From Salegentibacter sp. 24 (GTDB taxonomy: Bacteria > Bacteroidota > Bacteroidia > Flavobacteriales > Flavobacteriaceae), in the NCBI RefSeq assembly GCF_004362395.1, contig NZ_SNWE01000012.1:1-64000 (forward strand): DNA of 64,000 nt. The letters run 5' to 3'. Of the stretch, positions 1 through 64,000 are shown piece after piece. The position numbers were made by a program, and so were the translations under genes. The first letter of the stretch is position 1; every line of letters starts with the position of its first letter. A model generated the notes under the pieces. It had not been told where the DNA came from, made no database searches, and saw only the letters and a program-made list of their open reading frames with translations.

Positions 1-28
1 ACTTGGATGTGAATTTTCTTCGTGTCAT
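1..28 (-). CDS. IS3-type transposase OrfA, first residues only
   Basis: An ATG at 28-26 on the minus strand opens a frame reading MTRRKFTSK up to the window edge. This matches the usual beginning of IS3-family OrfA, the helix-turn-helix subunit made before the frameshifted OrfAB transposase. It lies about 64 bases inside the putative element terminus, the usual distance. Only nine codons are visible, so the call depends on context. Confidence 0.5.
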
Positions 29-92
29 AATACAGTAAAATTAAGGTTATTTTTGAACTTAACTTACTGTCCTAATTTTTGGGGGATGATCA
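1..92 (-). mobile_element. End of an IS3-family insertion sequence (partial)
   Basis: The minus strand from 92 downward begins TGATCATCCCCC, followed by an AAAATTAGGACAGT stretch. This resembles the terminal inverted repeats of the IS3 subgroup (TGATC..CCC..GGACA). About 50 bases further in, an open frame starts with a peptide typical of IS3 OrfA. The element continues beyond the left window edge, so its size, second end and target duplication cannot be seen. It has inserted into the patatin-like gene, whose reading frame stops on the TGA of the element's first bases. Family assignment rests on the terminus pattern and nine residues only. Confidence 0.65.
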
Positions 93-488
93 AATTGAAA
101 AACCACAACCTAATAAAATGGCTGCGATTCCTCCTGCAGAGGTTCCCGTATACCATGTAAATTTATAATGTTTGGAAAGAACTTCTAATGCACCTACATA
201 AGCTAACCCCTTTATCCCACCGCCTTTCATTATAAGAACAAGTTCATTATAATCTATAGTATCTGGTATGGATTCGCCGGAAATTTTTTGGCAATGCTTG
301 ATTTCAGATAATAAAAGATTATACAATCGATTTGTTAAATGTGGATCATTATATATTTCATCCTTTTCCTCCACCCATTTATGCCCAAAAAAGGTATAAT
401 CTTTACTGCTTTTCCATTGAACTTTTGTATTTTGATGGAATTCAATAACGAGAGATTGAAAAACTTGTATTCTATCTTTCTTAGTCAA
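93..488 (-). pseudogene. Patatin-like phospholipase, C-terminus removed by IS insertion
   Basis: About 132 codons survive. The oxyanion-hole motif GGGIKG is near residue 89 and the nucleophile elbow GTSAG near residue 115, the two hallmarks of patatin-family lipid acyl hydrolases (Ser-Asp dyad). The frame then runs into the IS3 terminus and stops at once, so the half carrying the catalytic Asp is gone and the product should be inactive. The only plausible start is a TTG at 488-486, overlapping the stop of the upstream 125-residue gene by 8 bases, which suggests translational coupling. In-frame stops lie just upstream of it. In defence operons patatins act as membrane-degrading effectors; here that is inference from the gene layout. 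Confidence 0.75.
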
Positions 489-858
489 TGGAGCCTGATA
501 ATTTCTTCTGAATCAAACAATAATACGGAACTATATTCACGTCCTTTATATCTTTCTTCTCTCCCCAAAGTGTAGAGACTTCATCTGGAATTTCTTTATA
601 ATCTTCAAAATCGGAACCTATCTTAACTCCATCGAAATCTAGAATCCTATAAATAATCTTTAAAATTTCGTACTCTTCCATAATCATAAAGGAAGTATTA
701 ATATCCTCAAATGAAAATTGATATCTATCAGAATAAAAATAATCCATAGTTATTGCTCTCTGATTCGGATGTTTAAAGAACCAGTCTAAAATAGCCTCAA
801 AAATTTGAGAATATTCTGGAAACTCTCTAGCTAAATTCTGCAATTTTCTTTCGTACAT
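481..858 (-). CDS. Unknown 125-residue protein, middle gene of patatin operon
   Basis: I do not recognise a family. The protein is acidic, with aromatic-rich helices (residues about 15-60) and a C-terminal part containing a WGEKKD stretch. It starts at an ATG inside the last 32 bases of the upstream 347-residue gene and ends 8 bases into the patatin gene, so all three are probably made from one mRNA by coupled translation. No signal peptide or membrane segment is visible. It may be an adaptor or regulator of the patatin, or a separately encoded N-terminal domain of it; neither can be decided from sequence. Confidence 0.6.
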   Translation of the reverse strand: MYERKLQNLAREFPEYSQIFEAILDWFFKHPNQRAITMDYFYSDRYQFSFEDINTSFMIMEEYEILKIIYRILDFDGVKIGSDFEDYKEIPDEVSTLWGEKKDIKDVNIVPYYCLIQKKLSGSID

Positions 859-1870
859 AATTATACTCCTCTGGACTAATTTTCGAAGTAATTATTATTT
901 CATTAATATCATTTTTTCCAAAAATAACATTTACATCTCTACTTAATGCATCACCGGATCCTTCTTTTAAAAACTGAATTGCTAAACTATTAGCTTTCCC
1001 ATTTGAATTAAGATATGCATCAACAGCCTCTTTTCTTGAAGAATTAGAGAGAAGATCTAACTCATCTTCTCCATTTGTATTTATTGTAGCTTGTCCACTA
1101 TGAGAATCAAGTAGTTTTACTCCAAGCAATTTATAAATATTCCGATTAGAATTCCAATTAACTAAAATTTTATGGATAGTTTGAGATAAGTCTTTTTTAG
1201 TAAAGTCACGCTGAATAAAAACAGCAGGTGCTATTAAATGTTCAAGCTTTCTTCTTGTATCTAAGACACTTGCTGTTGAATCAGAAGAAGTTCTACTTAA
1301 TTTTAATTCTAAAAATTTAGAATCCCATTGCGCCATTAAAATTAACCTAAAAGGTTTTTCCTTATAGACAAGATGTGTGAAACCTGTAGATTCCTCTACC
1401 CATTCATCCTCTCTAACCCGTCTAATTTTTTTATCATATAACTTAACCAACCAAGAGTCCTCTTGCCCCCTATTTGGTGTTCGAAAATCAACCCATTCAA
1501 CTCCACTACTCGGCATATCCATTATTTTAGGGAATTTAGAACGGATATTTTGGGATATGAGCTTATTTGCTATTGCCTCTCCGTCGCTATAATCGGCCTC
1601 ATCAATACCTGAAATTGTACGATATATGTAAATATACTGATCTCCGAATTCCTCTGAATCCTTAACTAAGGATTGTACTTCTGTAATATCAATAATTTTT
1701 TCCTCAACACATCCTAAAAGGCTTTCAACAAGTTCAGGTTTATTTCCACTAAGTTTGATTTTATCTTTGTGGTCTTCCTTATATTTTTTCAAAAGTTCAT
1801 GAATATCCTTAGATAAAACTAATTTAGATTCGAGAATATCAGCATAACTATCCTTTTGTTGTTGGTTCAT
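827..1870 (-). CDS. Unknown 347-residue protein, first gene of patatin operon
   Basis: No family recognised. The sequence is soluble-looking and charged, with a helical N-terminal third (about 1-110), a probably alpha/beta middle (about 120-240) and a polar C-terminal third. It is the promoter-proximal gene of a three-gene overlapping set that ends in a patatin-like phospholipase. Position and the absence of a known enzymatic motif fit a sensor or specificity role for the phospholipase effector, but that is inference. The ATG start at 1870 follows a 217-base AT-rich gap. Base composition is clearly more AT-rich than the core genes to the right. Confidence 0.65.
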   Translation of the reverse strand: MNQQQKDSYADILESKLVLSKDIHELLKKYKEDHKDKIKLSGNKPELVESLLGCVEEKIIDITEVQSLVKDSEEFGDQYIYIYRTISGIDEADYSDGEAIANKLISQNIRSKFPKIMDMPSSGVEWVDFRTPNRGQEDSWLVKLYDKKIRRVREDEWVEESTGFTHLVYKEKPFRLILMAQWDSKFLELKLSRTSSDSTASVLDTRRKLEHLIAPAVFIQRDFTKKDLSQTIHKILVNWNSNRNIYKLLGVKLLDSHSGQATINTNGEDELDLLSNSSRKEAVDAYLNSNGKANSLAIQFLKEGSGDALSRDVNVIFGKNDINEIIITSKISPEEYNYVRKKIAEFS

Positions 1871-2087
1871 ATATTCTAAAGTTAATAAGAATCCTTAAAT
1901 TTTAAGCTATTATTATCTATCAAATATATAAATAAGTTAAACATCAAAGAAACAATACAATTTAAAGCAGATTTTCAGTTATAAAATTAATTAACTTTAT
2001 TAGTCGTACCCAAATAGAAAGAAAAAAAGTCTTACATCTCTGGAACGCTTGATTTTATTGGTGTTCCCACCTATATAATACCCTCTG

Positions 2088-3104
2088 TCATGGTTTGTGT
2101 TTCCTTCTATACATTTCCACAACATCCAAATGCTTATGATGTAATATTAAGTGATTCTCAAGAGAACATTCAATATAGCCAGTTTCTGATTCATCAAAAT
2201 GCTCCGGTAATGGTTTGTATTTTTCCATCAATTCATCATAGAAATTGTCAAGCTTTATAAAATAATCCAGTACATATTCATAGCCTGAGAAATCAATGGT
2301 AAGCTTAATATTATTGATCTTATAAATCACGCAAAGATCTTTACGCCATTCTCTAGGAAACTGAAAATTAATAGTTCCGTTATGATCTTTTCTATTTTCC
2401 AAAAACCAAATTAATTTTTCACGTTCTGAAGTTGTTTGGTGATAAGTAATGAGTGCATCTGCAGCATATTCTGTTTTAGATTTTAAATTATATATATTAT
2501 TGATCTGATTAGTCAGACCGAATGCTTTACTGTATAATTTATAATCAAAACATTCAAATGGTCCTAATTGATCAATGACACTTCTTAAATAATTGAATTT
2601 ATCATACCATTCAATAAGATCATCTAAAAATATTTTAATTTTAAAGTCTGATAAGTCTGATAGCATTGTATTTAAATGCTGCTCTATTAAAGTATATTCA
2701 GTACTTGCCTTAAAAGTTACTTTTTCATCCTTGCAAAAGCTAAATCCTAAATCAATTTTTTTGTCAAGATCTGCGAAATTGTTCAGTTTATTGCAAATAC
2801 AAATATCAGATACGGTTTTATCATCTTTACTTTCAATGAACAAATCTATATAATATCCTGATTTAGAGAGAAATGTTACTCCTTCACAACCTATATTACA
2901 AGAACCACATATTCCAAAGAAAACATCATCAAAAAAATGACAACCATCTTTTCTTGCATTTTTAAACTTCTTTTTTAATTTTTTAAGAAAAAGTGATTTT
3001 GTAACATCCATATAGGAAATATCATCATCGAGAATTTCATCAAGTGTCTTGATATCAAAGTTTTTAATAGCTTGTGTAATTTGATATATTGAATTATTAT
3101 TCAT
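2088..3104 (-). CDS. Unknown 338-residue cysteine-containing protein
   Basis: No family recognised. A cysteine cluster reading CGSCNIGC lies near residues 66-73 with a further CIC near residue 101, which could bind a metal, although no complete zinc-finger pattern is evident. The remainder is acidic, helical and rich in Phe/Tyr/Asp, and the C-terminus carries several histidines. No signal peptide or membrane helix is seen. It stands alone between two multi-gene operons of the same orientation, with gaps of 217 and 325 bases, and its leader contains two overlapping hairpins. Confidence 0.6.
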   Translation of the reverse strand: MNNNSIYQITQAIKNFDIKTLDEILDDDISYMDVTKSLFLKKLKKKFKNARKDGCHFFDDVFFGICGSCNIGCEGVTFLSKSGYYIDLFIESKDDKTVSDICICNKLNNFADLDKKIDLGFSFCKDEKVTFKASTEYTLIEQHLNTMLSDLSDFKIKIFLDDLIEWYDKFNYLRSVIDQLGPFECFDYKLYSKAFGLTNQINNIYNLKSKTEYAADALITYHQTTSEREKLIWFLENRKDHNGTINFQFPREWRKDLCVIYKINNIKLTIDFSGYEYVLDYFIKLDNFYDELMEKYKPLPEHFDESETGYIECSLENHLILHHKHLDVVEMYRRKHKP

Positions 3105-3429
3105 TCTCTATTCTTCTTCTCACGGTTCCTGTAAAGGAACAATTCCTTTAGCAAAAGCCAGCTAGTCCCTAAAATTTATACCCCTCCCAAATTTAATAAT
3201 CCGATTACCGAAAGCTTTAAAATGCCCCTAATAAATAGTTCTGCCGACTATTCAATCAAAATAATTCTTTTTTGCCAATGATTTTCTTTCAAAAAATGGT
3301 ATAAGAAGCCAGAATGATTTCACATCTTTTTAAAGGGAGATTAATTTATCTTTTCTTGATTTGATTTGGATAGGTTGGAAATATTGAATCATTCGTGTAA
3401 TTCAGATTTCTTGATTATTATCAATTATT
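3105..3429. other. Intergenic stretch, AT-rich, with two overlapping hairpins
   Basis: No gene is visible in either strand. Close to the start of the leftward 338-residue gene two inverted repeats overlap: GTTCCT/AGGAAC (3125-3130 with 3135-3140) and TAAAGGAA/TTCCTTTA (3132-3139 with 3143-3150). They share bases 3135-3139 and so cannot form together. The rest is plain AT-rich sequence that should contain the promoter of the 338-residue gene and the 3' end of the four-gene operon transcript; I see no convincing terminator. Confidence 0.5.
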
Positions 3430-4980
3430 TTATTCAAAAATTTTTAATGCCCTTTCTGCATTTTTCTTCAACTTTCCGCTTTTAGTTTCATATTCATCTA
3501 TTTCTTTTAAGCAGGAAATAACCAAATCTTGCGTTATTAGATTTTCTTTAGTTTCTTTTGACTTTATAGTAGCCACAATTTTATTCAAAAATGTCTTTCC
3601 TCCAATGTTTTTTTTGAAATCTTGAAAGGTGAAACCATAATTGGCTTCCTGCTCCTTTGCTATATCTATCTCGTTATCTTTTGGTTCGGTAAATAACTCT
3701 AAAGGAAGACTTGCTGACTCTGCTTTATTATTCTCTTTTGACTCAACTATTGTTTTTTCGTCATATTTATCTTTTTCAACTGAAAGCTTGATGTCCATTG
3801 TCTCTTCCTTTTCTATTTTATTACTGCTTTGATTTGGAATTAAATTATCATCTTTTATCGTTTCATCACATTCAGTATTAGTTTTTTCTGTTTTAGGCTC
3901 CCCAAACACTTGATGGTCCATGACTTTTGGATTCCATTCTAAGTCTAAATTCTTATGAGTTTTTAGTAAGGCACTTTTTGAAAAAGATTGAATTGATTTT
4001 GAAATGGTTTGTATTGAAAAAGTATACCCTAACATAAATAGAACTTTTGACGCTGCATCGGAATCGTTTTGTTTCAATTCAAGAATATCCTTCTTTGGAG
4101 CTGATATATCATAATTGTTTTTTTCAATTTCTTTCTTTAGATAGTAAAAAAAACTAAAAAGTAAGAAAGCATTATCATATTTTCCATTTTCGGATAGAGT
4201 TCTTGTAAGATCATCAAATTTTGATTTAGCATCTTCACTAAACTCAATTTTATCTTTTATAAAATTGATGGCCTCAAATAATGTTTTACTATTAATTGCA
4301 GTTTTCTCATTATTCACAAAGCTATAAAAAGTGCTTCTTGTAATCTGATCAACCTCCTTATTTAGCTTCTTCAAGCCCACACACGCAGATTTTATTATTG
4401 CTTCAATATTTCCTTCAGGAATAAAGCTCGGAGTAACATTGAAATCAATTAGATGTGCTAGCGTAGAATCATTTTCACTCACTTCAATATTGTTTAATTG
4501 AAATAATGTGGCTGTTTTGAAATCATTTATAAATTCTTCATTAGGAAAAGAAAGATCATAGATTGAGCAAAGTTTTCGACTAGCTCGAATTCGTAATAAG
4601 TGATTTCGATTATCTTGAAAGGACCTGAAAAGTTTTGAATCTAAAGGGCCTAAAATATTAAAATTAGTATTCAACTTTGATGATAGTAATCTTGCCCCCA
4701 TTTCCGTTAAGGGAATAATTGATAAGATTCCGTTGAACTCAATTACTGGAGCATTATCATATGAAACTAACATAGGGTCATATTCCATTAAGATTACTTC
4801 GTGATCTTGCTCAAAAATGGGAAGCGATTTCTGCAAAAGTGATATCTTCTGTTCTTCTCCTAAATTTTTAAAATCGTTATAAGAGAAATTGATTATTCTT
4901 TCTGGAGATATCCTTGTAGAATCATAATTAATCAAATAATTTAATTCTGAACGTTGTAAGACGATAGTTATATTTTTCAT
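3430..4980 (-). CDS. Unknown 516-residue protein, last gene of the AlkB-Hsp70-helicase operon
   Basis: No family recognised. Residues about 1-330 look like a folded helical domain with an N-terminal alpha/beta start; about 345-440 is a low-complexity, strongly charged Lys/Glu/Asn/Ser linker; about 445-516 is a short basic helical domain ending in ERALKIFE. There is no signal peptide, membrane segment or obvious catalytic motif. The ATG lies 11 bases after the stop of the SF1 helicase, so it is almost certainly cotranscribed and is a candidate partner, nuclease-like or specificity subunit. Its AT content is extreme even for this island. Confidence 0.65.
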   Translation of the reverse strand: MKNITIVLQRSELNYLINYDSTRISPERIINFSYNDFKNLGEEQKISLLQKSLPIFEQDHEVILMEYDPMLVSYDNAPVIEFNGILSIIPLTEMGARLLSSKLNTNFNILGPLDSKLFRSFQDNRNHLLRIRASRKLCSIYDLSFPNEEFINDFKTATLFQLNNIEVSENDSTLAHLIDFNVTPSFIPEGNIEAIIKSACVGLKKLNKEVDQITRSTFYSFVNNEKTAINSKTLFEAINFIKDKIEFSEDAKSKFDDLTRTLSENGKYDNAFLLFSFFYYLKKEIEKNNYDISAPKKDILELKQNDSDAASKVLFMLGYTFSIQTISKSIQSFSKSALLKTHKNLDLEWNPKVMDHQVFGEPKTEKTNTECDETIKDDNLIPNQSSNKIEKEETMDIKLSVEKDKYDEKTIVESKENNKAESASLPLELFTEPKDNEIDIAKEQEANYGFTFQDFKKNIGGKTFLNKIVATIKSKETKENLITQDLVISCLKEIDEYETKSGKLKKNAERALKIFE

Positions 4981-4991
4981 CTATATATTAT

Positions 4992-6167
4992 TTAAAAAAC
5001 GACCTCGTCGTTATCATTTTTTGATTCATTTATTTGTCTAGCAGGAGTGCTTTTAAGAAAACGACTATATCCTGAGTACATTTTACCTGTGAATGTTATT
5101 AGCAAGTCTCTTTTAGCCCTAGACAAAGCTACCAGGATCAACGCATCTTCATTATCAGAACTTCCCAAATCAGCTTGAATATTGGGTAGTGCAACGGCAT
5201 CAAAGTCCAACCCTTTGGAAGAATGGTAGGTCATTATTACAATTTTGTTCTGACTATCTGCTTGCTCAAGTGAACCAATTTTGCTACCAACATACATCAA
5301 AGGAATGCCTTGATTACTTAAATGACTGTTCATAGCTGCAAAATCTTTACTATCTACATCATATTCGGGGTAAACTCCGTTTGACCATTTTTTCTTTCCT
5401 TCAAGTTCTAAAATAGTATCCACATAATTTATAATATCTTTTTTCATAAAAAACAAAACTGCATTAACTTCACCAGGTCTATCCTTATTAATTTGTTTAA
5501 GTTCGTGCCAAGAAAACTCTATCTCCTCGCGATAGTTCTCAGCTTTGAATAATCTAATTTCGGAATCCTCTCGACCTATGTGTACCATATCTGCAAAGAG
5601 ATTCTTATAAACATTTCTCAGTACGCCAATAATCGTTCTAGTCAAACGATATATAGTTGTAGTTGTTTTTTGCTCCGGATCTAATTGTGCTACAATTTCT
5701 TCTTTTGTTGCAGGCCTCTCATTAAAATTAGGTACAGAAGAATAAATTGATTGTGCTGCATCCCCAGCAATTATTAATTGATTGCTTCCAGCTTTCATTC
5801 TTTCTAAAAGGATCGTTGGGATATCTTGTATCTCGTCACAGAAAATAGCATCAAATTTTTCACCTCTAAAAAGACGTCCATTAACGTCATATATAGTTAC
5901 TACAGGAATTGTAGTATTTCTTAAAGCTGGAATCTGCCTTAAACCAGATGACAGTAAATCAATCAAAGCGTGAGTAAACACTACAACTACAACTTTTGCC
6001 TGCGGATTGCGAATTATATAATCGGTCAATGCGTGTAAGAGTACTATTGATTTACCCGACCCTGCGTGACCCTGTATCCAAACAGGTTGGCCATTTATAT
6101 CTTGTAAGTCATCAATTATTTCTCTCTGCTCAGGACCAAGCCTGGCTTCTTCGATCATCCACTTCAT
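4992..6167 (-). CDS. Compact superfamily 1 (UvrD/Rep-like) DNA helicase
   Basis: Visible motifs in order: a Q-like LGPEQREI (10-17), Walker A GHAGSGKS (33-40), Walker B FCDEIQDI (109-116), motif III IIAGDAAQSIY (132-142), motif V with HSSKGLDFD (315-323) and motif VI VALSRAKRDLLI (346-357). These define an ATP-driven SF1 helicase, but at 391 residues it lacks most of the 1B/2B insertions of UvrD or Rep (about 700 residues), as in small helicases of defence operons. The gene starts 38 bases inside the 3' end of the Hsp70-like gene and is followed after 11 bases by the 516-residue gene. It probably unwinds or translocates on nucleic acid for this module. Confidence 0.85.
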   Translation of the reverse strand: MKWMIEEARLGPEQREIIDDLQDINGQPVWIQGHAGSGKSIVLLHALTDYIIRNPQAKVVVVVFTHALIDLLSSGLRQIPALRNTTIPVVTIYDVNGRLFRGEKFDAIFCDEIQDIPTILLERMKAGSNQLIIAGDAAQSIYSSVPNFNERPATKEEIVAQLDPEQKTTTTIYRLTRTIIGVLRNVYKNLFADMVHIGREDSEIRLFKAENYREEIEFSWHELKQINKDRPGEVNAVLFFMKKDIINYVDTILELEGKKKWSNGVYPEYDVDSKDFAAMNSHLSNQGIPLMYVGSKIGSLEQADSQNKIVIMTYHSSKGLDFDAVALPNIQADLGSSDNEDALILVALSRAKRDLLITFTGKMYSGYSRFLKSTPARQINESKNDNDEVVF

Positions 6168-8670
6168 ATTGTTTTTTCTTTTTAATTAAGGGTTTTAGTC
6201 TAATAATTGAGGAATCAGTGACTAGATCACACACAACTCTTGATTCTTGATTTATTTTCAGAATAATTTTTATTGCATTATAATATTCCTTCCAGTTAAA
6301 GTAGATGCTTTCATTTGTGATTTCAGAATAAAGTTCTGTTGAATTTAGGTCATCATCAACGTTTAGCTCGTATTCTAAACTAGGAAGTACTTCCCCCTTT
6401 CTAAAGACCGGTTTTTGCTTTCCATCCTCAACAATATGAATATTTCCATTCAGCACAGATTCAATAATCTGTTTGCCAAAAGCATTAGATACAAATGATT
6501 GTATTGCATTTCCAACACCCACCTGCTCCTGACTATTATTTGGCATAATTATCTTTGAAACATCAAAATAGGTAGCGCATAAGGATCTTAAATAAGGATT
6601 CTTAGCTCCACCACCAGATATTATAATATAATCAAGATCACTGTTTTTTAACTCAGCACTTAAAAGTGTTTTCTCAATATTGTCCCTAAATCCTTTAAAC
6701 TTTTCGCTCCCATTAAAGTAATCTTCCATTATCTCATTAAACTCGGAATAAGCCAATTGAAGATAACCACCGTTTTCATAAGCTGAAATTTGGCAATTCT
6801 TGTATTGTTCAGAATAAGCTAGTTTAGGTAAAGTATAATCTACTTTAGCATCTGCCAAAAACGATCTACAAAATTGAAGTTTTATTTCTTCGCAATCTTT
6901 TAAAACAAAATCGTCATTTATTGTAATTTGATTATCTTTTTCATAAAGTCTATTGGCAATCAGTTTATTAATTAAATTACCTCCTATGTTTTTATTTCTA
7001 TAGATAGATAGTGTTTCTGCCAGAACGTTATCAGAATCCTTTGTTAACCTGATAGCACAACAATCAACAGTACCGGCTCCAACATCAATAACCAGAATAT
7101 TTAGATCTTTTTCTAGGTCTAAAGCTAAATTTTCTTGGTAAATAGTTCCAAGCAATGATGATACTGGCTCCTCTACAAAGGAAAATGTTCCTTGCTCAAA
7201 TCCAGCATTGATAATGTAACTTTCCAGTAATTCCTTCTCTTTTAATCCATAATTTCCGGGAGTGCTAAAGGAAAATCGCTTCTCTAAAGGCAATCCTTTT
7301 TTGATTACAAGCCTGTCAATCTCGCTTTTCAATCTTTTAAAGAAAACAATAAGGGCATCTGCACCGTTATTAATTTGTAAAGATGGATGGTTAAATAATC
7401 TAGATTCGGGAAATATTTGATCATTTAGATTCAGTATATTCTCTTTAAACCCATACCATCCATCTTGTCCGAAAGTAAATTGATGCCTTCTCTCTTGAGC
7501 ATATTTGCCCAGTAAAAACTGTTTTCCGACGATACCCATTATTGATGGAACTATTGTACTACTAGATTTTGATCCCAAATGATCTTTTTGATCAATTTCC
7601 AGCAGTTCCACTTTAAGAGAACCATCTTGAACGAAAGCAATAGAACATACAGAGCTAGAGGTTCCAAAATCTACTCCAATAAATGAGCGGTCGGTTAGAT
7701 TTTGTGCTATTCCGTTTATTTTTCTTAATGGATGGTAGATGGCATTAATGCCAATGCGTTCGATTTTTTCTTCTTCTTTTTGTAAGCAGTTCTTGCTTAA
7801 TAACGAAAAATCGTATTTCAGATTTTTACGAGGTATCAGACCATCAGTGTAGTTTAGTAAATTATCTCTAACAATTTGAGAAGGTCTATGATTAATAGAA
7901 GTCATAGCAGAAGGGCTTCTATTTTCTGATGTTGTTGCTTTTTTTAAGTTTCGAAAATGGCTTTCTAATAACTGTTCTAAATGAGCGATTTTTGATCTTA
8001 CACTTGTGGTTAAGTCTACCATCAACAGCGAAGAAAAGTCCGGTAACATTCTAAAAATATCAAGAACATTTTCTTCTAAAACTGCATAATCTGTTCTAGC
8101 TATCTCATTAATGCAATTTTGGATTACAACGATATCCGATTTCTTAAAAAGGTAAGCATTTGAATGTATGGAATTTCTATCTACTAGATCAAATTGGTGA
8201 CTATTCCATTTTACAGATATATCTTTATAACGATTCAGCTCCGGGAGTAAAAACCCAATTAAGGCTGAATGGCTATAATCCCAAGTTCTGGAGTTTAAGT
8301 CTAAAATTTCAATGGATATGTTTTTTATATTAGGACAGTATTCAAGAATATATTTTATAGTTCCGTAAGCTTCAGATCCTGGTCCTCCACCAATAAACAA
8401 AGCAGTAAAATCTGTCTTAGATTTCATTATTTGTAATTCCTGCTCTAATAATATTTTAAATATGAGCTGGTAATAATGTGGTAAATAAGTTATTAAGTAT
8501 GCACTTTGAATATTCTGTAGCGCATAATTCACATAAACAGGTGGCGGTTTTCGATAAGAAGCTCGTAATTGCTTTACATCAGTTTTAAGTGATTGCAAAT
8601 AAGCTTTTATTTCTAAAGGCTCATCATTTAAATCATTTATGGCTTCAACAATTTGATCGTAAACACTCAT
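6130..8670 (-). CDS. Chimeric SAM-methyltransferase-like and Hsp70/actin-fold ATPase
   Basis: Two modules are readable in this 846-residue protein. Residues about 85-260 resemble a class I SAM-dependent methyltransferase: glycine-rich motif I FIGGGPGSEA (near 91), an acidic strand end IEILDLN (near 120), and a VVIQNCINEI strand reminiscent of Rsm22-like enzymes. From about 328 it is an Hsp70/actin-fold ATPase: phosphate-1 loop GVDFGTSSS (near 330), phosphate-2 VIDVGAGTVDC (near 525) and adenosine motif IISGGGAKN (near 680). The last 150 residues lack a recognisable Hsp70 lid. The ATG overlaps the dioxygenase stop (ATGA). Whether the first domain truly methylates anything is unproven. I know no characterised protein with this arrangement. 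Confidence 0.8.
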   Translation of the reverse strand: MSVYDQIVEAINDLNDEPLEIKAYLQSLKTDVKQLRASYRKPPPVYVNYALQNIQSAYLITYLPHYYQLIFKILLEQELQIMKSKTDFTALFIGGGPGSEAYGTIKYILEYCPNIKNISIEILDLNSRTWDYSHSALIGFLLPELNRYKDISVKWNSHQFDLVDRNSIHSNAYLFKKSDIVVIQNCINEIARTDYAVLEENVLDIFRMLPDFSSLLMVDLTTSVRSKIAHLEQLLESHFRNLKKATTSENRSPSAMTSINHRPSQIVRDNLLNYTDGLIPRKNLKYDFSLLSKNCLQKEEEKIERIGINAIYHPLRKINGIAQNLTDRSFIGVDFGTSSSVCSIAFVQDGSLKVELLEIDQKDHLGSKSSSTIVPSIMGIVGKQFLLGKYAQERRHQFTFGQDGWYGFKENILNLNDQIFPESRLFNHPSLQINNGADALIVFFKRLKSEIDRLVIKKGLPLEKRFSFSTPGNYGLKEKELLESYIINAGFEQGTFSFVEEPVSSLLGTIYQENLALDLEKDLNILVIDVGAGTVDCCAIRLTKDSDNVLAETLSIYRNKNIGGNLINKLIANRLYEKDNQITINDDFVLKDCEEIKLQFCRSFLADAKVDYTLPKLAYSEQYKNCQISAYENGGYLQLAYSEFNEIMEDYFNGSEKFKGFRDNIEKTLLSAELKNSDLDYIIISGGGAKNPYLRSLCATYFDVSKIIMPNNSQEQVGVGNAIQSFVSNAFGKQIIESVLNGNIHIVEDGKQKPVFRKGEVLPSLEYELNVDDDLNSTELYSEITNESIYFNWKEYYNAIKIILKINQESRVVCDLVTDSSIIRLKPLIKKKKQYEVDDRRSQAWS

Positions 8671-9290
8671 TCGCTTACGATGGTTCTAAATGTTAGATTG
8701 ATCCGAGGGTCTAATATCCTTTTCTGTACAGGAATTTGATGTAACCAATTATGCTGTAATGCACCTTTCATAATGACTAATGATCCCGGAACCAATTCCA
8801 GCTGTAGTTTTTCTTTAGGATCAGTTTTATGTTTTAAATCAAAACGCCTTGTTGCTCCTAAACTTACAGATGCGATTAAGGGGTTCGTTCCTAATCCTTT
8901 TTCATCATCTGCGTGCCAGCTAACTTTGTCACTTCCATTTCGATAGAGATTTAATAGAACACTATTAAAATCTGAGTCAGGCAAAAAGCTTTCAATAACT
9001 CTTTTGATACCCAGTAATTCTTTCGTCCAAGGTTCTGGATTACAAAAAATCCCTGAATATTTATAATTAAACCCTTCATACCCATACCAAGCAGTTTTTC
9101 GAGGTACTGGAAAAGTTTTTCCGTACATCTTAATTTCCTCTTGTCTCCAGTTAATATTCTCAACAAAATTTTTAAAATAACTATTAGCCTTGTCTGGGGG
9201 AATAAAATTCTCCATATACCAAACCTCGCCATCCTTTAGGTTTATCTTCTGAAACTCCCTTTTTTTTGGAACTTGATTGAATAAATCCAT
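8667..9290 (-). CDS. AlkB/ABH2-like Fe(II)/2-oxoglutarate dioxygenase
   Basis: This 207-residue protein has the AlkB-family signature: metal ligands His126-Ala-Asp128 in WHADDE, His184 in NWLHQIP, and the 2-oxoglutarate arginines in PRINLTFR (Arg196, Arg202). The NLYRNGSDKVSWHADD segment and PR.NLTFR are closest in style to the ABH2/ABH3 branch, which oxidatively removes methyl lesions from DNA or RNA bases. It is the first gene of a tightly overlapping four-gene operon with a methyltransferase/Hsp70-like chimera, a helicase and an unknown protein, an unusual setting for a repair enzyme. The start is the ATG at 9290; no strong -7 box is obvious upstream. Confidence 0.85.
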   Translation of the reverse strand: MDLFNQVPKKREFQKINLKDGEVWYMENFIPPDKANSYFKNFVENINWRQEEIKMYGKTFPVPRKTAWYGYEGFNYKYSGIFCNPEPWTKELLGIKRVIESFLPDSDFNSVLLNLYRNGSDKVSWHADDEKGLGTNPLIASVSLGATRRFDLKHKTDPKEKLQLELVPGSLVIMKGALQHNWLHQIPVQKRILDPRINLTFRTIVSE

Positions 9291-9524
9291 AAAAACACAA
9301 TTAAATTTTATTCAGTGGAAAATTTAGAATTACAAAGTAGAAATTTTCAACCACATACTCCTCCAGAATTTGTCATTTTAAGAAAACATATCCTGTTATT
9401 ATTGGTGAAGGTATAAGAATACATATAGAGAAGCTGACAAAATCTTATTTTGGCTGATTGCTGATAAGATAAATATGAAGCAAGAAAAGTTGAGAAAGAT
9501 GGACCAATGGGACCGCTGAAAAAA

Positions 9525-9545
9525 ATGTTGTACCTATGTTGTACC
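9525..9545. repeat. Tandem direct repeat ATGTTGTACC, possible attachment-site element
   Basis: Two perfect 10-base copies (9525-9534, 9536-9545) are separated by one base, an 11-base period. They sit 50 bases beyond the tRNA-Asn 3' end, at the visible edge of the accessory island. Such helically phased repeats can be recombinase or repressor binding sites. No integrase gene is in the window to support it, so function is inference. Confidence 0.4.
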
Positions 9546-9548
9546 CAG

Positions 9549-9584
9549 TAAAAAAACAAAGCCATTCAATTTCTTGAATGGCTT
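9549..9584. terminator. Hairpin terminator after tRNA-Asn
   Basis: AAGCCATTCAA (9559-9569) pairs perfectly with TTGAATGGCTT (9574-9584) around a four-base loop. On the minus strand, the direction of the tRNA, it is followed by a T-rich tract complementary to 9549-9556; on the plus strand GTTTTT follows, so it could work both ways. Confidence 0.8.
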
Positions 9585-9596
9585 GTTTTTACTAAG

Positions 9597-9670
9597 CTCC
9601 CCCTCTTGGGCTCGAACCAAGGACCCTCTGATTAACAGTCAGATGCTCTAACCAACTGAGCTAAGGAGGA
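9597..9670 (-). tRNA. tRNA-Asn (GTT)
   Basis: The minus strand folds as a complete cloverleaf: acceptor TCCTCCT (9670-9664) with AGGGGGA (9604-9598), D arm GCTC..., anticodon arm CTGAC-TGTTAAT with anticodon GTT, and a T arm with GGTTCGAGC. The discriminator is G at 9597, normal for tRNA-Asn. No CCA is encoded. It lies alone between the core gene rseP and the accessory island, with its 3' end facing the island, and is followed by a hairpin terminator. Confidence 0.95.
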
Positions 9671-9778
9671 GTGTTTCGCTCTTTTGCGGTTGCAAATATA
9701 AACCAAATTTTAAATCACAACAAAACAAAAATTGAATTTTTTTTAGTTTTTTTCTTTCAAAAATTCCCTCAGATTCTA

Positions 9779-11095
9779 TCACTCGAATAACCAACGATAT
9801 ACATCATTCCCATTGGCATAGAGCACCAATGCGATCAAGATGAAAAAACCAACCATTTGTGCAACTTCCATAAATTTATCGTTCGGTTTTCTTCCGGTTA
9901 CCATTTCATATAACAGGAACATCACATGACCGCCATCTAAAGCCGGAATAGGCAAGATATTCATAAACGCAAGAATTATTGAAATCAACGCTGTGGTATG
10001 CCAGAACCCTTTCCAGTTCCAGGTATCGGGAAACATATCACCAATAGCACCAAACCCACCGAGTTGTGTAGCTCCCTTCTGAGTAAAGACGTATTTAAAC
10101 TGGGCCACATAATCGTGTAATGTCCAGTAACCATAATCGAAACCAGCCTTTATACTTTCAATGAATCCATATTCTTGTTGCTTTATTTGAAAATTTCGTT
10201 TTACCGAAAAACCAAGAATTCCGTCCTCATTTGGTTTAACCATGATGCTTTTAATTTCATCGCCCCGTTTAAAGACCAATTCCAATTCCTTATCTTTGTT
10301 TTCTTGTATAATAGCCCTTGCTTCATGCCAATAACCAACCTCCTGCTCATTCAGTGCGATTATGCTATCTCCCTTTTTTAGTCCGGCAATTCCGGCCGCC
10401 ATATCTGGAACTACACTATCCAATACCGCATTTTGGATAGGAATGAAAGGCAACATAACTCCTTTTTCCCACATTTGTTCCCCGATATTTCCAGGAACCT
10501 CGATAACTTCCTCTTCTCCGTTTTGATGCAGAACGGTAATACTATTTACATCTCGCATAAATAAGTAACGATTCACATCATCACTGTTTTTAAGCTCTTC
10601 TCCGTTAATTTCTAAAACACGGTCACCATCTTCAAAACCATATTGCTTAAATTCTTCAGCAATTGCAAAACCTGCGGGCATTTCATCCGGGCCCACGTAA
10701 TTTTTTCCCCAAACGAACATAATCATCATATAAATAAGAAAACCAAGAACCAGGTTAACAGTCACCCCTCCAAGCATAATTATAAGTCGCTGCCAGGCCG
10801 GTTTACTCCTGAATTCCCAAGGCTCAGGTGGTTTTGCCATTTGCTCCTTATCCATACTCTCGTCAATCATCCCCGAAATTTTCACATAACCGCCCAGTGG
10901 CAACCACCCAATTCCATAAACAGTTCCGCCAATTTTCTTCTTAAATAGCGCGAATTTAACATCAAAAAATAGAAAGAATTTTTCTACTCTGGTTTTAAAT
11001 AATTTTGCAGGAATAAAATGCCCAAGTTCATGTAAAACTATAAGTAAGGACAAGCTTAACAGTAATTGTATGGCTTTAACTATAAATGGATCCAT
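9779..11095 (-). CDS. rseP: RseP-type site-2 membrane metalloprotease
   Basis: An intramembrane zinc protease of the M50 family that cleaves membrane-anchored anti-sigma factors and remnant signal peptides. HELGH (residues 22-26) in the first membrane helix gives two zinc ligands, and NILPIPALDGGH near the C-terminus supplies the LDG ligand motif. Two PDZ-like segments lie between (EINGEELKNSDD and the later KKGDSIIALN). The frame is open 10 codons further up to 11125, but a -7 box at 11130-11123 puts the mRNA start near 11116, so the ATG at 11095 (MDPFIVKA, 438 residues) is chosen. It stands alone after tRNA-Asn. Confidence 0.92.
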   Translation of the reverse strand: MDPFIVKAIQLLLSLSLLIVLHELGHFIPAKLFKTRVEKFFLFFDVKFALFKKKIGGTVYGIGWLPLGGYVKISGMIDESMDKEQMAKPPEPWEFRSKPAWQRLIIMLGGVTVNLVLGFLIYMMIMFVWGKNYVGPDEMPAGFAIAEEFKQYGFEDGDRVLEINGEELKNSDDVNRYLFMRDVNSITVLHQNGEEEVIEVPGNIGEQMWEKGVMLPFIPIQNAVLDSVVPDMAAGIAGLKKGDSIIALNEQEVGYWHEARAIIQENKDKELELVFKRGDEIKSIMVKPNEDGILGFSVKRNFQIKQQEYGFIESIKAGFDYGYWTLHDYVAQFKYVFTQKGATQLGGFGAIGDMFPDTWNWKGFWHTTALISIILAFMNILPIPALDGGHVMFLLYEMVTGRKPNDKFMEVAQMVGFFILIALVLYANGNDVYRWLFE

Positions 11096-11122
11096 TGGTA
11101 ATGCTTCAAATTTTAAATCGCA

Positions 11123-11130
11123 CAAAAGTA
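11123..11130 (-). promoter_or_regulatory. -7 promoter box of rseP
   Basis: The minus strand reads TACTTTTG, matching the Bacteroidetes sigma-A consensus TAnnTTTG. Transcription would start about seven bases downstream, between the two candidate rseP start codons, which decides for the ATG at 11095. Confidence 0.6.
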
Positions 11131-11224
11131 ATCTTTTAAAATCTCCTATAAAAGTTTAAAGGACTCCTGTTTGAGCAAACTGAAATTTTAAGTTTTATAC
11201 TGTGACTATTTGATAGCTACCCCT

Positions 11225-11232
11225 TAATTTTG
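11225..11232 (+). promoter_or_regulatory. Possible -7 box of the Sco-like gene
   Basis: TAATTTTG matches TAnnTTTG. It is 85 bases ahead of the Sco-like ATG, so the leader would be about 80 bases. No clear -33 TTTG at the right distance, so moderate support only. Confidence 0.4.
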
Positions 11233-11317
11233 CATTTAGCTTTCTGGAGTTTTTTTAAAAAATTACCGCGTTAAAAAAATTGAAAATTTCTTTAAAAGCG
11301 CGGGTAAATTTAATAGT

Positions 11318-11989
11318 ATGCGTAATCTTTTTGCCTGGCTCAAGAAATTTGCCATTGTATTGTTTATTCTTTCAGTAATAATTGTCTATTGTATTTATAG
11401 TCTTTTAAAACCTGAAGAACGTCTACCGGTGTTTCAGCCGGATATGGTGAACGCTGAACTTGTTGATTCTACGGTGCGTTACGTTAGAAAGTACCATACG
11501 GTTAAGGATTTTGAGCTTTTCAATCAAAATGGTGATACGATTTCCCAAGAAGATTATAAGGATAAAATTTATGTAGCAGATTTTTTCTTCACCACATGTC
11601 TTACTATTTGCCCTGTAATGACGGATCACATGCTGAAAATTCAAGAAAAAATTAAGGATGATCCTGAAGTATTATTACTCTCGCATACCGTTTTTCCAAA
11701 AACCGATTCAGTTCCAGTTCTAAAAAATTATGCTGAAAAAAAAGGTGTAATCGATGAAAAATGGAACCTTGTTACCGGTAGTAAGAAGGAAATCTACAAC
11801 TTGGCCAGAAAATCTTATCTCGCTACCAAAAGTAATGGAGATGGCGGGCCTTATGATATGATTCATACCGAAAATTTTGTTCTAGTTGATAAAGAAAAAC
11901 GTATTCGCGGTTTTTATGACGGAACAGATCCTGAAGCTATAGAAGATCTGATGCACGACATAAAAGTGTTAAAAGCAGAATACGAGTAA
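11318..11989 (+). CDS. Sco1/SenC-family copper chaperone
   Basis: A membrane-anchored thioredoxin-fold protein that delivers copper to cytochrome c oxidase or keeps its cysteines reduced. One membrane helix spans residues about 10-30; the copper-binding CLTIC gives Cys94 and Cys98 (CxxxC), and His183 in MIHTENFVLVD is the likely third ligand. Length (223) is normal for the family. It stands before feoAB with a 123-base gap containing a separate feo promoter, so it is likely its own transcript. The neighbourhood is metal-related throughout. Confidence 0.88.
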   Translation: MRNLFAWLKKFAIVLFILSVIIVYCIYSLLKPEERLPVFQPDMVNAELVDSTVRYVRKYHTVKDFELFNQNGDTISQEDYKDKIYVADFFFTTCLTICPVMTDHMLKIQEKIKDDPEVLLLSHTVFPKTDSVPVLKNYAEKKGVIDEKWNLVTGSKKEIYNLARKSYLATKSNGDGGPYDMIHTENFVLVDKEKRIRGFYDGTDPEAIEDLMHDIKVLKAEYE

Positions 11990-12077
11990 AAATTTTTCAT
12001 ATCCCTGAATTGTGCAAAGTATTTATTGAACAAATCTACTTTTTCCATTGAAATTTTTTCCTGCTAAAATTTTACCT

Positions 12078-12085
12078 TACTTTTG
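12078..12085 (+). promoter_or_regulatory. -7 promoter box of feoAB
   Basis: TACTTTTG matches TAnnTTTG and lies 28 bases before the feoA GTG codon, giving a short leader. Just downstream (12091-12107) is an imperfect inverted repeat TTTAAA-N5-TCTAAA resembling the DtxR-like operator at 16677. Confidence 0.55.
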
Positions 12086-12090
12086 TCTTG

Positions 12091-12107
12091 TTTAAAATCA
12101 ATCTAAA
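12091..12107. promoter_or_regulatory. Weak candidate metalloregulator half-site in the feo leader
   Basis: TTTAAA (12091-12096) and TCTAAA (12102-12107) flank five bases; the right half AATCTAAA is identical to the right half of the operator at 16677-16692. The left arm has one mismatch and the spacer is one base longer. It overlaps the expected transcription start of feoA, a good place for iron-dependent repression. Confidence 0.35.
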
Positions 12108-12112
12108 TAAAA

Positions 12113-12343
12113 GTGAAACTAACCCTGGCCGATTTAAAACGTGGTGAACGTGGAATTATCAAGGATTTTTCGGAAGAAAATATTCCCTTAAAATTACTTG
12201 AAATGGGTTGCTTGCCGGGTAATGAAGTTCAAATGCTTCAAATGGCTCCCTTTAAAGATCCCATGTATCTAAACATAAACGGGAGCCATCTGGCCATTCG
12301 AAAAGAAATCGCTTTACTTATAGAAATTGACCTCATAAGCTAA
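12113..12343 (+). CDS. feoA: FeoA ferrous iron transport protein
   Basis: A 76-residue SH3-like FeoA domain, cytosolic accessory of the FeoB ferrous iron transporter. Typical features are LADLKRGERGII near the N-terminus, a LLEMGCLPGNEV core and a terminal AIRKEIALLIEI strand. The start is GTG at 12113, fitting the family's usual beginning. It ends one base before the feoB ATG, so the two are translationally linked. Confidence 0.92.
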   Translation: MKLTLADLKRGERGIIKDFSEENIPLKLLEMGCLPGNEVQMLQMAPFKDPMYLNINGSHLAIRKEIALLIEIDLIS

Positions 12344-12344
12344 A

Positions 12345-14447
12345 ATGGCTAAACAAATAAATGTCGCTTTAATAGGAAATCCCAACACAGGTAAGACTTC
12401 TGTTTTCAATCAACTCACAGGCCTTAATCAAAAAGTGGGAAATTACCCCGGGATTACGGTTGAAAAAAAAGAAGGAGTTTGCAAACTTCCTCGCGGCTTA
12501 AAAGCGCATATTTTAGATCTCCCCGGCACTTACAGCTTAAACGCTTCTTCTTTAGATGAAAATGTTGTGATCGAATTATTGCTGAATAAAAGCGATAAAG
12601 ATTATCCTGATGTTGCCGTGGTTATTAGTGACGTAGAGAATCTTAAACGGAACCTGTTACTTTTTACTCAAATTAAAGATCTTGGTATTCCAACAATCCT
12701 GGTCATAAATATGGCCGATAGGATGGAGCGCAAGGGTATTTTTCTGGATGTAGATTTGTTAGAAGACCGTTTAAAAACAAAAGTTACTTTAGTAAGTGCC
12801 AGAAAAAACACTGGAATTGATGAATTAAAGGAAGCAATTATCAATTATCGCCATATTTCAAATGAACCTTGTTTAAATGCCTCGATAATCGCCCCTGAAT
12901 ATTTTGATAGGCTTAGCAAAGCTTTCCCAAACCAATCACTTTATAAACTTTGGTTAGTAATTACACAAGATGTAAATTTTGGTAACATTAACCGCAATGA
13001 AATCGACAATTCTGGTCGATTCGATACTAAATCTCATCCAGAACTAAAGAAACTACAGCATAAGGAAACCATTTTAAGATATCAATTTATTAATGGAGTT
13101 TTAAAAGAAACAATGAAGGTTGATACAAGTTCTGCAAAAGACCTTCGTTCTCGTTTAGATCGCGTTCTAACTCATAAAGTTTGGGGCTATGTTATATTCT
13201 TCGGCATACTTTTATTAATTTTTCAAGCAATTTATAGTTGGTCCAGTTATCCAATGGATCTTATAGATGAAACTTTCGCATTTCTAAGCGAATGGACCAA
13301 AACAACTTTTCCTGCAGGAGCTTTTACAAATCTTATCGCTGAAGGAATTGTTCCTGGTCTTGGTGGAATCGTAATTTTTATTCCCCAAATCGCTTTCCTT
13401 TTTTTCTTTATTTCGATTTTAGAAGAAACCGGATATATGAGTCGTGTAGTGTTTTTAATGGATCGAGTTATGCGAAAATTTGGTCTTAGCGGAAAAAGCG
13501 TTGTTCCCCTAGTGTCAGGAACCGCCTGCGCCATTCCCGCCGTTATGGCTACCAGGAATATTGAAAGTTGGAAAGAACGTCTAATCACTATTTTAGTTGT
13601 TCCATTCACAACATGTTCCGCACGCTTACCTGTTTACTTAATAATAATTGCGCTGGTAATCCCTGATCGGGCAGTTTGGGGTTTTAACCTTCAGGGGCTT
13701 ACTTTGATGCTGCTTTATCTTTTAGGTTTTGGGGTTGCCATTGGTTCTGCTTGGATTTTAAACGCCATTCTAAAAATTAAAAATCGAACCCATTTTGTAA
13801 TTGAAATGCCTAACTACAAAATGCCAATGGGGAAAAACATTGCTATAAATGTTATAGAAAAAACTAAATCATTTGTTTTCGGTGCCGGAAAAATAATTCT
13901 AGCTATTTCAATTATTTTATGGGTTCTGGCAAGTTATGGCCCTGGAGAAAACTTTAGTAAGGCCGAAGAAATTGTTACATCAGAAGTTTCGGGAAATGAA
14001 GAGATTTCAGAAGATGAATTGGATGAAAAGATCGCTTCCTTTAAATTAAGAAACTCTTATATTGGCATTATGGGAAGAGGTATTGAACCAATTGTGGCGC
14101 CATTAGGTTACGATTGGAAAATTGGAATTGCAATCATCAGCTCTTTTGCTGCCCGTGAAGTTTTTGTAGGCACTTTAGCTACAATTTATAGTGTAGGAAG
14201 CGATGAAGAGGAAACTATTAAAAACCGAATGGCTGCAGAAATAAATCCAATTTTGGGTGGGCCCCTATTTACTTTTGCCAGTGGAGTCAGCCTATTGTTG
14301 TTTTATGCGTTTGCCATGCAATGCATGAGTACTTTGGCCATTGTCAAGAAAGAAACAAATACCTGGAAGTGGCCGATCTTACAATTAGTGGTTATGACCT
14401 TATTTGCCTACTTAGTAGCTTTGCTGGCCTTCCAATTATTAAAATAA
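12345..14447 (+). CDS. feoB: FeoB ferrous iron transporter
   Basis: A 700-residue GTPase-coupled Fe(II) permease of the inner membrane. The N-terminal G domain shows GNPNTGKT (11-18), DLPG near 58, NMAD (G4) near 122 and an SARK motif (G5). The membrane part begins near residue 275 and includes the conserved gate sequences SGTACAIPAVMATR and LPVYLIIIAL. The length is close to E. coli FeoB. It is cotranscribed with feoA and followed by a tiny Cys-rich partner gene. An iron-dependent repressor is encoded 1.5 kb downstream. Confidence 0.95.
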   Translation: MAKQINVALIGNPNTGKTSVFNQLTGLNQKVGNYPGITVEKKEGVCKLPRGLKAHILDLPGTYSLNASSLDENVVIELLLNKSDKDYPDVAVVISDVENLKRNLLLFTQIKDLGIPTILVINMADRMERKGIFLDVDLLEDRLKTKVTLVSARKNTGIDELKEAIINYRHISNEPCLNASIIAPEYFDRLSKAFPNQSLYKLWLVITQDVNFGNINRNEIDNSGRFDTKSHPELKKLQHKETILRYQFINGVLKETMKVDTSSAKDLRSRLDRVLTHKVWGYVIFFGILLLIFQAIYSWSSYPMDLIDETFAFLSEWTKTTFPAGAFTNLIAEGIVPGLGGIVIFIPQIAFLFFFISILEETGYMSRVVFLMDRVMRKFGLSGKSVVPLVSGTACAIPAVMATRNIESWKERLITILVVPFTTCSARLPVYLIIIALVIPDRAVWGFNLQGLTLMLLYLLGFGVAIGSAWILNAILKIKNRTHFVIEMPNYKMPMGKNIAINVIEKTKSFVFGAGKIILAISIILWVLASYGPGENFSKAEEIVTSEVSGNEEISEDELDEKIASFKLRNSYIGIMGRGIEPIVAPLGYDWKIGIAIISSFAAREVFVGTLATIYSVGSDEEETIKNRMAAEINPILGGPLFTFASGVSLLLFYAFAMQCMSTLAIVKKETNTWKWPILQLVVMTLFAYLVALLAFQLLK

Positions 14448-14483
14448 TTGTAAGTTTAACATTAAAAAACGACTTAAAATAAT

Positions 14484-14633
14484 ATGGTACTACTACAAGA
14501 AATCCTCGTTTTTATAACTTTTTCCATTGCGTTAGGGTATTTAACTACAAAATTTATCTGGAAACCCGCATTTCTAAAAAAGAAAAAAGAAAAAACCAAA
14601 GCCTGCGGAGTTTCAGGTTGTGGATGTAATTAA
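14484..14633 (+). CDS. FeoB-associated Cys-rich membrane peptide
   Basis: A 49-codon gene 36 bases after feoB. It encodes one membrane helix (about residues 6-24), a lysine-rich stretch (27-39) and a C-terminal cysteine group CGVSGCGCN (Cys41, Cys46, Cys48). This is the layout of the small FeoB-associated Cys-rich membrane proteins (Pfam FeoB_associated) that follow feoB in many bacteria and are proposed to act as FeoC-like partners or iron/redox sensors. Its last four bases overlap the 3' end of the convergent gene. It is below the size cut-off of most gene callers. Confidence 0.82.
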   Translation: MVLLQEILVFITFSIALGYLTTKFIWKPAFLKKKKEKTKACGVSGCGCN

Positions 14634-15094
14634 TTTTTGACCTTTTGCGTTATTTTAAATCGAAGTTGGTAATCTGAAGGTTTAATCTTTTTGGAAGCTT
14701 TTGGATAAGGTAATAGCCAAAGAATGGTCAACGAAAAATCACCCTGAAATAATTTAGATATAGAGAAGAATTTTTGCGATCGTGTGCTAATTATTTCTTC
14801 CTTTATAAGGCCTTCGTTTTTATATATCTCTACCAAAATTTTAGCTTCTCCAGTCCAAATGCAGGTTACATTAGTAGGACATCTGGAATCCACGATTACT
14901 TCCTTAAATCGAATTTCGTTTCCACCGAAATTAAACATCTCGCCTAAAGAGGTTTCTCCGTAATATACCAGTTCCTCATATTCATTCTGTGCAGAGGCAT
15001 AAGTTATAAAAAGAAAAAAGCTAGCGATTAAAAAAACAAATTTTAATAAAATACTAATTTGCCCTTTCTTAAAATTTTCTGCAAATTCTTGCAT
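14630..15094 (-). CDS. Secreted protein of unknown function
   Basis: A 154-residue protein with an N-terminal hydrophobic stretch (about 14-34) ending in TYASAQ, a likely signal peptidase I site, preceded by a rather long charged leader; a start slightly downstream is possible. The mature part contains DSRCPTNVTCIWTGEA, a short conserved two-cysteine motif seen in many hypothetical Bacteroidetes secreted proteins and probably disulfide-bonded. The function is unknown. It is convergent with the feo operon and 51 bases downstream of the ZIP gene stop; a palindrome TGTCCGGACA lies in that gap. Confidence 0.65.
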   Translation of the reverse strand: MQEFAENFKKGQISILLKFVFLIASFFLFITYASAQNEYEELVYYGETSLGEMFNFGGNEIRFKEVIVDSRCPTNVTCIWTGEAKILVEIYKNEGLIKEEIISTRSQKFFSISKLFQGDFSLTILWLLPYPKASKKIKPSDYQLRFKITQKVKN

Positions 15095-15145
15095 TGTGTT
15101 TTACTTGTAAAGACTGTCCGGACATCCTAAGTGTTACAAAAACTT

Positions 15146-15967
15146 CTATCCAAGACCAACATCTAGCGTCATCATGACCATAAAACCTATGATGAACCCA
15201 ATAGTAGCAATATCTGTAAAATTTCCTTTTTGTGACTCGGGCACAACTTCTTCAACTACTACAAAAATCATAGCTCCTGCAGCAAAAGAAAGAGCATAAG
15301 GTAGAATTGGCTCAAATGTCATTACCGCCCAGGCACCCAAAACGGCTGCAAATGGCTCTACAATAGCGGAAAGCTGGCCATAATTAAAACTTTTCCAACG
15401 ACTCATTCCCTGTCCCCGAAGTGGCATAGCAACTGCAAAGCCTTCGGGAAAATTTTGTAACCCAATTCCTATAGCCAGAGCTACAGCGCCTCCAATACTG
15501 GCACCTTCCAACCCTGCTCCTGCGGCACCAAATAGTACACCTACCGCCAAACCTTCGGGAATATTATGTAAAGTAATGGCAAGTGTAAGTAAAACTGATT
15601 TGTGCCAAGGCGTTTTAATTCCTTCTTTCTCACTCATTTTAAAATTCACGTGTAAATGTGGAAGTATTTTATCCAGACCGAAAAGAAAAAGCGCTCCCAG
15701 GCCAAAACCAACAAGCGGTGGGACGGTTTTTTCAAAGCCCTCTCCAGGACTCATTTCTATACCGGGTGCCAGTAAGCTCCAGAAACTTGCTGCGACCATC
15801 ACCCCCCCTGTAAAACCCAGCATCCCATCAAATAATTTCCTATTCATTTGTTTGAATAAAAAAACCAAAGATGCACCTGCCGCGGTAAGTAACCAGGTAA
15901 AAATTGTGGCTAAAAAAGCAGCCAACACTGGGTCTAACTGTTCAAAATAGGCTATTAAATCTTCCAT
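15146..15967 (-). CDS. ZIP-family divalent metal transporter (ZupT-like)
   Basis: A 273-residue inner-membrane protein with about eight helices. The metal-site helices are unmistakable: LHNIPEGLAVGV (His-Asn-x-x-Glu) and NFPEGFAVAM. The histidine-containing loop between helices 3 and 4 (LPHLHVN) is also typical. ZIP proteins import Zn, Fe or Mn; the substrate cannot be read from sequence. It begins one base after the stop of the DtxR-like regulator and is surely cotranscribed with it, so its metal is probably the one the regulator senses. Confidence 0.9.
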   Translation of the reverse strand: MEDLIAYFEQLDPVLAAFLATIFTWLLTAAGASLVFLFKQMNRKLFDGMLGFTGGVMVAASFWSLLAPGIEMSPGEGFEKTVPPLVGFGLGALFLFGLDKILPHLHVNFKMSEKEGIKTPWHKSVLLTLAITLHNIPEGLAVGVLFGAAGAGLEGASIGGAVALAIGIGLQNFPEGFAVAMPLRGQGMSRWKSFNYGQLSAIVEPFAAVLGAWAVMTFEPILPYALSFAAGAMIFVVVEEVVPESQKGNFTDIATIGFIIGFMVMMTLDVGLG

Positions 15968-15968
15968 T

Positions 15969-16625
15969 TTATTGAGTTTTTATGAAGAGATTATTAGATA
16001 TTAATTGTGAAATTCTTAATTCCCGTTCATTAATTTGAATAAGCATAGATCCATCAAAAGTTTCTTTTTCAAGAACTTTAATCTCTTTTCCAAGGGAAAT
16101 ATTATTCTTATCTAAGAATTGTAGAAATTCTTTGGAACTATCTTTTACTCCTACACAGATACCCTCTTCCCCTTTCTCAAATTCCGAAAGTAGCATTTTA
16201 TTTGCTACACTAAAATTTCCATCTGCATCCGGTATCGGGTCACCATGGGGATCTCGTTTTGGGAAACCTAAAAACTTATCTAGTTCCCAAGTGAGTTTTT
16301 CAGATTTTATATGTTCTAATTGCTCGGCTATATCATGTACTTCATCCCAATTAAAATTGAGCTTTTCTACCAAAAAATATTCCCACAATCGGTGTTTTCT
16401 TATTATCTGAATAGCGGTTTCTTTTCCGATCTCGCTAAGTTTTACTCCCTGGTATTTTTTATAAATCACCAATTTTTTTTCTGATAATTTTTTAATCATA
16501 TCAGTAACCGAGGAAGCTTTGGTATCCATTTCTTCCGCAAGCGCATTGGTGCTTACACCTCCATGATAAATTCTTTCTAAATGGAAAATTGCCTTAAGGT
16601 AATTTTCTTCTGAAAAACTAAACAT
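15969..16625 (-). CDS. DtxR/MntR-family metal-dependent repressor
   Basis: A 218-residue regulator: an N-terminal winged helix (EENYLKAIFHLERIYHGGVSTNALAEEMD, about 5-35, then SVTDMIKKLSEKKLV), a dimerisation and metal-binding middle with HRLWEYFLVEKL and HDIAEQLEHI (histidines and glutamates typical of DtxR sites), and a C-terminal FeoA/SH3-like domain. With Fe(II) or Mn(II) bound it represses uptake genes. It is divergent from a TonB receptor, with a matching operator at 16677-16692, and is followed by a ZIP transporter. Whether it senses Fe or Mn is not resolvable here. Confidence 0.9.
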   Translation of the reverse strand: MFSFSEENYLKAIFHLERIYHGGVSTNALAEEMDTKASSVTDMIKKLSEKKLVIYKKYQGVKLSEIGKETAIQIIRKHRLWEYFLVEKLNFNWDEVHDIAEQLEHIKSEKLTWELDKFLGFPKRDPHGDPIPDADGNFSVANKMLLSEFEKGEEGICVGVKDSSKEFLQFLDKNNISLGKEIKVLEKETFDGSMLIQINERELRISQLISNNLFIKTQ

Positions 16626-16644
16626 ACATTCAATTTATATTTCC

Positions 16645-16652
16645 CAAAAATA
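16645..16652 (-). promoter_or_regulatory. -7 promoter box of the DtxR-like regulator gene
   Basis: The minus strand reads TATTTTTG, fitting TAnnTTTG, 20 bases before the start codon. The operator at 16677-16692 lies just upstream of its expected -33 region, so autoregulation is possible. Confidence 0.5.
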
Positions 16653-16676
16653 CATTTTTATATTTAAAATCCTATT

Positions 16677-16692
16677 TTTAGACTAATCTAAA
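16677..16692. promoter_or_regulatory. DtxR/MntR-like operator
   Basis: TTTAGACTAATCTAAA has perfect six-base arms (TTTAGA/TCTAAA) around CTAA. It resembles the DtxR/IdeR/MntR consensus TTAGGnnnnnCCTAA. It sits between the divergent DtxR-like gene and a TonB receptor and would cover positions about -39 to -24 of the receptor promoter, occluding RNA polymerase. Confidence 0.7.
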
Positions 16693-16701
16693 TTTTATTT
16701 A

Positions 16702-16709
16702 TATTTTTG
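16702..16709 (+). promoter_or_regulatory. -7 promoter box of the TonB receptor gene
   Basis: TATTTTTG matches TAnnTTTG, 14 bases ahead of the start codon at 16724. The metalloregulator operator lies directly upstream. Confidence 0.55.
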
Positions 16710-16723
16710 ACAAAAATGAAAAA

Positions 16724-18994
16724 ATGAGAACTTCACTAATTATAATCTTAATCTTCACAGCGTCGCCAAACTTTGCACAATTAGGAGAGCTTTCTGGGAA
16801 AATCACATCTGAGGGAAAACCGGTTGCATTCGCTAATATTTATATCGAAGAAGAAAATTTGGGTACTACGGCTGACAAAAATGGATATTTTCTATTGAAC
16901 AATATTCCTATGGGCAATCATATCATAGAGATAAGCGCCATGGGATACAAAGAACAAAGTCGGATGATTTCAGTTACTGAAGAGAAAAACGATGTTCTAA
17001 ATTTTAACCTTATAAAATCTCCGTCAGAACTTGATGAAATAGTTATCCTGGATACTCAAACCGGACTAACCCGGAGAACGCCATACAATGTTACCAGCAT
17101 AAGTATGCAGGGAATTGAAAACAAGGGACATCCTAGCGGACTGATGGGTAAGCTGCGCGAAGTTCCGGGGGTTTATGGCGCCGAGTTTGGCCAAGGAATT
17201 GTAAAACCATTTATACGAGGTCTTGGTTTCTCCCGCGTCGTCACAATTTATCAAGGTAATAAATTAGAAAATCATCAGTGGGGTGCAGATCATGGTCTTG
17301 GGATTAATGACCTGGGCATTAAAAAGGTAATAGTTATTAAAGGACCCGCATCGGTTTTATACGGTTCTGGTGCCTTGGGTGGGGTTTTACTTACCCAAGA
17401 TGACGAATTTTATAAATATTCAAATAAACTCTCAGGTAATATTGGAACTACTTTCAATAGTGTTTCAAATGGAATACGAACTTATACTTCAGTTGGAAGA
17501 TCTTTCGATAATAATATCTATATCGCTATGGATCTAGCCTTTGAAAATCATGCCGATTATAAAAATGGAGATGGAAGGCTTATTGGTAATAGTCGGTTTA
17601 ATACCAAAACTCTTAGATTACATACTGGAGTTGAAAAAAAGAACTTTCAAAATAAATTATCTTTTTCCTATAATGACCAAAATCTAGGAATTATCTTGGA
17701 TGGAGAAATGCAGAATTACAAAAGCCTAGCCACAACTCGAAATGATAGAGAGATGCAATTACCCTTTCAAAAGGTAAATGATTATTTGCTTTCTTATAAC
17801 CAGACTAATCAAATAAAGAATTTAGAAATTTCGCTACATATATCCCATCACTCAAATATCCGAAAAGAAGTTGAGACCAATTTTAATGAAATTGATCTAG
17901 GTTTGCAGCAAAACCATACTTTTTATAATAGCCGAATAAGTTTCCCTATCGGAAAAATAAAGAATAATTTAGGAATCCAGGGGAGTTTTATGAAAACTAA
18001 AAATATTAAAAATTCAAAGCAATTCTTAATTCCTGATGCCAATGTTTTTGAAAGTGGTTTATATTATCTGGCAAGTTTTGATTTCGATTCGTGGGCTATC
18101 CAGGGTGCTTTACGTTATGATTATCGAAAGGTTACAGCTGACGCAAGTTCGTCCGAATTAATTACAGATGGTTTTATTCTTCCCGGAAATCCTGAAAACC
18201 GTAAACTTAATCAAAGCTTTAATGGCTTTACCGGTTCTATTGGAGCAATTCAAAAAATCAACACAAGAAATCAGTTAAAAATCAATTTCTCGACCGGTTT
18301 TAGAGCACCCGATCTTGCCGAATTATTTTCAAATGGTCCTCATCCTGGTACAAGTAGGTTTGAAAAAGGAAACTACCATTTTGGGCGCGAACAAAGTTTA
18401 CAGGTCGATGCAAGTTATACTTACCACCATGAAGGGTTTGACGGTGTTTTTTCCGCTTTTGGAAATCGTGTAAACAACTATATTTATTTTAGTGCGACTG
18501 GTGAGACATTACCAAACGAAAACCTGGAGGTTTGGTCTTATCTGCAAACCAATGCTCTTTTATATGGGTTTGAATTTGAATTAAGGCATACGTGGCTACA
18601 TAGGCAAAGATTGCAAACAAAAATTACAGGGGCAATCGTACGAGGAGAAGACTTAAAAAATGAGCGTAATCTAAGTTTTATTCCACCGGACAATTTTAAT
18701 TTAGAAATTGGTTATTTTGGCCTTAAAGACAGATCCCTTTATGCTTTTTCGAAAGTGAGATTAATTCGCGATCAAAAAAGAATTGGCATAAATGAAGAAG
18801 CTACTTCAGGTTATGCACTTCTTAATTTTGGAATCAGGAAAAAATTCAATTTAGAAAATAATCAACTGGAAACGGGAGTCAGAGTATATAACGCTTTGAA
18901 TGAAACCTATGTAGACCACATGAGTATTTTGAGAACATTTAACGTGAGTAGTCCCGGCCGAAACTTTATGCTGAATTTAAAGTATAATTTTTAA
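16724..18994 (+). CDS. TonB-dependent outer membrane receptor
   Basis: A 756-residue outer-membrane active transporter. The signal peptide ends at about residue 19 (NFAQ). A carboxypeptidase-D regulatory-like domain follows (about 21-105, typical of Bacteroidetes), then a plug domain (about 110-225 with KGPASVLYGSGALGG), then a 22-strand barrel ending in a C-terminal aromatic (KYNF). The histidines in ENHQWGADHG recall receptors for metals or heme-like ligands, but substrate is not decidable. Divergence from a DtxR-like repressor with a shared operator suggests uptake of an iron or manganese (or zinc) source under metal limitation. It is convergent and overlaps 4 bases with the next gene. Confidence 0.9.
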   Translation: MRTSLIIILIFTASPNFAQLGELSGKITSEGKPVAFANIYIEEENLGTTADKNGYFLLNNIPMGNHIIEISAMGYKEQSRMISVTEEKNDVLNFNLIKSPSELDEIVILDTQTGLTRRTPYNVTSISMQGIENKGHPSGLMGKLREVPGVYGAEFGQGIVKPFIRGLGFSRVVTIYQGNKLENHQWGADHGLGINDLGIKKVIVIKGPASVLYGSGALGGVLLTQDDEFYKYSNKLSGNIGTTFNSVSNGIRTYTSVGRSFDNNIYIAMDLAFENHADYKNGDGRLIGNSRFNTKTLRLHTGVEKKNFQNKLSFSYNDQNLGIILDGEMQNYKSLATTRNDREMQLPFQKVNDYLLSYNQTNQIKNLEISLHISHHSNIRKEVETNFNEIDLGLQQNHTFYNSRISFPIGKIKNNLGIQGSFMKTKNIKNSKQFLIPDANVFESGLYYLASFDFDSWAIQGALRYDYRKVTADASSSELITDGFILPGNPENRKLNQSFNGFTGSIGAIQKINTRNQLKINFSTGFRAPDLAELFSNGPHPGTSRFEKGNYHFGREQSLQVDASYTYHHEGFDGVFSAFGNRVNNYIYFSATGETLPNENLEVWSYLQTNALLYGFEFELRHTWLHRQRLQTKITGAIVRGEDLKNERNLSFIPPDNFNLEIGYFGLKDRSLYAFSKVRLIRDQKRIGINEEATSGYALLNFGIRKKFNLENNQLETGVRVYNALNETYVDHMSILRTFNVSSPGRNFMLNLKYNF

Positions 18995-19725
18995 AGTCCG
19001 CGTTCTTTTTGGATCTGATCATAAGCTTCTTGCACCTTATTAAATTTTTCCCTTGCTCCTTTTCGATAGGCTTCGTCCATATGGCCCAACTTATCAGGAT
19101 GATATTTTTTTACCATATTTCTATAAGCCTTCTTCACCTCAGCATCAGTTGCAGATTTCTCGATTTCCAAGATTTTATAAGAATTATCGGCCGATTTAAA
19201 AAACATAGCTTTTAGGCTTTCAAAATCCATTCTTCCAATTCTAAGATAACCGGCAATCTCCTGAATTACGCCAGCCTCAGCTTCACTCACCCGGCCATCA
19301 GCTTGTGCAATTCCGAAGAGAAAATGAATGATTTGTAAACGTGCAGGGTATTTTGTTCTTGAGGCTAAATATTGAGAAATACGGGGAGCTGAAATTTGAC
19401 GGTCTTTAATCAATTCATTAAAAGTTCTAAAAGTGGCATTAGCTCTCTCTTTACCGTAAGCCTGTACAAAATAAGAACGAACATAATCCATCTCTGATTG
19501 TGAAACCTGCCCATCGGCTTTAATAACAAGAGAACATAGCGATAGTAAATTCAATTCAAAATCACCTGGGGAAACTTTTTGGTCCTGTTGGCCAAACATT
19601 TCTTTAAATGCACCACCACGACCACGAGTCCAGTTATCTATCAATGCCCCTATAATAAATCCCAAAAGAGCTCCGGGAAATCTAAAATACATATAGCCAA
19701 GTACGGCAGCAATCCACTTAAACAT
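18991..19725 (-). CDS. TerB-like and J-domain co-chaperone (DjlA-like)
   Basis: A 244-residue protein with an N-terminal glycine-rich hydrophobic segment (about 4-30) that may anchor it in the membrane, a TerB/DjlA-like acidic helical domain (about 55-165, with IKADGQVSQSE and GIAQADGRVSEAE), and a C-terminal J domain (about 180-244) with the His-Pro-Asp tripeptide in KKYHPDKLG. This is the architecture of DjlA, a membrane partner of DnaK. The start at 19725 gives the expected membrane segment. It is a single gene. Confidence 0.88.
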   Translation of the reverse strand: MFKWIAAVLGYMYFRFPGALLGFIIGALIDNWTRGRGGAFKEMFGQQDQKVSPGDFELNLLSLCSLVIKADGQVSQSEMDYVRSYFVQAYGKERANATFRTFNELIKDRQISAPRISQYLASRTKYPARLQIIHFLFGIAQADGRVSEAEAGVIQEIAGYLRIGRMDFESLKAMFFKSADNSYKILEIEKSATDAEVKKAYRNMVKKYHPDKLGHMDEAYRKGAREKFNKVQEAYDQIQKERGL

Positions 19726-19934
19726 GAAGAAAATTTTAAATAAGCGGCAAAGATACCATTTTACTCATTAAATGAGATTTAATTGTCAAAAGGCTTGTTC
19801 CGAAATTCCACAATTATTTTGATGTGCTGCATTGCGGCGAAACTCAGCCTACATTCCAAAAATTTATCTCTATTCATTGATTTAACCTATTCGCAGATAA
19901 TTAATTAGAATATGGGCAGCTTAAGTTAATTTGG

Positions 19935-19942
19935 TATCTTTG
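19935..19942 (+). promoter_or_regulatory. -7 promoter box of the bacilliredoxin gene
   Basis: TATCTTTG, fitting TAnnTTTG, 34 bases ahead of the ATG at 19977; a TTAATTTGG stretch just upstream is not at the usual -33 distance. Confidence 0.5.
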
Positions 19943-19976
19943 TTACTTACTCAAGTTTAATAAAAAAAACATATAT

Positions 19977-20387
19977 ATGTATCCAGCAGATTTAGTTAGA
20001 CCTATGCGCGAAGACCTTACCAGCATTGGTTTTGAAGAATTACACACTATAGAAGATGTAGAGAAAGCAATGAAAAAAGATGGAACTACCCTGGTAGTTG
20101 TAAATTCGGTTTGTGGATGTGCTGCAGCCAACGCGAGACCGGGGGCGAGAATTTCATTACAAAATGCAAAGAAACCTGACAATCTAGTAACAGTATTTGC
20201 GGGGGTAGACAAAGAAGCTACTGAAAAAGCTCGTAGTTTAATGGTTCCATTTCCGCCTTCATCCCCTTCAATGGCACTTTTTAAAGATGGTGAATTAGTG
20301 CATATGTTAGAACGTCACCACATTGAAGGCAGACCGGCGGAGATGATCGCCGAAAACCTTATTGGTGCTTATAATGAATTTTGTTAA
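19977..20387 (+). CDS. BrxA/BrxB-family bacilliredoxin
   Basis: A 136-residue thioredoxin-fold protein with the Cys-Gly-Cys active site (Cys46, Cys48 in NSVCGCAAANARPG) of the YphP/YqiW family. In Bacillus these remove bacillithiol from proteins after oxidative stress; in Bacteroidetes the same role is likely as many make bacillithiol. Length and MYPADLV start are standard. It is a single gene with its own promoter, followed by a repeat-like inverted structure. Confidence 0.9.
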   Translation: MYPADLVRPMREDLTSIGFEELHTIEDVEKAMKKDGTTLVVVNSVCGCAAANARPGARISLQNAKKPDNLVTVFAGVDKEATEKARSLMVPFPPSSPSMALFKDGELVHMLERHHIEGRPAEMIAENLIGAYNEFC

Positions 20388-20416
20388 GCAGCAACTTTTA
20401 AAATAATTTACTAAAG

Positions 20417-20518
20417 AGGGTCTGAAAAAACTAAACACACCGTCATTCTGAATCCAGTTTAATTTAAGACGGGAGACGTTGACAATAGCTGTTTTATGAA
20501 ATAAATTTTTCAGACCCT
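20417..20518. repeat. 102-base inverted-repeat element (REP/MITE-like)
   Basis: AGGGTCTGAAAAA (20417-20429) is the exact reverse complement of TTTTTCAGACCCT (20506-20518), with 76 bases between. The interior contains CGTCATTCTGAA, a phrase common in dispersed intergenic repeats of flavobacteria. The element lies between two rightward genes and may fold in RNA and act as a terminator, since a T-run follows the right arm. Only one copy is in this window. Confidence 0.5.
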
Positions 20519-20592
20519 TTTTAATCCAATTCGGAATTAGTATTTTTTAGGTTTACGGCTTAAATACTTAATTTAGCCGCATAATCTATGCG

Positions 20593-21324
20593 ATGAAAAA
20601 AATACTTTCATACCCCTTATCGGTTCTCTTTTATTTTTTTTTCTTTTTAAATCTGTTGGTTTTCCATCCTATACAATGGTTATGTCTGAAACTTGGGGGT
20701 TACCAGGCACATAAAAAGAGTGTAGATATATTTAATTTTTTTTTAATAGGGTGCCTACATATCCTAGGGACACGATTTACGATTGAAAGTTCTTATGATA
20801 TTCCCATAGAAAAACCATGTATTTTTGTTGCTAATCACCAGGGAATGTACGACATCCCACCAATAATCTGGTATTTACGTAAACATCATCCAAAATTTGT
20901 TAGCAAAAAAGAATTGGGAAAAGGTATACCTAGCATTTCTTTTAATTTACGACATGGAGGTTCCGTTTTAATAGACCGAAAAAACCCACGTGAATCGCTC
21001 AGTAAAATGGGTAAGTTTGCCAAATATCTCAATGAAACAAATCGTTCAGCCGTAATTTTCCCTGAAGGAACCCGGAGCAGAACAGGTGCTCCAAAAAAAT
21101 TTGCCAAAAGTGGAATGCAAATGCTTTTTAAAAAGATGCCTGAAGCTTCAATAGTACCCATAACAATCAACAATTCCTGGAAACTTTTTAAAAATGGAAA
21201 TTTCCCCATGGAAATTGGGGTTCATGTTAAATTGAAAATTCATGAATCAATTCCTGTAATTTCAGATAATCCCGAAAGCCTTGTTGCTAAAGTGGAAAGG
21301 ATTATTATAGCTGATATTAAATGA
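20593..21324 (+). CDS. 1-acyl-sn-glycerol-3-phosphate acyltransferase (PlsC family)
   Basis: A 243-residue membrane acyltransferase making phosphatidic acid for phospholipids. One N-terminal membrane helix (about 8-28), catalytic His82-x4-Asp87 in NHQGMYD, and the glycerol-phosphate-binding FPEGTRSRTG near 156-165 with a later VPITINNSW. A second PlsC-type gene is encoded at 56187-56945. The ATG at 20593 gives the usual N-terminus. It is followed after 97 bases by an HD phosphohydrolase. Confidence 0.88.
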   Translation: MKKILSYPLSVLFYFFFFLNLLVFHPIQWLCLKLGGYQAHKKSVDIFNFFLIGCLHILGTRFTIESSYDIPIEKPCIFVANHQGMYDIPPIIWYLRKHHPKFVSKKELGKGIPSISFNLRHGGSVLIDRKNPRESLSKMGKFAKYLNETNRSAVIFPEGTRSRTGAPKKFAKSGMQMLFKKMPEASIVPITINNSWKLFKNGNFPMEIGVHVKLKIHESIPVISDNPESLVAKVERIIIADIK

Positions 21325-21421
21325 AAATAATTACGAACGAAGTAAAGTAAGATCAATTTTTCCTTCCATAATTAGGAATGACTAATATTTTTTTCTGAAA
21401 AATCAATGTTTATTTTTCTTT

Positions 21422-22075
21422 ATGAATAAAATCCAGATTTTAAAAAGTACAGAAGTATTTGTAAAAGAAAGCCTTAAAAATGCAGAAGGTGGCCACGACT
21501 GGTTTCACATAAAGCGAGTTTACAAAAATGCAAAGCTTATCTCCCAACATGAAAAAGCTGATAATTTTATAGTTGAAATCGGTGCGCTACTTCACGATAT
21601 TGCAGATTCAAAATTTCACAATGGCAACGAAACCCTTGGACCAAAAGTAGCGTCAAACTTTCTTCATAAACTAAAGGTTTCACCCGAAGTCATTAATCAA
21701 GTGGTGAAAATCATAGAAAATGTATCTTTCAAAGGAGGAAATATAACCCAGAAATTCAATTCCATAGAATTACAAATTATTCAGGATGCTGACAGACTGG
21801 ATGCTATGGGTGCAATAGGAATTGCTCGCACTTTTAATTACGGTGGCTATAAAGGTCGCTCTCTTTACAACCCAGACATTGCACCCAATCTGAATATGAG
21901 CAAAGAACAATATAAAACTTCCGATTCTCCAACCATTAACCATTTTTACGAAAAATTGCTTTTGCTCAAGAACCAGATGAATACAAAAACCGGACATGAA
22001 ATCGCGAAAAAACGCCACGAATTTATGCTGCTTTACCTGGAGCAATTTTATGCTGAGTGGAATGGAAGAGTTTAA
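21422..22075 (+). CDS. HD-domain phosphohydrolase
   Basis: A 217-residue metal-dependent phosphohydrolase of the YedJ/YpgQ type. Ligands are visible: His25 in GGHDWFH, the His58-Asp59 pair in ALLHDIADS, and an Asp in QDADRLDAMGAIG. Related proteins hydrolyse (d)NTPs or other small phosphates; the true substrate is unknown. It is the last core gene before the glycosylase remnant and the IS21 element. Confidence 0.85.
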   Translation: MNKIQILKSTEVFVKESLKNAEGGHDWFHIKRVYKNAKLISQHEKADNFIVEIGALLHDIADSKFHNGNETLGPKVASNFLHKLKVSPEVINQVVKIIENVSFKGGNITQKFNSIELQIIQDADRLDAMGAIGIARTFNYGGYKGRSLYNPDIAPNLNMSKEQYKTSDSPTINHFYEKLLLLKNQMNTKTGHEIAKKRHEFMLLYLEQFYAEWNGRV

Positions 22076-22511
22076 TTAATCTTAATTTGGTAATTTGGGT
22101 ATAATTTCAACAAAAGTATAGGTCACTAAAGGCCTGGAAGTATAGTTCTTCAGGAATATCTTGTTTTGTATCCAGATCCTAGCTTACTTAATAAGCATGG
22201 TACTTTATCCCATTAGTTTATTCATTTTTTCTTTATTCAAAATTTCTCAGAAAATCATCTTCAATTAATCATTCGCAACTGCTTCAAATTTCCTTTAGAA
22301 TTAAATTCCGAAAAAATGACTACATCAATGGCCTGTTTTACCTGCTCTTTTTCTGCCTTTTGGACCCAATTTTTGTTGTATATTATTTTTGCAATTAGTA
22401 ATCAGGAGAAAATAGGAAATATCATAAGGCTTATACTGAAAAATGGGACAAGTACATCAGACCTCTATAAAAAACCAGATTGTGAGCCTTTTAAACTCAA
22501 TTTAACAAAAA
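22076..22511. other. 436-base intergenic stretch without a recognised gene
   Basis: AT-rich sequence between the HD phosphohydrolase and the remnant of the glycosylase gene. A 75-codon rightward frame (22316-22543) starts here but overlaps the antisense glycosylase tail, has no family resemblance and no promoter, so I do not call it. No hairpin or RNA gene was recognised. Confidence 0.5.
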
Positions 22512-22582
22512 TTATTCGAAAGTCTTCTCCCTTTGGCAAGTAGGGCAATAATAGGTTGTTCTACCGGAAACTTTAATCTGGC
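22512..22582 (-). pseudogene. C-terminal fragment of the IS-split Fpg/Nei glycosylase
   Basis: Read on the minus strand, this piece encodes the rest of an Fpg-type zinc finger: VSGRTTYYCPTCQ followed by REKTFE and a TAA stop at 22514-22512. Bases 22576-22582 (ATCTGGC on the plus strand) are the left copy of the target duplication of the IS21 element. Joining 25902-25175 to 22575-22512 restores one frame of 263 residues. Confidence 0.88.
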
Positions 22583-22803
22583 TGGATATACTGGACTAAG
22601 CTGCCCCCCTAACAGTCTATATTTAGCGTGCTGTCGTTCTGGCGGATGCTGACCCCCTTATGAAAACGAAGAGAGCTAGAATTTTAAATTATTCTGGAGT
22701 ATGTTGACCCCTCTGGATGATTTATTTGGGAGCATGTTAACCCCCCCTGGCTATTTTCTTTCAGGTTTTGGTTTATTTGGTGGTATCCACCAAAAGATGA
22801 GAA

Positions 22804-24348
22804 ATGTCCGGAAAACCAAAACTAATGAGTCAAGTAAAACAAATACTTCGTCTACGCCAACAGGGAAAGGGAATAAAAACTATCGCAAAGAACCTTTCAA
22901 TTAGTAAAAATACCGTCAAAGGCTATGTCCGTAAAGCTGATGCCAGCAGTCTTTCAATAGAAAGCTTGTTAGCTTTAGAGGATCCGGTTCTGGAGGGTAA
23001 ACTATGGCCAGGAAATCCAGCCTATAAAGATGAGCGGTATGAGCAGCTCAAACCTCATTTAGCCTATTATTGTAAAGAGCTGGGCAAAGTAGGTGTAACC
23101 CGTTTGCTGCTCTGGGAGGAATATAAAACCGGGAATCCTTATCCCTATAGTTATGCGCAGTTTTGTTACCATATGCTGCAACACCTTCGTAGTGGGAAGC
23201 CCTCTATGGTATTGGATCATAAGCCAGGCGATAAACTTTACGTGGATTATGCGGGTAAACTTTTATCCTACATCGACCGGCAGACTGGAGAAGAAATTAA
23301 AGTCCAAGTCTTTGTGGCCTGTCTGCCTTACTCTGACTATTGCTTTGCCATGGCAGTACCTAGTCAAAAGCTGGAAGATTTTATTTATGCCCTGAGCTGT
23401 TGTTTAAAGGAACTGGGTGGAGTTCCGTTAACCCTGGTACCGGATAACCTCAAGGCTGCCGTGATCAAAGCCAATCCTTATGAACCCGATATTAATCGGG
23501 CATTGGAGGATTTTGCCAACCATTATGGTACTTCGGTTACCCCGGCTAGGCCCAGAAAGCCCCAGGACAAAAGTTTAGTAGAGAACCAGGTGAAGCTCGT
23601 CTATAGCCGGGTATACGCTAAACTTCGCAATCTTACTTTCTTTGATATTCCTTCTTTAAACCAGGCTATTGCTCAGAAAGTCAGGGAACATAACCAGACC
23701 CGTATGCAACAGAAAGATTATTGCAGAGAAGAAAAGTTCCTGGCCGATGAAAAGCATGCCCTGCAGCCTTTACCGGAAACAAGCTTCGAGATCAAATATT
23801 ATCGGGAACATAAGGTGGCTAAAAACAATCATATTTACCTGGGTATGGATAAACACTATTATAGTGTACCCTTCACCTATATCGGAATGAAGGTCAAAGT
23901 GATCTACACCAGATCCCTGGTGAAAATATATTCCAAAGCAGACCCGATTGCCACGCACCCCAGGAATCATGGCAAAGGTGGGTATACCACCCGCAAGGAA
24001 CACCTGTGTTCCCACCATCAGTACTACAAAGAGCGAAGCCCCACCTATTACCTGCAACGCGGATATAATCATTCCGAGACACTATACCGGTATATGGAAG
24101 CCTTGTTCAAACAGGATAAATATCCGGAGCAGCTTTATAAAACCTGTGATGGGATTATGAACCTGGCTCGAAAGACAAACCTAGAACCTTTTACCAAAGC
24201 CTGCGATATAGCGCTGGAGCATCAGAACTATTCCTACAAGTTCTTAAAACAGGTCTTGGAAAACCGAATGACCGAATACCCTGAGGAGGCTGTGATAAAA
24301 TCGCTGCCCTCTCACGGAAATATCCGTGGAGCATCATCTTATAAATAA
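22804..24348 (+). CDS. istA: IS21 transposase IstA
   Basis: A 514-residue transposase. A helix-turn-helix lies at about 17-40 (GKGIKTIAKNLSISKNTVKGYVRK). The DDE integrase core shows Asp in KLYVDYAGK, Asp in LVPDNLKAAV and Glu in KPQDKSLVENQV. A C-terminal beta domain (about 320-380, Mu-transposase-like) follows. The sequence is full length. It acts with IstB, whose gene starts 21 bases later. Confidence 0.95.
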   Translation: MSGKPKLMSQVKQILRLRQQGKGIKTIAKNLSISKNTVKGYVRKADASSLSIESLLALEDPVLEGKLWPGNPAYKDERYEQLKPHLAYYCKELGKVGVTRLLLWEEYKTGNPYPYSYAQFCYHMLQHLRSGKPSMVLDHKPGDKLYVDYAGKLLSYIDRQTGEEIKVQVFVACLPYSDYCFAMAVPSQKLEDFIYALSCCLKELGGVPLTLVPDNLKAAVIKANPYEPDINRALEDFANHYGTSVTPARPRKPQDKSLVENQVKLVYSRVYAKLRNLTFFDIPSLNQAIAQKVREHNQTRMQQKDYCREEKFLADEKHALQPLPETSFEIKYYREHKVAKNNHIYLGMDKHYYSVPFTYIGMKVKVIYTRSLVKIYSKADPIATHPRNHGKGGYTTRKEHLCSHHQYYKERSPTYYLQRGYNHSETLYRYMEALFKQDKYPEQLYKTCDGIMNLARKTNLEPFTKACDIALEHQNYSYKFLKQVLENRMTEYPEEAVIKSLPSHGNIRGASSYK

Positions 24349-24369
24349 GTAATCCATAAAAATTAATAT

Positions 24370-25089
24370 ATGAATCCTATTGAAAATCAATTAACACAGC
24401 TACGACTTAATGGCATGCACAGCAGCTGGAAAGCCATGGTAGAGACCCGACAACATCACGAGTTATCCTTTGGGGAAGGCCTGGAAGTCTTATTGCAGGC
24501 GGAAGCAGAAGACCGAACCCACCGCCGTTTTGAACGCTTGAAAAAAAGTGCTCAGTTCAGGTACCAGGCAAGCGTGGAGGAACTCAGCCTGGATGCCTCC
24601 AGAGGGATCAATAAAACCCAAATCACAGAACTCACCAGTGGCACCTATCTTGAAAAAGGGGAATCCATCCTACTGACCGGAGCTACGGGTTGTGGGAAGA
24701 GCTTTCTTGCATCAGCCCTGGGACACCAGGCTTGTAGTCAGGGCCACAAAGTACTCTATTACAACACCCAAAAGTTAATGATGAAAACTAAAATGACCCG
24801 GATTGACGGGACCTTCTTAAAATTCTTTGATAAGCTGGCCAAAGCCAAACTACTGATCCTGGACGACTTTGGTCTGGCTCATTTGGACAGCAAACAGCAA
24901 ATGGATCTGATGGAAATTATTGAAGATCGTCACGGAAGATCATCTACCATTATTGCCAGCCAGTTACCGGTAGGAAGCTGGTATGATATTATCGGGGAAG
25001 CAAGTATTGCAGATGCCATTTTAGACCGATTAGTACACACTTCCCATCGCATAGAATTAAAGGGAGAAAGTCTTAGAAAAAAACTGTAA
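24370..25089 (+). CDS. istB: IS21 helper ATPase IstB
   Basis: A 239-residue AAA+ ATPase related to DnaC that loads onto target DNA and activates IstA. Walker A is GATGCGKS near residue 103, Walker B LLILDDFG near 160, and an arginine-containing C-terminal stretch DRLVHTSHRIELKG. The length is slightly shorter than the usual 250-260 residues but no disruption is seen. It is cotranscribed with istA. Confidence 0.95.
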   Translation: MNPIENQLTQLRLNGMHSSWKAMVETRQHHELSFGEGLEVLLQAEAEDRTHRRFERLKKSAQFRYQASVEELSLDASRGINKTQITELTSGTYLEKGESILLTGATGCGKSFLASALGHQACSQGHKVLYYNTQKLMMKTKMTRIDGTFLKFFDKLAKAKLLILDDFGLAHLDSKQQMDLMEIIEDRHGRSSTIIASQLPVGSWYDIIGEASIADAILDRLVHTSHRIELKGESLRKKL

Positions 25090-25174
25090 TATTGTCATTA
25101 TCTTATCTTTTTGACCAAAAGCCTTGAGGGGTCAGTATGGCCAGTACGAGGGGTCAGCATCACCAGTATATCCA

Positions 25175-25902
25175 ATCTGGCTTATTTTACCGTTACTTCT
25201 TGGGCAATCTTTACCCTTTTCCCGAACTGTGGTTAGAAAGTTTTTCGGAAGTTTCTTGCCTTCAACCCTTATCGTTTTAACAGCTTTCAGAACTTTTTCT
25301 ATTTTCTTGTAAATTGTGTCTTTTTCTATTTCTGAAAGTTCATTAGCTTTAGTTGTAGGATGAACTTTAGCCTGAAAAAGCACCTCGTCAGCATACAAAT
25401 TACCAATACCCGCAATGAGTCGTTGATTCATAAGTAGGCCTTTTATTGTTCCCCTCCTATTTTTTAGAATTTCATGAAACTTCTTATTTTTAACTGACAG
25501 GGCATCAATTCCTATATTGTGCTCGATTTTAAATTCATTTAGACTTTGGGCTAAATAAAGTTTCCCGAATTTACGCGGACAAACAAATGAAACCTTTGAA
25601 TAATCATCAAAGGTAATAGTGAGTTGCGCATACATAGGGACTTCTTCGTGCAGGTAATACTCTAGTTTACCAGTCATTCCAAAATGTATTACTATAACTC
25701 CATTCTTCTCTAGGTTCAGAAATAAATATTTACCCAATCGCTCACTGCTTGTAAATTGATTGTGTTTAAGAGTCTTTTGAAATTGAAGTTTTGAAGAATG
25801 GTATAATTTATTATCGCCAGTTTCTACCTTGATGATTTTTTTATGTAAAATAGTAGCGTCGGCATATTTTTTCTGGTAAGCAACTTCTGGTAACTCTGGC
25901 AT
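25175..25902 (-). pseudogene. Fpg/Nei-family DNA glycosylase, interrupted by IS21
   Basis: The N-terminal 242 codons of a formamidopyrimidine-DNA glycosylase-type repair enzyme. MPELPEV carries the catalytic Pro2 and Glu3; the helix-two-turn-helix is at MNQRLIAGIGNLYADEVLF; the zinc finger begins with DCPRSNGKISQI and is broken there by the IS21 right end. The frame continues into the element and stops at 25132 with about 13 foreign residues. Two zinc cysteines (YCPTC) are left on the far side of the element, so DNA binding should fail. Such enzymes excise oxidised purines or pyrimidines; the subtype is not certain. It follows a radical-SAM gene in the same direction. Confidence 0.9.
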
Positions 25903-25969
25903 TTATATAATATTAATTATTCTTAAAAATATTAATGATTTCCGCTCCGGGTTTATTTCATATTAAAAA

Positions 25970-27046
25970 TTAAAACAATTTCAATTGTCCATCTTTAAAT
26001 TTTTGGTGCAAATCACAGTTTAAAACCGGTCTTTCCCTTCCATTTAAATACTTTGATTTGGCTATTTTAAATTGTTGTGCGATCTGGTTTGCAAATTCGC
26101 CTTCGCCTTTCATTCTTGTACCAAATCGGCTATCATTTAAATTGCCTCCATGGACACTCTCAATTTGATGTAAAACCTTATTGGCCCTATCTGGAAGTGC
26201 TTTCTTAATCCAATCTGTAAAAATAGCTCCAATGGCACCGTTTAGCCGTACAATCGTGTAACCCACACCCAAAGCGCCTCTTTCTGAAATTTCTTTCACT
26301 AAAGGCATAATTTCATGCGAATTTATAGAGGGAATTATTGGTGCCATCATGACACTAACCGGAATATCAGCCGAAGAAAGCTTTTCAATGGTTTCGAGGC
26401 GTTTTTTAATACTAGCGGTTCTTGGCTCTAATATTCTCCGGGTTTCCTCATCAAGTGAAGTGATTGATAAGTTCACATGCACCAAATTATCTGTCGCCAA
26501 ATCCTTTAAAACGTCCATATCGCGCTGCACCAGTGCATTTTTAGTAATAATTCCAACAGGGTGTTTGTACCTTAAAAAGGTTTGAAGCAATTGCCTGGTA
26601 ATCTTCAATTTTTTTTCAACAGGTTGATAACAATCGGTATTTCCAGAAAGTACAATCGGTTTTGCTTCCCAATTTTTACTGGCAATTTTCTTTTCTAGCA
26701 GGGAAACCGCATTTCTTTTTACCAGAATTTTTTGTTCAAAATCAAGCCCTGCATTATAACCCCAATATTCATGAGAATTGCGTGCATAGCAATAAACACA
26801 ACCATGTTCACAACCCTGGTAAGGATTTAAAGAATATCCCATCCCAACATCTGGACTCTTTACTTTATTTACTATAGTTTTAGGATAAGTATCAATTAAA
26901 ACTGTCTTGGAGTTTTGCACCTCATCCCCTTCCTTGGCACAATGATTTAAAAAATCGTCTCTAAGCTGGTGCTCATAGGCATCGAAACGATTAGAGACAT
27001 TTAACTGCGCTCCTCTACCATACATAAAATTATCTTTATTGGACAT
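25970..27046 (-). CDS. Radical SAM protein of the PA0069/SPL-like family
   Basis: A 358-residue enzyme with a radical SAM cluster motif Cys79-x3-Cys83-x2-Cys86 in GCEHGCVYCYARN. The sequence NPYQGCEHGC and overall length match the Rv2578c/PA0069 family, distantly similar to spore photoproduct lyase, whose role is not established. The protein is cytosolic, with no signal peptide. Its stop lies 67 bases before the start of the broken glycosylase gene, so a DNA-damage-related role is tempting but unproven. Confidence 0.85.
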   Translation of the reverse strand: MSNKDNFMYGRGAQLNVSNRFDAYEHQLRDDFLNHCAKEGDEVQNSKTVLIDTYPKTIVNKVKSPDVGMGYSLNPYQGCEHGCVYCYARNSHEYWGYNAGLDFEQKILVKRNAVSLLEKKIASKNWEAKPIVLSGNTDCYQPVEKKLKITRQLLQTFLRYKHPVGIITKNALVQRDMDVLKDLATDNLVHVNLSITSLDEETRRILEPRTASIKKRLETIEKLSSADIPVSVMMAPIIPSINSHEIMPLVKEISERGALGVGYTIVRLNGAIGAIFTDWIKKALPDRANKVLHQIESVHGGNLNDSRFGTRMKGEGEFANQIAQQFKIAKSKYLNGRERPVLNCDLHQKFKDGQLKLF

Positions 27047-27093
27047 ATTACAAATATATGGAATATATCCATTTATTTAAAAGATGTAAATTT

Positions 27094-27876
27094 TTATTTT
27101 CCGGGAAAGTTAGCTTTACGTTTACTTAGAAAGGCCGAAGTTCCTTCTTTAAAATCTTCGGTACCGAAAGAACTACCAAATTCATTTATTTCTACTTGAA
27201 ATCCATTTATACCATCTTCAAAATTTGCATTTATAGCTCGAATTGCCGCGCTGATTGCCACTAGGGAGTTCTTCATAATTTTACCAGCAATTTTTTCTGT
27301 AAATTCTATTAATTCTTCCGGTTCGCAAACGTGGTTAACCAAATTATACTGCAGTGCCTGATTGGCATCTATCATTCCAGCCGTCATAATCATTTCCATT
27401 GCGCGGCCTTTACCAACTAATTGTGGCAGTCGCTGCGTACCTCCATAACCCGGAATTAGGCCAAGAGAAGTTTCGGGCAATCCCATTTTTGCATTATCGC
27501 TAGCTACTCTAAAATGTGCTGCCATTGCCAATTCTAGTCCGCCTCCAAGCGCGAATCCATTTATCGCTGCAATCACAGGTTTAGGGAAATTCGCTACAAA
27601 GTCAAATAATTTCTTTTGGCCTTCAGCTGCAAGTTTTCGGCCTTCTTCTAATGAAAAATCGGCAAACTCGCTTATATCAGCCCCAGCAACAAAAGCTTTC
27701 TCCCCCATTCCTGTTAGGATAATTACTTTTACCTCATTACTTTCCTTTGCCTCGGTAAATGCCCTGTGCAATTCTTCAATAGTATTGCGGTTTAAAGCGT
27801 TTAATTTCTTCGGACGATTGATAATGATGCGAAAAATTCCATGGTTATTTTCGGTTAAAATACTTTCGAATTCCAT
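27094..27876 (-). CDS. Enoyl-CoA hydratase (crotonase family)
   Basis: A 260-residue hexameric crotonase that hydrates trans-2-enoyl-CoA. Oxyanion-hole segments are AFVAGADISEF and ALGGGLELAMA; both catalytic glutamates of true hydratases are present 20 residues apart (Glu115 in GGGLELA, Glu135 in LPETSLGL). The C-terminal FLSKRKANFPGK is typical of short-chain enzymes such as Crt/FadB-like. It is the third gene in a leftward string with the NtrY-like kinase 24 bases upstream. Confidence 0.9.
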   Translation of the reverse strand: MEFESILTENNHGIFRIIINRPKKLNALNRNTIEELHRAFTEAKESNEVKVIILTGMGEKAFVAGADISEFADFSLEEGRKLAAEGQKKLFDFVANFPKPVIAAINGFALGGGLELAMAAHFRVASDNAKMGLPETSLGLIPGYGGTQRLPQLVGKGRAMEMIMTAGMIDANQALQYNLVNHVCEPEELIEFTEKIAGKIMKNSLVAISAAIRAINANFEDGINGFQVEINEFGSSFGTEDFKEGTSAFLSKRKANFPGK

Positions 27877-27900
27877 ATCTATATTTTTATAGTGTTTCTT

Positions 27901-29355
27901 TTATTTAGGAAACCTTAGCTTAAAGGTAGTGCCTTTTCCCTCCTTGGAGGTAAAGGATATACTTCCCTTATAGGTTTCCACGATATTCTTTACCATTGCA
28001 AGGCCCAAGCCCATTCCGCTCGATTTTGTAGTAAATTTAGGTTCGAAAACCTTTTCTATGTTTTCTTTAGAAATGCCAGCCCCGTTATCCGAAATAATTA
28101 CGCAAACAAATTGATTTTCCTCATGAATACTCACTAATATACGTGGATTTACCTGTTCTTCCATAGCTTGGATAGCGTTCTTTACTAAATTAGTAATAAC
28201 CCTAATAAGCTGAGTGCGATCAAATTTGGCTAAGATTTCATCTTTTTCACTGGTGAACTGAATGTAACTTTCGTTAAAAATATCCAGTGCAAGTTTCACA
28301 ATTTTGGGCACATTCAACATTTCGTTCTGTTGTGCAGGCATTTTTGCAAAATTTGAAAAAGCAGCCGCAATAGAGCTCATCGTATCTATTTGGTTTATTA
28401 ATGTAGAAGAATATTCAGCTACTTTTGCTTCAATATCGGGATCGTCCTTATCAAAATTACGTTCAAAACTTTGCACACTTAAACGCATGGGCGTTAAGGG
28501 ATTTTTAATTTCGTGGGCAACCTGCTTTGCCATTTCACGCCATGCCTGTTCTCGTTCTCCAGCGGCAAGCTTTACAGCACTTTCCTCCAATTCGTCAATC
28601 ATACTATTGTAAGCAGCCACCAGGGTATAAATCTCTTCCGAAGCGTTGCTGATATCTATTTTCTGGTTGCGTTTATCCAAACGGGTTGCAGTGATTTTAT
28701 CTGAAATAATCTTTAAGGATTTAGTAATATATTTTGAAAGAAAATAGGACAAAAATATAGCCAGAACAAGCATAAATAAATACACCTCTCCCATTCTTAC
28801 TAGAAAATTATTTAAATCACGATTTAAAACTGAATCATCCTGAAGATATGGAAGGTATAATATAGCAAGCGGTTTAAATTTCCCATCTACGATATAAGTA
28901 TAGGAGGATTGATATTTCTGACCGTTAATTTCGGTTTTTTCAATATATCGCTTGTTTTCTGAAAACTCCAGCTTTCTTAAAATATCTCGGTCTAATTGAA
29001 CATCTGTGGAATCTCTAAAAAAAGACTGGTCAGATTTAATTATAAGGTCTCCCTCGAGATCGTAAATAATAATTTGCATATCATGAACCTGAGCCATTTC
29101 ATGAATTTTATTTCGGTCTCTAAAGATCATGTCAATATTCTCCGTATTAACTAGATATGTAGTACTGGCAAGAATAAATTTTATATTTTCCCTAATTGCC
29201 TGCTCCTTTCGTTCCAGTCGTTCGCGGTGATAATTTTCAGCTTCCAGTTTATATTGATAAACCGTAATTCCAACAATTAGAATTGAAGCTCCCAACACCA
29301 ATAGGATCATTGAGATAAAAATACGAGTGCTTAAAGAAAGTTTTGAAAGCTTCAT
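27901..29355 (-). CDS. NtrY-like sensor histidine kinase
   Basis: A 484-residue membrane kinase: helix at about 10-32, a periplasmic sensor region (33-189), helix at about 190-212, a HAMP-like linker, HisKA with the phospho-acceptor His281 in QVAHEIKNPLTPMRL, and an HATPase_c domain with N box LVKNAIQAM, ISDNGAGIS and GMGLGLAMVKN. The REMAKQVAHEIKNPLTPM phrase is characteristic of NtrY-type kinases. No response regulator gene is nearby, so its partner is elsewhere. It is preceded by hemJ (39-base gap). Confidence 0.9.
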   Translation of the reverse strand: MKLSKLSLSTRIFISMILLVLGASILIVGITVYQYKLEAENYHRERLERKEQAIRENIKFILASTTYLVNTENIDMIFRDRNKIHEMAQVHDMQIIIYDLEGDLIIKSDQSFFRDSTDVQLDRDILRKLEFSENKRYIEKTEINGQKYQSSYTYIVDGKFKPLAILYLPYLQDDSVLNRDLNNFLVRMGEVYLFMLVLAIFLSYFLSKYITKSLKIISDKITATRLDKRNQKIDISNASEEIYTLVAAYNSMIDELEESAVKLAAGEREQAWREMAKQVAHEIKNPLTPMRLSVQSFERNFDKDDPDIEAKVAEYSSTLINQIDTMSSIAAAFSNFAKMPAQQNEMLNVPKIVKLALDIFNESYIQFTSEKDEILAKFDRTQLIRVITNLVKNAIQAMEEQVNPRILVSIHEENQFVCVIISDNGAGISKENIEKVFEPKFTTKSSGMGLGLAMVKNIVETYKGSISFTSKEGKGTTFKLRFPK

Positions 29356-29394
29356 AAAGAATGATTAAACCATTTTTATCAATTATCACACCAA

Positions 29395-29946
29395 TTAGGC
29401 ATCAGGATATTTTGATCTAACTCTCTTATAAATTTTAATACCTAACATAAGGACTACGGCCAATATAAAAATCCCTAAAACTCCATAAATCCAGTTTATA
29501 GCATCCCGAACAATTACTAAAAATATTACTGAGAAAAGGATTAAGGTTGAACCCTCGTTCCATAACCTCATTTGGTTAGAAGTCCACTTTACCACGTTGT
29601 TTTGAAGCTCCTTGAAAATGAGGTGGCATTTGATATGATAAGCGTAAAGTAATACTACAAAACCAAGTTTTACCATCATCCATTCTTGGGTAAGCCACCC
29701 TGGTGCTAAATAAAGAAGAAGAAAAGCAAATATGCTGGCAAGTATGGCCGAAGGCCAGGTGATAATAAACCACAGCCTTCTAGTCATCAATTTAAATTGA
29801 GTGGTGAGAATACTTTGCTCTGGTTCAGGTTTATGCGTAGCCTCAATATGGTAAATAAATAAACGCGGAATATAAAAAAGTCCTGCAAACCAGGTAATCA
29901 CAAAAATAAGATGCAAAGCTTTTATATACTGGTAATATTCTATCAC
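29395..29946 (-). CDS. hemJ: HemJ-type protoporphyrinogen IX oxidase
   Basis: A 183-residue protein with four to five membrane helices, beginning IKALHLIFVITWFAGLFYIPRLFIYH, with conserved histidines in the first helix and loop, and with WMMVKLGFVVLLYAYH in the third. This is the UPF0093/HemJ pattern, the oxygen-dependent oxidase that makes protoporphyrin IX in bacteria lacking HemG/HemY. None of those two is in the window, while the other heme genes are close (hemH at 31.6 kb, hemACDEFB at 34.6 kb), supporting the call. Confidence 0.88.
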   Translation of the reverse strand: MIEYYQYIKALHLIFVITWFAGLFYIPRLFIYHIEATHKPEPEQSILTTQFKLMTRRLWFIITWPSAILASIFAFLLLYLAPGWLTQEWMMVKLGFVVLLYAYHIKCHLIFKELQNNVVKWTSNQMRLWNEGSTLILFSVIFLVIVRDAINWIYGVLGIFILAVVLMLGIKIYKRVRSKYPDA

Positions 29947-30293
29947 AAACTACGGTTTTTTGCTATCTGGAGTGTATTTAAAACTGATTAAAAATGCACT
30001 CTTTATTAATTAAATAATAGAGAAAAATTTTTTGAGGTCAACTACCTCAACTTTTTTATTTTTTCTGAATATTAAAAGCACCTTAAAGTAATAACACAAA
30101 TAATAAAAGGCCTCCTTTCAAAAAAGTTTTTTATTAATAGGTTTGAAATACACCCATTTTTTAGCCAATGTCGTTTTTAATTTAGTGGGATAACAAGGAT
30201 AATTTGCACCAGCTCTATTTTATAAAACGCTTTATTCGTCATTTCCAGCTACCTAACAAAGATAGGAATTTATGATTCTTGCAAAAGGAATTA
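29947..30293. other. 347-base intergenic stretch without a gene
   Basis: AT-rich, between the stop of the MATE gene and the start of hemJ, both leftward. A short repeat AAAGG-CCT-CCTTT near 30109-30121 next to A/T runs could be a weak terminator for the MATE transcript. No coding frame or RNA gene recognised; it should contain the hemJ promoter. Confidence 0.45.
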
Positions 30294-31646
30294 TTACGAG
30301 GTTTCGGGTTTCAGTTTTAATCGTATTTCCCTCTTCAAAAAATAGGAGGTAACTAAGGTTGAGAGTAAATCGGCTATAGGAAAGGAAATCCATACGCCGG
30401 TCTCTCCAAAATATCGTGGTAGAATTAGAATTAAAGGAATAAAGAAAAAGCCCTGTCGGGATAAAGTAAGCAATAAGGCAGGTATTGCTTTTCCGACGGC
30501 CTGAAAATAGGCAGCTCCAATAAGCTGAATCGCCACAATTGGAGTTGCGGCGAAAACCCATCGCATCGCATTTGGTGTTTCGGCAATAATGGTCGGGTTT
30601 TGCGTAAAAACACGAACAATTTCTTCAGAAAAGATCATGATTCCTATAAAAACTATTAAGCCCAATCCGCAAGCATATAAAATTGCGGTTTTAATACTAC
30701 TGTGAACCCGTTGGAATTTTTCTGCACCATAATTAAATCCCGCTATTGGCAAGAAACCCTGTGTTACTCCCAAAACAGGGAATAAAGCAAACATAAGCAT
30801 TCTCCCAATAATAGCATAAATGGCGACCGCATCTTCACCTCCAAGATCAAATAAAATATTATTCATAAGCAAGTAAATAACACTTACTACGGCCTGCCGG
30901 GATAAAGTAACAAAGCCGAGTGACCCAATTTCTTTAAGGATAGTCTTATTAAGACCAAAATCCGACCATCTAATTTTAAGCTCAGAATTCTTTGAGATGA
31001 AGAACCACAAGATATAACCAAAACAAAAAAGATAAGAGATAGTGGTAGCCCAGGCAGCACCCATCATTCCCATATTCATCTGGTTTATGAAAATATAATC
31101 CAACAATAAATTTCCAACCGAAGGAATTATCATCGCGATCATTGCGAATTTGGGTTTCCCTTCGGCCCTTATAACAGTATTTCCCATCATACAGAGGGCC
31201 AGGAAAGGAACACCATAAAGCACAATGGTATAATAAATCTTTGCCGGCTCAAAAATATCACCTTTCCCTCCGAATGCAGGGATAAGTGAATTCACGAAAA
31301 GTAGTCCAATAATTACAAGTCCAATAGTAAGAATTAGAGTAAGGCTTATCTGGTTTCCAAAAGTTTTAAGAGCATTTTTCCGGTTTTCCGCACCTAAAGC
31401 TCGAGATATAATGGAAGATCCGCCTATCCCAATAGCCATTCCGAGAGCGGCAATAAAGAAAGAAACAGGAAGGACTACATTAATTGCCGCGATAGCGGTA
31501 GAGCCAATCCAGTTTCCCACAAAAACTGTATCAATTAAAATATTGAGCGACATTACCAGAATTCCTATGGAAGCTGGTGCCGCTTGTTGTATAAGTAATT
31601 TACTTATTGGTTTTTCTCCGAGATTTCGAGAATTTACCGAGGCCAT
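30294..31646 (-). CDS. MATE-family multidrug/cation exporter
   Basis: A 450-residue inner-membrane protein with twelve predicted helices, the MATE length. Typical segments are PASIGILVMSLNILIDTVFVGNW at the first helix and the matching second half beginning at ALFPVLGVTQGFLPIAGFNYGA. MATE proteins export drugs or metabolites by Na+ or H+ exchange. Its ATG overlaps the hemH stop by one base (TAATG), so the two are translated together; export of a porphyrin or heme is an attractive but unproven idea. Confidence 0.9.
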   Translation of the reverse strand: MASVNSRNLGEKPISKLLIQQAAPASIGILVMSLNILIDTVFVGNWIGSTAIAAINVVLPVSFFIAALGMAIGIGGSSIISRALGAENRKNALKTFGNQISLTLILTIGLVIIGLLFVNSLIPAFGGKGDIFEPAKIYYTIVLYGVPFLALCMMGNTVIRAEGKPKFAMIAMIIPSVGNLLLDYIFINQMNMGMMGAAWATTISYLFCFGYILWFFISKNSELKIRWSDFGLNKTILKEIGSLGFVTLSRQAVVSVIYLLMNNILFDLGGEDAVAIYAIIGRMLMFALFPVLGVTQGFLPIAGFNYGAEKFQRVHSSIKTAILYACGLGLIVFIGIMIFSEEIVRVFTQNPTIIAETPNAMRWVFAATPIVAIQLIGAAYFQAVGKAIPALLLTLSRQGFFFIPLILILPRYFGETGVWISFPIADLLSTLVTSYFLKREIRLKLKPETS

Positions 31647-32680
31647 TACGCTTCAATCGGCTTTTGGTAAGCCCATTCGTCTACCCAACGAGAAAGCACT
31701 TTTACCCATTCGTCTCGCTCATTTAGACATGGAACTACCGTAAATTCTTCCCCTCCAACTTCGTGAAATATTTCTTCTCCCTCCATTGCGATTTCTTCTA
31801 AAGTTTCCAGGCAATCCGAAACAAAGGCTGGAGTCACAATTGCCAGTTTTTTCATTCCCTGTTTTCCAAAACGCTCTATAGTCCTATCAGTATAAGGTTG
31901 CAACCAAGGATCGAAACCTAAACGGGATTGAAAGGAAACGCTATAAGAATTTTCTTTTAATTCCAGATACTCGGCTACCAGCCTCGTGGTTTCATAACAT
32001 TGATGGCGATAACAAAACTGATGTGCTGCCGAAGACGTTTGGCAGCAGCTTCCATCAATTTTACAATGGGATTTAGTAACATCACTTTTCCTGATATGTC
32101 GTTCCGGAACCCCGTGATATGAAAACAATAAGTGCTGAAAATCCTTTCCTCTGAGTTTATCCGAAATACTTTCAGCTAAAACTCGAATGTAATCAGAGTG
32201 ATTGTAAAAAGGTGGTACCGTGGTAAATTGCATTGTTGGAAAATACTCCTTACGAAGTTTTTCGGCTAAAACTAAAATGGTTTCTGTAGTTGCCATTGCA
32301 AACTGAGGATATAATGGAAAAAGCAAAACTTCGTCTACTCCTTTATCGTGTAATTCCTGAAGTCCCGATTTTAAACTTGGTTCACCATAGCGCATCGCCA
32401 AAGCGATTGGAACTGATGTATTTTCATCCATTCTATTTTGAAGGCGTTCTGATAAAACAATTAAAGGTGAGCCTTCGTCCCACCAGATTTTTTGATAAGC
32501 TTCAGCCGATTTCTTAGGCCTTGTATTCAACACAATCCCTCTTACTAACAGCACCCTTGCCCAATATGGAACATCAATCACACGTTCATCCATTAAAAAT
32601 TCGTCCAGGTATTTTTTCACATCTTTTGGATCGGTGCTTTTTGGGGAACCCAAATTAACCAATAGTACGCCTTTACTCAT
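31646..32680 (-). CDS. hemH: Ferrochelatase
   Basis: A 344-residue enzyme inserting Fe(II) into protoporphyrin IX, the last step to protoheme. It begins KGVLLVNLGSPKSTDPKDVKKYL, typical of the family; the metal-site histidine is in FSYHGVPERH, and the C-terminal catalytic acidic segment is SDCLETLEEIAMEG. It has its own -7 box 19 bases upstream and is followed by an overlapping MATE gene. The remaining heme genes lie divergently 2 kb to the right. Confidence 0.95.
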   Translation of the reverse strand: MSKGVLLVNLGSPKSTDPKDVKKYLDEFLMDERVIDVPYWARVLLVRGIVLNTRPKKSAEAYQKIWWDEGSPLIVLSERLQNRMDENTSVPIALAMRYGEPSLKSGLQELHDKGVDEVLLFPLYPQFAMATTETILVLAEKLRKEYFPTMQFTTVPPFYNHSDYIRVLAESISDKLRGKDFQHLLFSYHGVPERHIRKSDVTKSHCKIDGSCCQTSSAAHQFCYRHQCYETTRLVAEYLELKENSYSVSFQSRLGFDPWLQPYTDRTIERFGKQGMKKLAIVTPAFVSDCLETLEEIAMEGEEIFHEVGGEEFTVVPCLNERDEWVKVLSRWVDEWAYQKPIEA

Positions 32681-32698
32681 AATTTTTCTTTTTCAGTT

Positions 32699-32706
32699 CA
32701 AAAATA
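32699..32706 (-). promoter_or_regulatory. -7 promoter box of hemH
   Basis: The minus strand reads TATTTTTG, fitting TAnnTTTG, 19 bases before the hemH ATG. It implies hemH-MATE is transcribed separately from araC-thuA upstream. Confidence 0.55.
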
Positions 32707-32768
32707 AGACTATTTGTTTCGGGGGCTTCCAATTACTTATTACTGTTTTTTATGTCCCCATAGAGGAT

Positions 32769-33530
32769 TTAGTTTTCTATACCTAAAGCAAATATTATGG
32801 ATTGAAGAAGATGCCTCTCAAATAATGGTTCGCCATAAGATTCTATGGTATGCCCCAAACCGGTATAAATGGAAACCCCACCGTGGCCGGTTTCTTTATA
32901 CCATGCAATTGGATGTTCATTACCATTTGTCCCTCCTTGGTATGAATCTTCATCAAGATAAAGGAGCACCCTTATATCGGGATTCAAATTTTTGTAATTG
33001 TACCATTCATCAGTCCTGGACCAAATTTTGGGTAAATGAGCCACTGCAGGGTGTTTTGGCATGTTCACTTCTAATTTAGCCTGTTGAATTTCGGGGTGAC
33101 CATTAAAATAGCCTCCCACCAATTCTCCAAACCAGGGCCATTCGAATTCGGTATCGGCTGCAGCGTGAATACCAAAAAAGCTTCCCCCTTTTTTTATATA
33201 ATTTTCAAAAGCTTCTTGTTCCTCCTGGTCTAGCACATTTCCTGTTGTATTTAAAAAAATGACTAAATCGAACTTACTTAGACTTTCATCATTAAAGTAA
33301 TCGGAATCTTTGCTAGTTGTTACTTCGAAATTGTGATTTTCACCTAGCTCCGAAAGAAAAGCTCTACCCGTAGGAATGGATCTATGCCAGAAACCATCGG
33401 TTTTATAAAACACAAGAACTTCATTGTTATCTTCCAGTTTCTCTTTTTCCAAATAATTTTGCGAAAAAATAGGTAATCCTTTTAAAAGAAACATTATAAG
33501 TAAAATACTGGAGAGAAATTTCAGCATCAT
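32769..33530 (-). CDS. ThuA-like secreted protein
   Basis: A 253-residue protein with an N-terminal signal segment (about 1-23) and a class I glutamine-amidotransferase-like ThuA fold (about 35-250): VLVFYKTDGFWHRSIPTG, LSKFDLVIFLNTTGNVLD, FFGIHAAADTEFEWPWFGELVGGYFNGHP and PIAWYKETGHGGVSIYTGLGHT. ThuA-domain proteins in Bacteroidetes are linked to sugar metabolism, but their reaction is unknown. It begins one base after the stop of the AraC regulator and is cotranscribed with it. Confidence 0.88.
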   Translation of the reverse strand: MMLKFLSSILLIMFLLKGLPIFSQNYLEKEKLEDNNEVLVFYKTDGFWHRSIPTGRAFLSELGENHNFEVTTSKDSDYFNDESLSKFDLVIFLNTTGNVLDQEEQEAFENYIKKGGSFFGIHAAADTEFEWPWFGELVGGYFNGHPEIQQAKLEVNMPKHPAVAHLPKIWSRTDEWYNYKNLNPDIRVLLYLDEDSYQGGTNGNEHPIAWYKETGHGGVSIYTGLGHTIESYGEPLFERHLLQSIIFALGIEN

Positions 33531-33531
33531 T

Positions 33532-34431
33532 TTATAGATTTGAGGTTAAGGACATGATATATTTTTTGGGGGTAGTACCGAATTTTTTTTTAAAAGCTGC
33601 AATAAAATGACTCGCCGTGCTGTAACCGACTTTGAGTCCAACCTCATTTACATTGTATTCCCCGGTATCTAAAAGTTTTCGGGCATATTCCATTTTATAA
33701 TCGAAAAGGAAACTATAAACTGAATCTCCATAAATTTGCTTAAAACCCTCTTTAAGTTTTTTAAGACTCAACCCAATTTCTTCGGATAATTCTTGTAAGG
33801 AAGGTGGTTCAGCCATTCTTGAGATCACAATATCTTTGGCTTTTCTTATTTTAATAATATTCTCTTCATCACTGAGAAAAGGGCATTGTTCTACATTAGG
33901 ATCTTCAGTGCGGTTAAAATACAAACTTAGTAGTTCATAAGCTTTACCTTTAAAATAAAGGTTTTTGATACTTTGAGTAAGGTTGAAATTCATAACCTGA
34001 TTCAGAACAATTGCCATTGAAGGTGAAATAGGTCCATCTTTATAATATTTTTTATCCTTATTATCCGTGCTTAAAAATGTGATATACCCGGCTTCCTGTG
34101 AAAATAGAGAATGGAACTTTTTAATAGAAATCACAAGCGATATTAGCCAGGAATTTGGCTCAAGTATTAAATTCAATGGAAGATCCTGTTGCGGATTGTA
34201 AAGCAGCAACGAGCCCTCCTCATTAAGAGGGAGTTCATAATTATTATTATTAAATAGAAATTTACTACTCCCCTTTAAATTAAAATGAAACTGAATAAAA
34301 CTACTGTCTATATCGCGAATAATTTTCTGAATATCAGGGGTTTCATTTTGGAATTTCAAAAGATAGAAACCGTCTTCAATTTTTAACTCTTCAGTAAATC
34401 CTACAGCGTTATTTTTATTTTCCAATATCAT
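33532..34431 (-). CDS. AraC-family transcriptional regulator
   Basis: A 299-residue regulator with a variable N-terminal sensing half (about 1-190) and two C-terminal helix-turn-helix motifs (about 197-299): SLQELSEEIGLSLKKLKEGFKQIYG, and VNEVGLKVGYSTASHFIAAFKKKFGTTP. The layout resembles PchR-type regulators of iron or heme functions, but the ligand is unknown. It is divergent from hemA, with a perfect palindrome in its own leader, so control of araC-thuA and perhaps of heme genes is plausible. Confidence 0.88.
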   Translation of the reverse strand: MILENKNNAVGFTEELKIEDGFYLLKFQNETPDIQKIIRDIDSSFIQFHFNLKGSSKFLFNNNNYELPLNEEGSLLLYNPQQDLPLNLILEPNSWLISLVISIKKFHSLFSQEAGYITFLSTDNKDKKYYKDGPISPSMAIVLNQVMNFNLTQSIKNLYFKGKAYELLSLYFNRTEDPNVEQCPFLSDEENIIKIRKAKDIVISRMAEPPSLQELSEEIGLSLKKLKEGFKQIYGDSVYSFLFDYKMEYARKLLDTGEYNVNEVGLKVGYSTASHFIAAFKKKFGTTPKKYIMSLTSNL

Positions 34432-34450
34432 TATTTCACTATTTAGTTTA

Positions 34451-34467
34451 TTTAGAACAGTTCTAAA
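34451..34467. promoter_or_regulatory. Perfect palindrome in the araC leader, Fur-family-like 7-1-7 box
   Basis: TTTAGAACAGTTCTAAA: eight-base arms around one central A. The core TTAGAAC-A-GTTCTAA has the 7-1-7 architecture of Fur, PerR and Zur boxes. It lies about 25-40 bases downstream of the expected araC transcription start and 20 bases before its ATG, suitable for a repressor. The binding protein is unknown. Confidence 0.5.
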
Positions 34468-34497
34468 CTATTAGCTTCAAATCAGCTATCATTACCA

Positions 34498-34505
34498 CAA
34501 AAGTA
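34498..34505 (-). promoter_or_regulatory. -7 promoter box of araC
   Basis: The minus strand reads TACTTTTG (TAnnTTTG), about 67 bases before the araC ATG. Confidence 0.5.
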
Positions 34506-34600
34506 TGGAAATACCACTTTTATAAGTAATAAAAAACCTAAAATATCTGAAAGCGACACAAAAAGTACTTTGAGCGTTACTTTTTGATTTAACATTAGCT

Positions 34601-34608
34601 TAATTTTG
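34601..34608 (+). promoter_or_regulatory. -7 promoter box of the hemA operon
   Basis: TAATTTTG fits TAnnTTTG, 23 bases before the hemA ATG at 34632; TTTG at 34583-34586 is a possible but closely spaced -33 element. Confidence 0.55.
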
Positions 34609-34631
34609 TCCTGAATACCCTAAATCGGTAC

Positions 34632-35888
34632 ATGGAAGATTATCACATCACAAGCGGAAAACATTTTTACACCATAGGTCTTAGTTATAAAAAGGCTGAT
34701 GCAGAGATAAGAGGACACTTTAGTTTAGATGAGGAAGCCAAGAATGGCTTGCTTCAGCAGGCTAAGATTGAAGGTATTGAAGCTATTCTAGTGACTTCTA
34801 CCTGCAACCGCACCGAAATATACGGATTCGCACAACATCCTTTTCAACTTATTAAATTACTTTGTGAGCACACCCATGGCACCGTGGAAGAATTTGAAAA
34901 AGTGGCATATGTTCATAAAAATAAACAGGCAATTTCTCATATGTTTAGGGTTGGAACTGGTTTAGACAGCCAAATTCTTGGCGACTTTGAAATTATAAGT
35001 CAACTAAAGCTTGCTTTTATCCGTTCTAAAAAATTCGGCCTGGGTAATTCATTTTTCGAGCGATTGGTCAATGCAGTGATACAGGCAAGTAAGCGTATTA
35101 AGAATGAAACCGAAATTTCTACAGGCGCTACTTCCGTCTCCTTTGCTTCAGTTCAATATATTTTGAATAATGTTTCAGATGTATCTAATAAAAATATTTT
35201 ACTTTTTGGAACTGGTAAAATTGGAAGAAACACCTGCGAAAATCTAATAAAACACACACAAAATCAACATATAACCCTTATTAACCGCACCAAGAATAAA
35301 GCCGAAAAAATCGCAGGAAAATTTAATCTTATCGTTAAAGATTATGCCGATTTACAGGCTGAAATAAGAAATACTGATATACTTATTGTCGCAACAGGTG
35401 CACAAAACCCTACTATTTCAAAAGAATTAATTTATTCCAATAAAAATTTGTTGGTTTTAGATCTCTCAATACCCAAGAATGTTTCAGAAGATGTAGCCCA
35501 TCTGCAGAATGTAGAATTAATTCACCTAGATCAGCTCTCAAAAATTACCGACGAAAATTTGGAACGCAGAAAGCAATATATTCCTGAAGCCGAAGCGATA
35601 ATTAAAGAAGTTGAAACCGAATTTAATAAATGGCTGGAGACTCGCAAATTTGCGCCCACTATAAAAGCTTTAAAGAAAAAGCTTAGGAGCATGAAAGATG
35701 CAGAACTGGATTTCCAACGTAGAAAAATATCTGATTTCAACGATGAGCAGGCAGAAATTGTGAGCGATAGGATTATTCAGAAAATAATGAAACACTTTGC
35801 CAATCATTTAAAAGGAGATTCCACAACTACGGATGAAAGCCTGGAATTGATCCAGAAAGTATTTCAGCTTGAAGAACAGGCAAAATGA
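34632..35888 (+). CDS. hemA: Glutamyl-tRNA reductase
   Basis: A 418-residue enzyme making glutamate-1-semialdehyde from Glu-tRNA, the first step of C5 heme synthesis. The catalytic cysteine is Cys58 in TSTCNRTEIYG; GTGLDSQILGDFEI and the NADPH site LLFGTGKIGRNTCENL follow, and a helical dimerisation domain fills about 310-418. It is first in a rightward heme operon and overlaps hemC by 4 bases (ATGA). Confidence 0.96.
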   Translation: MEDYHITSGKHFYTIGLSYKKADAEIRGHFSLDEEAKNGLLQQAKIEGIEAILVTSTCNRTEIYGFAQHPFQLIKLLCEHTHGTVEEFEKVAYVHKNKQAISHMFRVGTGLDSQILGDFEIISQLKLAFIRSKKFGLGNSFFERLVNAVIQASKRIKNETEISTGATSVSFASVQYILNNVSDVSNKNILLFGTGKIGRNTCENLIKHTQNQHITLINRTKNKAEKIAGKFNLIVKDYADLQAEIRNTDILIVATGAQNPTISKELIYSNKNLLVLDLSIPKNVSEDVAHLQNVELIHLDQLSKITDENLERRKQYIPEAEAIIKEVETEFNKWLETRKFAPTIKALKKKLRSMKDAELDFQRRKISDFNDEQAEIVSDRIIQKIMKHFANHLKGDSTTTDESLELIQKVFQLEEQAK

Positions 35889-36799
35889 ACAAAGAAATTC
35901 GTATTGGCACCAGAGATAGTGAACTCGCTCTCTGGCAGGCAAAAACAGTCCAGAACGCACTGGAAAAATCCGGGCATAAAACCGAATTAGTTCCCGTTAA
36001 ATCTACCGGTGACCTTAATCTAGATCAACCACTTTACGAAATGGGCATTACTGGGATTTTTACTAAAACCCTGGATGTAGCAATGATTAAAGGCAAAATT
36101 GATATTGCGGTACATTCTATGAAAGACGTGCCCACGGCACTTCCAAAAGGAATTGTGGAAGCTGCTGTATTAAAACGTGCCAATACTAAAGATATTCTAA
36201 TTCATAAAGATCTTGATTTCCTTGAAGGCAATGGAACTATTGCTACCGGGAGTTTGCGTCGCAAAGCGCAGTGGCTTAATAAATACCCTACCCATAAAGT
36301 GGTGGATTTACGCGGAAATGTAAACACCCGAATGAAAAAATTAAAAGATAACGACTGGAATGGAGCAATTTTCGCCGCTGCCGGATTGGAACGTATCGCA
36401 TTGAAACCCGATAATTTTATAGATCTTAACTGGATGATACCCGCACCGGCCCAGGGCGCAATGCTGGTAGTAGCAATGCAGGAAGACGAATTTACTCGAA
36501 AGGCTTTAGCGCTATTAAATCATAAAGAATCTGAAATTTCCGTACATATTGAACGGGAATTTTTAAAGGTTTTAGAAGGCGGCTGTACCGCACCAATTGG
36601 AGCTTTGGCTACAGTGGATAAAGATCTCGTATACTTTAAAGGTGCACTTTTTAGTTTAGATGGGAAAGAAAAAATTGGCGTTGAAAAAACAGTTTCTATA
36701 AATGAAGTTGAGAATTTTGGAAGACGCTGTGCTGAAGAAATCCTCCAACAAGGCGGCGCAAAATTGATGCAGGAAATTAAGGCGGAAATCAATATATAA
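35885..36799 (+). CDS. hemC: Porphobilinogen deaminase (hydroxymethylbilane synthase)
   Basis: A 304-residue enzyme joining four porphobilinogens. It starts EIRIGTRDSELALWQA, has VHSMKDVPTALP with the active-site Asp, arginines in TGSLRRKAQW and DLRGNVNTR, and the dipyrromethane cofactor cysteine in LEGGCTAPIGA. The length is normal. It overlaps hemA by 4 bases and precedes hemD by 28 bases. Confidence 0.96.
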   Translation: MNKEIRIGTRDSELALWQAKTVQNALEKSGHKTELVPVKSTGDLNLDQPLYEMGITGIFTKTLDVAMIKGKIDIAVHSMKDVPTALPKGIVEAAVLKRANTKDILIHKDLDFLEGNGTIATGSLRRKAQWLNKYPTHKVVDLRGNVNTRMKKLKDNDWNGAIFAAAGLERIALKPDNFIDLNWMIPAPAQGAMLVVAMQEDEFTRKALALLNHKESEISVHIEREFLKVLEGGCTAPIGALATVDKDLVYFKGALFSLDGKEKIGVEKTVSINEVENFGRRCAEEILQQGGAKLMQEIKAEINI

Positions 36800-36827
36800 G
36801 GCTGATTTTCATCTAAAAACCTTATGA

Positions 36828-37475
36828 ATGAAAAGTATACTTTCCACTAAAAAACTCAGTAATTCCCAGAAGCAATTGTTTCTGAATTCGGGGTTGAGTT
36901 TGGTGGAATATGATGCGATTACTACTGAAATCCTCGATTTTGAGCTTCCTTCAAAAAAGATAAAAAACGCCATCTTTACCAGTAAAAATTCAGTAAATGC
37001 GGTAGCAGGAAGAGTTCGGATTGAAAATATCTACTGTGTAGGTGAAAAAACCGCAAACTTAGCCAATGAAAGAAGATTTCATATTAAGGAAGTTGCAGAT
37101 TACGGGAAAGATTTAGCCGAAATAATTGTGCAGAAATATTTTGAAGAAAGCTTTATTTTTTTCTGCGGAAATAAAAGAAGAGATGACATTCCCGAAATCT
37201 TACAAAAAAATGAAATTGATTTTAAAGAAATTGAAGTTTATAAAACCACATTAAATTCCAAGTCATTTTCCCAGGAGTTTGACGGAATTTTGTTTTTAAG
37301 TCCCAGTGCGGTACAAAGTTTTACTGCTAAAAATCGATTAAAAGATGCCAGGGTTTTTTGCATAGGCAAAACTACTGCTGCAGAAGCCAAAAAACATACA
37401 AACAATATAATAACCGCTACTAAACCTTCCATGGAAAATGTGATTGTACAGGTGGTAAAATATTTTAAAAAATGA
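36828..37475 (+). CDS. hemD: Uroporphyrinogen-III synthase
   Basis: A 215-residue two-domain protein closing and inverting ring D to give uroporphyrinogen III. HemD is poorly conserved; the evidence is [12 protein letters not shown] in the first domain, [15 protein letters not shown] at the hinge, [14 protein letters not shown] and [14 protein letters not shown] in the second, plus its position between hemC and hemE. It overlaps hemE by 4 bases. It is slightly shorter than the usual 240-260 residues. Confidence 0.88.
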
Positions 37476-38500
37476 TAAAAAACGATCTATTTCTTAAAGC
37501 TTTAAAGGGTGAAACGGTAGAACGCCCACCGGTTTGGATGATGCGCCAGGCAGGCCGATACCTTCCTGATTTTATGAAGCTTAAGGAAAAATACGATTTT
37601 TTCACACGTTGCCGGACTCCAGAATTAGCTACAGAAATTACCGTGATGCCAATCCACCAGATAGGTACTGATGCGGCTATTCTTTTTAGCGATATTCTTG
37701 TAATTCCTCAAGCGATGAATATTGAAGTGGAGATGAAACCCGGTGTCGGACCCTGGTTGCCTAGTCCTATCCGCACAACAAAAGACGTGAACAACGTGAT
37801 AGTTCCTGATATAAATGAAACTCTTGGGTATGTAATGGATGCCATTAAATTAACCAAACAGGAACTGAATAACGAAGTTCCATTAATTGGTTTTGCCGGC
37901 TCACCGTGGACAATTTTATGTTACGCAGTACAAGGTCAGGGCTCCAAAAATTTTGACAAGGCTAAGAAATTTTGTTTTACAAATCCAGTCGCGGCGCACC
38001 AATTATTGCAAAAAATAACTGATACCACCATTGCTTACCTAAAAGCTAAAGTGGTTGCCGGTGTAGATGCTGTACAAATTTTCGATTCATGGGGCGGAAT
38101 GCTAAGTCCAGAAGATTATCAGGAATTTTCCTGGAAATATATTCAACAGATTATTGATGCTTTAAAAGATGAAATTCCGGTAATTGCCTTTGGAAAAGGA
38201 TGTTGGTTTGCGCTTCACGAAATGGCAAATTCCGGCGCTTCGGCTTTGGGAGTAGACTGGACTTTGAGTGCCCGAAATGCACGATATTTAAGTGGTGGAA
38301 GAATTACCCTGCAAGGTAATTTTGATCCGGCAAGGTTATATTCGCCACCAGCCGAAATAAAGAAAATGGTAACCAAAATGATCAATGAATTTGGAAAAGA
38401 TCAGTATATAGTAAATCTTGGGCACGGAATTCTACCTGATATTCCGGTAGAAAACGCCAAAGCTTTTGTGGATGCGGTAAAGGAATATAAAGCCAGATAA
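37472..38500 (+). CDS. hemE: Uroporphyrinogen decarboxylase
   Basis: A 342-residue cofactor-free decarboxylase giving coproporphyrinogen III. Signatures: [14 protein letters not shown] at 19-32 with the substrate-binding arginines, the catalytic Asp in [22 protein letters not shown], and the C-terminal [20 protein letters not shown]. Its stop overlaps the start of the next small gene by one base. Confidence 0.96.
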
Positions 38501-38985
38501 TGGCCGTTATTGCATGGATTAAAAATATGAATTTTCAGGAGCTATTTTCAGTTTCCAAAGCTTTTATAAGAAAACCGCAATATATTCTCACAACCTACCG
38601 GGCAACGACCCAAACAATTAAAATTTGTGATGAGCTCTATGCAGAAAAACATCACAACAACGGAAAAGAAAATGCCTTTAGGCATGCGCTTTGGAATTAT
38701 TTGATTTGCAAACAATGTTATTCTATTTCAGGTTCTTTACAAGTCGTTAGAGATTGGAGCGATCACATTACTAGTTTACACGAAAAGCTTTCGCCCAATC
38801 GAAAATTGGCAAAAGCAATGGATTTACATAACAACCGAATAGGGCAGCATATTTTCAGGATTGAAGAAAATTCAACCGAAGGAATTATAATTCTGCTTCA
38901 GCAAAAAATGGAGCAGGCAGTAAAAATTTCTGAAGAAAAATCCTTAGTTAACATTCAAAATGAACTCGTTTATATTGAAGATTAA
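38500..38985 (+). CDS. Unknown 161-residue protein inside the heme operon
   Basis: Overlaps the hemE stop and ends two bases before hemF, so it is a true operon member. The protein is cytosolic and helical, with a motif ENAFRHALWNYLI (about 60-72) and DLHNNRIGQHIF (about 107-118); the histidine/Arg/Asn pattern resembles the DUF6973 family, often annotated hypothetical in flavobacteria. A role in heme synthesis is inferred from position only; conserved His/Asn residues suggest a metal- or nucleotide-binding helical enzyme. Confidence 0.75.
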   Translation: MAVIAWIKNMNFQELFSVSKAFIRKPQYILTTYRATTQTIKICDELYAEKHHNNGKENAFRHALWNYLICKQCYSISGSLQVVRDWSDHITSLHEKLSPNRKLAKAMDLHNNRIGQHIFRIEENSTEGIIILLQQKMEQAVKISEEKSLVNIQNELVYIED

Positions 38986-38987
38986 AA

Positions 38988-39890
38988 ATGAGAGAGCAAT
39001 TTTATAAATACATTGAAAATTTACAGGATAAAATCTGTAAAAAACTCGAAGAGGTTGACGGAACTGCTAGATTTAAGCAAGATCTATGGGAACGTGAAGA
39101 AGGGGGTGGCGGCAGAACCCGGGTTATAGAAAATGGAACTGTTTTTGAAAAAGGTGGAGTAAACATTTCGAGGGTACACGGCCCTCTTGCCCCGGCAATG
39201 CAAAAATATTTTAAAGTCGGCGATGTAGATTTTTTCGCTTGTGGACTTAGTTTAGTTATACACCCTAAAAATCCTATGGTTCCCACGGTTCACGCCAACT
39301 GGCGCTATTTTGAAATGTATGATAAAAACGGAAAAATTTTAGACCAATGGTTTGGTGGAGGCCAGGATCTTACACCTTATTATTTATTTGAAGAAGATGC
39401 GGAGCATTTTCATAAAATTTCAAAAGCAGCCTGCGATAAACATTCCCCTGAATTTTATTCCGAATACAAACAAAAATGCGATGAATATTTTTGGAATTCC
39501 CACCGCAATGAAGCCAGAGGAATAGGTGGATTGTTTTTTGATTATTTAAAAGCTTCCGACCAAAAAAGCATAGAAGAATGGTATAATTTCGTAACCGAAG
39601 TTGGCAATAGTTTTCTTGAAGCTTATGTACCAATTGTAAATAAAAGAAAAAACCTGCATTATTCTGAATTAAATCGAAAATGGCAGGAAATACGCCGTGG
39701 CAGATATGTTGAATTCAATTTGGTACACGATAAGGGCACACTTTTCGGTTTAAAAACCAATGGAAGGATTGAAAGTATTTTAATGAGCCTACCCCCCCAT
39801 GTGCAATGGGTTTACGACCACCATCCAGAATCTGGAAGCGAGGAAGAAAAATTATTAAGGGTTTTAGAAAAGCCACGAAATTGGGTTTAA
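38988..39890 (+). CDS. hemF: Oxygen-dependent coproporphyrinogen III oxidase
   Basis: A 300-residue enzyme converting coproporphyrinogen III to protoporphyrinogen IX with O2. Signatures: REEGGGGRTRVIENG near 35-49, HANWRYFEMYD, FGGGQDLTPYYLFEED, and RRGRYVEFNLVHDKGTLFGL. The length matches the family. The aerobic enzyme, with HemJ nearby, indicates an aerobic heme route. Confidence 0.96.
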   Translation: MREQFYKYIENLQDKICKKLEEVDGTARFKQDLWEREEGGGGRTRVIENGTVFEKGGVNISRVHGPLAPAMQKYFKVGDVDFFACGLSLVIHPKNPMVPTVHANWRYFEMYDKNGKILDQWFGGGQDLTPYYLFEEDAEHFHKISKAACDKHSPEFYSEYKQKCDEYFWNSHRNEARGIGGLFFDYLKASDQKSIEEWYNFVTEVGNSFLEAYVPIVNKRKNLHYSELNRKWQEIRRGRYVEFNLVHDKGTLFGLKTNGRIESILMSLPPHVQWVYDHHPESGSEEEKLLRVLEKPRNWV

Positions 39891-39928
39891 CTTAAAACTG
39901 ATTTTACTAAGAACTGAAAACAGGTATT

Positions 39929-40918
39929 ATGTATCCACTTAGAAGAAATAGAAGATTAAGAACCAGCGAAGCAATGCGTAGCCTGGTGAGGGAAACCACG
40001 ATTACACCAAACGATTTTATAGCACCGCTTTTCGTGGTTGAAGGAAAAAATAAGAAAGAGGAAATTGTTTCTATGCCAAATTATTTTAGGTTTAGCCTGG
40101 ATTTGCTGGAAAAAGAAGTTAAGGAACTTTGGAGCTTAGGCATAAAATCAGTTTTGTTATTTGTAAAAGTTCCTGATAACCTGAAGGATAATGCCGGCAC
40201 CGAAGCTTTAAATAACAACGGACTAATGCAACGTGCAGTTAGAACCGTTAAAAATTCCGTTCCAGAAATGCTAGTGATGACGGATGTTGCCCTGGATCCT
40301 TACTCCGCATACGGGCACGATGGGATTGTTTCAGAAGGGAAGATAATCAACGATGATACTGCAGCAATTTTAGCTGAAATGGGGCTTTCTCACGCTAAAG
40401 CTGGTGCAGATATTCTTGCTCCCAGCGATATGATGGACGGACGTATTTTTGAGATGCGAAGCCTTCTGGAAGACGAAGGTTTTCATGAAACCGGAATTAT
40501 GAGTTACAGTGCCAAATATGCTTCGGCTTTTTACGGCCCGTTTCGGGATGCCTTGGATTCCGCTCCTGTAGATGCAGAAAATATTCCAAAGGATAAAAGA
40601 ACGTATCAGATGGATCCTGCCAACCGGGAAGAAGCGCTTAAAGAAACCTTGATGGATATTGAAGAAGGTGCAGATATCGTGATGGTGAAACCTGGATTAT
40701 GCTATTTGGATATTGTACGCGATCTTAAAAATAAAATAAATATTCCAATTGCAGTTTATCAGGTAAGCGGGGAATATGCTATGATTAAAGCCGCCGCCGA
40801 AAAAGGCTGGTTAGATCATGATGCGGTGGTTTTAGAACAATTAACCGCTATAAAACGTGCCGGGGCTTCAATGATTGCCAGTTATTTTGTAAAAGACGCA
40901 GTAAAATTGATTTCTTAA
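39929..40918 (+). CDS. hemB: Delta-aminolevulinic acid dehydratase (Mg-type porphobilinogen synthase)
   Basis: A 329-residue enzyme condensing two 5-aminolevulinates. Schiff-base lysines are in SYSAKYASAFYGPFRDA and MVKPGLCYLDIV. The metal loop reads DVALDPYSAYGHDG, lacking the three cysteines of zinc-dependent enzymes such as E. coli HemB, so this is the zinc-independent, Mg-activated type. It is the last heme gene of the operon, 38 bases after hemF. Confidence 0.96.
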   Translation: MYPLRRNRRLRTSEAMRSLVRETTITPNDFIAPLFVVEGKNKKEEIVSMPNYFRFSLDLLEKEVKELWSLGIKSVLLFVKVPDNLKDNAGTEALNNNGLMQRAVRTVKNSVPEMLVMTDVALDPYSAYGHDGIVSEGKIINDDTAAILAEMGLSHAKAGADILAPSDMMDGRIFEMRSLLEDEGFHETGIMSYSAKYASAFYGPFRDALDSAPVDAENIPKDKRTYQMDPANREEALKETLMDIEEGADIVMVKPGLCYLDIVRDLKNKINIPIAVYQVSGEYAMIKAAAEKGWLDHDAVVLEQLTAIKRAGASMIASYFVKDAVKLIS

Positions 40919-41049
40919 TTATATAATTTTTGAACCTGATTTTTTACTAATTTTATCTTTTAGCAAAAAAGAGGTTTCAAACTCTTTGAGCGAAATATCT
41001 ATTTACAATTTACTGCTGCCCGGTGATTTTAATATTGGGTAGTTTTTTC

Positions 41050-41397
41050 ATGAAAAACAGGAATTTCTATATTATAACTATATTGCTCGGGCTTATTTTA
41101 AACAGCACCGGTAATAAAATTTTTGCTTTTTCGGCACCGGTTATAGATCTCGATGCCCGAAACTATGATTACCTACAGGCTGAGCAAAATCAGAAGGCAG
41201 TTATACTTTCGCAAATAATTTCTTCAGAACATATCTCGTCAGAAGAAAATTTTAGCAGTTTTCCAGGTTATTTAGTTTCTGCATATTCTTTTCCAAAAGA
41301 ATTTCTGCTATCGAGTGAAAAAACTTCAATTTTCGGCTTCTTAGATCATCGACAATTAATCCTTCAACACATTTATCCTTTCCATTTTTTCTGGTGA
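41050..41397 (+). CDS. Unknown small exported protein
   Basis: A 115-codon frame from the ATG at 41050 (a frame nine codons longer begins at 41023). The N-terminus KNRNFYIITILLGLILNSTGNKIFAF is a probable signal peptide. The rest is polar, ending in HRQLILQHIYPFHFFW, an aromatic C-terminus. No family is recognised. It lies 131 bases after hemB in the same direction. Coding reality is supported mainly by the signal peptide. Confidence 0.5.
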   Translation: MKNRNFYIITILLGLILNSTGNKIFAFSAPVIDLDARNYDYLQAEQNQKAVILSQIISSEHISSEENFSSFPGYLVSAYSFPKEFLLSSEKTSIFGFLDHRQLILQHIYPFHFFW

Positions 41398-41483
41398 CAT
41401 AAGATATTTAATGAGGACCATTTGGTTTTCTTAGTTATTTAGCTTTAAGAGGCAAACAATAATTTTACCTAAATATTTAAAAA

Positions 41484-41954
41484 ATGGATATAGCATCTAC
41501 GCTAATAGGCCTTGGGCTATTGGCTGTGTTTGTATTGCCAATATTATTTCTAATATGGCAACAAAACATTAAAGAAAAAAAAAGACGTAAAAGCCTTAAG
41601 GAATTAAGCATAAAACATAATTTAAATACCGATACCGTAGAAGTTTCAGCTAATTTGCTTTTGGGGTTAGACAGCAAAACAAGAAAGTTGCTGGTTATAG
41701 AGCCTAACAACAATATGCAACACCAGGTACTGGACCTTAGTTTTATAAAAAATGCTAAAGTGAGTTCACATTCTTTTCCGGGTAGTCCTGAGCTTATAAA
41801 AAGAATTAGTCTGGACCTTTCTGAAAACATAAACAATAAAAAACTTACTGAAATAATTTTCTATGATGAAGATGACAACACTGGTAATGCATCAGAAAGG
41901 CTGATTGCAGCCCAAAAATGGAACCGGTTAATTAACGCAAAAATTCCTGCTTAA
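41484..41954 (+). CDS. Unknown membrane-anchored protein
   Basis: A 156-residue protein with one N-terminal membrane helix (about 5-26), a basic stretch KEKKRRKS, then a cytosolic domain with alternating strands (VSANLLLGLDSKTRKLLVIEP, KKLTEIIFYDEDD). No family name can be given. It is followed by a strong terminator and is probably a single transcript. Confidence 0.7.
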   Translation: MDIASTLIGLGLLAVFVLPILFLIWQQNIKEKKRRKSLKELSIKHNLNTDTVEVSANLLLGLDSKTRKLLVIEPNNNMQHQVLDLSFIKNAKVSSHSFPGSPELIKRISLDLSENINNKKLTEIIFYDEDDNTGNASERLIAAQKWNRLINAKIPA

Positions 41955-41973
41955 ACCTTTTAAATTCTGTTAT

Positions 41974-42009
41974 AATTACCCCATCGCTATTCGGTGGGGT
42001 AATTTTTTT
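41974..42009 (+). terminator. Strong rho-independent terminator
   Basis: AATTACCCCA (41974-41983) pairs with TGGGGTAATT (41995-42004), with an 11-base loop and a run of T after it. It ends the transcript of the membrane-anchored protein. Confidence 0.88.
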
Positions 42010-42083
42010 AGGTTTTACCATTACTTTACGACGCATTGTTAGAATTATCTTTAAATTAGTAAATCAAACAACTAAAAACCAAT

Positions 42084-43214
42084 ATGGGATTACTCATTTT
42101 ATATGCTACTCTTTCCATTTTCTTTTCTTTTATGTGTTCTATTTTGGAAGCAGCTTTATTGAGTGTAACTCCTTCCTACATCAAAATAAAAAACAAGGAA
42201 GGAAAGGAATACGCCAAGACACTTGCAAATTTTAAAAAGGATATTGATAAGCCGTTAATAGCAATTTTAACCATAAACACCATTGCACATACTGTTGGTG
42301 CTATTTTGGTAGGTGTACAGGCGGAAAAAATTTACGGCGATGGCGGTAATGCAGTGGGTATTGTTTCAGCGATTATGACCCTGGCTATTTTAGTTCTTTC
42401 TGAAATAATTCCAAAAACGATTGGGGCTACTTACTGGCAATCACTCGGGAATTTTACTGCAAAAAGTCTCAAGATAATGATTTTCCCTTTAAAATATACC
42501 GGTGCCCTTTGGCTTATGATGCTTACTACCAAATTAATAGGAAAATCGGCCCACGTTTCTTCCATGAACAGGGAAGAATTCGCAGCAATTACAGATGCTG
42601 CCGAAGAAGAAGGCGTTTTTGATGAAAGTGAAACTACCGTTATTAAAAACTTACTAGTATTTAGATCGGTAAAAGCAAAAGATGTTATGACTCCTTATTC
42701 GGTGGCAATAATTGAAGATGAAGATACTAGTATCGAAGAATTTCACCGAACCCATAAAAACCTCAAATTTTCCCGAATTCCCGTTTATAAGAATAAGACC
42801 AATAATGTTACCGGTTTTATTTTGAAAGATGATGTACTGGAGGAAATGATAGACGAAAAAGGCCCCGAACCACTCAGTAAGCTAAAAAGGGAAATCTTTA
42901 TGAGCGCTGAAGACACTCCAATTCCAGAACTTTTTGAGAATTTTGTTAAGAAAAGAGGGCATATTTCCATGATTGTAGATGAATATGGGAATACCGTTGG
43001 GTTGGTGACTATGGAAGACATTATAGAAACCTTACTGGGCCTTGAAATTATGGATGAAAGCGACAGCATTGAGGATATGCAAATGCTAGCCCGCCAAAAT
43101 TGGGAAAAACGAGCAAAACGCCTTGGGTTAATTCAAAGAAAAGATAATGAAGCAAACGAGGAGTCACCAAAATCAGATATTTCTGAAAACTCCACTCGGA
43201 ACAGCCAAAATTAG
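42084..43214 (+). CDS. CNNM/DUF21 membrane protein with CBS pair
   Basis: A 376-residue protein of the CorC/HlyC-like "hemolysin" family, now regarded as divalent-cation (Mg2+) exporters. The DUF21 membrane domain with about four helices fills 1-170 (FSFMCSILEAALLS, VLSEIIPKTIGATYW); CBS domains occupy about 190-330 (VMTPYSVAIIE, KRGHISMIVDEYGNTVGLVTMEDIIETLLG). The C-terminal CorC_HlyC domain is missing, giving a short form. Its last 68 bases overlap the next gene. Confidence 0.9.
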   Translation: MGLLILYATLSIFFSFMCSILEAALLSVTPSYIKIKNKEGKEYAKTLANFKKDIDKPLIAILTINTIAHTVGAILVGVQAEKIYGDGGNAVGIVSAIMTLAILVLSEIIPKTIGATYWQSLGNFTAKSLKIMIFPLKYTGALWLMMLTTKLIGKSAHVSSMNREEFAAITDAAEEEGVFDESETTVIKNLLVFRSVKAKDVMTPYSVAIIEDEDTSIEEFHRTHKNLKFSRIPVYKNKTNNVTGFILKDDVLEEMIDEKGPEPLSKLKREIFMSAEDTPIPELFENFVKKRGHISMIVDEYGNTVGLVTMEDIIETLLGLEIMDESDSIEDMQMLARQNWEKRAKRLGLIQRKDNEANEESPKSDISENSTRNSQN

Positions 43215-43641
43215 CGGTAATGAATCTGGGATTTCAGCTATTCAAATTCTGGATGAAGAAATACCATCTTCAAAAGAAATCCCCGATTTTCTTCAATTGG
43301 CTGCAGAACAATTAGAAAGTTATTTTAAAGGGAATCTTGAAAAATTCGATTTAAAGCTAAAACCAGAGGGCACCGATTTTCAGCAGAAGGTATGGAAAGC
43401 AATAAGCGCAATTCCATTTGGAAAAACCTGCAGTTATCTTGAACTTTCAAGAAAACTAGGCGACGAAAAGGCAATACGTGCAGTAGCTTCGGCAAATGGA
43501 AAAAATCCGATTTGGGTGATAATTCCCTGTCATAGGGTAATTGGCAGTGATGGAACTTTAACCGGATATGCCGGTGGAATCCATCGCAAACAATGGCTTT
43601 TAAATCACGAGAATAATATTTCACAACTTTCATTATTTTAA
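43147..43641 (+). CDS. ogt: Methylated-DNA-protein cysteine methyltransferase
   Basis: A 164-residue suicide repair protein removing O6-alkyl groups from guanine. The acceptor cysteine is in IPCHRVIG and the recognition helix follows FQQKVWKAISAIPFGKTCSYLELS. The ATG at 43147 lies 68 bases inside the upstream gene; a shorter non-ATG start near 43183 (before KTPLGTAKI) is possible. Either form is close to Ogt size. Confidence 0.92.
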   Translation: MKQTRSHQNQIFLKTPLGTAKISGNESGISAIQILDEEIPSSKEIPDFLQLAAEQLESYFKGNLEKFDLKLKPEGTDFQQKVWKAISAIPFGKTCSYLELSRKLGDEKAIRAVASANGKNPIWVIIPCHRVIGSDGTLTGYAGGIHRKQWLLNHENNISQLSLF

Positions 43642-43653
43642 AATTCGAGAGAT

Positions 43654-44808
43654 ATGATTAGGTTTTTAAAGATTCTTGGAACTATTATTCTGACACTTTC
43701 AGTCGCAATCTTTATTCTAATCATGCTCGATTTCGGTTACATTTTTCGCGGAATAAAAACTACCTATTTACAAGGACACGAAACGGCTTATATTGATGAT
43801 TATAATCATTTCGCAAACCGACTCATAAAAGCCAAACCTGAAGCTGCTAAATGGCCTCTACATTCGAACTACAACTCGGTTGACCCAACAGATAAACTTG
43901 TTAATTTAAATAAAGAGCTAGAAACTGCTGCTTTTCTAATTATAAAAAACGATAGTATTTGGTTTGAAGAATATTACCAGAATTATGTACCCGATTCTAA
44001 AACCAATTCGTTTTCTATGGCAAAAAGTATCGTATCGGCGCTTTTGGGTAGGGCAATTAAGGATGGCCATATTAAAAGTTTAGAGCAGCCGGTTTCGGAT
44101 TTTTTTCCGCAGTTTAAAGAAGATTTAAAAATAGGCGATTTGGCTTCTATGTCATCAGGTTTAAACTGGAACGAGAATTATTACAATCCCTTTGGAATGA
44201 CTGCAAGAGCTTATTTTGACACGAATATACGGGATTTAGTTTTACAGCTCGAAGTAACAGAAAAACCGGGAAAAAGCTTTAAATACCTAAGCGGCAATAC
44301 TATTCTTCTTGGAATGGTCATAGAAAAAGCATCAGGGGAAAATCTTTCCAATTATTTAAGCGAAAAATTTTGGATACCAATGGGAATGCAAAACGACGCG
44401 CTTTGGCAATTAGATAGCCAGGAAAGCGGCATGGAAAAGGCTTATTGTTGCATCGCTTCCAATGCTCGCGATTTTGCCCGGTTTGGGAAACTTTATAAAA
44501 ACAAAGGAAAATGGAACGGTAAACAGCTACTTGATTCAGCGTTTGTAGTACGATCTACTGTACCACGTTTTAAGGAAAATCCAGAGTATGGTTATGGATT
44601 CTGGTTAAGCGATTATAAAGGAAAAGACATTTTTTATATGCGTGGGATTTTGGGGCAATATGTTATCGTTATTCCTGAAGACGACTTGATTATTGTAAGG
44701 TTAGGAGAAAAACTAATTAAAAAAAAGGATGATGAAACACATGCTCCAGATTTCTATAAGTATATTGATGAGACCTATAAAATGTTAAACGATGTCGCAA
44801 AGAGTTGA
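43654..44808 (+). CDS. Membrane-anchored serine hydrolase (beta-lactamase/esterase family)
   Basis: A 384-residue class C beta-lactamase-like protein with an N-terminal helix (about 5-28). The Ser-x-x-Lys nucleophile is in FSMAKSIVSALLG, and the second motif is KYLSGNTILLG; the last HxG-like part is weaker (RGILGQYVIV). Such proteins act as carboxypeptidases or esterases in the periplasm; substrate unknown. It is 12 bases downstream of ogt, so probably cotranscribed with it. Confidence 0.85.
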   Translation: MIRFLKILGTIILTLSVAIFILIMLDFGYIFRGIKTTYLQGHETAYIDDYNHFANRLIKAKPEAAKWPLHSNYNSVDPTDKLVNLNKELETAAFLIIKNDSIWFEEYYQNYVPDSKTNSFSMAKSIVSALLGRAIKDGHIKSLEQPVSDFFPQFKEDLKIGDLASMSSGLNWNENYYNPFGMTARAYFDTNIRDLVLQLEVTEKPGKSFKYLSGNTILLGMVIEKASGENLSNYLSEKFWIPMGMQNDALWQLDSQESGMEKAYCCIASNARDFARFGKLYKNKGKWNGKQLLDSAFVVRSTVPRFKENPEYGYGFWLSDYKGKDIFYMRGILGQYVIVIPEDDLIIVRLGEKLIKKKDDETHAPDFYKYIDETYKMLNDVAKS

Positions 44809-45120
44809 ATTTAGGGATATACTTTATCTTGTTCTGGTTATCTATTTCAATGAACTCTCCGAAGACCAAAGACGATATGGAGGTGGTAATAATCAAAAGT
44901 ATTTCTGAACCCAACCAAATCTGATTTCACTGTTAATCATTGAGATAAGAAAATTCTCAAATTAGTACAGATCATTGCAGTAGTACGTCCAAAAATCTTA
45001 GAGAAGTTAAATATTACCAAAATGAGCGCTATCATATTTTAAAGCATTTTAACCTAAGCTAAGGAATTAACCATTAAATATTTATTAACTTTAGATTATA
45101 ACCAATAAAACCTATAATAT
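44809..45120. other. 312-base intergenic stretch without a gene
   Basis: AT-rich gap between the serine hydrolase and the next small gene. No coding frame, hairpin or RNA gene recognised; it must contain the promoter of the small gene. Confidence 0.5.
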
Positions 45121-45486
45121 ATGTATTTGTATATTGAAATGTGGAACGTTACTCGAGAATGGTTAAAGCTTTCCGTTGAAAAACGTCGTAAGGTTTTCAC
45201 AGATATGGAAGATAGAATTAAAGAAATGAAAGATCGTGGTGTGGAAAACCTAGGCTGGGCCCTAAATGATGAACATACCCCGTACCGAAGTGATTATAGA
45301 TATATCACTGTTTGGAAAATGCCCTCTAAGGACGAAGTTAAAATGTTGGAAGAAAATTTAGAAAGTGTTGGCTGGTATAAATATTTTTCTCAGGCCAATT
45401 CACGTGGAGAAATGCTTGCCCGTGACAAAGCCATTGATTTTCTTGTAAATATTAAAGAAACCTCAACTTCCTTCTTGGATGCATAA
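45121..45486 (+). CDS. Small cytosolic protein of unknown function (DUF6616-like)
   Basis: A 121-residue protein beginning MYLYIEMWNVTREWLKLS, which resembles DUF6616 proteins, small ferredoxin-fold (alpha/beta barrel) proteins with no known role. It contains SDYRYITVWKMPS and GWYKYFSQANSRGE. No signal peptide. Its stop is followed by a bidirectional terminator shared with the convergent CoA-transferase genes. Confidence 0.7.
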   Translation: MYLYIEMWNVTREWLKLSVEKRRKVFTDMEDRIKEMKDRGVENLGWALNDEHTPYRSDYRYITVWKMPSKDEVKMLEENLESVGWYKYFSQANSRGEMLARDKAIDFLVNIKETSTSFLDA

Positions 45487-45492
45487 ATAAAT

Positions 45493-45536
45493 AAAAGCTG
45501 TTTGAAATTGTAAAAGACTACGATTCAAACAGCTTT
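45493..45536. terminator. Bidirectional terminator
   Basis: AAAGCTGTTTGAA (45494-45506) pairs with TTCAAACAGCTTT (45524-45536) over a 17-base loop, between two convergent genes. A/T runs on both sides allow termination in both directions; the right arm overlaps the stop codon of the leftward gene. Confidence 0.8.
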
Positions 45537-46191
45537 ATTCTAATTCCATTTCAGGAATATCGGCCTCCACAAGCAACTTTCCTTCTGTAGCCATTTTAAT
45601 TTCCTCAACGCTTACGCCAGGAGCTCTCTCCAGAAGTTTGAAACCCTCTTTAGTTACTTCAATAACTGCTAGATTGGTAACTATTTTAGTTACACAGGCA
45701 ACTCCGGTCAAAGGTAAGGAGCATCTTTTTAGTAGCTTGGAATCCCCCGCTTTATTAGTATGCATCATTGCCACAATTATATTTTCAGCACTGGCAACAA
45801 GATCCATTGCGCCACCCATACCTTTTACCATTTTTCCAGGAATTTTCCAATTGGCGATATCACCATTTTCGGCAACTTCCATTGCTCCCAAAATAGTAAG
45901 ATCAACATGTTGACCTCGAATCATTCCAAAACTCATCGCTGAATCAAAAAAACTAGCACCGGGAAGAGCAGTTATGGTTTGTTTTCCAGCATTAATAAGA
46001 TCGGCATCTTCTTCACCTTCAATTGGGAATGGACCCATTCCTAGGATTCCATTTTCACTCTGAAATTCTACTTCTATATCGTCACGTACAAAATTGGCTA
46101 CAAGGGTAGGAATTCCAATTCCCAGGTTCACATAAAACCCATCCTTTACTTCTTTTGCAATCCGTTTTGCTATTCCTTCTTTATCTAACAT
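45535..46191 (-). CDS. scoB: 3-oxoacid CoA-transferase, subunit B
   Basis: A 218-residue subunit of succinyl-CoA:3-ketoacid CoA-transferase, which activates or releases acetoacetate. The catalytic glutamate is Glu46 in FQSENGILGMGP; GIGIPTLVANFV and LPGASFFDSAMSFGMIRG are typical. It is downstream of subunit A (gap 92 bases). Confidence 0.93.
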   Translation of the reverse strand: MLDKEGIAKRIAKEVKDGFYVNLGIGIPTLVANFVRDDIEVEFQSENGILGMGPFPIEGEEDADLINAGKQTITALPGASFFDSAMSFGMIRGQHVDLTILGAMEVAENGDIANWKIPGKMVKGMGGAMDLVASAENIIVAMMHTNKAGDSKLLKRCSLPLTGVACVTKIVTNLAVIEVTKEGFKLLERAPGVSVEEIKMATEGKLLVEADIPEMELE

Positions 46192-46283
46192 AATTCTAAT
46201 TTGTCATTACCGTCATGGCGGAAATCTATATTATTTTAAAATCCAGCTTAAAAATGTAGTATACTCATTTGAACCATTGCACA

Positions 46284-46982
46284 TCACGCTTTTCTTACTG
46301 TACGTTTTTCAATTCTTTTTTCGTAGTTTTTTCCTTGAAAAATACGTTGAACAAAAATACCAGGAATATGAATTTGGTTTGGATCAAGTTCTCCTGGTTC
46401 AACCAGTTCTTCGACTTCAACAACAGTAATTTCGGCTGCCCCACACATTAGAGGATTAAAATTACGTGCGGTTCCTTTAAAAATAAGGTTTCCAGCCTTA
46501 TCACCTTTCCAGGCTTTTACAAATGAGAAATCGGCCTTAAATGCCTTTTCCAATACGTACATTTTACCATCAAATTCCCGGGTTTCTTTAAATTGTGAAA
46601 CCTCAGTTCCATAACCTGCAGGTGTATATATTGCAGGAAAACCCTGTTGAGCAGCCTGACATCTTGCTGCCAAAGTGCCCTGAGGTATAAGTTCAACCTC
46701 TAGCTCTTCACTAAGCATTTGCCGCTCAAATTCGTCGTTTTCTCCGACATAGGAGGAAACCATTTTATCTATTTGTTTCTTTTGAAGTAAAAGTCCGAGA
46801 CCAAAGTCGTCCACCCCGGCGTTATTGGATATACAGGTAAGGTTTTTTACATTAAGACGCACCAGTTCTGAAATGGCATTTTCGGGAATCCCACTAAGGC
46901 CAAAACCTCCCAACATAAAAGTCATACCATCTTTTACGCCTTGCAAAGCTTCCTCTACATTTGCTACAGTTTTTCTAATCAT
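46284..46982 (-). CDS. scoA: 3-oxoacid CoA-transferase, subunit A
   Basis: A 232-residue partner of the subunit above. The N-terminus has [19 protein letters not shown], and later [21 protein letters not shown] and [22 protein letters not shown], all typical of subunit A of bacterial SCOT enzymes. The two subunits form one heteromeric enzyme, and the pair likely forms a two-gene operon. Confidence 0.93.
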
Positions 46983-47089
46983 CGGTATTTAATTTTACCG
47001 AAAAATACGAAAATAATAATGCTGTTACAATGCCTTTAGCGCAGTAAATTACATTTTTCTAAAAAATTATGATGGATTTTTACTGAATC

Positions 47090-49402
47090 TTAAAAATCAA
47101 TCTCTTCAGGCACATTGTTAGGTTGACTTTGGTTTTCCTTATTCTTTTCATTACAGTCTACTCGAATAGTTAAGTTTTCCGGTCTAGGAAAATCCCCTTT
47201 TGAAACATCCAGTTCTTCATCTGCATAAAGTGCCTTCATATACATTCCCCATATAGGTAGTGCCATTGTAGCCCCCTGCCCATAAGTTATACCGGGAAAA
47301 TGTACTGCGCGGTCTTCTGCACCTACCCAAACTCCAGTAACTAAATTAGGTACCATTCCCATAAACCAACCATCACTCTGATTTTGCGTAGTTCCGGTTT
47401 TTCCAGCTATAGGATTCTTAAGATCATAAGGATAGCCTGTTACCCCCCGTTTGTAATGGTCAAAATCTTTAGCGTAGGTCCCTCGTAAACGTCTACCCGA
47501 ACCATTTTGGGTAACACCTTCTAAAAGGTTCACCGTTACATAAGCAGCCTCTTTACTAAGAACATCGCGAGTCTCTGGAATATGTTGATATAAAACCGTT
47601 CCGTTCTTGTCTTCAATTCTATTTACCACCACAGGTTTAACATAAACACCTTCATTTACAAAGGTGCTATATGCGGAAACCAACTCAAAAAGGCTCATAT
47701 CTGCAGTACCCAGCGCAATAGCCGGCCCGCGTGAAAAGTCTTCTGTATCTACCCCCAGTCTTCGTACTAAATCTATTACAGGTTCAGGCCCTGTTTTATC
47801 TATTAACCTTGCAGTTATAGTGTTAACAGATTGTGCGAGAGCATTCTTTAAACTTAGCATACCTTCATATTCTCCATTAGCATTTTCCGGTGACCAATCT
47901 TTCATATTTCCATATTTTCCCTTTTCGATTGTAAACCTGTTTTTAGGCATCATATCACATGGAGAAAGTTTTAACTGGTCTATAGCCGTGGCATACACAA
48001 AGGGTTTGAAAGTAGAACCTACCTGACGTTCCCCTTGTTTTACGTGATCATATTTAAAATGCTTAAAATTTGTTCCTCCAACCCAGGCCTTTACCTCTCC
48101 AGTTTGTGGCCTCATTGACATAAGGCCTGCCTGTAAAAATCCTTTATAATAAAAAATTGAATCCCTAGGAGTCATAATAGTATCTTTTACTCCATCCCAG
48201 GAAAAAACACTCATCTCTGTTTTCTTGTCAAATGATGCCAGAATCTCCTCTTCAGATTTACCCTCATTCTCCATTGCTTTCCATCGCACCGAACGACGCA
48301 TAGCGCTTTCAATAATATTATTAATCTGGTCTTGCTCTAAATCTCGAAATGGAGCTGTTTTATTATTTTCATTTTGCCTGTCAAATTCCTTTTGAAGATG
48401 TGAAATATGCCTTTTTACAGCAGTTTCTGCATACTCTTGCATTTTAGAATCTATGCTAGTGTAAATCTTTAATCCATCTCGATAAAGGTTATACTCAGTG
48501 CCATCAGGCTTTGGATTTTTTTCAATCCAATCTCTCATAAATCCTTGAAGGTATACTCGGAAGTACGTTGCAATTCCTTCATCGTGTCCTTGCGGAGAAT
48601 AATCAAGCTTTAAAGGTAACTGCTGAAGGGAATCTTTCTCCTGTTGAGAAATATATCCATTCTTATTCATTTGAACAAAAACCTGATTACGACGCTGTTT
48701 AACCATATCTGGTCGACGCAACGGATTATATAAAGAAGCATTTTTCAACATGGCCACCAAAACTGCTGATTCCTGTACATTCAGATCTTTGGTTTCTTTT
48801 CCAAAATAAATTTTTGAAGCTGAGCGAACACCAACAGCCTGATTCACAAAATCATATTTATTAAAATACATGGTAATTATTTCTTCCTTGGTGTATTGGC
48901 GTTCCAACCTGGTTGCAATAACCCATTCTTTCACTTTTTGCAAAATCCTGGCAAATGTATTGTTCGCAACCTGTTCGGTAAATAGCAATTTAGAAAGTTG
49001 TTGAGTAATTGTGCTAGCGCCACCCCGGGTTCCAAGATAGACTGCAGCCCTTACCGTACCTTTAGGATCAATACCAGCATGTTTATAAAAACGTTCGTCT
49101 TCAGTGGCTACAAGAGCTTCTACTAAATGTTCAGGAAGATCTTCATATTTTACCGGTGTACGGTTTTCGCTATAATATTTCCCTAAAGTTTCTCCATCAG
49201 AGGAAAAGATTTCAGTAGCCAGATTGGTTTCAGGGTTTTCAAGCTCTTCAAAACCTGGCATTTCACCAAAAGCGCCCCAGCTTGCCAGTAAGAAAATTAA
49301 AACTACAGATAGCAATCCAATACCAAAAACCGTCCAAAATCCAACAATATAGGGCCTCTTACTGCCTTTAGTCTTTTGTTGCTTATTATTTTTATTGGCC
49401 AT
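47090..49402 (-). CDS. Bifunctional penicillin-binding protein 1A
   Basis: A 770-residue peptidoglycan glycosyltransferase/transpeptidase. A membrane helix lies near residues 18-42; the GT51 domain follows (ATEDERFYKHAGID, RGGASTITQQLSKLLF). The transpeptidase domain has the nucleophile motif GSTFKPFVYA (Ser-x-x-Lys), SVNT (Ser-x-Asn) and KTGTTQNQSDGWF (Lys-Thr-Gly). It is the last gene of the ricT-gldH-PBP1A row, with 12 bases after gldH. Confidence 0.94.
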   Translation of the reverse strand: MANKNNKQQKTKGSKRPYIVGFWTVFGIGLLSVVLIFLLASWGAFGEMPGFEELENPETNLATEIFSSDGETLGKYYSENRTPVKYEDLPEHLVEALVATEDERFYKHAGIDPKGTVRAAVYLGTRGGASTITQQLSKLLFTEQVANNTFARILQKVKEWVIATRLERQYTKEEIITMYFNKYDFVNQAVGVRSASKIYFGKETKDLNVQESAVLVAMLKNASLYNPLRRPDMVKQRRNQVFVQMNKNGYISQQEKDSLQQLPLKLDYSPQGHDEGIATYFRVYLQGFMRDWIEKNPKPDGTEYNLYRDGLKIYTSIDSKMQEYAETAVKRHISHLQKEFDRQNENNKTAPFRDLEQDQINNIIESAMRRSVRWKAMENEGKSEEEILASFDKKTEMSVFSWDGVKDTIMTPRDSIFYYKGFLQAGLMSMRPQTGEVKAWVGGTNFKHFKYDHVKQGERQVGSTFKPFVYATAIDQLKLSPCDMMPKNRFTIEKGKYGNMKDWSPENANGEYEGMLSLKNALAQSVNTITARLIDKTGPEPVIDLVRRLGVDTEDFSRGPAIALGTADMSLFELVSAYSTFVNEGVYVKPVVVNRIEDKNGTVLYQHIPETRDVLSKEAAYVTVNLLEGVTQNGSGRRLRGTYAKDFDHYKRGVTGYPYDLKNPIAGKTGTTQNQSDGWFMGMVPNLVTGVWVGAEDRAVHFPGITYGQGATMALPIWGMYMKALYADEELDVSKGDFPRPENLTIRVDCNEKNKENQSQPNNVPEEIDF

Positions 49403-49414
49403 TTATATAAAATA

Positions 49415-49906
49415 TTATTGCAGGTCTTTTTCTATTCTAAAACCTACGTGGGTAATTCCTTCTAAACTCTCTATTCCTTCTACCGCGTCGTTTTTGCGCA
49501 TTGCCTGTTGTATGGCAATTTGGTATTCACCGGGCTCGGTAAAACTTACATTTTCCTTATACCAAAGCTTACTTTCTTTTACATCACCAAAACCCGTACC
49601 AAGCCATGTTCCATCTGGAGCAGCCATTTCGTATTCCAGAGTATCAGTGACAACTTTTCCCTGTGGAAAGCGCATTTCGGTAATTAAAAAAAGGTTACTG
49701 TAGTTGTAATCCTTATTATTTCTAATATTTATAAATAGGTTATAATTTTGTACCGTATCCAGTCTTCCGAGCTTAAAGACTATAGTTGAATCTTTATTCC
49801 AACCTTCCGTTATAGGCTTGTATTCATCGTACACCCTCTTTTTATCACAGGACACGGAAAAGACAATAGCGCCAATAAAAATAAATAAGACAGCAGCTTT
49901 ACGCAT
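49415..49906 (-). CDS. gldH: Gliding motility lipoprotein GldH
   Basis: A 163-residue lipoprotein with Cys20 in the lipobox VFSVSC. Its C-terminal domain, with MPxWxxG-like features poorly conserved, and its position directly after ricT and before PBP1A match gldH of Flavobacterium. GldH is required for gliding and the type IX secretion-linked motility apparatus. The frame is open to 49981, but the upstream 25 codons overlap ricT and do not look coding; the ATG at 49906 gives a proper signal peptide and an 8-base overlap with ricT. Confidence 0.88.
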   Translation of the reverse strand: MRKAAVLFIFIGAIVFSVSCDKKRVYDEYKPITEGWNKDSTIVFKLGRLDTVQNYNLFINIRNNKDYNYSNLFLITEMRFPQGKVVTDTLEYEMAAPDGTWLGTGFGDVKESKLWYKENVSFTEPGEYQIAIQQAMRKNDAVEGIESLEGITHVGFRIEKDLQ

Positions 49907-51059
49907 TATTAGAAGGTTTTCCTTTACGCTTTTTTCGCTTTTTAGACTTGTGTTTTTTATTCTGCCCTTTAGGTTTGTCAAAACGTGTTAAACTATCTTG
50001 TCCAACAACGTTATTGAAATCTGGCTTTTCCTCTAATTGAAGTTGAACTTCGAATTCTTCAAGGCTGCCCACATCTTCCTTTTTCCGATTTGAGGTTATA
50101 ATCGAATTTGCCTGTTCTGCAGTCAATTTATGCCAGTTCATCCATTCTCCTTCGTAGGCATACCAAAGAATACCTTTAAAAATGTCTATTTTCTGGCAGA
50201 CAGCGGTTCCTTTTTTGGTAAAGAGTTTAGTATCAGTACGAGGAAATGTTTTTAAAGCTTCTAGATAGGAATCGAGCTCGTAGTTAAGACAACATTTCAA
50301 TTTTCCACATTGCCCTGCCAATTTTTGCGGATTTAAAGATAACTGCTGATATCTGGCTGCCGAGGTACTCACCGATCTAAAATCTGTAAGCCAGGTGGAA
50401 CAACACAATTCTCGACCACAAGAACCAATTCCCCCAAGCCGAGCGGCTTCCTGACGCAAACCAATTTGGCGCATCTCAATTCGGGTATTGAACTCCCTTG
50501 CGAATTCCTTGATTAACTGTCGGAAATCTACACGATCGTCCGCAGTATAATAAAATGTAGCTTTAGAAGCATCTCCCTGAAATTCAATATCACTAATCTT
50601 CATACTAAGATTAAGACGAATTGCTATCTCACGGGCTCTTTTCTTGATCGCTTCTTCCCTGCCGCGAACTTCCTCCCAAACATCAATATCTTTTTGAGTG
50701 GCTTTCCTATATATTTTAAGTACTTCTTCGCTCTCGGGTTTAACTTTCTTTTTTTTCATCTGCACCCTTACCAATTCTCCGGTAAGACTAACCATACCTA
50801 TATCATGACCAGGAGAAGCTTCTACAGCGACTGCATCCCCCATACTTAGGCTTAGGTTTTCTATATTCTTAAAAAAGTGTTTTCTTCCGTTTTTAAAACG
50901 AACTTCTACATAACTAAAAGGTTCTATTCCATTAGGCATGGACATATTTGAAAGCCAATCGAATACAGAAAGTTTATTGCATGAATCTGTACCACAGGTT
51001 CCGTTATTTTTGCATCCTTTTGGCTGACCGTCTTTGGTTGAGCAACTGCTACAAGCCAT
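49899..51059 (-). CDS. ricT: RicT/PSP1-domain protein (YaaT-like)
   Basis: A 386-residue protein with the PSP1 C-terminal domain. Cysteine pairs SCGRELCCSTWL and CGKLKCCLNYEL form an iron-sulfur binding region; a Cys-rich N-terminus (CSSCSTKDGQPKGC) and a basic C-terminal tail are present. In Bacillus RicT joins RicA and RicF in the Y-complex that affects RNA processing by RNase Y; in flavobacteria it precedes gldH. It overlaps the gldH start by 8 bases. Confidence 0.88.
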   Translation of the reverse strand: MACSSCSTKDGQPKGCKNNGTCGTDSCNKLSVFDWLSNMSMPNGIEPFSYVEVRFKNGRKHFFKNIENLSLSMGDAVAVEASPGHDIGMVSLTGELVRVQMKKKKVKPESEEVLKIYRKATQKDIDVWEEVRGREEAIKKRAREIAIRLNLSMKISDIEFQGDASKATFYYTADDRVDFRQLIKEFAREFNTRIEMRQIGLRQEAARLGGIGSCGRELCCSTWLTDFRSVSTSAARYQQLSLNPQKLAGQCGKLKCCLNYELDSYLEALKTFPRTDTKLFTKKGTAVCQKIDIFKGILWYAYEGEWMNWHKLTAEQANSIITSNRKKEDVGSLEEFEVQLQLEEKPDFNNVVGQDSLTRFDKPKGQNKKHKSKKRKKRKGKPSNNA

Positions 51060-51176
51060 AAATATTTATATATTGTAAGCCATACAAATTACTTTGTAGA
51101 CTTTTAGGTTTATATTGACATTCTAAAAGAGTAAATATACCAATATTAATTGGCACTCTTCTTTTAGAACGTTGTG

Positions 51177-52208
51177 TTAACTTTTATATTTTAAAACTTT
51201 TGACCGCCCTTTTTTGAAAATTTTATTGCTATTGCCCTTTCCCTTTCGCAAAGCTTTTTGCTCTTCGTATGGCAAAGCAGCAATTTCCATACAATTTTTA
51301 GAACAGCAATTATTCATCTTCTGGGCACATTCTTGACATTGAATAAAAAGCAAATGGCAGGCTTCATTAGCGCAATTTACATGCTTGTCACAGGGCTTTC
51401 CACATTGGTGACAATGTGCAATGACTTCTTCTGAAACCTGTTCTGAACGACGATGGTCAAAAACGAAGTTCTTTCCTATAAATTTATTTTCCAGTTTTTG
51501 TTTTTCAACCTGACGGGCATATTCAATAATCCCACCTTCCAACTGATAGACATTTTTAAAACCTTTGTGTTTGTAATATGCGCTAGCTTTTTCACAACGA
51601 ATCCCTCCAGTGCAATACATTACCAGGTTTTTATCTTCCTTATAGGCCTTAAGGTTGTTTTCTATAATTGGTAAAGAATCTCTAAAAGTATCTACGTCTG
51701 GGGTGATGGCACCTTGAAAATGACCAATTTCGCTTTCATAATGATTGCGCATATCTACCAGAATGGTATTAGGATCGCTTATGAGTTGGTTAAATTTTAG
51801 GGCATCTACATGCACTCCTTTATTGGTAACATCAAAAGTATTATCATTAAGTCCGTCAGCAACAATTTTGTTACGCACTTTCACCTTCAATTTTAAAAAG
51901 GCTTTGGCATCATGCTCTATGGCGATATTGAGCCTAACGCCTTCAAGAAAATAGATGTTGTCTATAAAATTTTTAAATTCTTCAAATCGTTTAGCTGGTA
52001 ATGAAAGCTGCGCATTAATTCCTTCATGGGCTACATAAATGCGACCTAACACATTCATTGCGTCCCAAGCGATATAAAGATGATTCCTAAATAATTGTGG
52101 ATTGCCAATTTTGGCGTAAGCATAAAAAGAGAGCGTTAAACGGTCTTCACCCGCTTCATCTATGAGTGCTTCCCTTTCTTTAGCGCTTAATTTATTGTAC
52201 AGTTGCAT
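51177..52208 (-). CDS. trhO: tRNA uridine-34 hydroxylase TrhO (rhodanese-like)
   Basis: A 343-residue YceA/TrhO-family protein: N-terminal ferredoxin-like domain (about 20-110), a rhodanese domain with VDMRNHYESEIGHFQGA and active Cys in VMYCTGGIRCEKASA (near 199), and a Cys-rich C-terminal zinc-like region (HCHQCGKPCDKHVNCANEAC). TrhO hydroxylates U34 of tRNA using O2 to give 5-hydroxyuridine. The C-terminal cysteine-rich part is characteristic. It is divergent from recA. Confidence 0.9.
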   Translation of the reverse strand: MQLYNKLSAKEREALIDEAGEDRLTLSFYAYAKIGNPQLFRNHLYIAWDAMNVLGRIYVAHEGINAQLSLPAKRFEEFKNFIDNIYFLEGVRLNIAIEHDAKAFLKLKVKVRNKIVADGLNDNTFDVTNKGVHVDALKFNQLISDPNTILVDMRNHYESEIGHFQGAITPDVDTFRDSLPIIENNLKAYKEDKNLVMYCTGGIRCEKASAYYKHKGFKNVYQLEGGIIEYARQVEKQKLENKFIGKNFVFDHRRSEQVSEEVIAHCHQCGKPCDKHVNCANEACHLLFIQCQECAQKMNNCCSKNCMEIAALPYEEQKALRKGKGNSNKIFKKGRSKVLKYKS

Positions 52209-52497
52209 GCTATACTAACGTTAAGATTAAAGATATTTTTTGCAAAGATACGTTTAAATTTTAAGGAAGTAAAAATGCTCTTAAATGTGATATCTCAGGG
52301 CATTTTTGCTGTAACTAAGCAAAGAGCCTAGAGTAAATTAACACGATATTTTTAAAAAATTTAAAACACTTCAATGCAGCCAGAAAGCTGTTTTAAATCT
52401 CACTTGAAAAGTAAATATACAAAAGCCCGGCATATAAAATTGTGATGCAACAAAACTTATAGTAATTTAGCAACTCTCTAAATAGATTATTCAGATT

Positions 52498-53514
52498 ATG
52501 AGCAACGATAAAGAAAAAGAAGCAAAATTAAAAGCTTTAAAGCTTACCCTTGATAAAATGGACAAAACCTACGGCAAGGGTACGGTTATGAAGATGAGCG
52601 ACCAAGCTGTAGTTGACATAGATGCCATCTCCACTGGTTCTTTAGGACTGGATTTAGCGATGGGGGTAGGAGGATATCCAAGAGGAAGGGTTATTGAAAT
52701 CTATGGTCCTGAATCTTCGGGTAAAACAACTTTAACTTTACATGCAATAGCAGAAGCTCAGCAAAAGGGAGGCATCGCTGCCTTCATTGATGCCGAACAC
52801 GCTTTTGACCGTTTTTATGCTGAAAAACTGGGTGTAGATATAGAAAACCTTATTATTTCACAACCCGATAATGGTGAACAGGCCTTGGAGATTACCGACA
52901 ATTTGATCCGTTCAGGAGCCATAGATATTATCGTAATCGATTCGGTTGCGGCACTTACACCAAAAAGTGAGATTGAAGGAGAAATGGGAGATTCTAAAAT
53001 GGGATTACATGCCCGTTTAATGTCACAAGCCCTTAGAAAACTTACCTCCTCTATTAGTAAAACCAATTGCACGGTAATATTTATTAACCAGCTCAGAGAA
53101 AAGATTGGAGTTATGTTTGGTAATCCGGAAACTACAACCGGTGGTAATGCCCTAAAATTTTATGCTTCCGTACGTTTAGACATTAGACGTTCTACGCAAA
53201 TAAAGGACAGCAACAGCAATGTTATGGGTAACAAAACCCGTGTAAAAGTGGTGAAAAATAAAGTAGCTCCACCTTTTAAAATGGCTGAATTTGACATTAT
53301 GTACGGCGAGGGGATTTCTAAAATTGGGGAGATTATCGATATAGGTGTAGACTACGAAATCATAAAGAAAAGTGGTTCTTGGTTTAGCTATGAAGACACC
53401 AAATTAGGCCAGGGTCGTGATGCGGTAAAAATACTGCTAAAGGACAATCCGGATTTAATGGAAGAACTTGAGGAAAAAATTAAGAATGCAATTAAGCTAG
53501 CCAAAGAAGCTTAA
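52498..53514 (+). CDS. recA: Recombinase RecA
   Basis: A 338-residue strand-exchange ATPase for homologous recombination and SOS response. Walker A is GPESSGKTT near residues 70-78, Walker [13 protein letters not shown]2 loop region [20 protein letters not shown], and C-terminal oligomer/acidic tail. The N-terminal [22 protein letters not shown] is textbook RecA. It is a single gene followed by a perfect 16-base-pair terminator. I saw no obvious LexA box upstream. Confidence 0.97.
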
Positions 53515-53565
53515 GGGCTCAGGTTTAAATTATAATTAATAAAAACCTTAGCCTAAAAAGGTTCA

Positions 53566-53604
53566 AATCATAAAAATCCCTTAAAATGAGGGATTTTTAT
53601 GATT
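53566..53604 (+). terminator. Perfect terminator after recA
   Basis: AATCATAAAAATCCCT (53566-53581) pairs perfectly with AGGGATTTTTATGATT (53589-53604) around a seven-base loop. The stem is 16 base pairs, the longest in the window; the T-run is inside the stem. Confidence 0.8.
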
Positions 53605-53670
53605 CTGGACGCAACCATTTTATCAAAGCTGCATCTATCAAATAGATAACACCTAAATGATAAAATAGAA

Positions 53671-54150
53671 ATGAAAAGAATTGCCCTTTTAATGGTCGTG
53701 GCATTAAGCCTTTACAGTTGTAGTACTGAGGATGATGGTCCAAATGTGAATTTTGCAGTGGCTGAAATCACCGATACCGATTTACCTGAATTTTTTGAGA
53801 TAGGTGAAAGTTACGATTTAGAGGTGACTTACCAGCTCCCGAATGCATGTCACGATTTTTACACCTTTGATGTAAATCAGTATAAAGATGAAGAAAATGA
53901 CTCTACTTTTGTGATCGAAATCGCTGCATTAACTTCTTATGACGCTAATCTTACCGAATGCCCTGAAGATGGTGAGATAAGTGATAGTCGTACTATTAGA
54001 AATTTGAGAATTATGAGTGAAGATTATAACACCTATCAATTTAAATTACTTACAGGGATTGATGAAAATGAAGAAGGAGAGTTTTTAATTATTGATGTAC
54101 CGATAGGGGAGCCGGAACCAGCAACCCCAGAAGAGAATACTAACGAATAA
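53671..54150 (+). CDS. Lipoprotein of unknown function
   Basis: A 159-residue lipoprotein with Cys17 in the lipobox LSLYSC, followed by an acidic, Glu/Asp-rich mature part (pI low), containing a pair of cysteines (ACHDFYTF, ECPEDGE). No family is recognised. It lies 11 bases upstream of the ECF sigma factor start, and may be regulated or cotranscribed with it. Confidence 0.75.
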   Translation: MKRIALLMVVALSLYSCSTEDDGPNVNFAVAEITDTDLPEFFEIGESYDLEVTYQLPNACHDFYTFDVNQYKDEENDSTFVIEIAALTSYDANLTECPEDGEISDSRTIRNLRIMSEDYNTYQFKLLTGIDENEEGEFLIIDVPIGEPEPATPEENTNE

Positions 54151-54161
54151 CAAACAAGTTA

Positions 54162-54704
54162 GTGAGTTTAGAAAAACTCATACAACAGTGTAAAAAACAG
54201 GATATTAGGGCACAGGAAAAGCTTTACCGATTGTACTCCGGTAAACTTTTTGGCCTGTGCCTTAAATATTCGAATAACTACCAGCAGGCTGAAGACAACC
54301 TGCAGGACGGTTTCATTACCATTTTTAACAAAATAGATCAATATGAGGATAAAGGTTCTTTTGAAGGCTGGATGAAACGTATTGTAATCAACACAACCCT
54401 ACAAAAGCACCGTAAAGAAAAGTATTTTGAGATCATTAATGAAAATCTTTTGGAAGACCCAGAAATTGAAATTGATGATGATGAAATTGATGCAGATATT
54501 CTATTAAAAACCATTCAGGATTTACCGGAACGCTACCGGCAAATTTTTAATCTCTATGCCCTAGACGGATTTTCACATAAAGAAATCGCAGAAATGCTGA
54601 ATATAAGTGTGGGGAGTTCAAAATCAAATTTGGCACGCGCCAGGCATATTTTGAAAGGCAAAATAGAAAATTACCTCAATGATAATAAGGTGCAATCGTT
54701 ATGA
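54162..54704 (+). CDS. ECF-type RNA polymerase sigma factor
   Basis: A 180-residue sigma-70 family factor with region 2 (DIRAQEKLYRLYSGKLFGLCLKYSNNYQQAEDNLQDGFI) and region 4 (LPERYRQIFNLYALDGFSHKEIAEMLNISVGSSKSNLARAR). Start is GTG at 54162 (MSLEKLIQQCK), 11 bases after the lipoprotein stop. The stop overlaps the next gene (ATGA), which encodes an anti-sigma-like protein. Confidence 0.93.
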   Translation: MSLEKLIQQCKKQDIRAQEKLYRLYSGKLFGLCLKYSNNYQQAEDNLQDGFITIFNKIDQYEDKGSFEGWMKRIVINTTLQKHRKEKYFEIINENLLEDPEIEIDDDEIDADILLKTIQDLPERYRQIFNLYALDGFSHKEIAEMLNISVGSSKSNLARARHILKGKIENYLNDNKVQSL

Positions 54705-56161
54705 AAGACAGAAAGAACATAGACCGGCTATACCAGGAAAAATTTAGAGATTTCACCCCCGAACCTAGACCTGAGTTATGGAATAATATTGCCGAAAAAT
54801 TACAGGAGAAAGACCGTAAAAAACCTTTTATAGTTCCTTTTTGGTTTAGAGTTGGAGGTGTGGCCGCAGTCTTAGCTATAATACTGGGTGGTTACTTTTT
54901 CACCGAAAATAATTTCCCCAATACACAAGTAGTTTTTGAAATTAAGGAAAGCGCAAAGCCTCATATAACATTTCCCGAAATTAAAAATAACGAACAGTTT
55001 ATAAAGGCTTCAAAAATATTGAGAAATTTTAATGAAGAAATATATTCATCTCCTCAAGATACTAAAGCTTCCTCAACTAATAACACTACAGCTATAGCTT
55101 TGGGAAATACAAATTCTAAAAGCGAAAAAAATGTAGCCGATTCAGCTAAAAAAGAAATTACCGGTCGCCAAAATAACATTAATTCAGGAGAACAATATTC
55201 ATCTATAGACAAGGTAGATCATCAGAATTCTGAAAAGGAAAAAATTCAACATCAGGATTTCATCAATTCAAAAAACAAACAGAAATTTAAGGCGATTGCA
55301 AAAAACAAGACCGATAAATTTAAAGAAGAGAACCAGCTTTCAATCAAAGATAGCCTAGAAGTTGCCGAACAATTGGCACAAATTCGAGCAGAAAAAAACC
55401 GGGAAAAGGACGAAAATTTTATTACTGAAGCTTCAAAAAAGAATTTAAGTCTAAGCACTTTTGCCGCTCCTGTTTTTTACGATAATATGGGTAGTGGAAG
55501 TGCGATAGCCCCTCAATTCGCAGGTAATAGCACCAGCTCACAAGTTAGTATGGCCTATGGATTAAATTTAGCTTATGCTATTTCAGACAAAATTAAGATT
55601 AGAAGTGGAATTTCTAAGGTCGGCATGAGTTATAATGTAGAAGGTATTGTTTTTACTGCCTCGATTAATCCAGATAATATCAGTTCGATTAATTATGAGT
55701 CAGATAGAAATACTGTCCAACTTGACAATGCGGCACCGTCAGGGCTTCCTATGGATTCAGATCCGCTTAATAATTCAGCGTTCACCTCAAATACAACATC
55801 ATTACCAGGAGCGATCAATCAGCAATTTGGGTTTATTGAAATTCCTTTAGAAATTGAATACAGTCTTATAGATAAAAAAATAGGACTTAATTTAATTGCT
55901 GGGGGAAGCAGCTTATTTTTAGATGAAAATAGCATTCAAGTAAATACAAATAATCAAAATACAAGGATTGGCGAAGCCAATAATATTAATAAAGTGAGCT
56001 TTAGTACTAATATTGGTGTGGGGCTAGATTATAAATTAACCGATAGTTTTCAACTGAATTTGGAACCTATTTTTAAATATCAACTTGATACATTCAGGGA
56101 TGCTCCCGGTGTCAAACCATTTTATTTCGGCCTATATTCTGGGATAAGTTTTAATTTTTAA
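54701..56161 (+). CDS. Anti-sigma-like membrane protein with outer-membrane barrel-like C-terminus
   Basis: A 486-residue protein: a cytosolic N-terminal part (about 1-45) of anti-sigma type (RLYQEKFRDFTPEPRPELWNNIAEKLQEK), one membrane helix (about 50-68), a long charged Lys/Glu/Asn linker (about 90-245), and a C-terminal region (about 250-486) resembling an outer membrane beta-barrel ending in SGISFNF. It overlaps the sigma gene by four bases. It probably sequesters the sigma factor and could sense envelope conditions; the dual layout is common in Bacteroidetes but poorly studied. Confidence 0.8.
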   Translation: MKDRKNIDRLYQEKFRDFTPEPRPELWNNIAEKLQEKDRKKPFIVPFWFRVGGVAAVLAIILGGYFFTENNFPNTQVVFEIKESAKPHITFPEIKNNEQFIKASKILRNFNEEIYSSPQDTKASSTNNTTAIALGNTNSKSEKNVADSAKKEITGRQNNINSGEQYSSIDKVDHQNSEKEKIQHQDFINSKNKQKFKAIAKNKTDKFKEENQLSIKDSLEVAEQLAQIRAEKNREKDENFITEASKKNLSLSTFAAPVFYDNMGSGSAIAPQFAGNSTSSQVSMAYGLNLAYAISDKIKIRSGISKVGMSYNVEGIVFTASINPDNISSINYESDRNTVQLDNAAPSGLPMDSDPLNNSAFTSNTTSLPGAINQQFGFIEIPLEIEYSLIDKKIGLNLIAGGSSLFLDENSIQVNTNNQNTRIGEANNINKVSFSTNIGVGLDYKLTDSFQLNLEPIFKYQLDTFRDAPGVKPFYFGLYSGISFNF

Positions 56162-56186
56162 TAAATAGTGAAACACTTCAGAAAAT

Positions 56187-56945
56187 TTAAATTTGAGGAT
56201 TTTTTCTTTCCAAGTCTTCAGATAGTTCTTTGAGAATTGTTTGCCGAGTCCGGTTTTTTAAATCTTTTCTATCTCCAGACTGCATTCTTTCTGTACTAAT
56301 AAATTCGTGGATTTTCACACGAAGTTTTCCTGGACCACCTGAAACAAATTTATAGGAAAACCGTTTTTTATTATCATAAAAAGTAATAGGCACTATGGGA
56401 ATATGGTGGGCAATTGCCAATCTAAAAGCACCGTCTTTAAAAGAGTCTAAAACTAAAGACCTGTCGGAAGGCACACCTCCTTCGGGAAAAATGCAAATAC
56501 TTTCTCCCATATCCAATCTTCTGCGCGCTTCTGGGACCACATCTTGCTTGCTTTTTGCGCAATTTCTATCTACGGTAATATTTGTTTTCCGGTAGAAAAA
56601 ACCAAATATTGGTATCCTGGCCAGTTCCTTTTTCCCAACAAATATAAAGGGTTGCTTAATAATCACAAGCATCATCATAATGTCTATCATGGAAGTGTGG
56701 TTGGCCACCAACATATAGTTCTTTTTTGGATCGAGTTGCTGCATCCTATTGATCTCAGGGTAAAAACCCATTCCGAATAAAATACATTTTGCCCAAATTC
56801 GCGCGCAAACATAATATTTAGGATAAAGTCTTTCGGCAGAGGAAAATACCACAAGTACTGGAAACATTACCAAAATCGGAATTATAAGCAGTATATAAAA
56901 CCAAATTCTCCATAATATAGTAAATATTGACCGTAGGATGCGCAT
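56187..56945 (-). CDS. Lysophospholipid acyltransferase (PlsC family)
   Basis: A 252-residue PlsC-type acyltransferase: membrane helices near 9-40, catalytic NHTSMID, FPEGGVPSDRSLV and PIVPITFYDNKKRF. The frame is open to 57065, but that would overlap the divergent trpS start and leave a non-coding-looking 40-residue head, so the ATG at 56945 (MRILRSIFTIL) is chosen. It is the second such enzyme in the window after the one at 20593. Confidence 0.88.
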   Translation of the reverse strand: MRILRSIFTILWRIWFYILLIIPILVMFPVLVVFSSAERLYPKYYVCARIWAKCILFGMGFYPEINRMQQLDPKKNYMLVANHTSMIDIMMMLVIIKQPFIFVGKKELARIPIFGFFYRKTNITVDRNCAKSKQDVVPEARRRLDMGESICIFPEGGVPSDRSLVLDSFKDGAFRLAIAHHIPIVPITFYDNKKRFSYKFVSGGPGKLRVKIHEFISTERMQSGDRKDLKNRTRQTILKELSEDLERKNPQI

Positions 56946-56992
56946 AGAAATCAAAAGTACTAAATTGAACTGAGGGAATTCCTTAAAAAAAG

Positions 56993-57000
56993 TACCTTTG
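56993..57000 (+). promoter_or_regulatory. -7 promoter box of trpS
   Basis: TACCTTTG fits TAnnTTTG, 20 bases before the trpS ATG at 57021. Confidence 0.55.
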
Positions 57001-57020
57001 CACAAAAACCGAAAAAGCTG

Positions 57021-57989
57021 ATGTCCAGAATTCTTACAGGAGTACAAAGCACAGGAACTCCACACTTAGGAAATTTATTAGGAGCGATTTTACCGGCTAT
57101 AGAAATGGCCAATACCCCGGAGAACGATTCTTTTATTTTTATTGCTGATATGCATTCATTAACCCAAATAAAAGATGCTCAAACCTTAAGAAACAATACT
57201 TATTCTGTGGCGGCAACCTGGCTGGCCTGTGGAATAGATATAGAAAAGACCGTTTTTTACCGCCAAAGTGATATTCCGCAAACTGCTGAGCTTTCGTGGT
57301 ATTTGAGCTGCTTCTTTCCTTATCAGCGTCTTACCCTGGCGCATTCCTTTAAGGATAAATCAGATAGATTAGAGGATATAAATGCTGGACTTTTCACTTA
57401 CCCGATGTTAATGGCGGCAGATATATTACTTTATGATGCCGAAATCGTACCAGTAGGGAAAGACCAACTTCAGCATTTGGAAATTACTCGCGATGTGGTT
57501 TCTCGTTTTCATTCGAAAATGGGTGAGACTTTTGTGATCCCGACGGCAAAAGTTCAAAAAAACACCATGTATGTTCCTGGAACCGATGGTGCTAAAATGA
57601 GTAAGTCTAAAGGCAATACCATAAACTTATTTGTTAACGATAAAAAACTTCGGAAACAAATTATGGCCATTGAGACTGACAGCAAGGCTTTGGAAGAACC
57701 TAAAAATCCTGATACCTGTAACGTTTTCGCATTATACAATCTAGTAGCTACAGGAGCACAAATAGCAGAAATGCGCAGAAACTATGAAGCAGGAGGGTAT
57801 GGTTATGGACACGCCAAACAAGACCTATATGAAGTGCTTAAAGAGAAGTTTGAAACACCTCGTACAAAATATGATTATTATATGAATAACCTGGAAGAAA
57901 TAGATAAAGCCCTGGAAGTGGGTGCCGAAAAAGCCAGGAGTGTAGCTAATAATGTTATAAATAGAGTTAGGAAGAAAGTTGGATATTAA
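57021..57989 (+). CDS. trpS: Tryptophanyl-tRNA synthetase
   Basis: A 322-residue class I synthetase. The HIGH-like motif is PHLGNLLG (near 14-21), the KMSKS motif is KMSKSKGN (near 194-201), and GKDQLQHLEITRDV binds tryptophanyl-adenylate. The length is normal. The gene is alone, divergent from the acyltransferase. Confidence 0.96.
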   Translation: MSRILTGVQSTGTPHLGNLLGAILPAIEMANTPENDSFIFIADMHSLTQIKDAQTLRNNTYSVAATWLACGIDIEKTVFYRQSDIPQTAELSWYLSCFFPYQRLTLAHSFKDKSDRLEDINAGLFTYPMLMAADILLYDAEIVPVGKDQLQHLEITRDVVSRFHSKMGETFVIPTAKVQKNTMYVPGTDGAKMSKSKGNTINLFVNDKKLRKQIMAIETDSKALEEPKNPDTCNVFALYNLVATGAQIAEMRRNYEAGGYGYGHAKQDLYEVLKEKFETPRTKYDYYMNNLEEIDKALEVGAEKARSVANNVINRVRKKVGY

Positions 57990-58272
57990 ATTAATTACCT
58001 CAGCAAGCATTTCCCATAATAATAAAAGAATCGCATTTTAATAGGAATCCAAGTTTTATTGTACGGAATTTTCGTCTAGCTGATTTTTAGCTTTCTATTA
58101 CAATGGGAAACTTGATTATCCTACCTTCCCAATAGTAAAGATGTAGTTTTGAAAAGATTTACCATTACAGGTATTGGGTTGATTTGCGTTAAAATTACTG
58201 AGAAAAGGTTTGTTAATAAATTTTCTTTAGGTAACTTTAAAAAGATTAAAATAACCTCTTATTTTTGCGGCA

Positions 58273-59202
58273 ATGAAGATAGCTAACTACATCCAGGACT
58301 TACTTTATCGTTACGAATGCGTAATATTACCCGGGTTTGGGGCATTTCTTTCCCAAAAAGAACCGGCTTACATAGACAAAGAAACCGAAACTTTTTATCC
58401 GCCAAAAAAGATAGTTTCCTTTAATTCGCAACTGAAAAAAAATGATGGGCTTCTAGCAAACTACATCGCTTCCGCCCAGAAAGAATCTTACACCACTGCG
58501 GTGAATATGATCGCTGAGTTTGTGTCGAAATTGGAAAAATCTCTTAAAGAAGATGGTAAGGTTGAGTTCGAAAATATCGGTCGTTTATTTTTTGTGGAGG
58601 AAAAACTTCAGTTTGAACCATTTAGCCAAATAAATTATCTGACAGATTCCTTTGGACTGGATAGCTTTAAAACTTCGGAAATAAATCGCGAAACCTATAA
58701 GAAACAAGTTGAAGAACTGGACGAAAAAGCACCAATACTTTTTACTCCTGAAAAAAGAAAATCGCCCGCTTACCTTAAATATGCCGCTATAGGACTTGTC
58801 GCTTTGGGTATTTCGGGATTTATGGGATTAAACATATACAGCAGCCAGGTTTCTGAACATAATATTGCTGAACAACAACAAGCTCAGGAGCAGCTTCAGG
58901 AACAACTTCAAAGAGCAACTTTTGTAATTGACAATCCTTTACCGGCCATTACCTTCAAAGTAGCTAAGCAAACCGGAAATTATCACATTGTTGCCGGCGC
59001 ATATCGAGTAGAAGAAAACGCAAAAACAAAAGTAGCCGAACTTAGAAATGAGGGCTTTAAAGCGCACCTTCTTGGGGAGAACAAATATGGTTTACACCAG
59101 GTTGTTTATGAAAGTCATGAAAAAAGACGTGACGCCTTAAAAATGTTACGAAAGGTGAAATCTTTTAACGAAGCTGCCTGGTTATTGGTACAAGAACTTT
59201 AA
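58273..59202 (+). CDS. HU-CCDC81 and SPOR domain protein
   Basis: A 309-residue protein with two HU-CCDC81 domains at the N-terminus (about 1-125; it begins ANYIQDLLYRYECVILPGFGAFL), a membrane helix near 175-195, a glutamine-rich segment (QQQAQEQLQEQLQ, about 200-213) and a C-terminal SPOR domain (about 232-309) that binds denuded peptidoglycan. This layout is a Bacteroidetes cell-envelope protein possibly linked to division. A -7-like box TATTTTTG lies at 58260-58267, so its leader would be almost nil. Confidence 0.88.
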   Translation: MKIANYIQDLLYRYECVILPGFGAFLSQKEPAYIDKETETFYPPKKIVSFNSQLKKNDGLLANYIASAQKESYTTAVNMIAEFVSKLEKSLKEDGKVEFENIGRLFFVEEKLQFEPFSQINYLTDSFGLDSFKTSEINRETYKKQVEELDEKAPILFTPEKRKSPAYLKYAAIGLVALGISGFMGLNIYSSQVSEHNIAEQQQAQEQLQEQLQRATFVIDNPLPAITFKVAKQTGNYHIVAGAYRVEENAKTKVAELRNEGFKAHLLGENKYGLHQVVYESHEKRRDALKMLRKVKSFNEAAWLLVQEL

Positions 59203-59236
59203 TAGTTTTTTAGGCTTCAAATTGCTCAAAGCTCCC

Positions 59237-59244
59237 TATTTTTG
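59237..59244 (+). promoter_or_regulatory. -7 promoter box of the thioesterase gene
   Basis: TATTTTTG (TAnnTTTG), 16 bases before the chosen ATG at 59260. Confidence 0.5.
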
Positions 59245-59259
59245 CCCAAAATTGGCGAA

Positions 59260-59772
59260 ATGCAAGCAAAACATCCAAAAGAATCCAGAACGACTTTAAC
59301 AGATTTGGTTTTACCTAGTGAAACAAATCCACTCAATAATTTATTTGGGGGAGAATTACTGGCACGAATGGATCGTGCTGCAAGCATTGCAGCCAGAAGG
59401 CACAGCCGTCGAATTGTGGTTACCGCCTCGGTAAACCACGTAGCTTTTAATAAAGCTGTTCCATTAGGAAGTGTCGTTACGGTAGAAGCTGCAGTTTCTC
59501 GTGCATTCAAATCCTCTATGGAAATCTTTATCGATGTATGGGTGGAAGACCGTGAAAGCGGAAACCGGTCTAAAGCCAACGAAGCCATTTATACTTTTGT
59601 TGCTGTTGATGAAACCGGCGCCCCTGTAGCAGTACCACCTTTAGCACCAGAAACAGAGCTTGAAAAAGAACGCTACCAAGCCGCATTAAGAAGAAAACAG
59701 CTTAGCCTTGTACTTGCCGGCAAAATGAAACCGAACGAAGCCACTGAGCTTAAAGCATTATTTGAGGTTTAA
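59260..59772 (+). CDS. Acyl-CoA thioesterase (YciA/BFIT-like hotdog fold)
   Basis: A 170-residue hotdog-fold thioesterase. Signatures: LPSETNPLNNLFGGELLARMD (N-rich FGGE motif with Asp), RRIVVTASVNHVAFNKAVPLG, and MEIFIDVWVED. It releases free fatty acid and CoA from acyl-CoA. The frame extends six codons further to a TTG at 59242, but the -7 box at 59237-59244 overlaps that codon, favouring the ATG at 59260. It is convergent with the next gene and overlaps its 3' end by four bases. Confidence 0.9.
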   Translation: MQAKHPKESRTTLTDLVLPSETNPLNNLFGGELLARMDRAASIAARRHSRRIVVTASVNHVAFNKAVPLGSVVTVEAAVSRAFKSSMEIFIDVWVEDRESGNRSKANEAIYTFVAVDETGAPVAVPPLAPETELEKERYQAALRRKQLSLVLAGKMKPNEATELKALFEV

Positions 59773-60407
59773 CCATTTGGGTTTTGCAAATGAAGTCTTA
59801 CTCCAAAGCCTATTAGCAATAAGCCGTGTTTGTTAAAGTAATCTTTTAAAACCTGGGGAGTTTCTATGTTCATTCTATCCCAGCGTAGCGTTGCTTTTAA
59901 AAAGATGCTTGCAGTTCTATCAAATCGGTATCCTATAGCACTTTGCAACATTAAACTGTTTCCATCTTCGGTAAAACGGGAATCTGGGGATCTGTTTCCG
60001 TTTTGTACTGTACCAAAACCTGCAAGGCTATGTAAGTTCCATTCGCGATTAAAGGCATGATAATAACCAAGGTGAAGCCCTAGGTAATGAGTAGTAACAC
60101 CTTTGACTGCTCCTGTATTACTTATATCCTCCCCTTTCAAATTCCCGCCCATAAGACTATATTGACCACCAATGGTTAAAAATGGAAACACAAACCAATT
60201 AAAATCCACTGCAAAACCCAACTTAGAATAATTTTCCCAGCTGGAATTATTCACACTATAACCTCTAAAAAATTCTCCTACGAAAAATACTGTTTCAGGA
60301 TCCGTTGTAACATATTGATTTCTGTGAGGGTCCGAAATACTATCTTGCGCAGAGAGAAAAAGTGGAAAAAAGACCACAAGTAAGGAGAGTTTAATAGTTG
60401 AATTCAT
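59769..60407 (-). CDS. Outer-membrane beta-barrel protein
   Basis: A 212-residue exported protein: signal peptide 1-20 (SAQ cut), then alternating strands with aromatics (GYSVNNSSWENYSKLGFAVDFNW, HYLGLHLGYYHAFNREW) and a final FGVRLHLQNPNG. The family is not identifiable with certainty; it looks like an 8-12 strand barrel. The gene overlaps the preceding lipoprotein gene by 17 bases, so the two are an operon. Confidence 0.75.
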   Translation of the reverse strand: MNSTIKLSLLVVFFPLFLSAQDSISDPHRNQYVTTDPETVFFVGEFFRGYSVNNSSWENYSKLGFAVDFNWFVFPFLTIGGQYSLMGGNLKGEDISNTGAVKGVTTHYLGLHLGYYHAFNREWNLHSLAGFGTVQNGNRSPDSRFTEDGNSLMLQSAIGYRFDRTASIFLKATLRWDRMNIETPQVLKDYFNKHGLLLIGFGVRLHLQNPNG

Positions 60408-61095
60408 AAACCGTGTTTTCAGGAGTTATTTCAACATTTATCGTATCATAAACCGCCTCGGCACTAAATTTATATTTAAACTGAAACTGGCTATTTTCCA
60501 AAGTTCTAAAGGGAATAATCTTTTCAATACTACCAGGCAGCAACCGATCAGTGTATTCTATTTCACTTTGAAAATTATACGGATTTTCCACAAATGAATT
60601 TTCATTAAGTTTTCTATAATATTCAGGATTCGAATAGGAAAGTCCATAAAACAATGTATCGGTACTCCCTGAAGTATTTTTCATTTTCAGCTCAAATCCC
60701 TGAATGCTTGGCAGTCGGATATTTACAAGTTCAAAAGAATTCCCGCGCGTTCCTATGGAATCAACAAAGTGAAGCGTTGCATATCCTTCCCGATAGGTCT
60801 CGTGATCAGGATGGTTTACACTTATACCATAAAAACTATTATCGGTGTCTAGGCTTATAAATGAAAACTGCCCGGCAGCATTGGTAGAACTTTTACCCAA
60901 AATCTCCTGTGCCCGGGCGTCCAAAATAGTATACTCTGATCCGGAGGCGGTGACATTTATATTTTCTAAAGCAGTGTTTTCTGTGTCAAGAATATTTCCC
61001 GAAACCAGTATTCTTTTGTTGTCAACCACTGAAACACTATGATCGAAGCAACCGACAAAAACAACAAAACTAAGAAGAAGTAACACTTTTTTCAT
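60391..61095 (-). CDS. Lipoprotein of unknown function with a carboxypeptidase-like domain
   Basis: A 234-residue lipoprotein with Cys16 in the lipobox FVVFVGC. A carboxypeptidase-regulatory-like beta-sandwich probably covers about 28-115 (LVSGNILDTENTALENINVTASG), followed by a second domain of unknown type. It precedes the beta-barrel gene with a 17-base overlap, suggesting an outer-membrane partnership. No enzymatic motif is visible. Confidence 0.72.
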   Translation of the reverse strand: MKKVLLLLSFVVFVGCFDHSVSVVDNKRILVSGNILDTENTALENINVTASGSEYTILDARAQEILGKSSTNAAGQFSFISLDTDNSFYGISVNHPDHETYREGYATLHFVDSIGTRGNSFELVNIRLPSIQGFELKMKNTSGSTDTLFYGLSYSNPEYYRKLNENSFVENPYNFQSEIEYTDRLLPGSIEKIIPFRTLENSQFQFKYKFSAEAVYDTINVEITPENTVYEFNY

Positions 61096-61160
61096 ATGTG
61101 TTTTAAAAAAGAGGTTCTTATAGTAAGATGCAAAAATTGCTAAAAGGTTGCGTGAGTAGG

Positions 61161-62384
61161 TTACATTTCCAGGATCCAGTCTGCAGGATCCATTTTCTGC
61201 ATGTTTTTATATACTAAAAAGTGTAATGTGGTTTTCCCTGTAGTGCGGCTGGTAGCCACCTCTCCAAGTTCCTGTCCCGTGTTCACAACATCTCCTTTTC
61301 GAACATATACACGATCAAGATTATCGTAAATGGTGATATAATCTCCGTGCCTAACCATTACAGCCTTATTAGCACCTTTTAAAACCTGCACTTCACTTAC
61401 CGTTCCATTAAAAACAGCGCGAGCTTTTCCACCGGGATCGGTGTCAATATTAACACCATTATTGTTTATACTAATGGATTTTACCACCGGGTGCGGTTGC
61501 CTGCCAAAACGTGAAGTCACAACACCCGATCTTACTGGCCAGGGCAAATTCCCTTTATTCTTAACAAAATCGGCTGCAAGAGCTTTAGCCGCAGGAGTTA
61601 ATTCATAGACATCTCTTTCTGTAGAACCACTTTCTTCGTTAGATTTAACAATAGATTCTCGAATCATTCTTTCAATTTGAGCGTCTATTTTATTTATTTC
61701 TTCCTGTTTTTGCCTAATCTGTGCCGCAAATTCACCCTCTTTATTTCTTATACTCTGCATTAATTCTTGTTGCGCCTGTTTATTCTTCTCTAATTGGGCC
61801 CGGGTTTGACGGTTCTCGGCAATAAGTTTATCCTTGGTCTCCTTTTGGTCTGCAAGATCAGCGTTAAGTTGCTGAAGCTCTATAGTTTTCAGCTTAATCT
61901 CATCCCCTTGTTGCTTACGATAATTCGTATATTGTTTCATATACTGTAAGCGTTTATAAGCCTGTAAGAAGTTTTCTGAAGAAAGCAAAAACATTATTCT
62001 GCTCTGGGTAGATTTGCTTTTATAGGATTTTTGAATCATTCTTGCATAATCCTCCTTCAGCTGTTCCAATTCTTCTCTAAGACGAGATATTTTATTGGTA
62101 TTAGCGCTAATCTGATTCGTTAAAAGATTAGCCTGTTGATTGGTGATTTTTATTAAATTTTCGGTGCTTCTTATTTGCTGGTCCAAATCTTCTACCTGAC
62201 CTAAGACAGACCGTTCTCTTTGCTTGTTATTACTTCTTAACTCGTTAATTCTTCTGATTTCATTACGAAGTTCCAAACGCTTTTTTTCAAGTGTCTCTCG
62301 GGTTGTTTGAGCAAACAGATCTCCAGCTGACATTAGTAAAAAGCTGGTACAAATTAAAATTCTAGAAAAATACCTAAACTTCAT
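61161..62384 (-). CDS. EnvC-like murein hydrolase activator (degenerate M23)
   Basis: A 407-residue protein: signal peptide 1-25, a long coiled coil (about 28-240, many Gln/Glu/Lys heptads), then a C-terminal LytM/M23 domain (about 285-407). The first zinc motif, usually HxGxD, reads NNGVN, and the last, usually HxH, reads TLHF, so zinc ligands are missing. That fits EnvC and NlpD, which activate amidases rather than hydrolyse peptidoglycan. It overlaps the DUF4292 gene stop by one base. Confidence 0.88.
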   Translation of the reverse strand: MKFRYFSRILICTSFLLMSAGDLFAQTTRETLEKKRLELRNEIRRINELRSNNKQRERSVLGQVEDLDQQIRSTENLIKITNQQANLLTNQISANTNKISRLREELEQLKEDYARMIQKSYKSKSTQSRIMFLLSSENFLQAYKRLQYMKQYTNYRKQQGDEIKLKTIELQQLNADLADQKETKDKLIAENRQTRAQLEKNKQAQQELMQSIRNKEGEFAAQIRQKQEEINKIDAQIERMIRESIVKSNEESGSTERDVYELTPAAKALAADFVKNKGNLPWPVRSGVVTSRFGRQPHPVVKSISINNNGVNIDTDPGGKARAVFNGTVSEVQVLKGANKAVMVRHGDYITIYDNLDRVYVRKGDVVNTGQELGEVATSRTTGKTTLHFLVYKNMQKMDPADWILEM

Positions 62385-63154
62385 TATAAACTAATTTCTT
62401 CATAGCCTGATGGAATATCGAATGGAAAACTTAATTCCCCAGGATTAAATTCCAATGAGCGATAGGTGAGTTCGATTCTTGTACTATTCCCTGACTCATT
62501 GGCAATTATACTTATTTCTTCCGGAAAAATCCTTCCCTCTACCTCCTGATAGTCGGAATAGGTTACCGTTACACTTTTATTGTTTTCCGCTTGGGCCAGC
62601 TGCTGTGCAGAGGTCATAAATGTCTTAGGGTTCAACAGAAACATTTTTTTAATTAATCCTTCCTCAGAGGGCATGAACTGAAATCCTTTTGCAGTCTGAG
62701 AAAACTCATATTCTTCTTCCCGTAAATCATAAATTGCCTGACCAATCAATAAATTCTGCAATTTTTGGAAATCTAGTGGCGTACCTAATAAATCACTCAA
62801 TAACCTAAAATCCCCATCAAAATAAGTTTGGCTAACCTTTTCATAATAGCTTACACGTGAAGGGGTGATATAAGCCTTAGCAACCGGAAAGCCTAAAACT
62901 GAAGCGCTCATCCAAATAGCGGTATCTTTCTTCATTCTAAAACTCAGGTTCACCGATTGTGTTCGGTCTTCACTTTGATAAACCGTTTTTAATTTACCAG
63001 TTAAGGTATTAAAATCTACCTCGTTTTGGTAATGTTTATTAATAATATTGGCAGCTTCAGCATTTTTAGTTGCAATTCCTTTTACACCTTTTCGGCTTCC
63101 GCAGGAAACAATAAAAAGGCTTAGCAATACTAAACCTAAAATCTTTCTGTACAT
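62384..63154 (-). CDS. DUF4292 lipoprotein
   Basis: A 256-residue lipoprotein, Cys18 in LFIVSC, with a LolA/LolB-like beta-sheet (DUF4292 family) about 40-256: LTGKLKTVYQSEDRTQSVNLSFRMKK, IWMSASVLGFPVAKAYITPSRV and SVTVTYSDYQEVEGRIFPEEISI. Probably an outer membrane or lipoprotein-handling factor; the function is unproven. It is in an operon with the EnvC-like gene and the TPR gene. Confidence 0.85.
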   Translation of the reverse strand: MYRKILGLVLLSLFIVSCGSRKGVKGIATKNAEAANIINKHYQNEVDFNTLTGKLKTVYQSEDRTQSVNLSFRMKKDTAIWMSASVLGFPVAKAYITPSRVSYYEKVSQTYFDGDFRLLSDLLGTPLDFQKLQNLLIGQAIYDLREEEYEFSQTAKGFQFMPSEEGLIKKMFLLNPKTFMTSAQQLAQAENNKSVTVTYSDYQEVEGRIFPEEISIIANESGNSTRIELTYRSLEFNPGELSFPFDIPSGYEEISL

Positions 63155-64000
63155 TTATTCTAATTCTTTAATTATTGATTCGACCTTATGGGAAAAATCA
63201 GATGCTTCTTCTTTCTCACCCAATGCAGCATGTGCTTTGCTTAGCTGCGTATAAAAATCCACTTCCATCCTCGGATTATTTATTAAATAATCAAGCCCAA
63301 ATGTAAGTATTTCAATTGCTTCATTATATTCTTTCAGTTGATTTAAAGCAATCCCCTGCAGTAAGAACAAAACAGGCTGCGCAGGAAACACTTCTAACAT
63401 TTCCTTACTCAAATCCCGGGCCTTTTCATTCTTTTCTAACTCTAATTGAAGTAAAATAGTATTTTTTACCAACTGAAAATCATTTGTTTCTTTTTTTAAA
63501 CCTGTTTCAAAAAAACTTAAAGCGTTTTCCTTTTCCCCACGATTCAAGTAATACTGCCCCAATTGCCTGTAGAGTTTTGGAGCATTTTCACGTTTACTAA
63601 GCATTTTACTCACCTGCATTAAATCGTCTTCATAGTCAGGATTACTATCTACAAAAAGCAGAAAATCATTAAGGACTTTAAATTTTGATTCAGGATCAAT
63701 TTCTTCACTTTCAAAAACGACTTTCATAGAATTTACAGCTTGATCTGGCTCCTCTCTATCAAGATAAAATTTATAAAGCGCCAGATGAACCAATGTTGAT
63801 CCAGGATTGGCCTCCAGTAGGTCTAAAGCTGTAAGATAGGCTTTTTGATGATCCCCCATATCGCTGTAGATATAAATGAGATCCAGGTAATTTTGTTCAC
63901 TTTCAGGATTTATAGAAATGCTCCTTTCAAGATTTTTTATTTGCGCTGCCGTGTTCCCTGTGCGAGCATAAATTTGTCGCCGCAATTTATTTCGGTAAGA
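63155..64000 (-). CDS. TPR-repeat protein, partial (start beyond window)
   Basis: The frame is open to the right edge (a TTG at 63985 is an internal codon), so the N-terminus lies outside. The 281 visible codons consist of repeated 34-residue helical hairpins of TPR type (NLERSISINPESEQNYLDLIYIYSD, APKLYRQLGQYYLNRGEKENALSFFETG, GIALNQLKEYNEAIEILTFGL). It is the first readable gene of a three-gene operon with the DUF4292 lipoprotein and the EnvC-like protein, and likely works with them in the envelope. Confidence 0.85.
   Translation of the reverse strand, partial: SYRNKLRRQIYARTGNTAAQIKNLERSISINPESEQNYLDLIYIYSDMGDHQKAYLTALDLLEANPGSTLVHLALYKFYLDREEPDQAVNSMKVVFESEEIDPESKFKVLNDFLLFVDSNPDYEDDLMQVSKMLSKRENAPKLYRQLGQYYLNRGEKENALSFFETGLKKETNDFQLVKNTILLQLELEKNEKARDLSKEMLEVFPAQPVLFLLQGIALNQLKEYNEAIEILTFGLDYLINNPRMEVDFYTQLSKAHAALGEKEEASDFSHKVESIIKELE

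What the first reader, a model, noticed from the sequence alone, without database searches (positions are those of the whole stretch)
3430..9290. Four-gene operon: AlkB-like dioxygenase, methyltransferase-like/Hsp70 chimera, compact SF1 helicase, unknown 516-residue protein
The genes are coupled (ATGA overlap, 38-base overlap, 11-base gap), AT-rich, island-borne, and next to another defence-like cassette. The mix of base demethylase, putative methyltransferase, chaperone-fold ATPase and helicase is one I do not recall as a described defence or repair system. A working model is sensing or remodelling of modified foreign nucleic acid with the ATPase as switch.
Basis: partly seen in the sequence, partly recalled or inferred. 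Interest (0 to 1): 0.88.

Follow-up and report, generated by a model that had tools for sequence, protein, structure and literature searches.

The report
AlkB–methyltransferase pair in helicase operon
On a mobile DNA island that also carries a known immune system, a bacterium has a conserved four-gene set that pairs a DNA/RNA demethylase with a methyltransferase-like domain, a chaperone-type ATPase and a helicase; it may be an undescribed way of using base methylation against invading genetic elements.

Summary
The four genes are real and at the stated coordinates. All four recur in the same order in one other genome found, an uncultured Flavobacteriaceae (56-89% identity). No named system matches the set.

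The operon joins two modules that also exist apart. Module A: AlkB plus a methyltransferase-like (MT) gene. Ten MT-family loci were opened; all ten lie beside AlkB (7) or DUF1848, a radical-SAM-type enzyme (3), including plasmids of three cyanobacterial genera. Module B: Hsp70 ATPase, compact UvrD-like helicase, fast-evolving third protein; found without module A in four places. In the window MT is fused to Hsp70. In another genome AlkB precedes an unrelated MT-type domain fused to a RecQ-like helicase.

The operon is one end of an island in tRNA-Asn (51-bp repeat, unoccupied site in a relative); the other end carries BREX. Some relatives lie beside MADS, Hma, CRISPR or restriction-modification genes; others show no such company.

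A defence role is likely (about 0.75). The mechanism is inferred: MT marks invading nucleic acid opened by the helicase, AlkB protects the host. Repair and mark stripping remain live rivals. Structure prediction failed.

The parts
8667..9290 (-). AlkB-like Fe(II)/2OG dioxygenase, 207 aa, ALKBH2/3-like, first gene of the operon
   Evidence: PF13532 7.5e-33; nearest solved structures ALKBH3 2.3e-35 and ALKBH2 1.7e-32; HxD and RxNxTxR present; 88.8% identical in L031
7771..8670 (-). MT domain (about residues 1-300 of the 846-aa protein), putative SAM-dependent methyltransferase; module A with AlkB
   Evidence: free-standing homologues next to AlkB or DUF1848 in 8 other loci; invariant G94, G96, E100, D124, Q184, N185, N188 in eight sequences; remote Rsm22 match
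6451..7695 (-). Hsp70/DnaK-type ATPase domain (about residues 326-740), followed by about 100 residues; module B
   Evidence: PF00012 1.1e-8; phosphate and adenosine motifs at 332, 527, 685; homologues in L032, L033, L034
4992..6167 (-). compact SF1 (UvrD/PcrA-type) helicase, 391 aa; module B
   Evidence: PF13361 9.7e-11 and PF00580 3.3e-9; profile matches PcrA 4.7e-24, UvrD, GajB in PDB; 81.8% identical in L031
3430..4980 (-). p516, fast-evolving protein of unknown fold with acidic linker; module B third gene
   Evidence: no family match; 55.6% identical in L031; hhalign 80.7% over residues 7-267 to the third genes of L032/L108; AlphaFold2 unusable, pLDDT 35.6
9588..9638 (.). 51-bp exact direct repeat (att-like), includes the last 43 bases of tRNA-Asn; second copy at G000:C30:5286-5336
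   Evidence: unoccupied arrangement in G928
9596..9670 (-). tRNA-Asn (gtt), integration site of the island
   Evidence: ARAGORN

Best explanation
A mobile, defence-island operon made by joining two modules. Module B (Hsp70-like ATPase, compact SF1 helicase, variable 516-aa protein) would recognise and open invading nucleic acid, with Hsp70 as an ATP-driven assembly switch. Module A supplies the chemistry: the MT domain, carried on the Hsp70 protein, would write a damaging methyl mark on bases in single strands exposed by the helicase, and the separate AlkB, first in the operon, would erase that mark from host nucleic acid; an effector with an antidote, comparable in logic to DarTG (recalled). 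Shown: gene order, conservation, modularity, island, catalytic motifs of AlkB, Hsp70 and helicase. Inferred: the defence role (about 0.75), methyltransferase activity, the substrate, and who protects whom. The confidence given is for the whole mechanism.
For: Ten of ten opened MT-family loci adjoin AlkB (7) or DUF1848 (3); in G742 a methylpurine-DNA glycosylase follows (PF02245 1.9e-60), so canonical lesion-repair enzymes gather round MT. MT is joined to the machine (fused to Hsp70 in the window and L031; next to an SF1 helicase in G733/G763) while the eraser is a separate gene. Parallel case: in G468 AlkB precedes an MT-type domain fused to a DpdF/RecQ-like helicase, between ZacA/ZacB homologues and a BrxB gene. 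Defence company: BREX on the same island, MADS beside L031, Hma beside the Picosynechococcus pair and type II R-M beside G828, cas1/cas2 near the Synechocystis pair. Patchy: MT profile in 5 of 395 and 4 of 245 genomes (one of the latter is an Rsm22 protein). Low dN/dS in all four genes.
Against: MT activity is not shown; sequence support for the methyltransferase fold is remote and varies with the sequences used (3.0-88.9%), and no PDB chain matches convincingly (best 0.025). Several MT loci (G742, G733, G763, G662, Planktothrix) showed no clear named defence system in the stretches read (not all scanned). The AlkB-MT-glycosylase operon of G742 looks like repair. Only two genomes have the complete set. 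The G468 MT-type domain is not detectably related to the window's (0.1%) and 7 of 7 other loci found with that protein have no AlkB in the stretches read. No effector nuclease is evident.
Confidence: 0.38

Rival explanations
1. Alkylation-repair operon: AlkB reverses alkylation damage on single strands opened by the helicase, as ALKBH3 works with the ASCC3 helicase (recalled), with MT and Hsp70 as accessories; the defence company is just the usual mixed cargo of islands.
For: AlkB nearest to ALKBH3/ALKBH2; helicase in the operon; AlkB-MT-methylpurine glycosylase in G742.
Against: The host has a second AlkB elsewhere; of 29 AlkB loci examined only 1 is followed by a methyltransferase-type gene, so the pairing is not a normal repair arrangement; island, plasmid and defence-island settings; the MT gene has no role in this model; DUF1848 replaces AlkB in three loci.
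Confidence: 0.2
2. Mark-stripping counter-evasion module: AlkB (or DUF1848) removes protective base modifications from invading DNA and MT re-marks it, so that neighbouring methylation-based systems (BREX, MADS, Hma, R-M) can attack.
For: Most named neighbours are methylation-based: BREX, MADS, Hma, type I, II and IIG R-M. A jumbo-phage survey proposed that sporadic AlkB-like enzymes reset methyl marks in conflict (passage in PMC7824862).
Against: ALKBH2/3-like enzymes act on m1A/m3C rather than m6A (recalled). Such neighbours are common in any defence island; no association test against a background was made. Module A also occurs without a named defence neighbour in the stretches read.
Confidence: 0.15
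3. Sequential hypermodification, as in ALKBH8: MT adds a methyl group and AlkB or the radical-SAM enzyme oxidises or elaborates it, on tRNA or DNA, giving the host a protective or regulatory mark.
For: MT and AlkB/DUF1848 act as neighbours in ten of ten loci; ALKBH8 joins an AlkB and a methyltransferase domain (recalled); the remote MT relative is of the rRNA/mitoribosome-linked Rsm22 family.
Against: AlkB here is nearest to the demethylases ALKBH3/2 in the PDB search, ALKBH8 not among the 16 sequences listed; does not explain helicase, Hsp70 or the glycosylase.
Confidence: 0.12
4. Loose assembly: the two modules are independent systems that happen to share a promoter; the fusion has no common function.
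For: Each module occurs without the other; the complete set was found in two genomes only.
Against: In-frame fusion of MT to Hsp70 kept with low dN/dS in both genomes; MT next to an SF1 helicase also in G733/G763 and a different MT-type domain fused to a helicase in G468; the ATGA coupling is kept in both.
Confidence: 0.1

Closest known systems
Hsp70-containing type III-A CoCoNuT (passages read in PMC11090510)
   Same: Hsp70-like ATPase and an SF1 helicase in one predicted defence operon
   Different: CoCoNuTs are built on an McrB GTPase and McrC with a UPF1-like CnuH and HEPN effector; none of these is in the window operon, whose helicase is UvrD-like, and CoCoNuTs as described there have no AlkB
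BREX, DISARM, Hma (methyltransferase + helicase + ATPase defence)
   Same: methyltransferase-like protein with a helicase and another ATPase on a defence island
   Different: MT here is of another family (no PglX, DrmM or HmaB match); no PglZ or BrxC in the operon; an AlkB eraser is added
DarTG toxin-antitoxin (recalled)
   Same: proposed logic: writer of a nucleic-acid lesion with its own eraser
   Different: DarTG uses ADP-ribosylation and a macrodomain; no sequence relation claimed
ALKBH8 and ALKBH3-ASCC3 (recalled)
   Same: AlkB dioxygenase working with a methyltransferase domain or with a helicase
   Different: eukaryotic tRNA modification or repair; no Hsp70, no mobile island
Gabija GajB (PADLOC GajB 8.9e-16)
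   Same: helicase of the UvrD type
   Different: no GajA nuclease in the operon; the helicase lies closest to PcrA/UvrD in the PDB search

Membership tests
AlkB family (ALKBH2/3-like) | 2OG-Fe(II) fold with HxD...H and RxNxTxR motifs | tested here: met
   PF13532 7.5e-33; motifs; ALKBH3 2.3e-35
AlkB family (ALKBH2/3-like) | demethylates m1A/m3C in nucleic acid | not testable with these tools
   needs biochemistry
Class I SAM methyltransferase | Rossmann-type SAM site | tested here: inconclusive
   G-x-G-P and acidic positions invariant; Rsm22 match 88.9% with all sequences, 3.0-77.9% with subsets; PDB best 0.025; AlphaFold2 failed
Hsp70 family | actin-type ATPase with phosphate-1, phosphate-2 and adenosine motifs | tested here: met
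   PF00012 1.1e-8; motifs at 332, 527, 685
SF1 UvrD-type helicase | motifs I, II (DExQD), III, V, VI | tested here: met
CoCoNuT | McrB-type GTPase and McrC homologue | tested here: not met
   no such match among the four proteins in Pfam, PADLOC, NCBIfam
Gabija | GajA OLD-family nuclease beside GajB | tested here: not met
   no GajA match in the 8 proteins scanned (best 25 rows per protein shown)
BREX / DISARM / Hma / MADS | signature proteins (PglZ, BrxC; DrmA/B; HmaA-C; mad genes) in the operon itself | tested here: not met
   no such match for the non-helicase proteins of the operon; for the helicase 25 of 43 PADLOC rows were shown, none of these. BREX lies at the other end of the island
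PADLOC candidate PDC-M61 | PDC-M61B together with its partner | tested here: not met
   only a weak M61B match of the Hsp70 part (6.4e-6); no other M61 model among rows shown
Anti-phage defence system | protects the host from phage or plasmid | not testable with these tools
   only context evidence

The most novel reading that the evidence does not exclude
A portable immune chemistry: a base methyltransferase and its own eraser (AlkB, or the radical-SAM-type DUF1848) form a two-gene cartridge that has been attached repeatedly to different helicase-driven defence operons (Hsp70-SF1-p516 here, an SF1 operon in G733/G763, and by analogy, with an unrelated MT-type domain, a RecQ-like helicase in G468). 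It damages invading nucleic acid with an AlkB-reversible methyl lesion while the eraser keeps the host clean: an immune system built on self-reversible alkylation.
Probability: 0.28. Interest if true: 0.92.

Novelty: new variant of a known kind. Interest (0 to 1): 0.72.

Why it matters
Methyltransferases in known defence systems mostly mark self (established knowledge of R-M and BREX). A conserved pairing of a methyltransferase-like protein with an AlkB-type or radical-SAM-type eraser, seen here in Bacteroidota-phylum genomes and cyanobacterial plasmids and joined to helicase operons, suggests that methyl marks could themselves be the weapon, or that marks are erased during immunity. It would give island-borne bacterial AlkB genes a role beyond chemical damage repair, gives a context to the unnamed family DUF1848, and can be tested directly with a two-gene toxicity assay and nucleoside mass spectrometry.

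Tried and rejected
Structure route: AlphaFold2 on the 846-aa protein and on p516, each with only the window and L031 sequences, gave mean pLDDT 33.8 and 35.6, so no fold search was run and no fold claim rests on them.

Viral reservoirs: the MT profile found no relative in viral contigs (79 stretches matched the peptide patterns, 0 confirmed). One faecal phage scaffold matches the helicase at 24%; its record is unannotated and I did not examine its genes.

Dropped or failed: G816 left the MT family because it is an Rsm22 protein (PF09243, 2e-18). The idea that the small 93/102-aa proteins of L046/L047 are the N-terminal domain of p516 was not supported (hhalign 0.8% against p516, 16.2% against its L032/L108 relatives). 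The third genes of L033, L034, L046/L047 and L109 show no detectable homology to p516. One clade for the seven MT-linked AlkBs was not established (2 changes against 6.6 in shuffles, with near-copies in the set; one clade in 4% of bootstrap trees). The G468 MT-type domain is not detectably related to the window's (0.1%), and 7 of 7 other loci found with that protein have no AlkB in the stretches read, so it is an analogy. phmmer with the C30 BREX proteins found nothing in the G468 locus; BrxB there was confirmed with PF08747, its other BREX-like genes only by eye.

Not opened: of the 10 plasmid records with a Synechocystis-type MT three were opened (one Synechocystis, Planktothrix, Picosynechococcus); PCC 7338 and 7339 match in two pieces. 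Anabaena NC_019428.1, an Hsp70 hit, was opened and set aside as a different operon. Persicobacter (H11) was not opened. The MT searches used profiles built first from AlkB-linked members, which may favour them; the DUF1848-linked loci came out all the same.
Full report
OBSERVATION. The four ORFs exist at the stated coordinates on the minus strand, coupled as described. They lie just beyond the 3' end of a tRNA-Asn gene (9596-9670, minus strand). The operon is 32.4% GC, window 9671-64000 is 36.7%. Family scans identify AlkB (PF13532, 7.5e-33), Hsp70 (PF00012, 1.1e-8, residues 520-729 of 846) and a UvrD-type SF1 helicase. The 516-aa protein matches nothing in Pfam, PADLOC, NCBIfam, PHROGs or the PDB at the limits used. 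Single proteins match single PADLOC profiles (AlkB: CARF_2OG 3.7e-50; helicase: GajB 8.9e-16; Hsp70: PDC-M61B 6.4e-6), but no system matches the set.

THE SET IS CONSERVED. A pattern-based scan of the genome-contig collection (close relatives only) with the 846-aa protein found one full-length relative, contig CANNAC010000010.1 of an uncultured Flavobacteriaceae bacterium (L031). There the four genes stand in the same order with the same ATGA overlap. blastp identities: AlkB 88.8%, MT/Hsp70 73.8%, helicase 81.8%, p516 55.6%. NG86 dN and dS: AlkB 0.068/1.80, MT/Hsp70 0.168/1.23, helicase 0.116/1.11, p516 0.274/1.38 (dS near saturation, YN00 failed): purifying selection on all four. In 397 genomes of the window's family, 311 have a match at E <= 0.001, nearly all of those shown being DnaK-type matches to residues of about 520-731; the best other than the window is G226 (1.9e-45, residues 325-764), and G340 has a longer one at 5.2e-6. 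No row shown (list cut at about 6e-5) covers the MT domain except the window's own.

TWO MODULES. Module B, Hsp70 - SF1 helicase - third gene, occurs without AlkB and MT in G226 (L032), G340 (L033), an Antarctobacter plasmid (L034) and G545 (L108, Hsp70 split in two ORFs). In L032-L034 the Hsp70 has a C-terminal tail that the window protein lacks, with TPR matches in L032 and L033 (L034 and L108 not scanned). A helicase profile at E <= 1e-25 rings in 4 of 395 phylum genomes: own, G340, G545, G696. G696 (L109) has the helicase behind XRE-like and ImmA-like genes (by eye) and no Hsp70 gene detected. The third genes diverge fast: p516 matches those of L032/L108 (80.7%, residues 7-267), not those of L033, L034, L046/L047 or L109.

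Module A is AlkB plus MT. In plasmids, tblastn with the 846-aa protein hits 11 records; 8 cover only the MT part (within residues 1-299), on plasmids of Synechocystis (6), Picosynechococcus and Planktothrix. The three opened, one per genus, each have MT directly after an annotated AlkB (L035, L036, L037). An MT profile rings in 5 of 395 phylum genomes and in 4 of 245 genomes of the class of G733, two of them already known. Opening the new ones gave: G742 AlkB-MT-methylpurine glycosylase (PF02245 1.9e-60); G733 and G763 DUF1848-MT-SF1 helicase-small gene-third gene (DUF1848 4.8e-98 in G763; in G733 by sequence likeness); G662 an MT fragment about 240 bases from AlkB; G828 restriction enzyme-Dam-MT-DUF1848 (1.8e-86); G816, dropped as an Rsm22 protein. 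So ten MT-family loci were opened (window, L031, three cyanobacteria, G742, G733, G763, G662, G828): seven adjoin AlkB, three adjoin DUF1848; Planktothrix has both, DUF1848 on the other strand. The DUF1848 sequences printed show C-x3-C-x2-C, the radical-SAM pattern (recalled).

IS ALKB ORDINARILY SO COMPANIONED? Of 148 phylum genomes, 33 have an AlkB like this one at E <= 1e-20. Of 29 loci examined, 10 have a same-strand open frame directly downstream and 1 of these is of methyltransferase type (by eye). That one, G468, has AlkB before a 1499-aa protein with an MT-type N-terminus (Methyltransf_31, 0.0016, below the cut-off) and a helicase (DEAD 2.6e-17; DpdF 4.1e-70). Its MT-type domain is not detectably related to the window's, and 7 of 7 other loci found with its first 540 residues have no AlkB in the stretches read. 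So G468 is a parallel, not a member. It lies between ZacA/ZacB homologues (8.9e-83, 4.5e-146) and a BrxB gene (9.3e-42). In a tree of 37 AlkBs the seven MT-linked ones cluster (2 changes, shuffled mean 6.6, 0 of 500 as low), but near-copies are among them and one clade is not resolved. The host has a second AlkB, 49% identical, on contig C7.

ISLAND. A 51-base stretch (window 9588-9638), which includes the last 43 bases of tRNA-Asn, is repeated exactly at G000:C30:5286-5336, where ARAGORN finds no tRNA. Beside that copy are a tyrosine-recombinase-like ORF (C30 5443-6693, by eye) and BrxA, PglZ, BrxHI, PglXI and BrxC homologues (1.1e-11, 6.4e-46, 1.1e-255, 2.2e-269, 2.5e-175). In the relative G928 (one contig) the two chromosomal flanks lie about 290 bases apart in the matching order (2802254-2804237 and 2804525-2805722). 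So the window operon and a BREX system appear to be the two ends of one tRNA-Asn island; its middle lies across assembly gaps, so this joining is inference.

DEFENCE COMPANY elsewhere: MADS mad7/mad8 upstream of L031 (6.3e-50, 2.5e-41); HmaB/HmaC beside the Picosynechococcus pair (6.8e-74, 6.7e-123); cas1/cas2 about 5 kb upstream on pSYSA; type II R-M beside G828, type I methyltransferase beside G340, type IIG enzyme near G545. No clear named system was seen around G742, G733, G763, G662, G226, the Antarctobacter plasmid or Planktothrix, but their neighbours were not all scanned. No background rate was computed.

MECHANISM. AlkB has the iron and 2OG motifs and is nearest to ALKBH3/ALKBH2 in the PDB, enzymes that remove m1A and m3C (recalled). 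Hsp70 and helicase keep their ATP motifs. MT keeps G94, G96, E100, D124, Q184, N185 and N188 in eight sequences. Its link to methyltransferases is remote: hhalign to one Rsm22 protein gives 88.9% with all eight sequences but 3.0, 25.7 and 77.9% with subsets; the best PDB match is 0.025. That MT is fused or coupled to the ATPase/helicase machine while the eraser is a separate gene, and that once a methylpurine glycosylase joins in, is best explained if MT writes a lesion that such enzymes undo. I give the whole mechanism 0.38 and a defence role of some kind about 0.75; repair, mark stripping, hypermodification and loose assembly are the rivals.

LITERATURE. Ten full-text searches of the held PMC library listed no paper that I recognised from title, abstract start or passages as describing an AlkB-methyltransferase or an Hsp70-UvrD defence operon; this covers only that library, those terms and the listed rows (one search listed 15 of 56). 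Passages were read in PMC11090510, PMC7159879, PMC7824862 and PMC3710099; a term search in the main text of PMC13092281 found none of six terms. Other papers were seen only in listings.

NOVELTY. Each part is of a known kind, and the broad plan (methyltransferase-like protein + ATPase + helicase on a defence island) is that of BREX, DISARM and Hma, but the set fails the membership test of each. The eraser partner is the new element. I rate it a new variant of a known kind, with a new immune chemistry as the bold reading.

Noticed in passing
L114 (G000:C30) 5286-19903: Other end of the island, outside the window: copy of the tRNA-Asn repeat, recombinase-like ORF (by eye) and BREX homologues BrxA, PglZ, BrxHI, PglXI, BrxC.
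   Followed up: yes
window 90-488: Patatin-type phospholipase ORF of 132 aa (PF01734, 2.7e-8) that stops after about 47 of 191 profile positions, 89 bases from the contig end; truncated.
   Followed up: partly
window 481-3104: Three ORFs (125, 347, 338 aa) between the patatin fragment and the operon, same strand, without a convincing family match.
   Followed up: no
L155 5647-11388 (G468:C4): AlkB, then a 1499-aa MT-type/DpdF-like helicase fusion, then a coiled-coil-like protein, between ZacA/ZacB homologues and a BrxB gene: a parallel design with another helicase.
   Followed up: yes
L170, L171, L172, L173 (G511, G579, G675, G721): Large proteins (1269-1471 aa) related to the G468 helicase, each followed by another ORF that looks coiled-coil by eye, without AlkB: an uncharacterised two-gene arrangement.
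   Followed up: partly
L045 8335-10442 (G742): AlkB-MT-methylpurine glycosylase apparent operon among ordinary chromosomal-looking genes.
   Followed up: partly
L109 6879-10746 (G696): XRE-like and ImmA-like genes (by eye), then a relative of the window helicase and a 640-aa protein: another context for this helicase, without Hsp70.
   Followed up: partly
L101 7835-11446 (G828): Type II restriction enzyme, Dam-type methyltransferase, a divergent MT and DUF1848 in a row, same strand.
   Followed up: partly
L108 5788-8229 (G545): Module-B Hsp70 gene split into two ORFs, by mutation or assembly error.
   Followed up: no
G925:C118:163773-163817 and 120049-121764: In another genome of the genus a 45-base exact copy of the tRNA-Asn 3' part lies about 42 kb from the tRNA region, so this tRNA may be a recurrent island site.
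   Followed up: no
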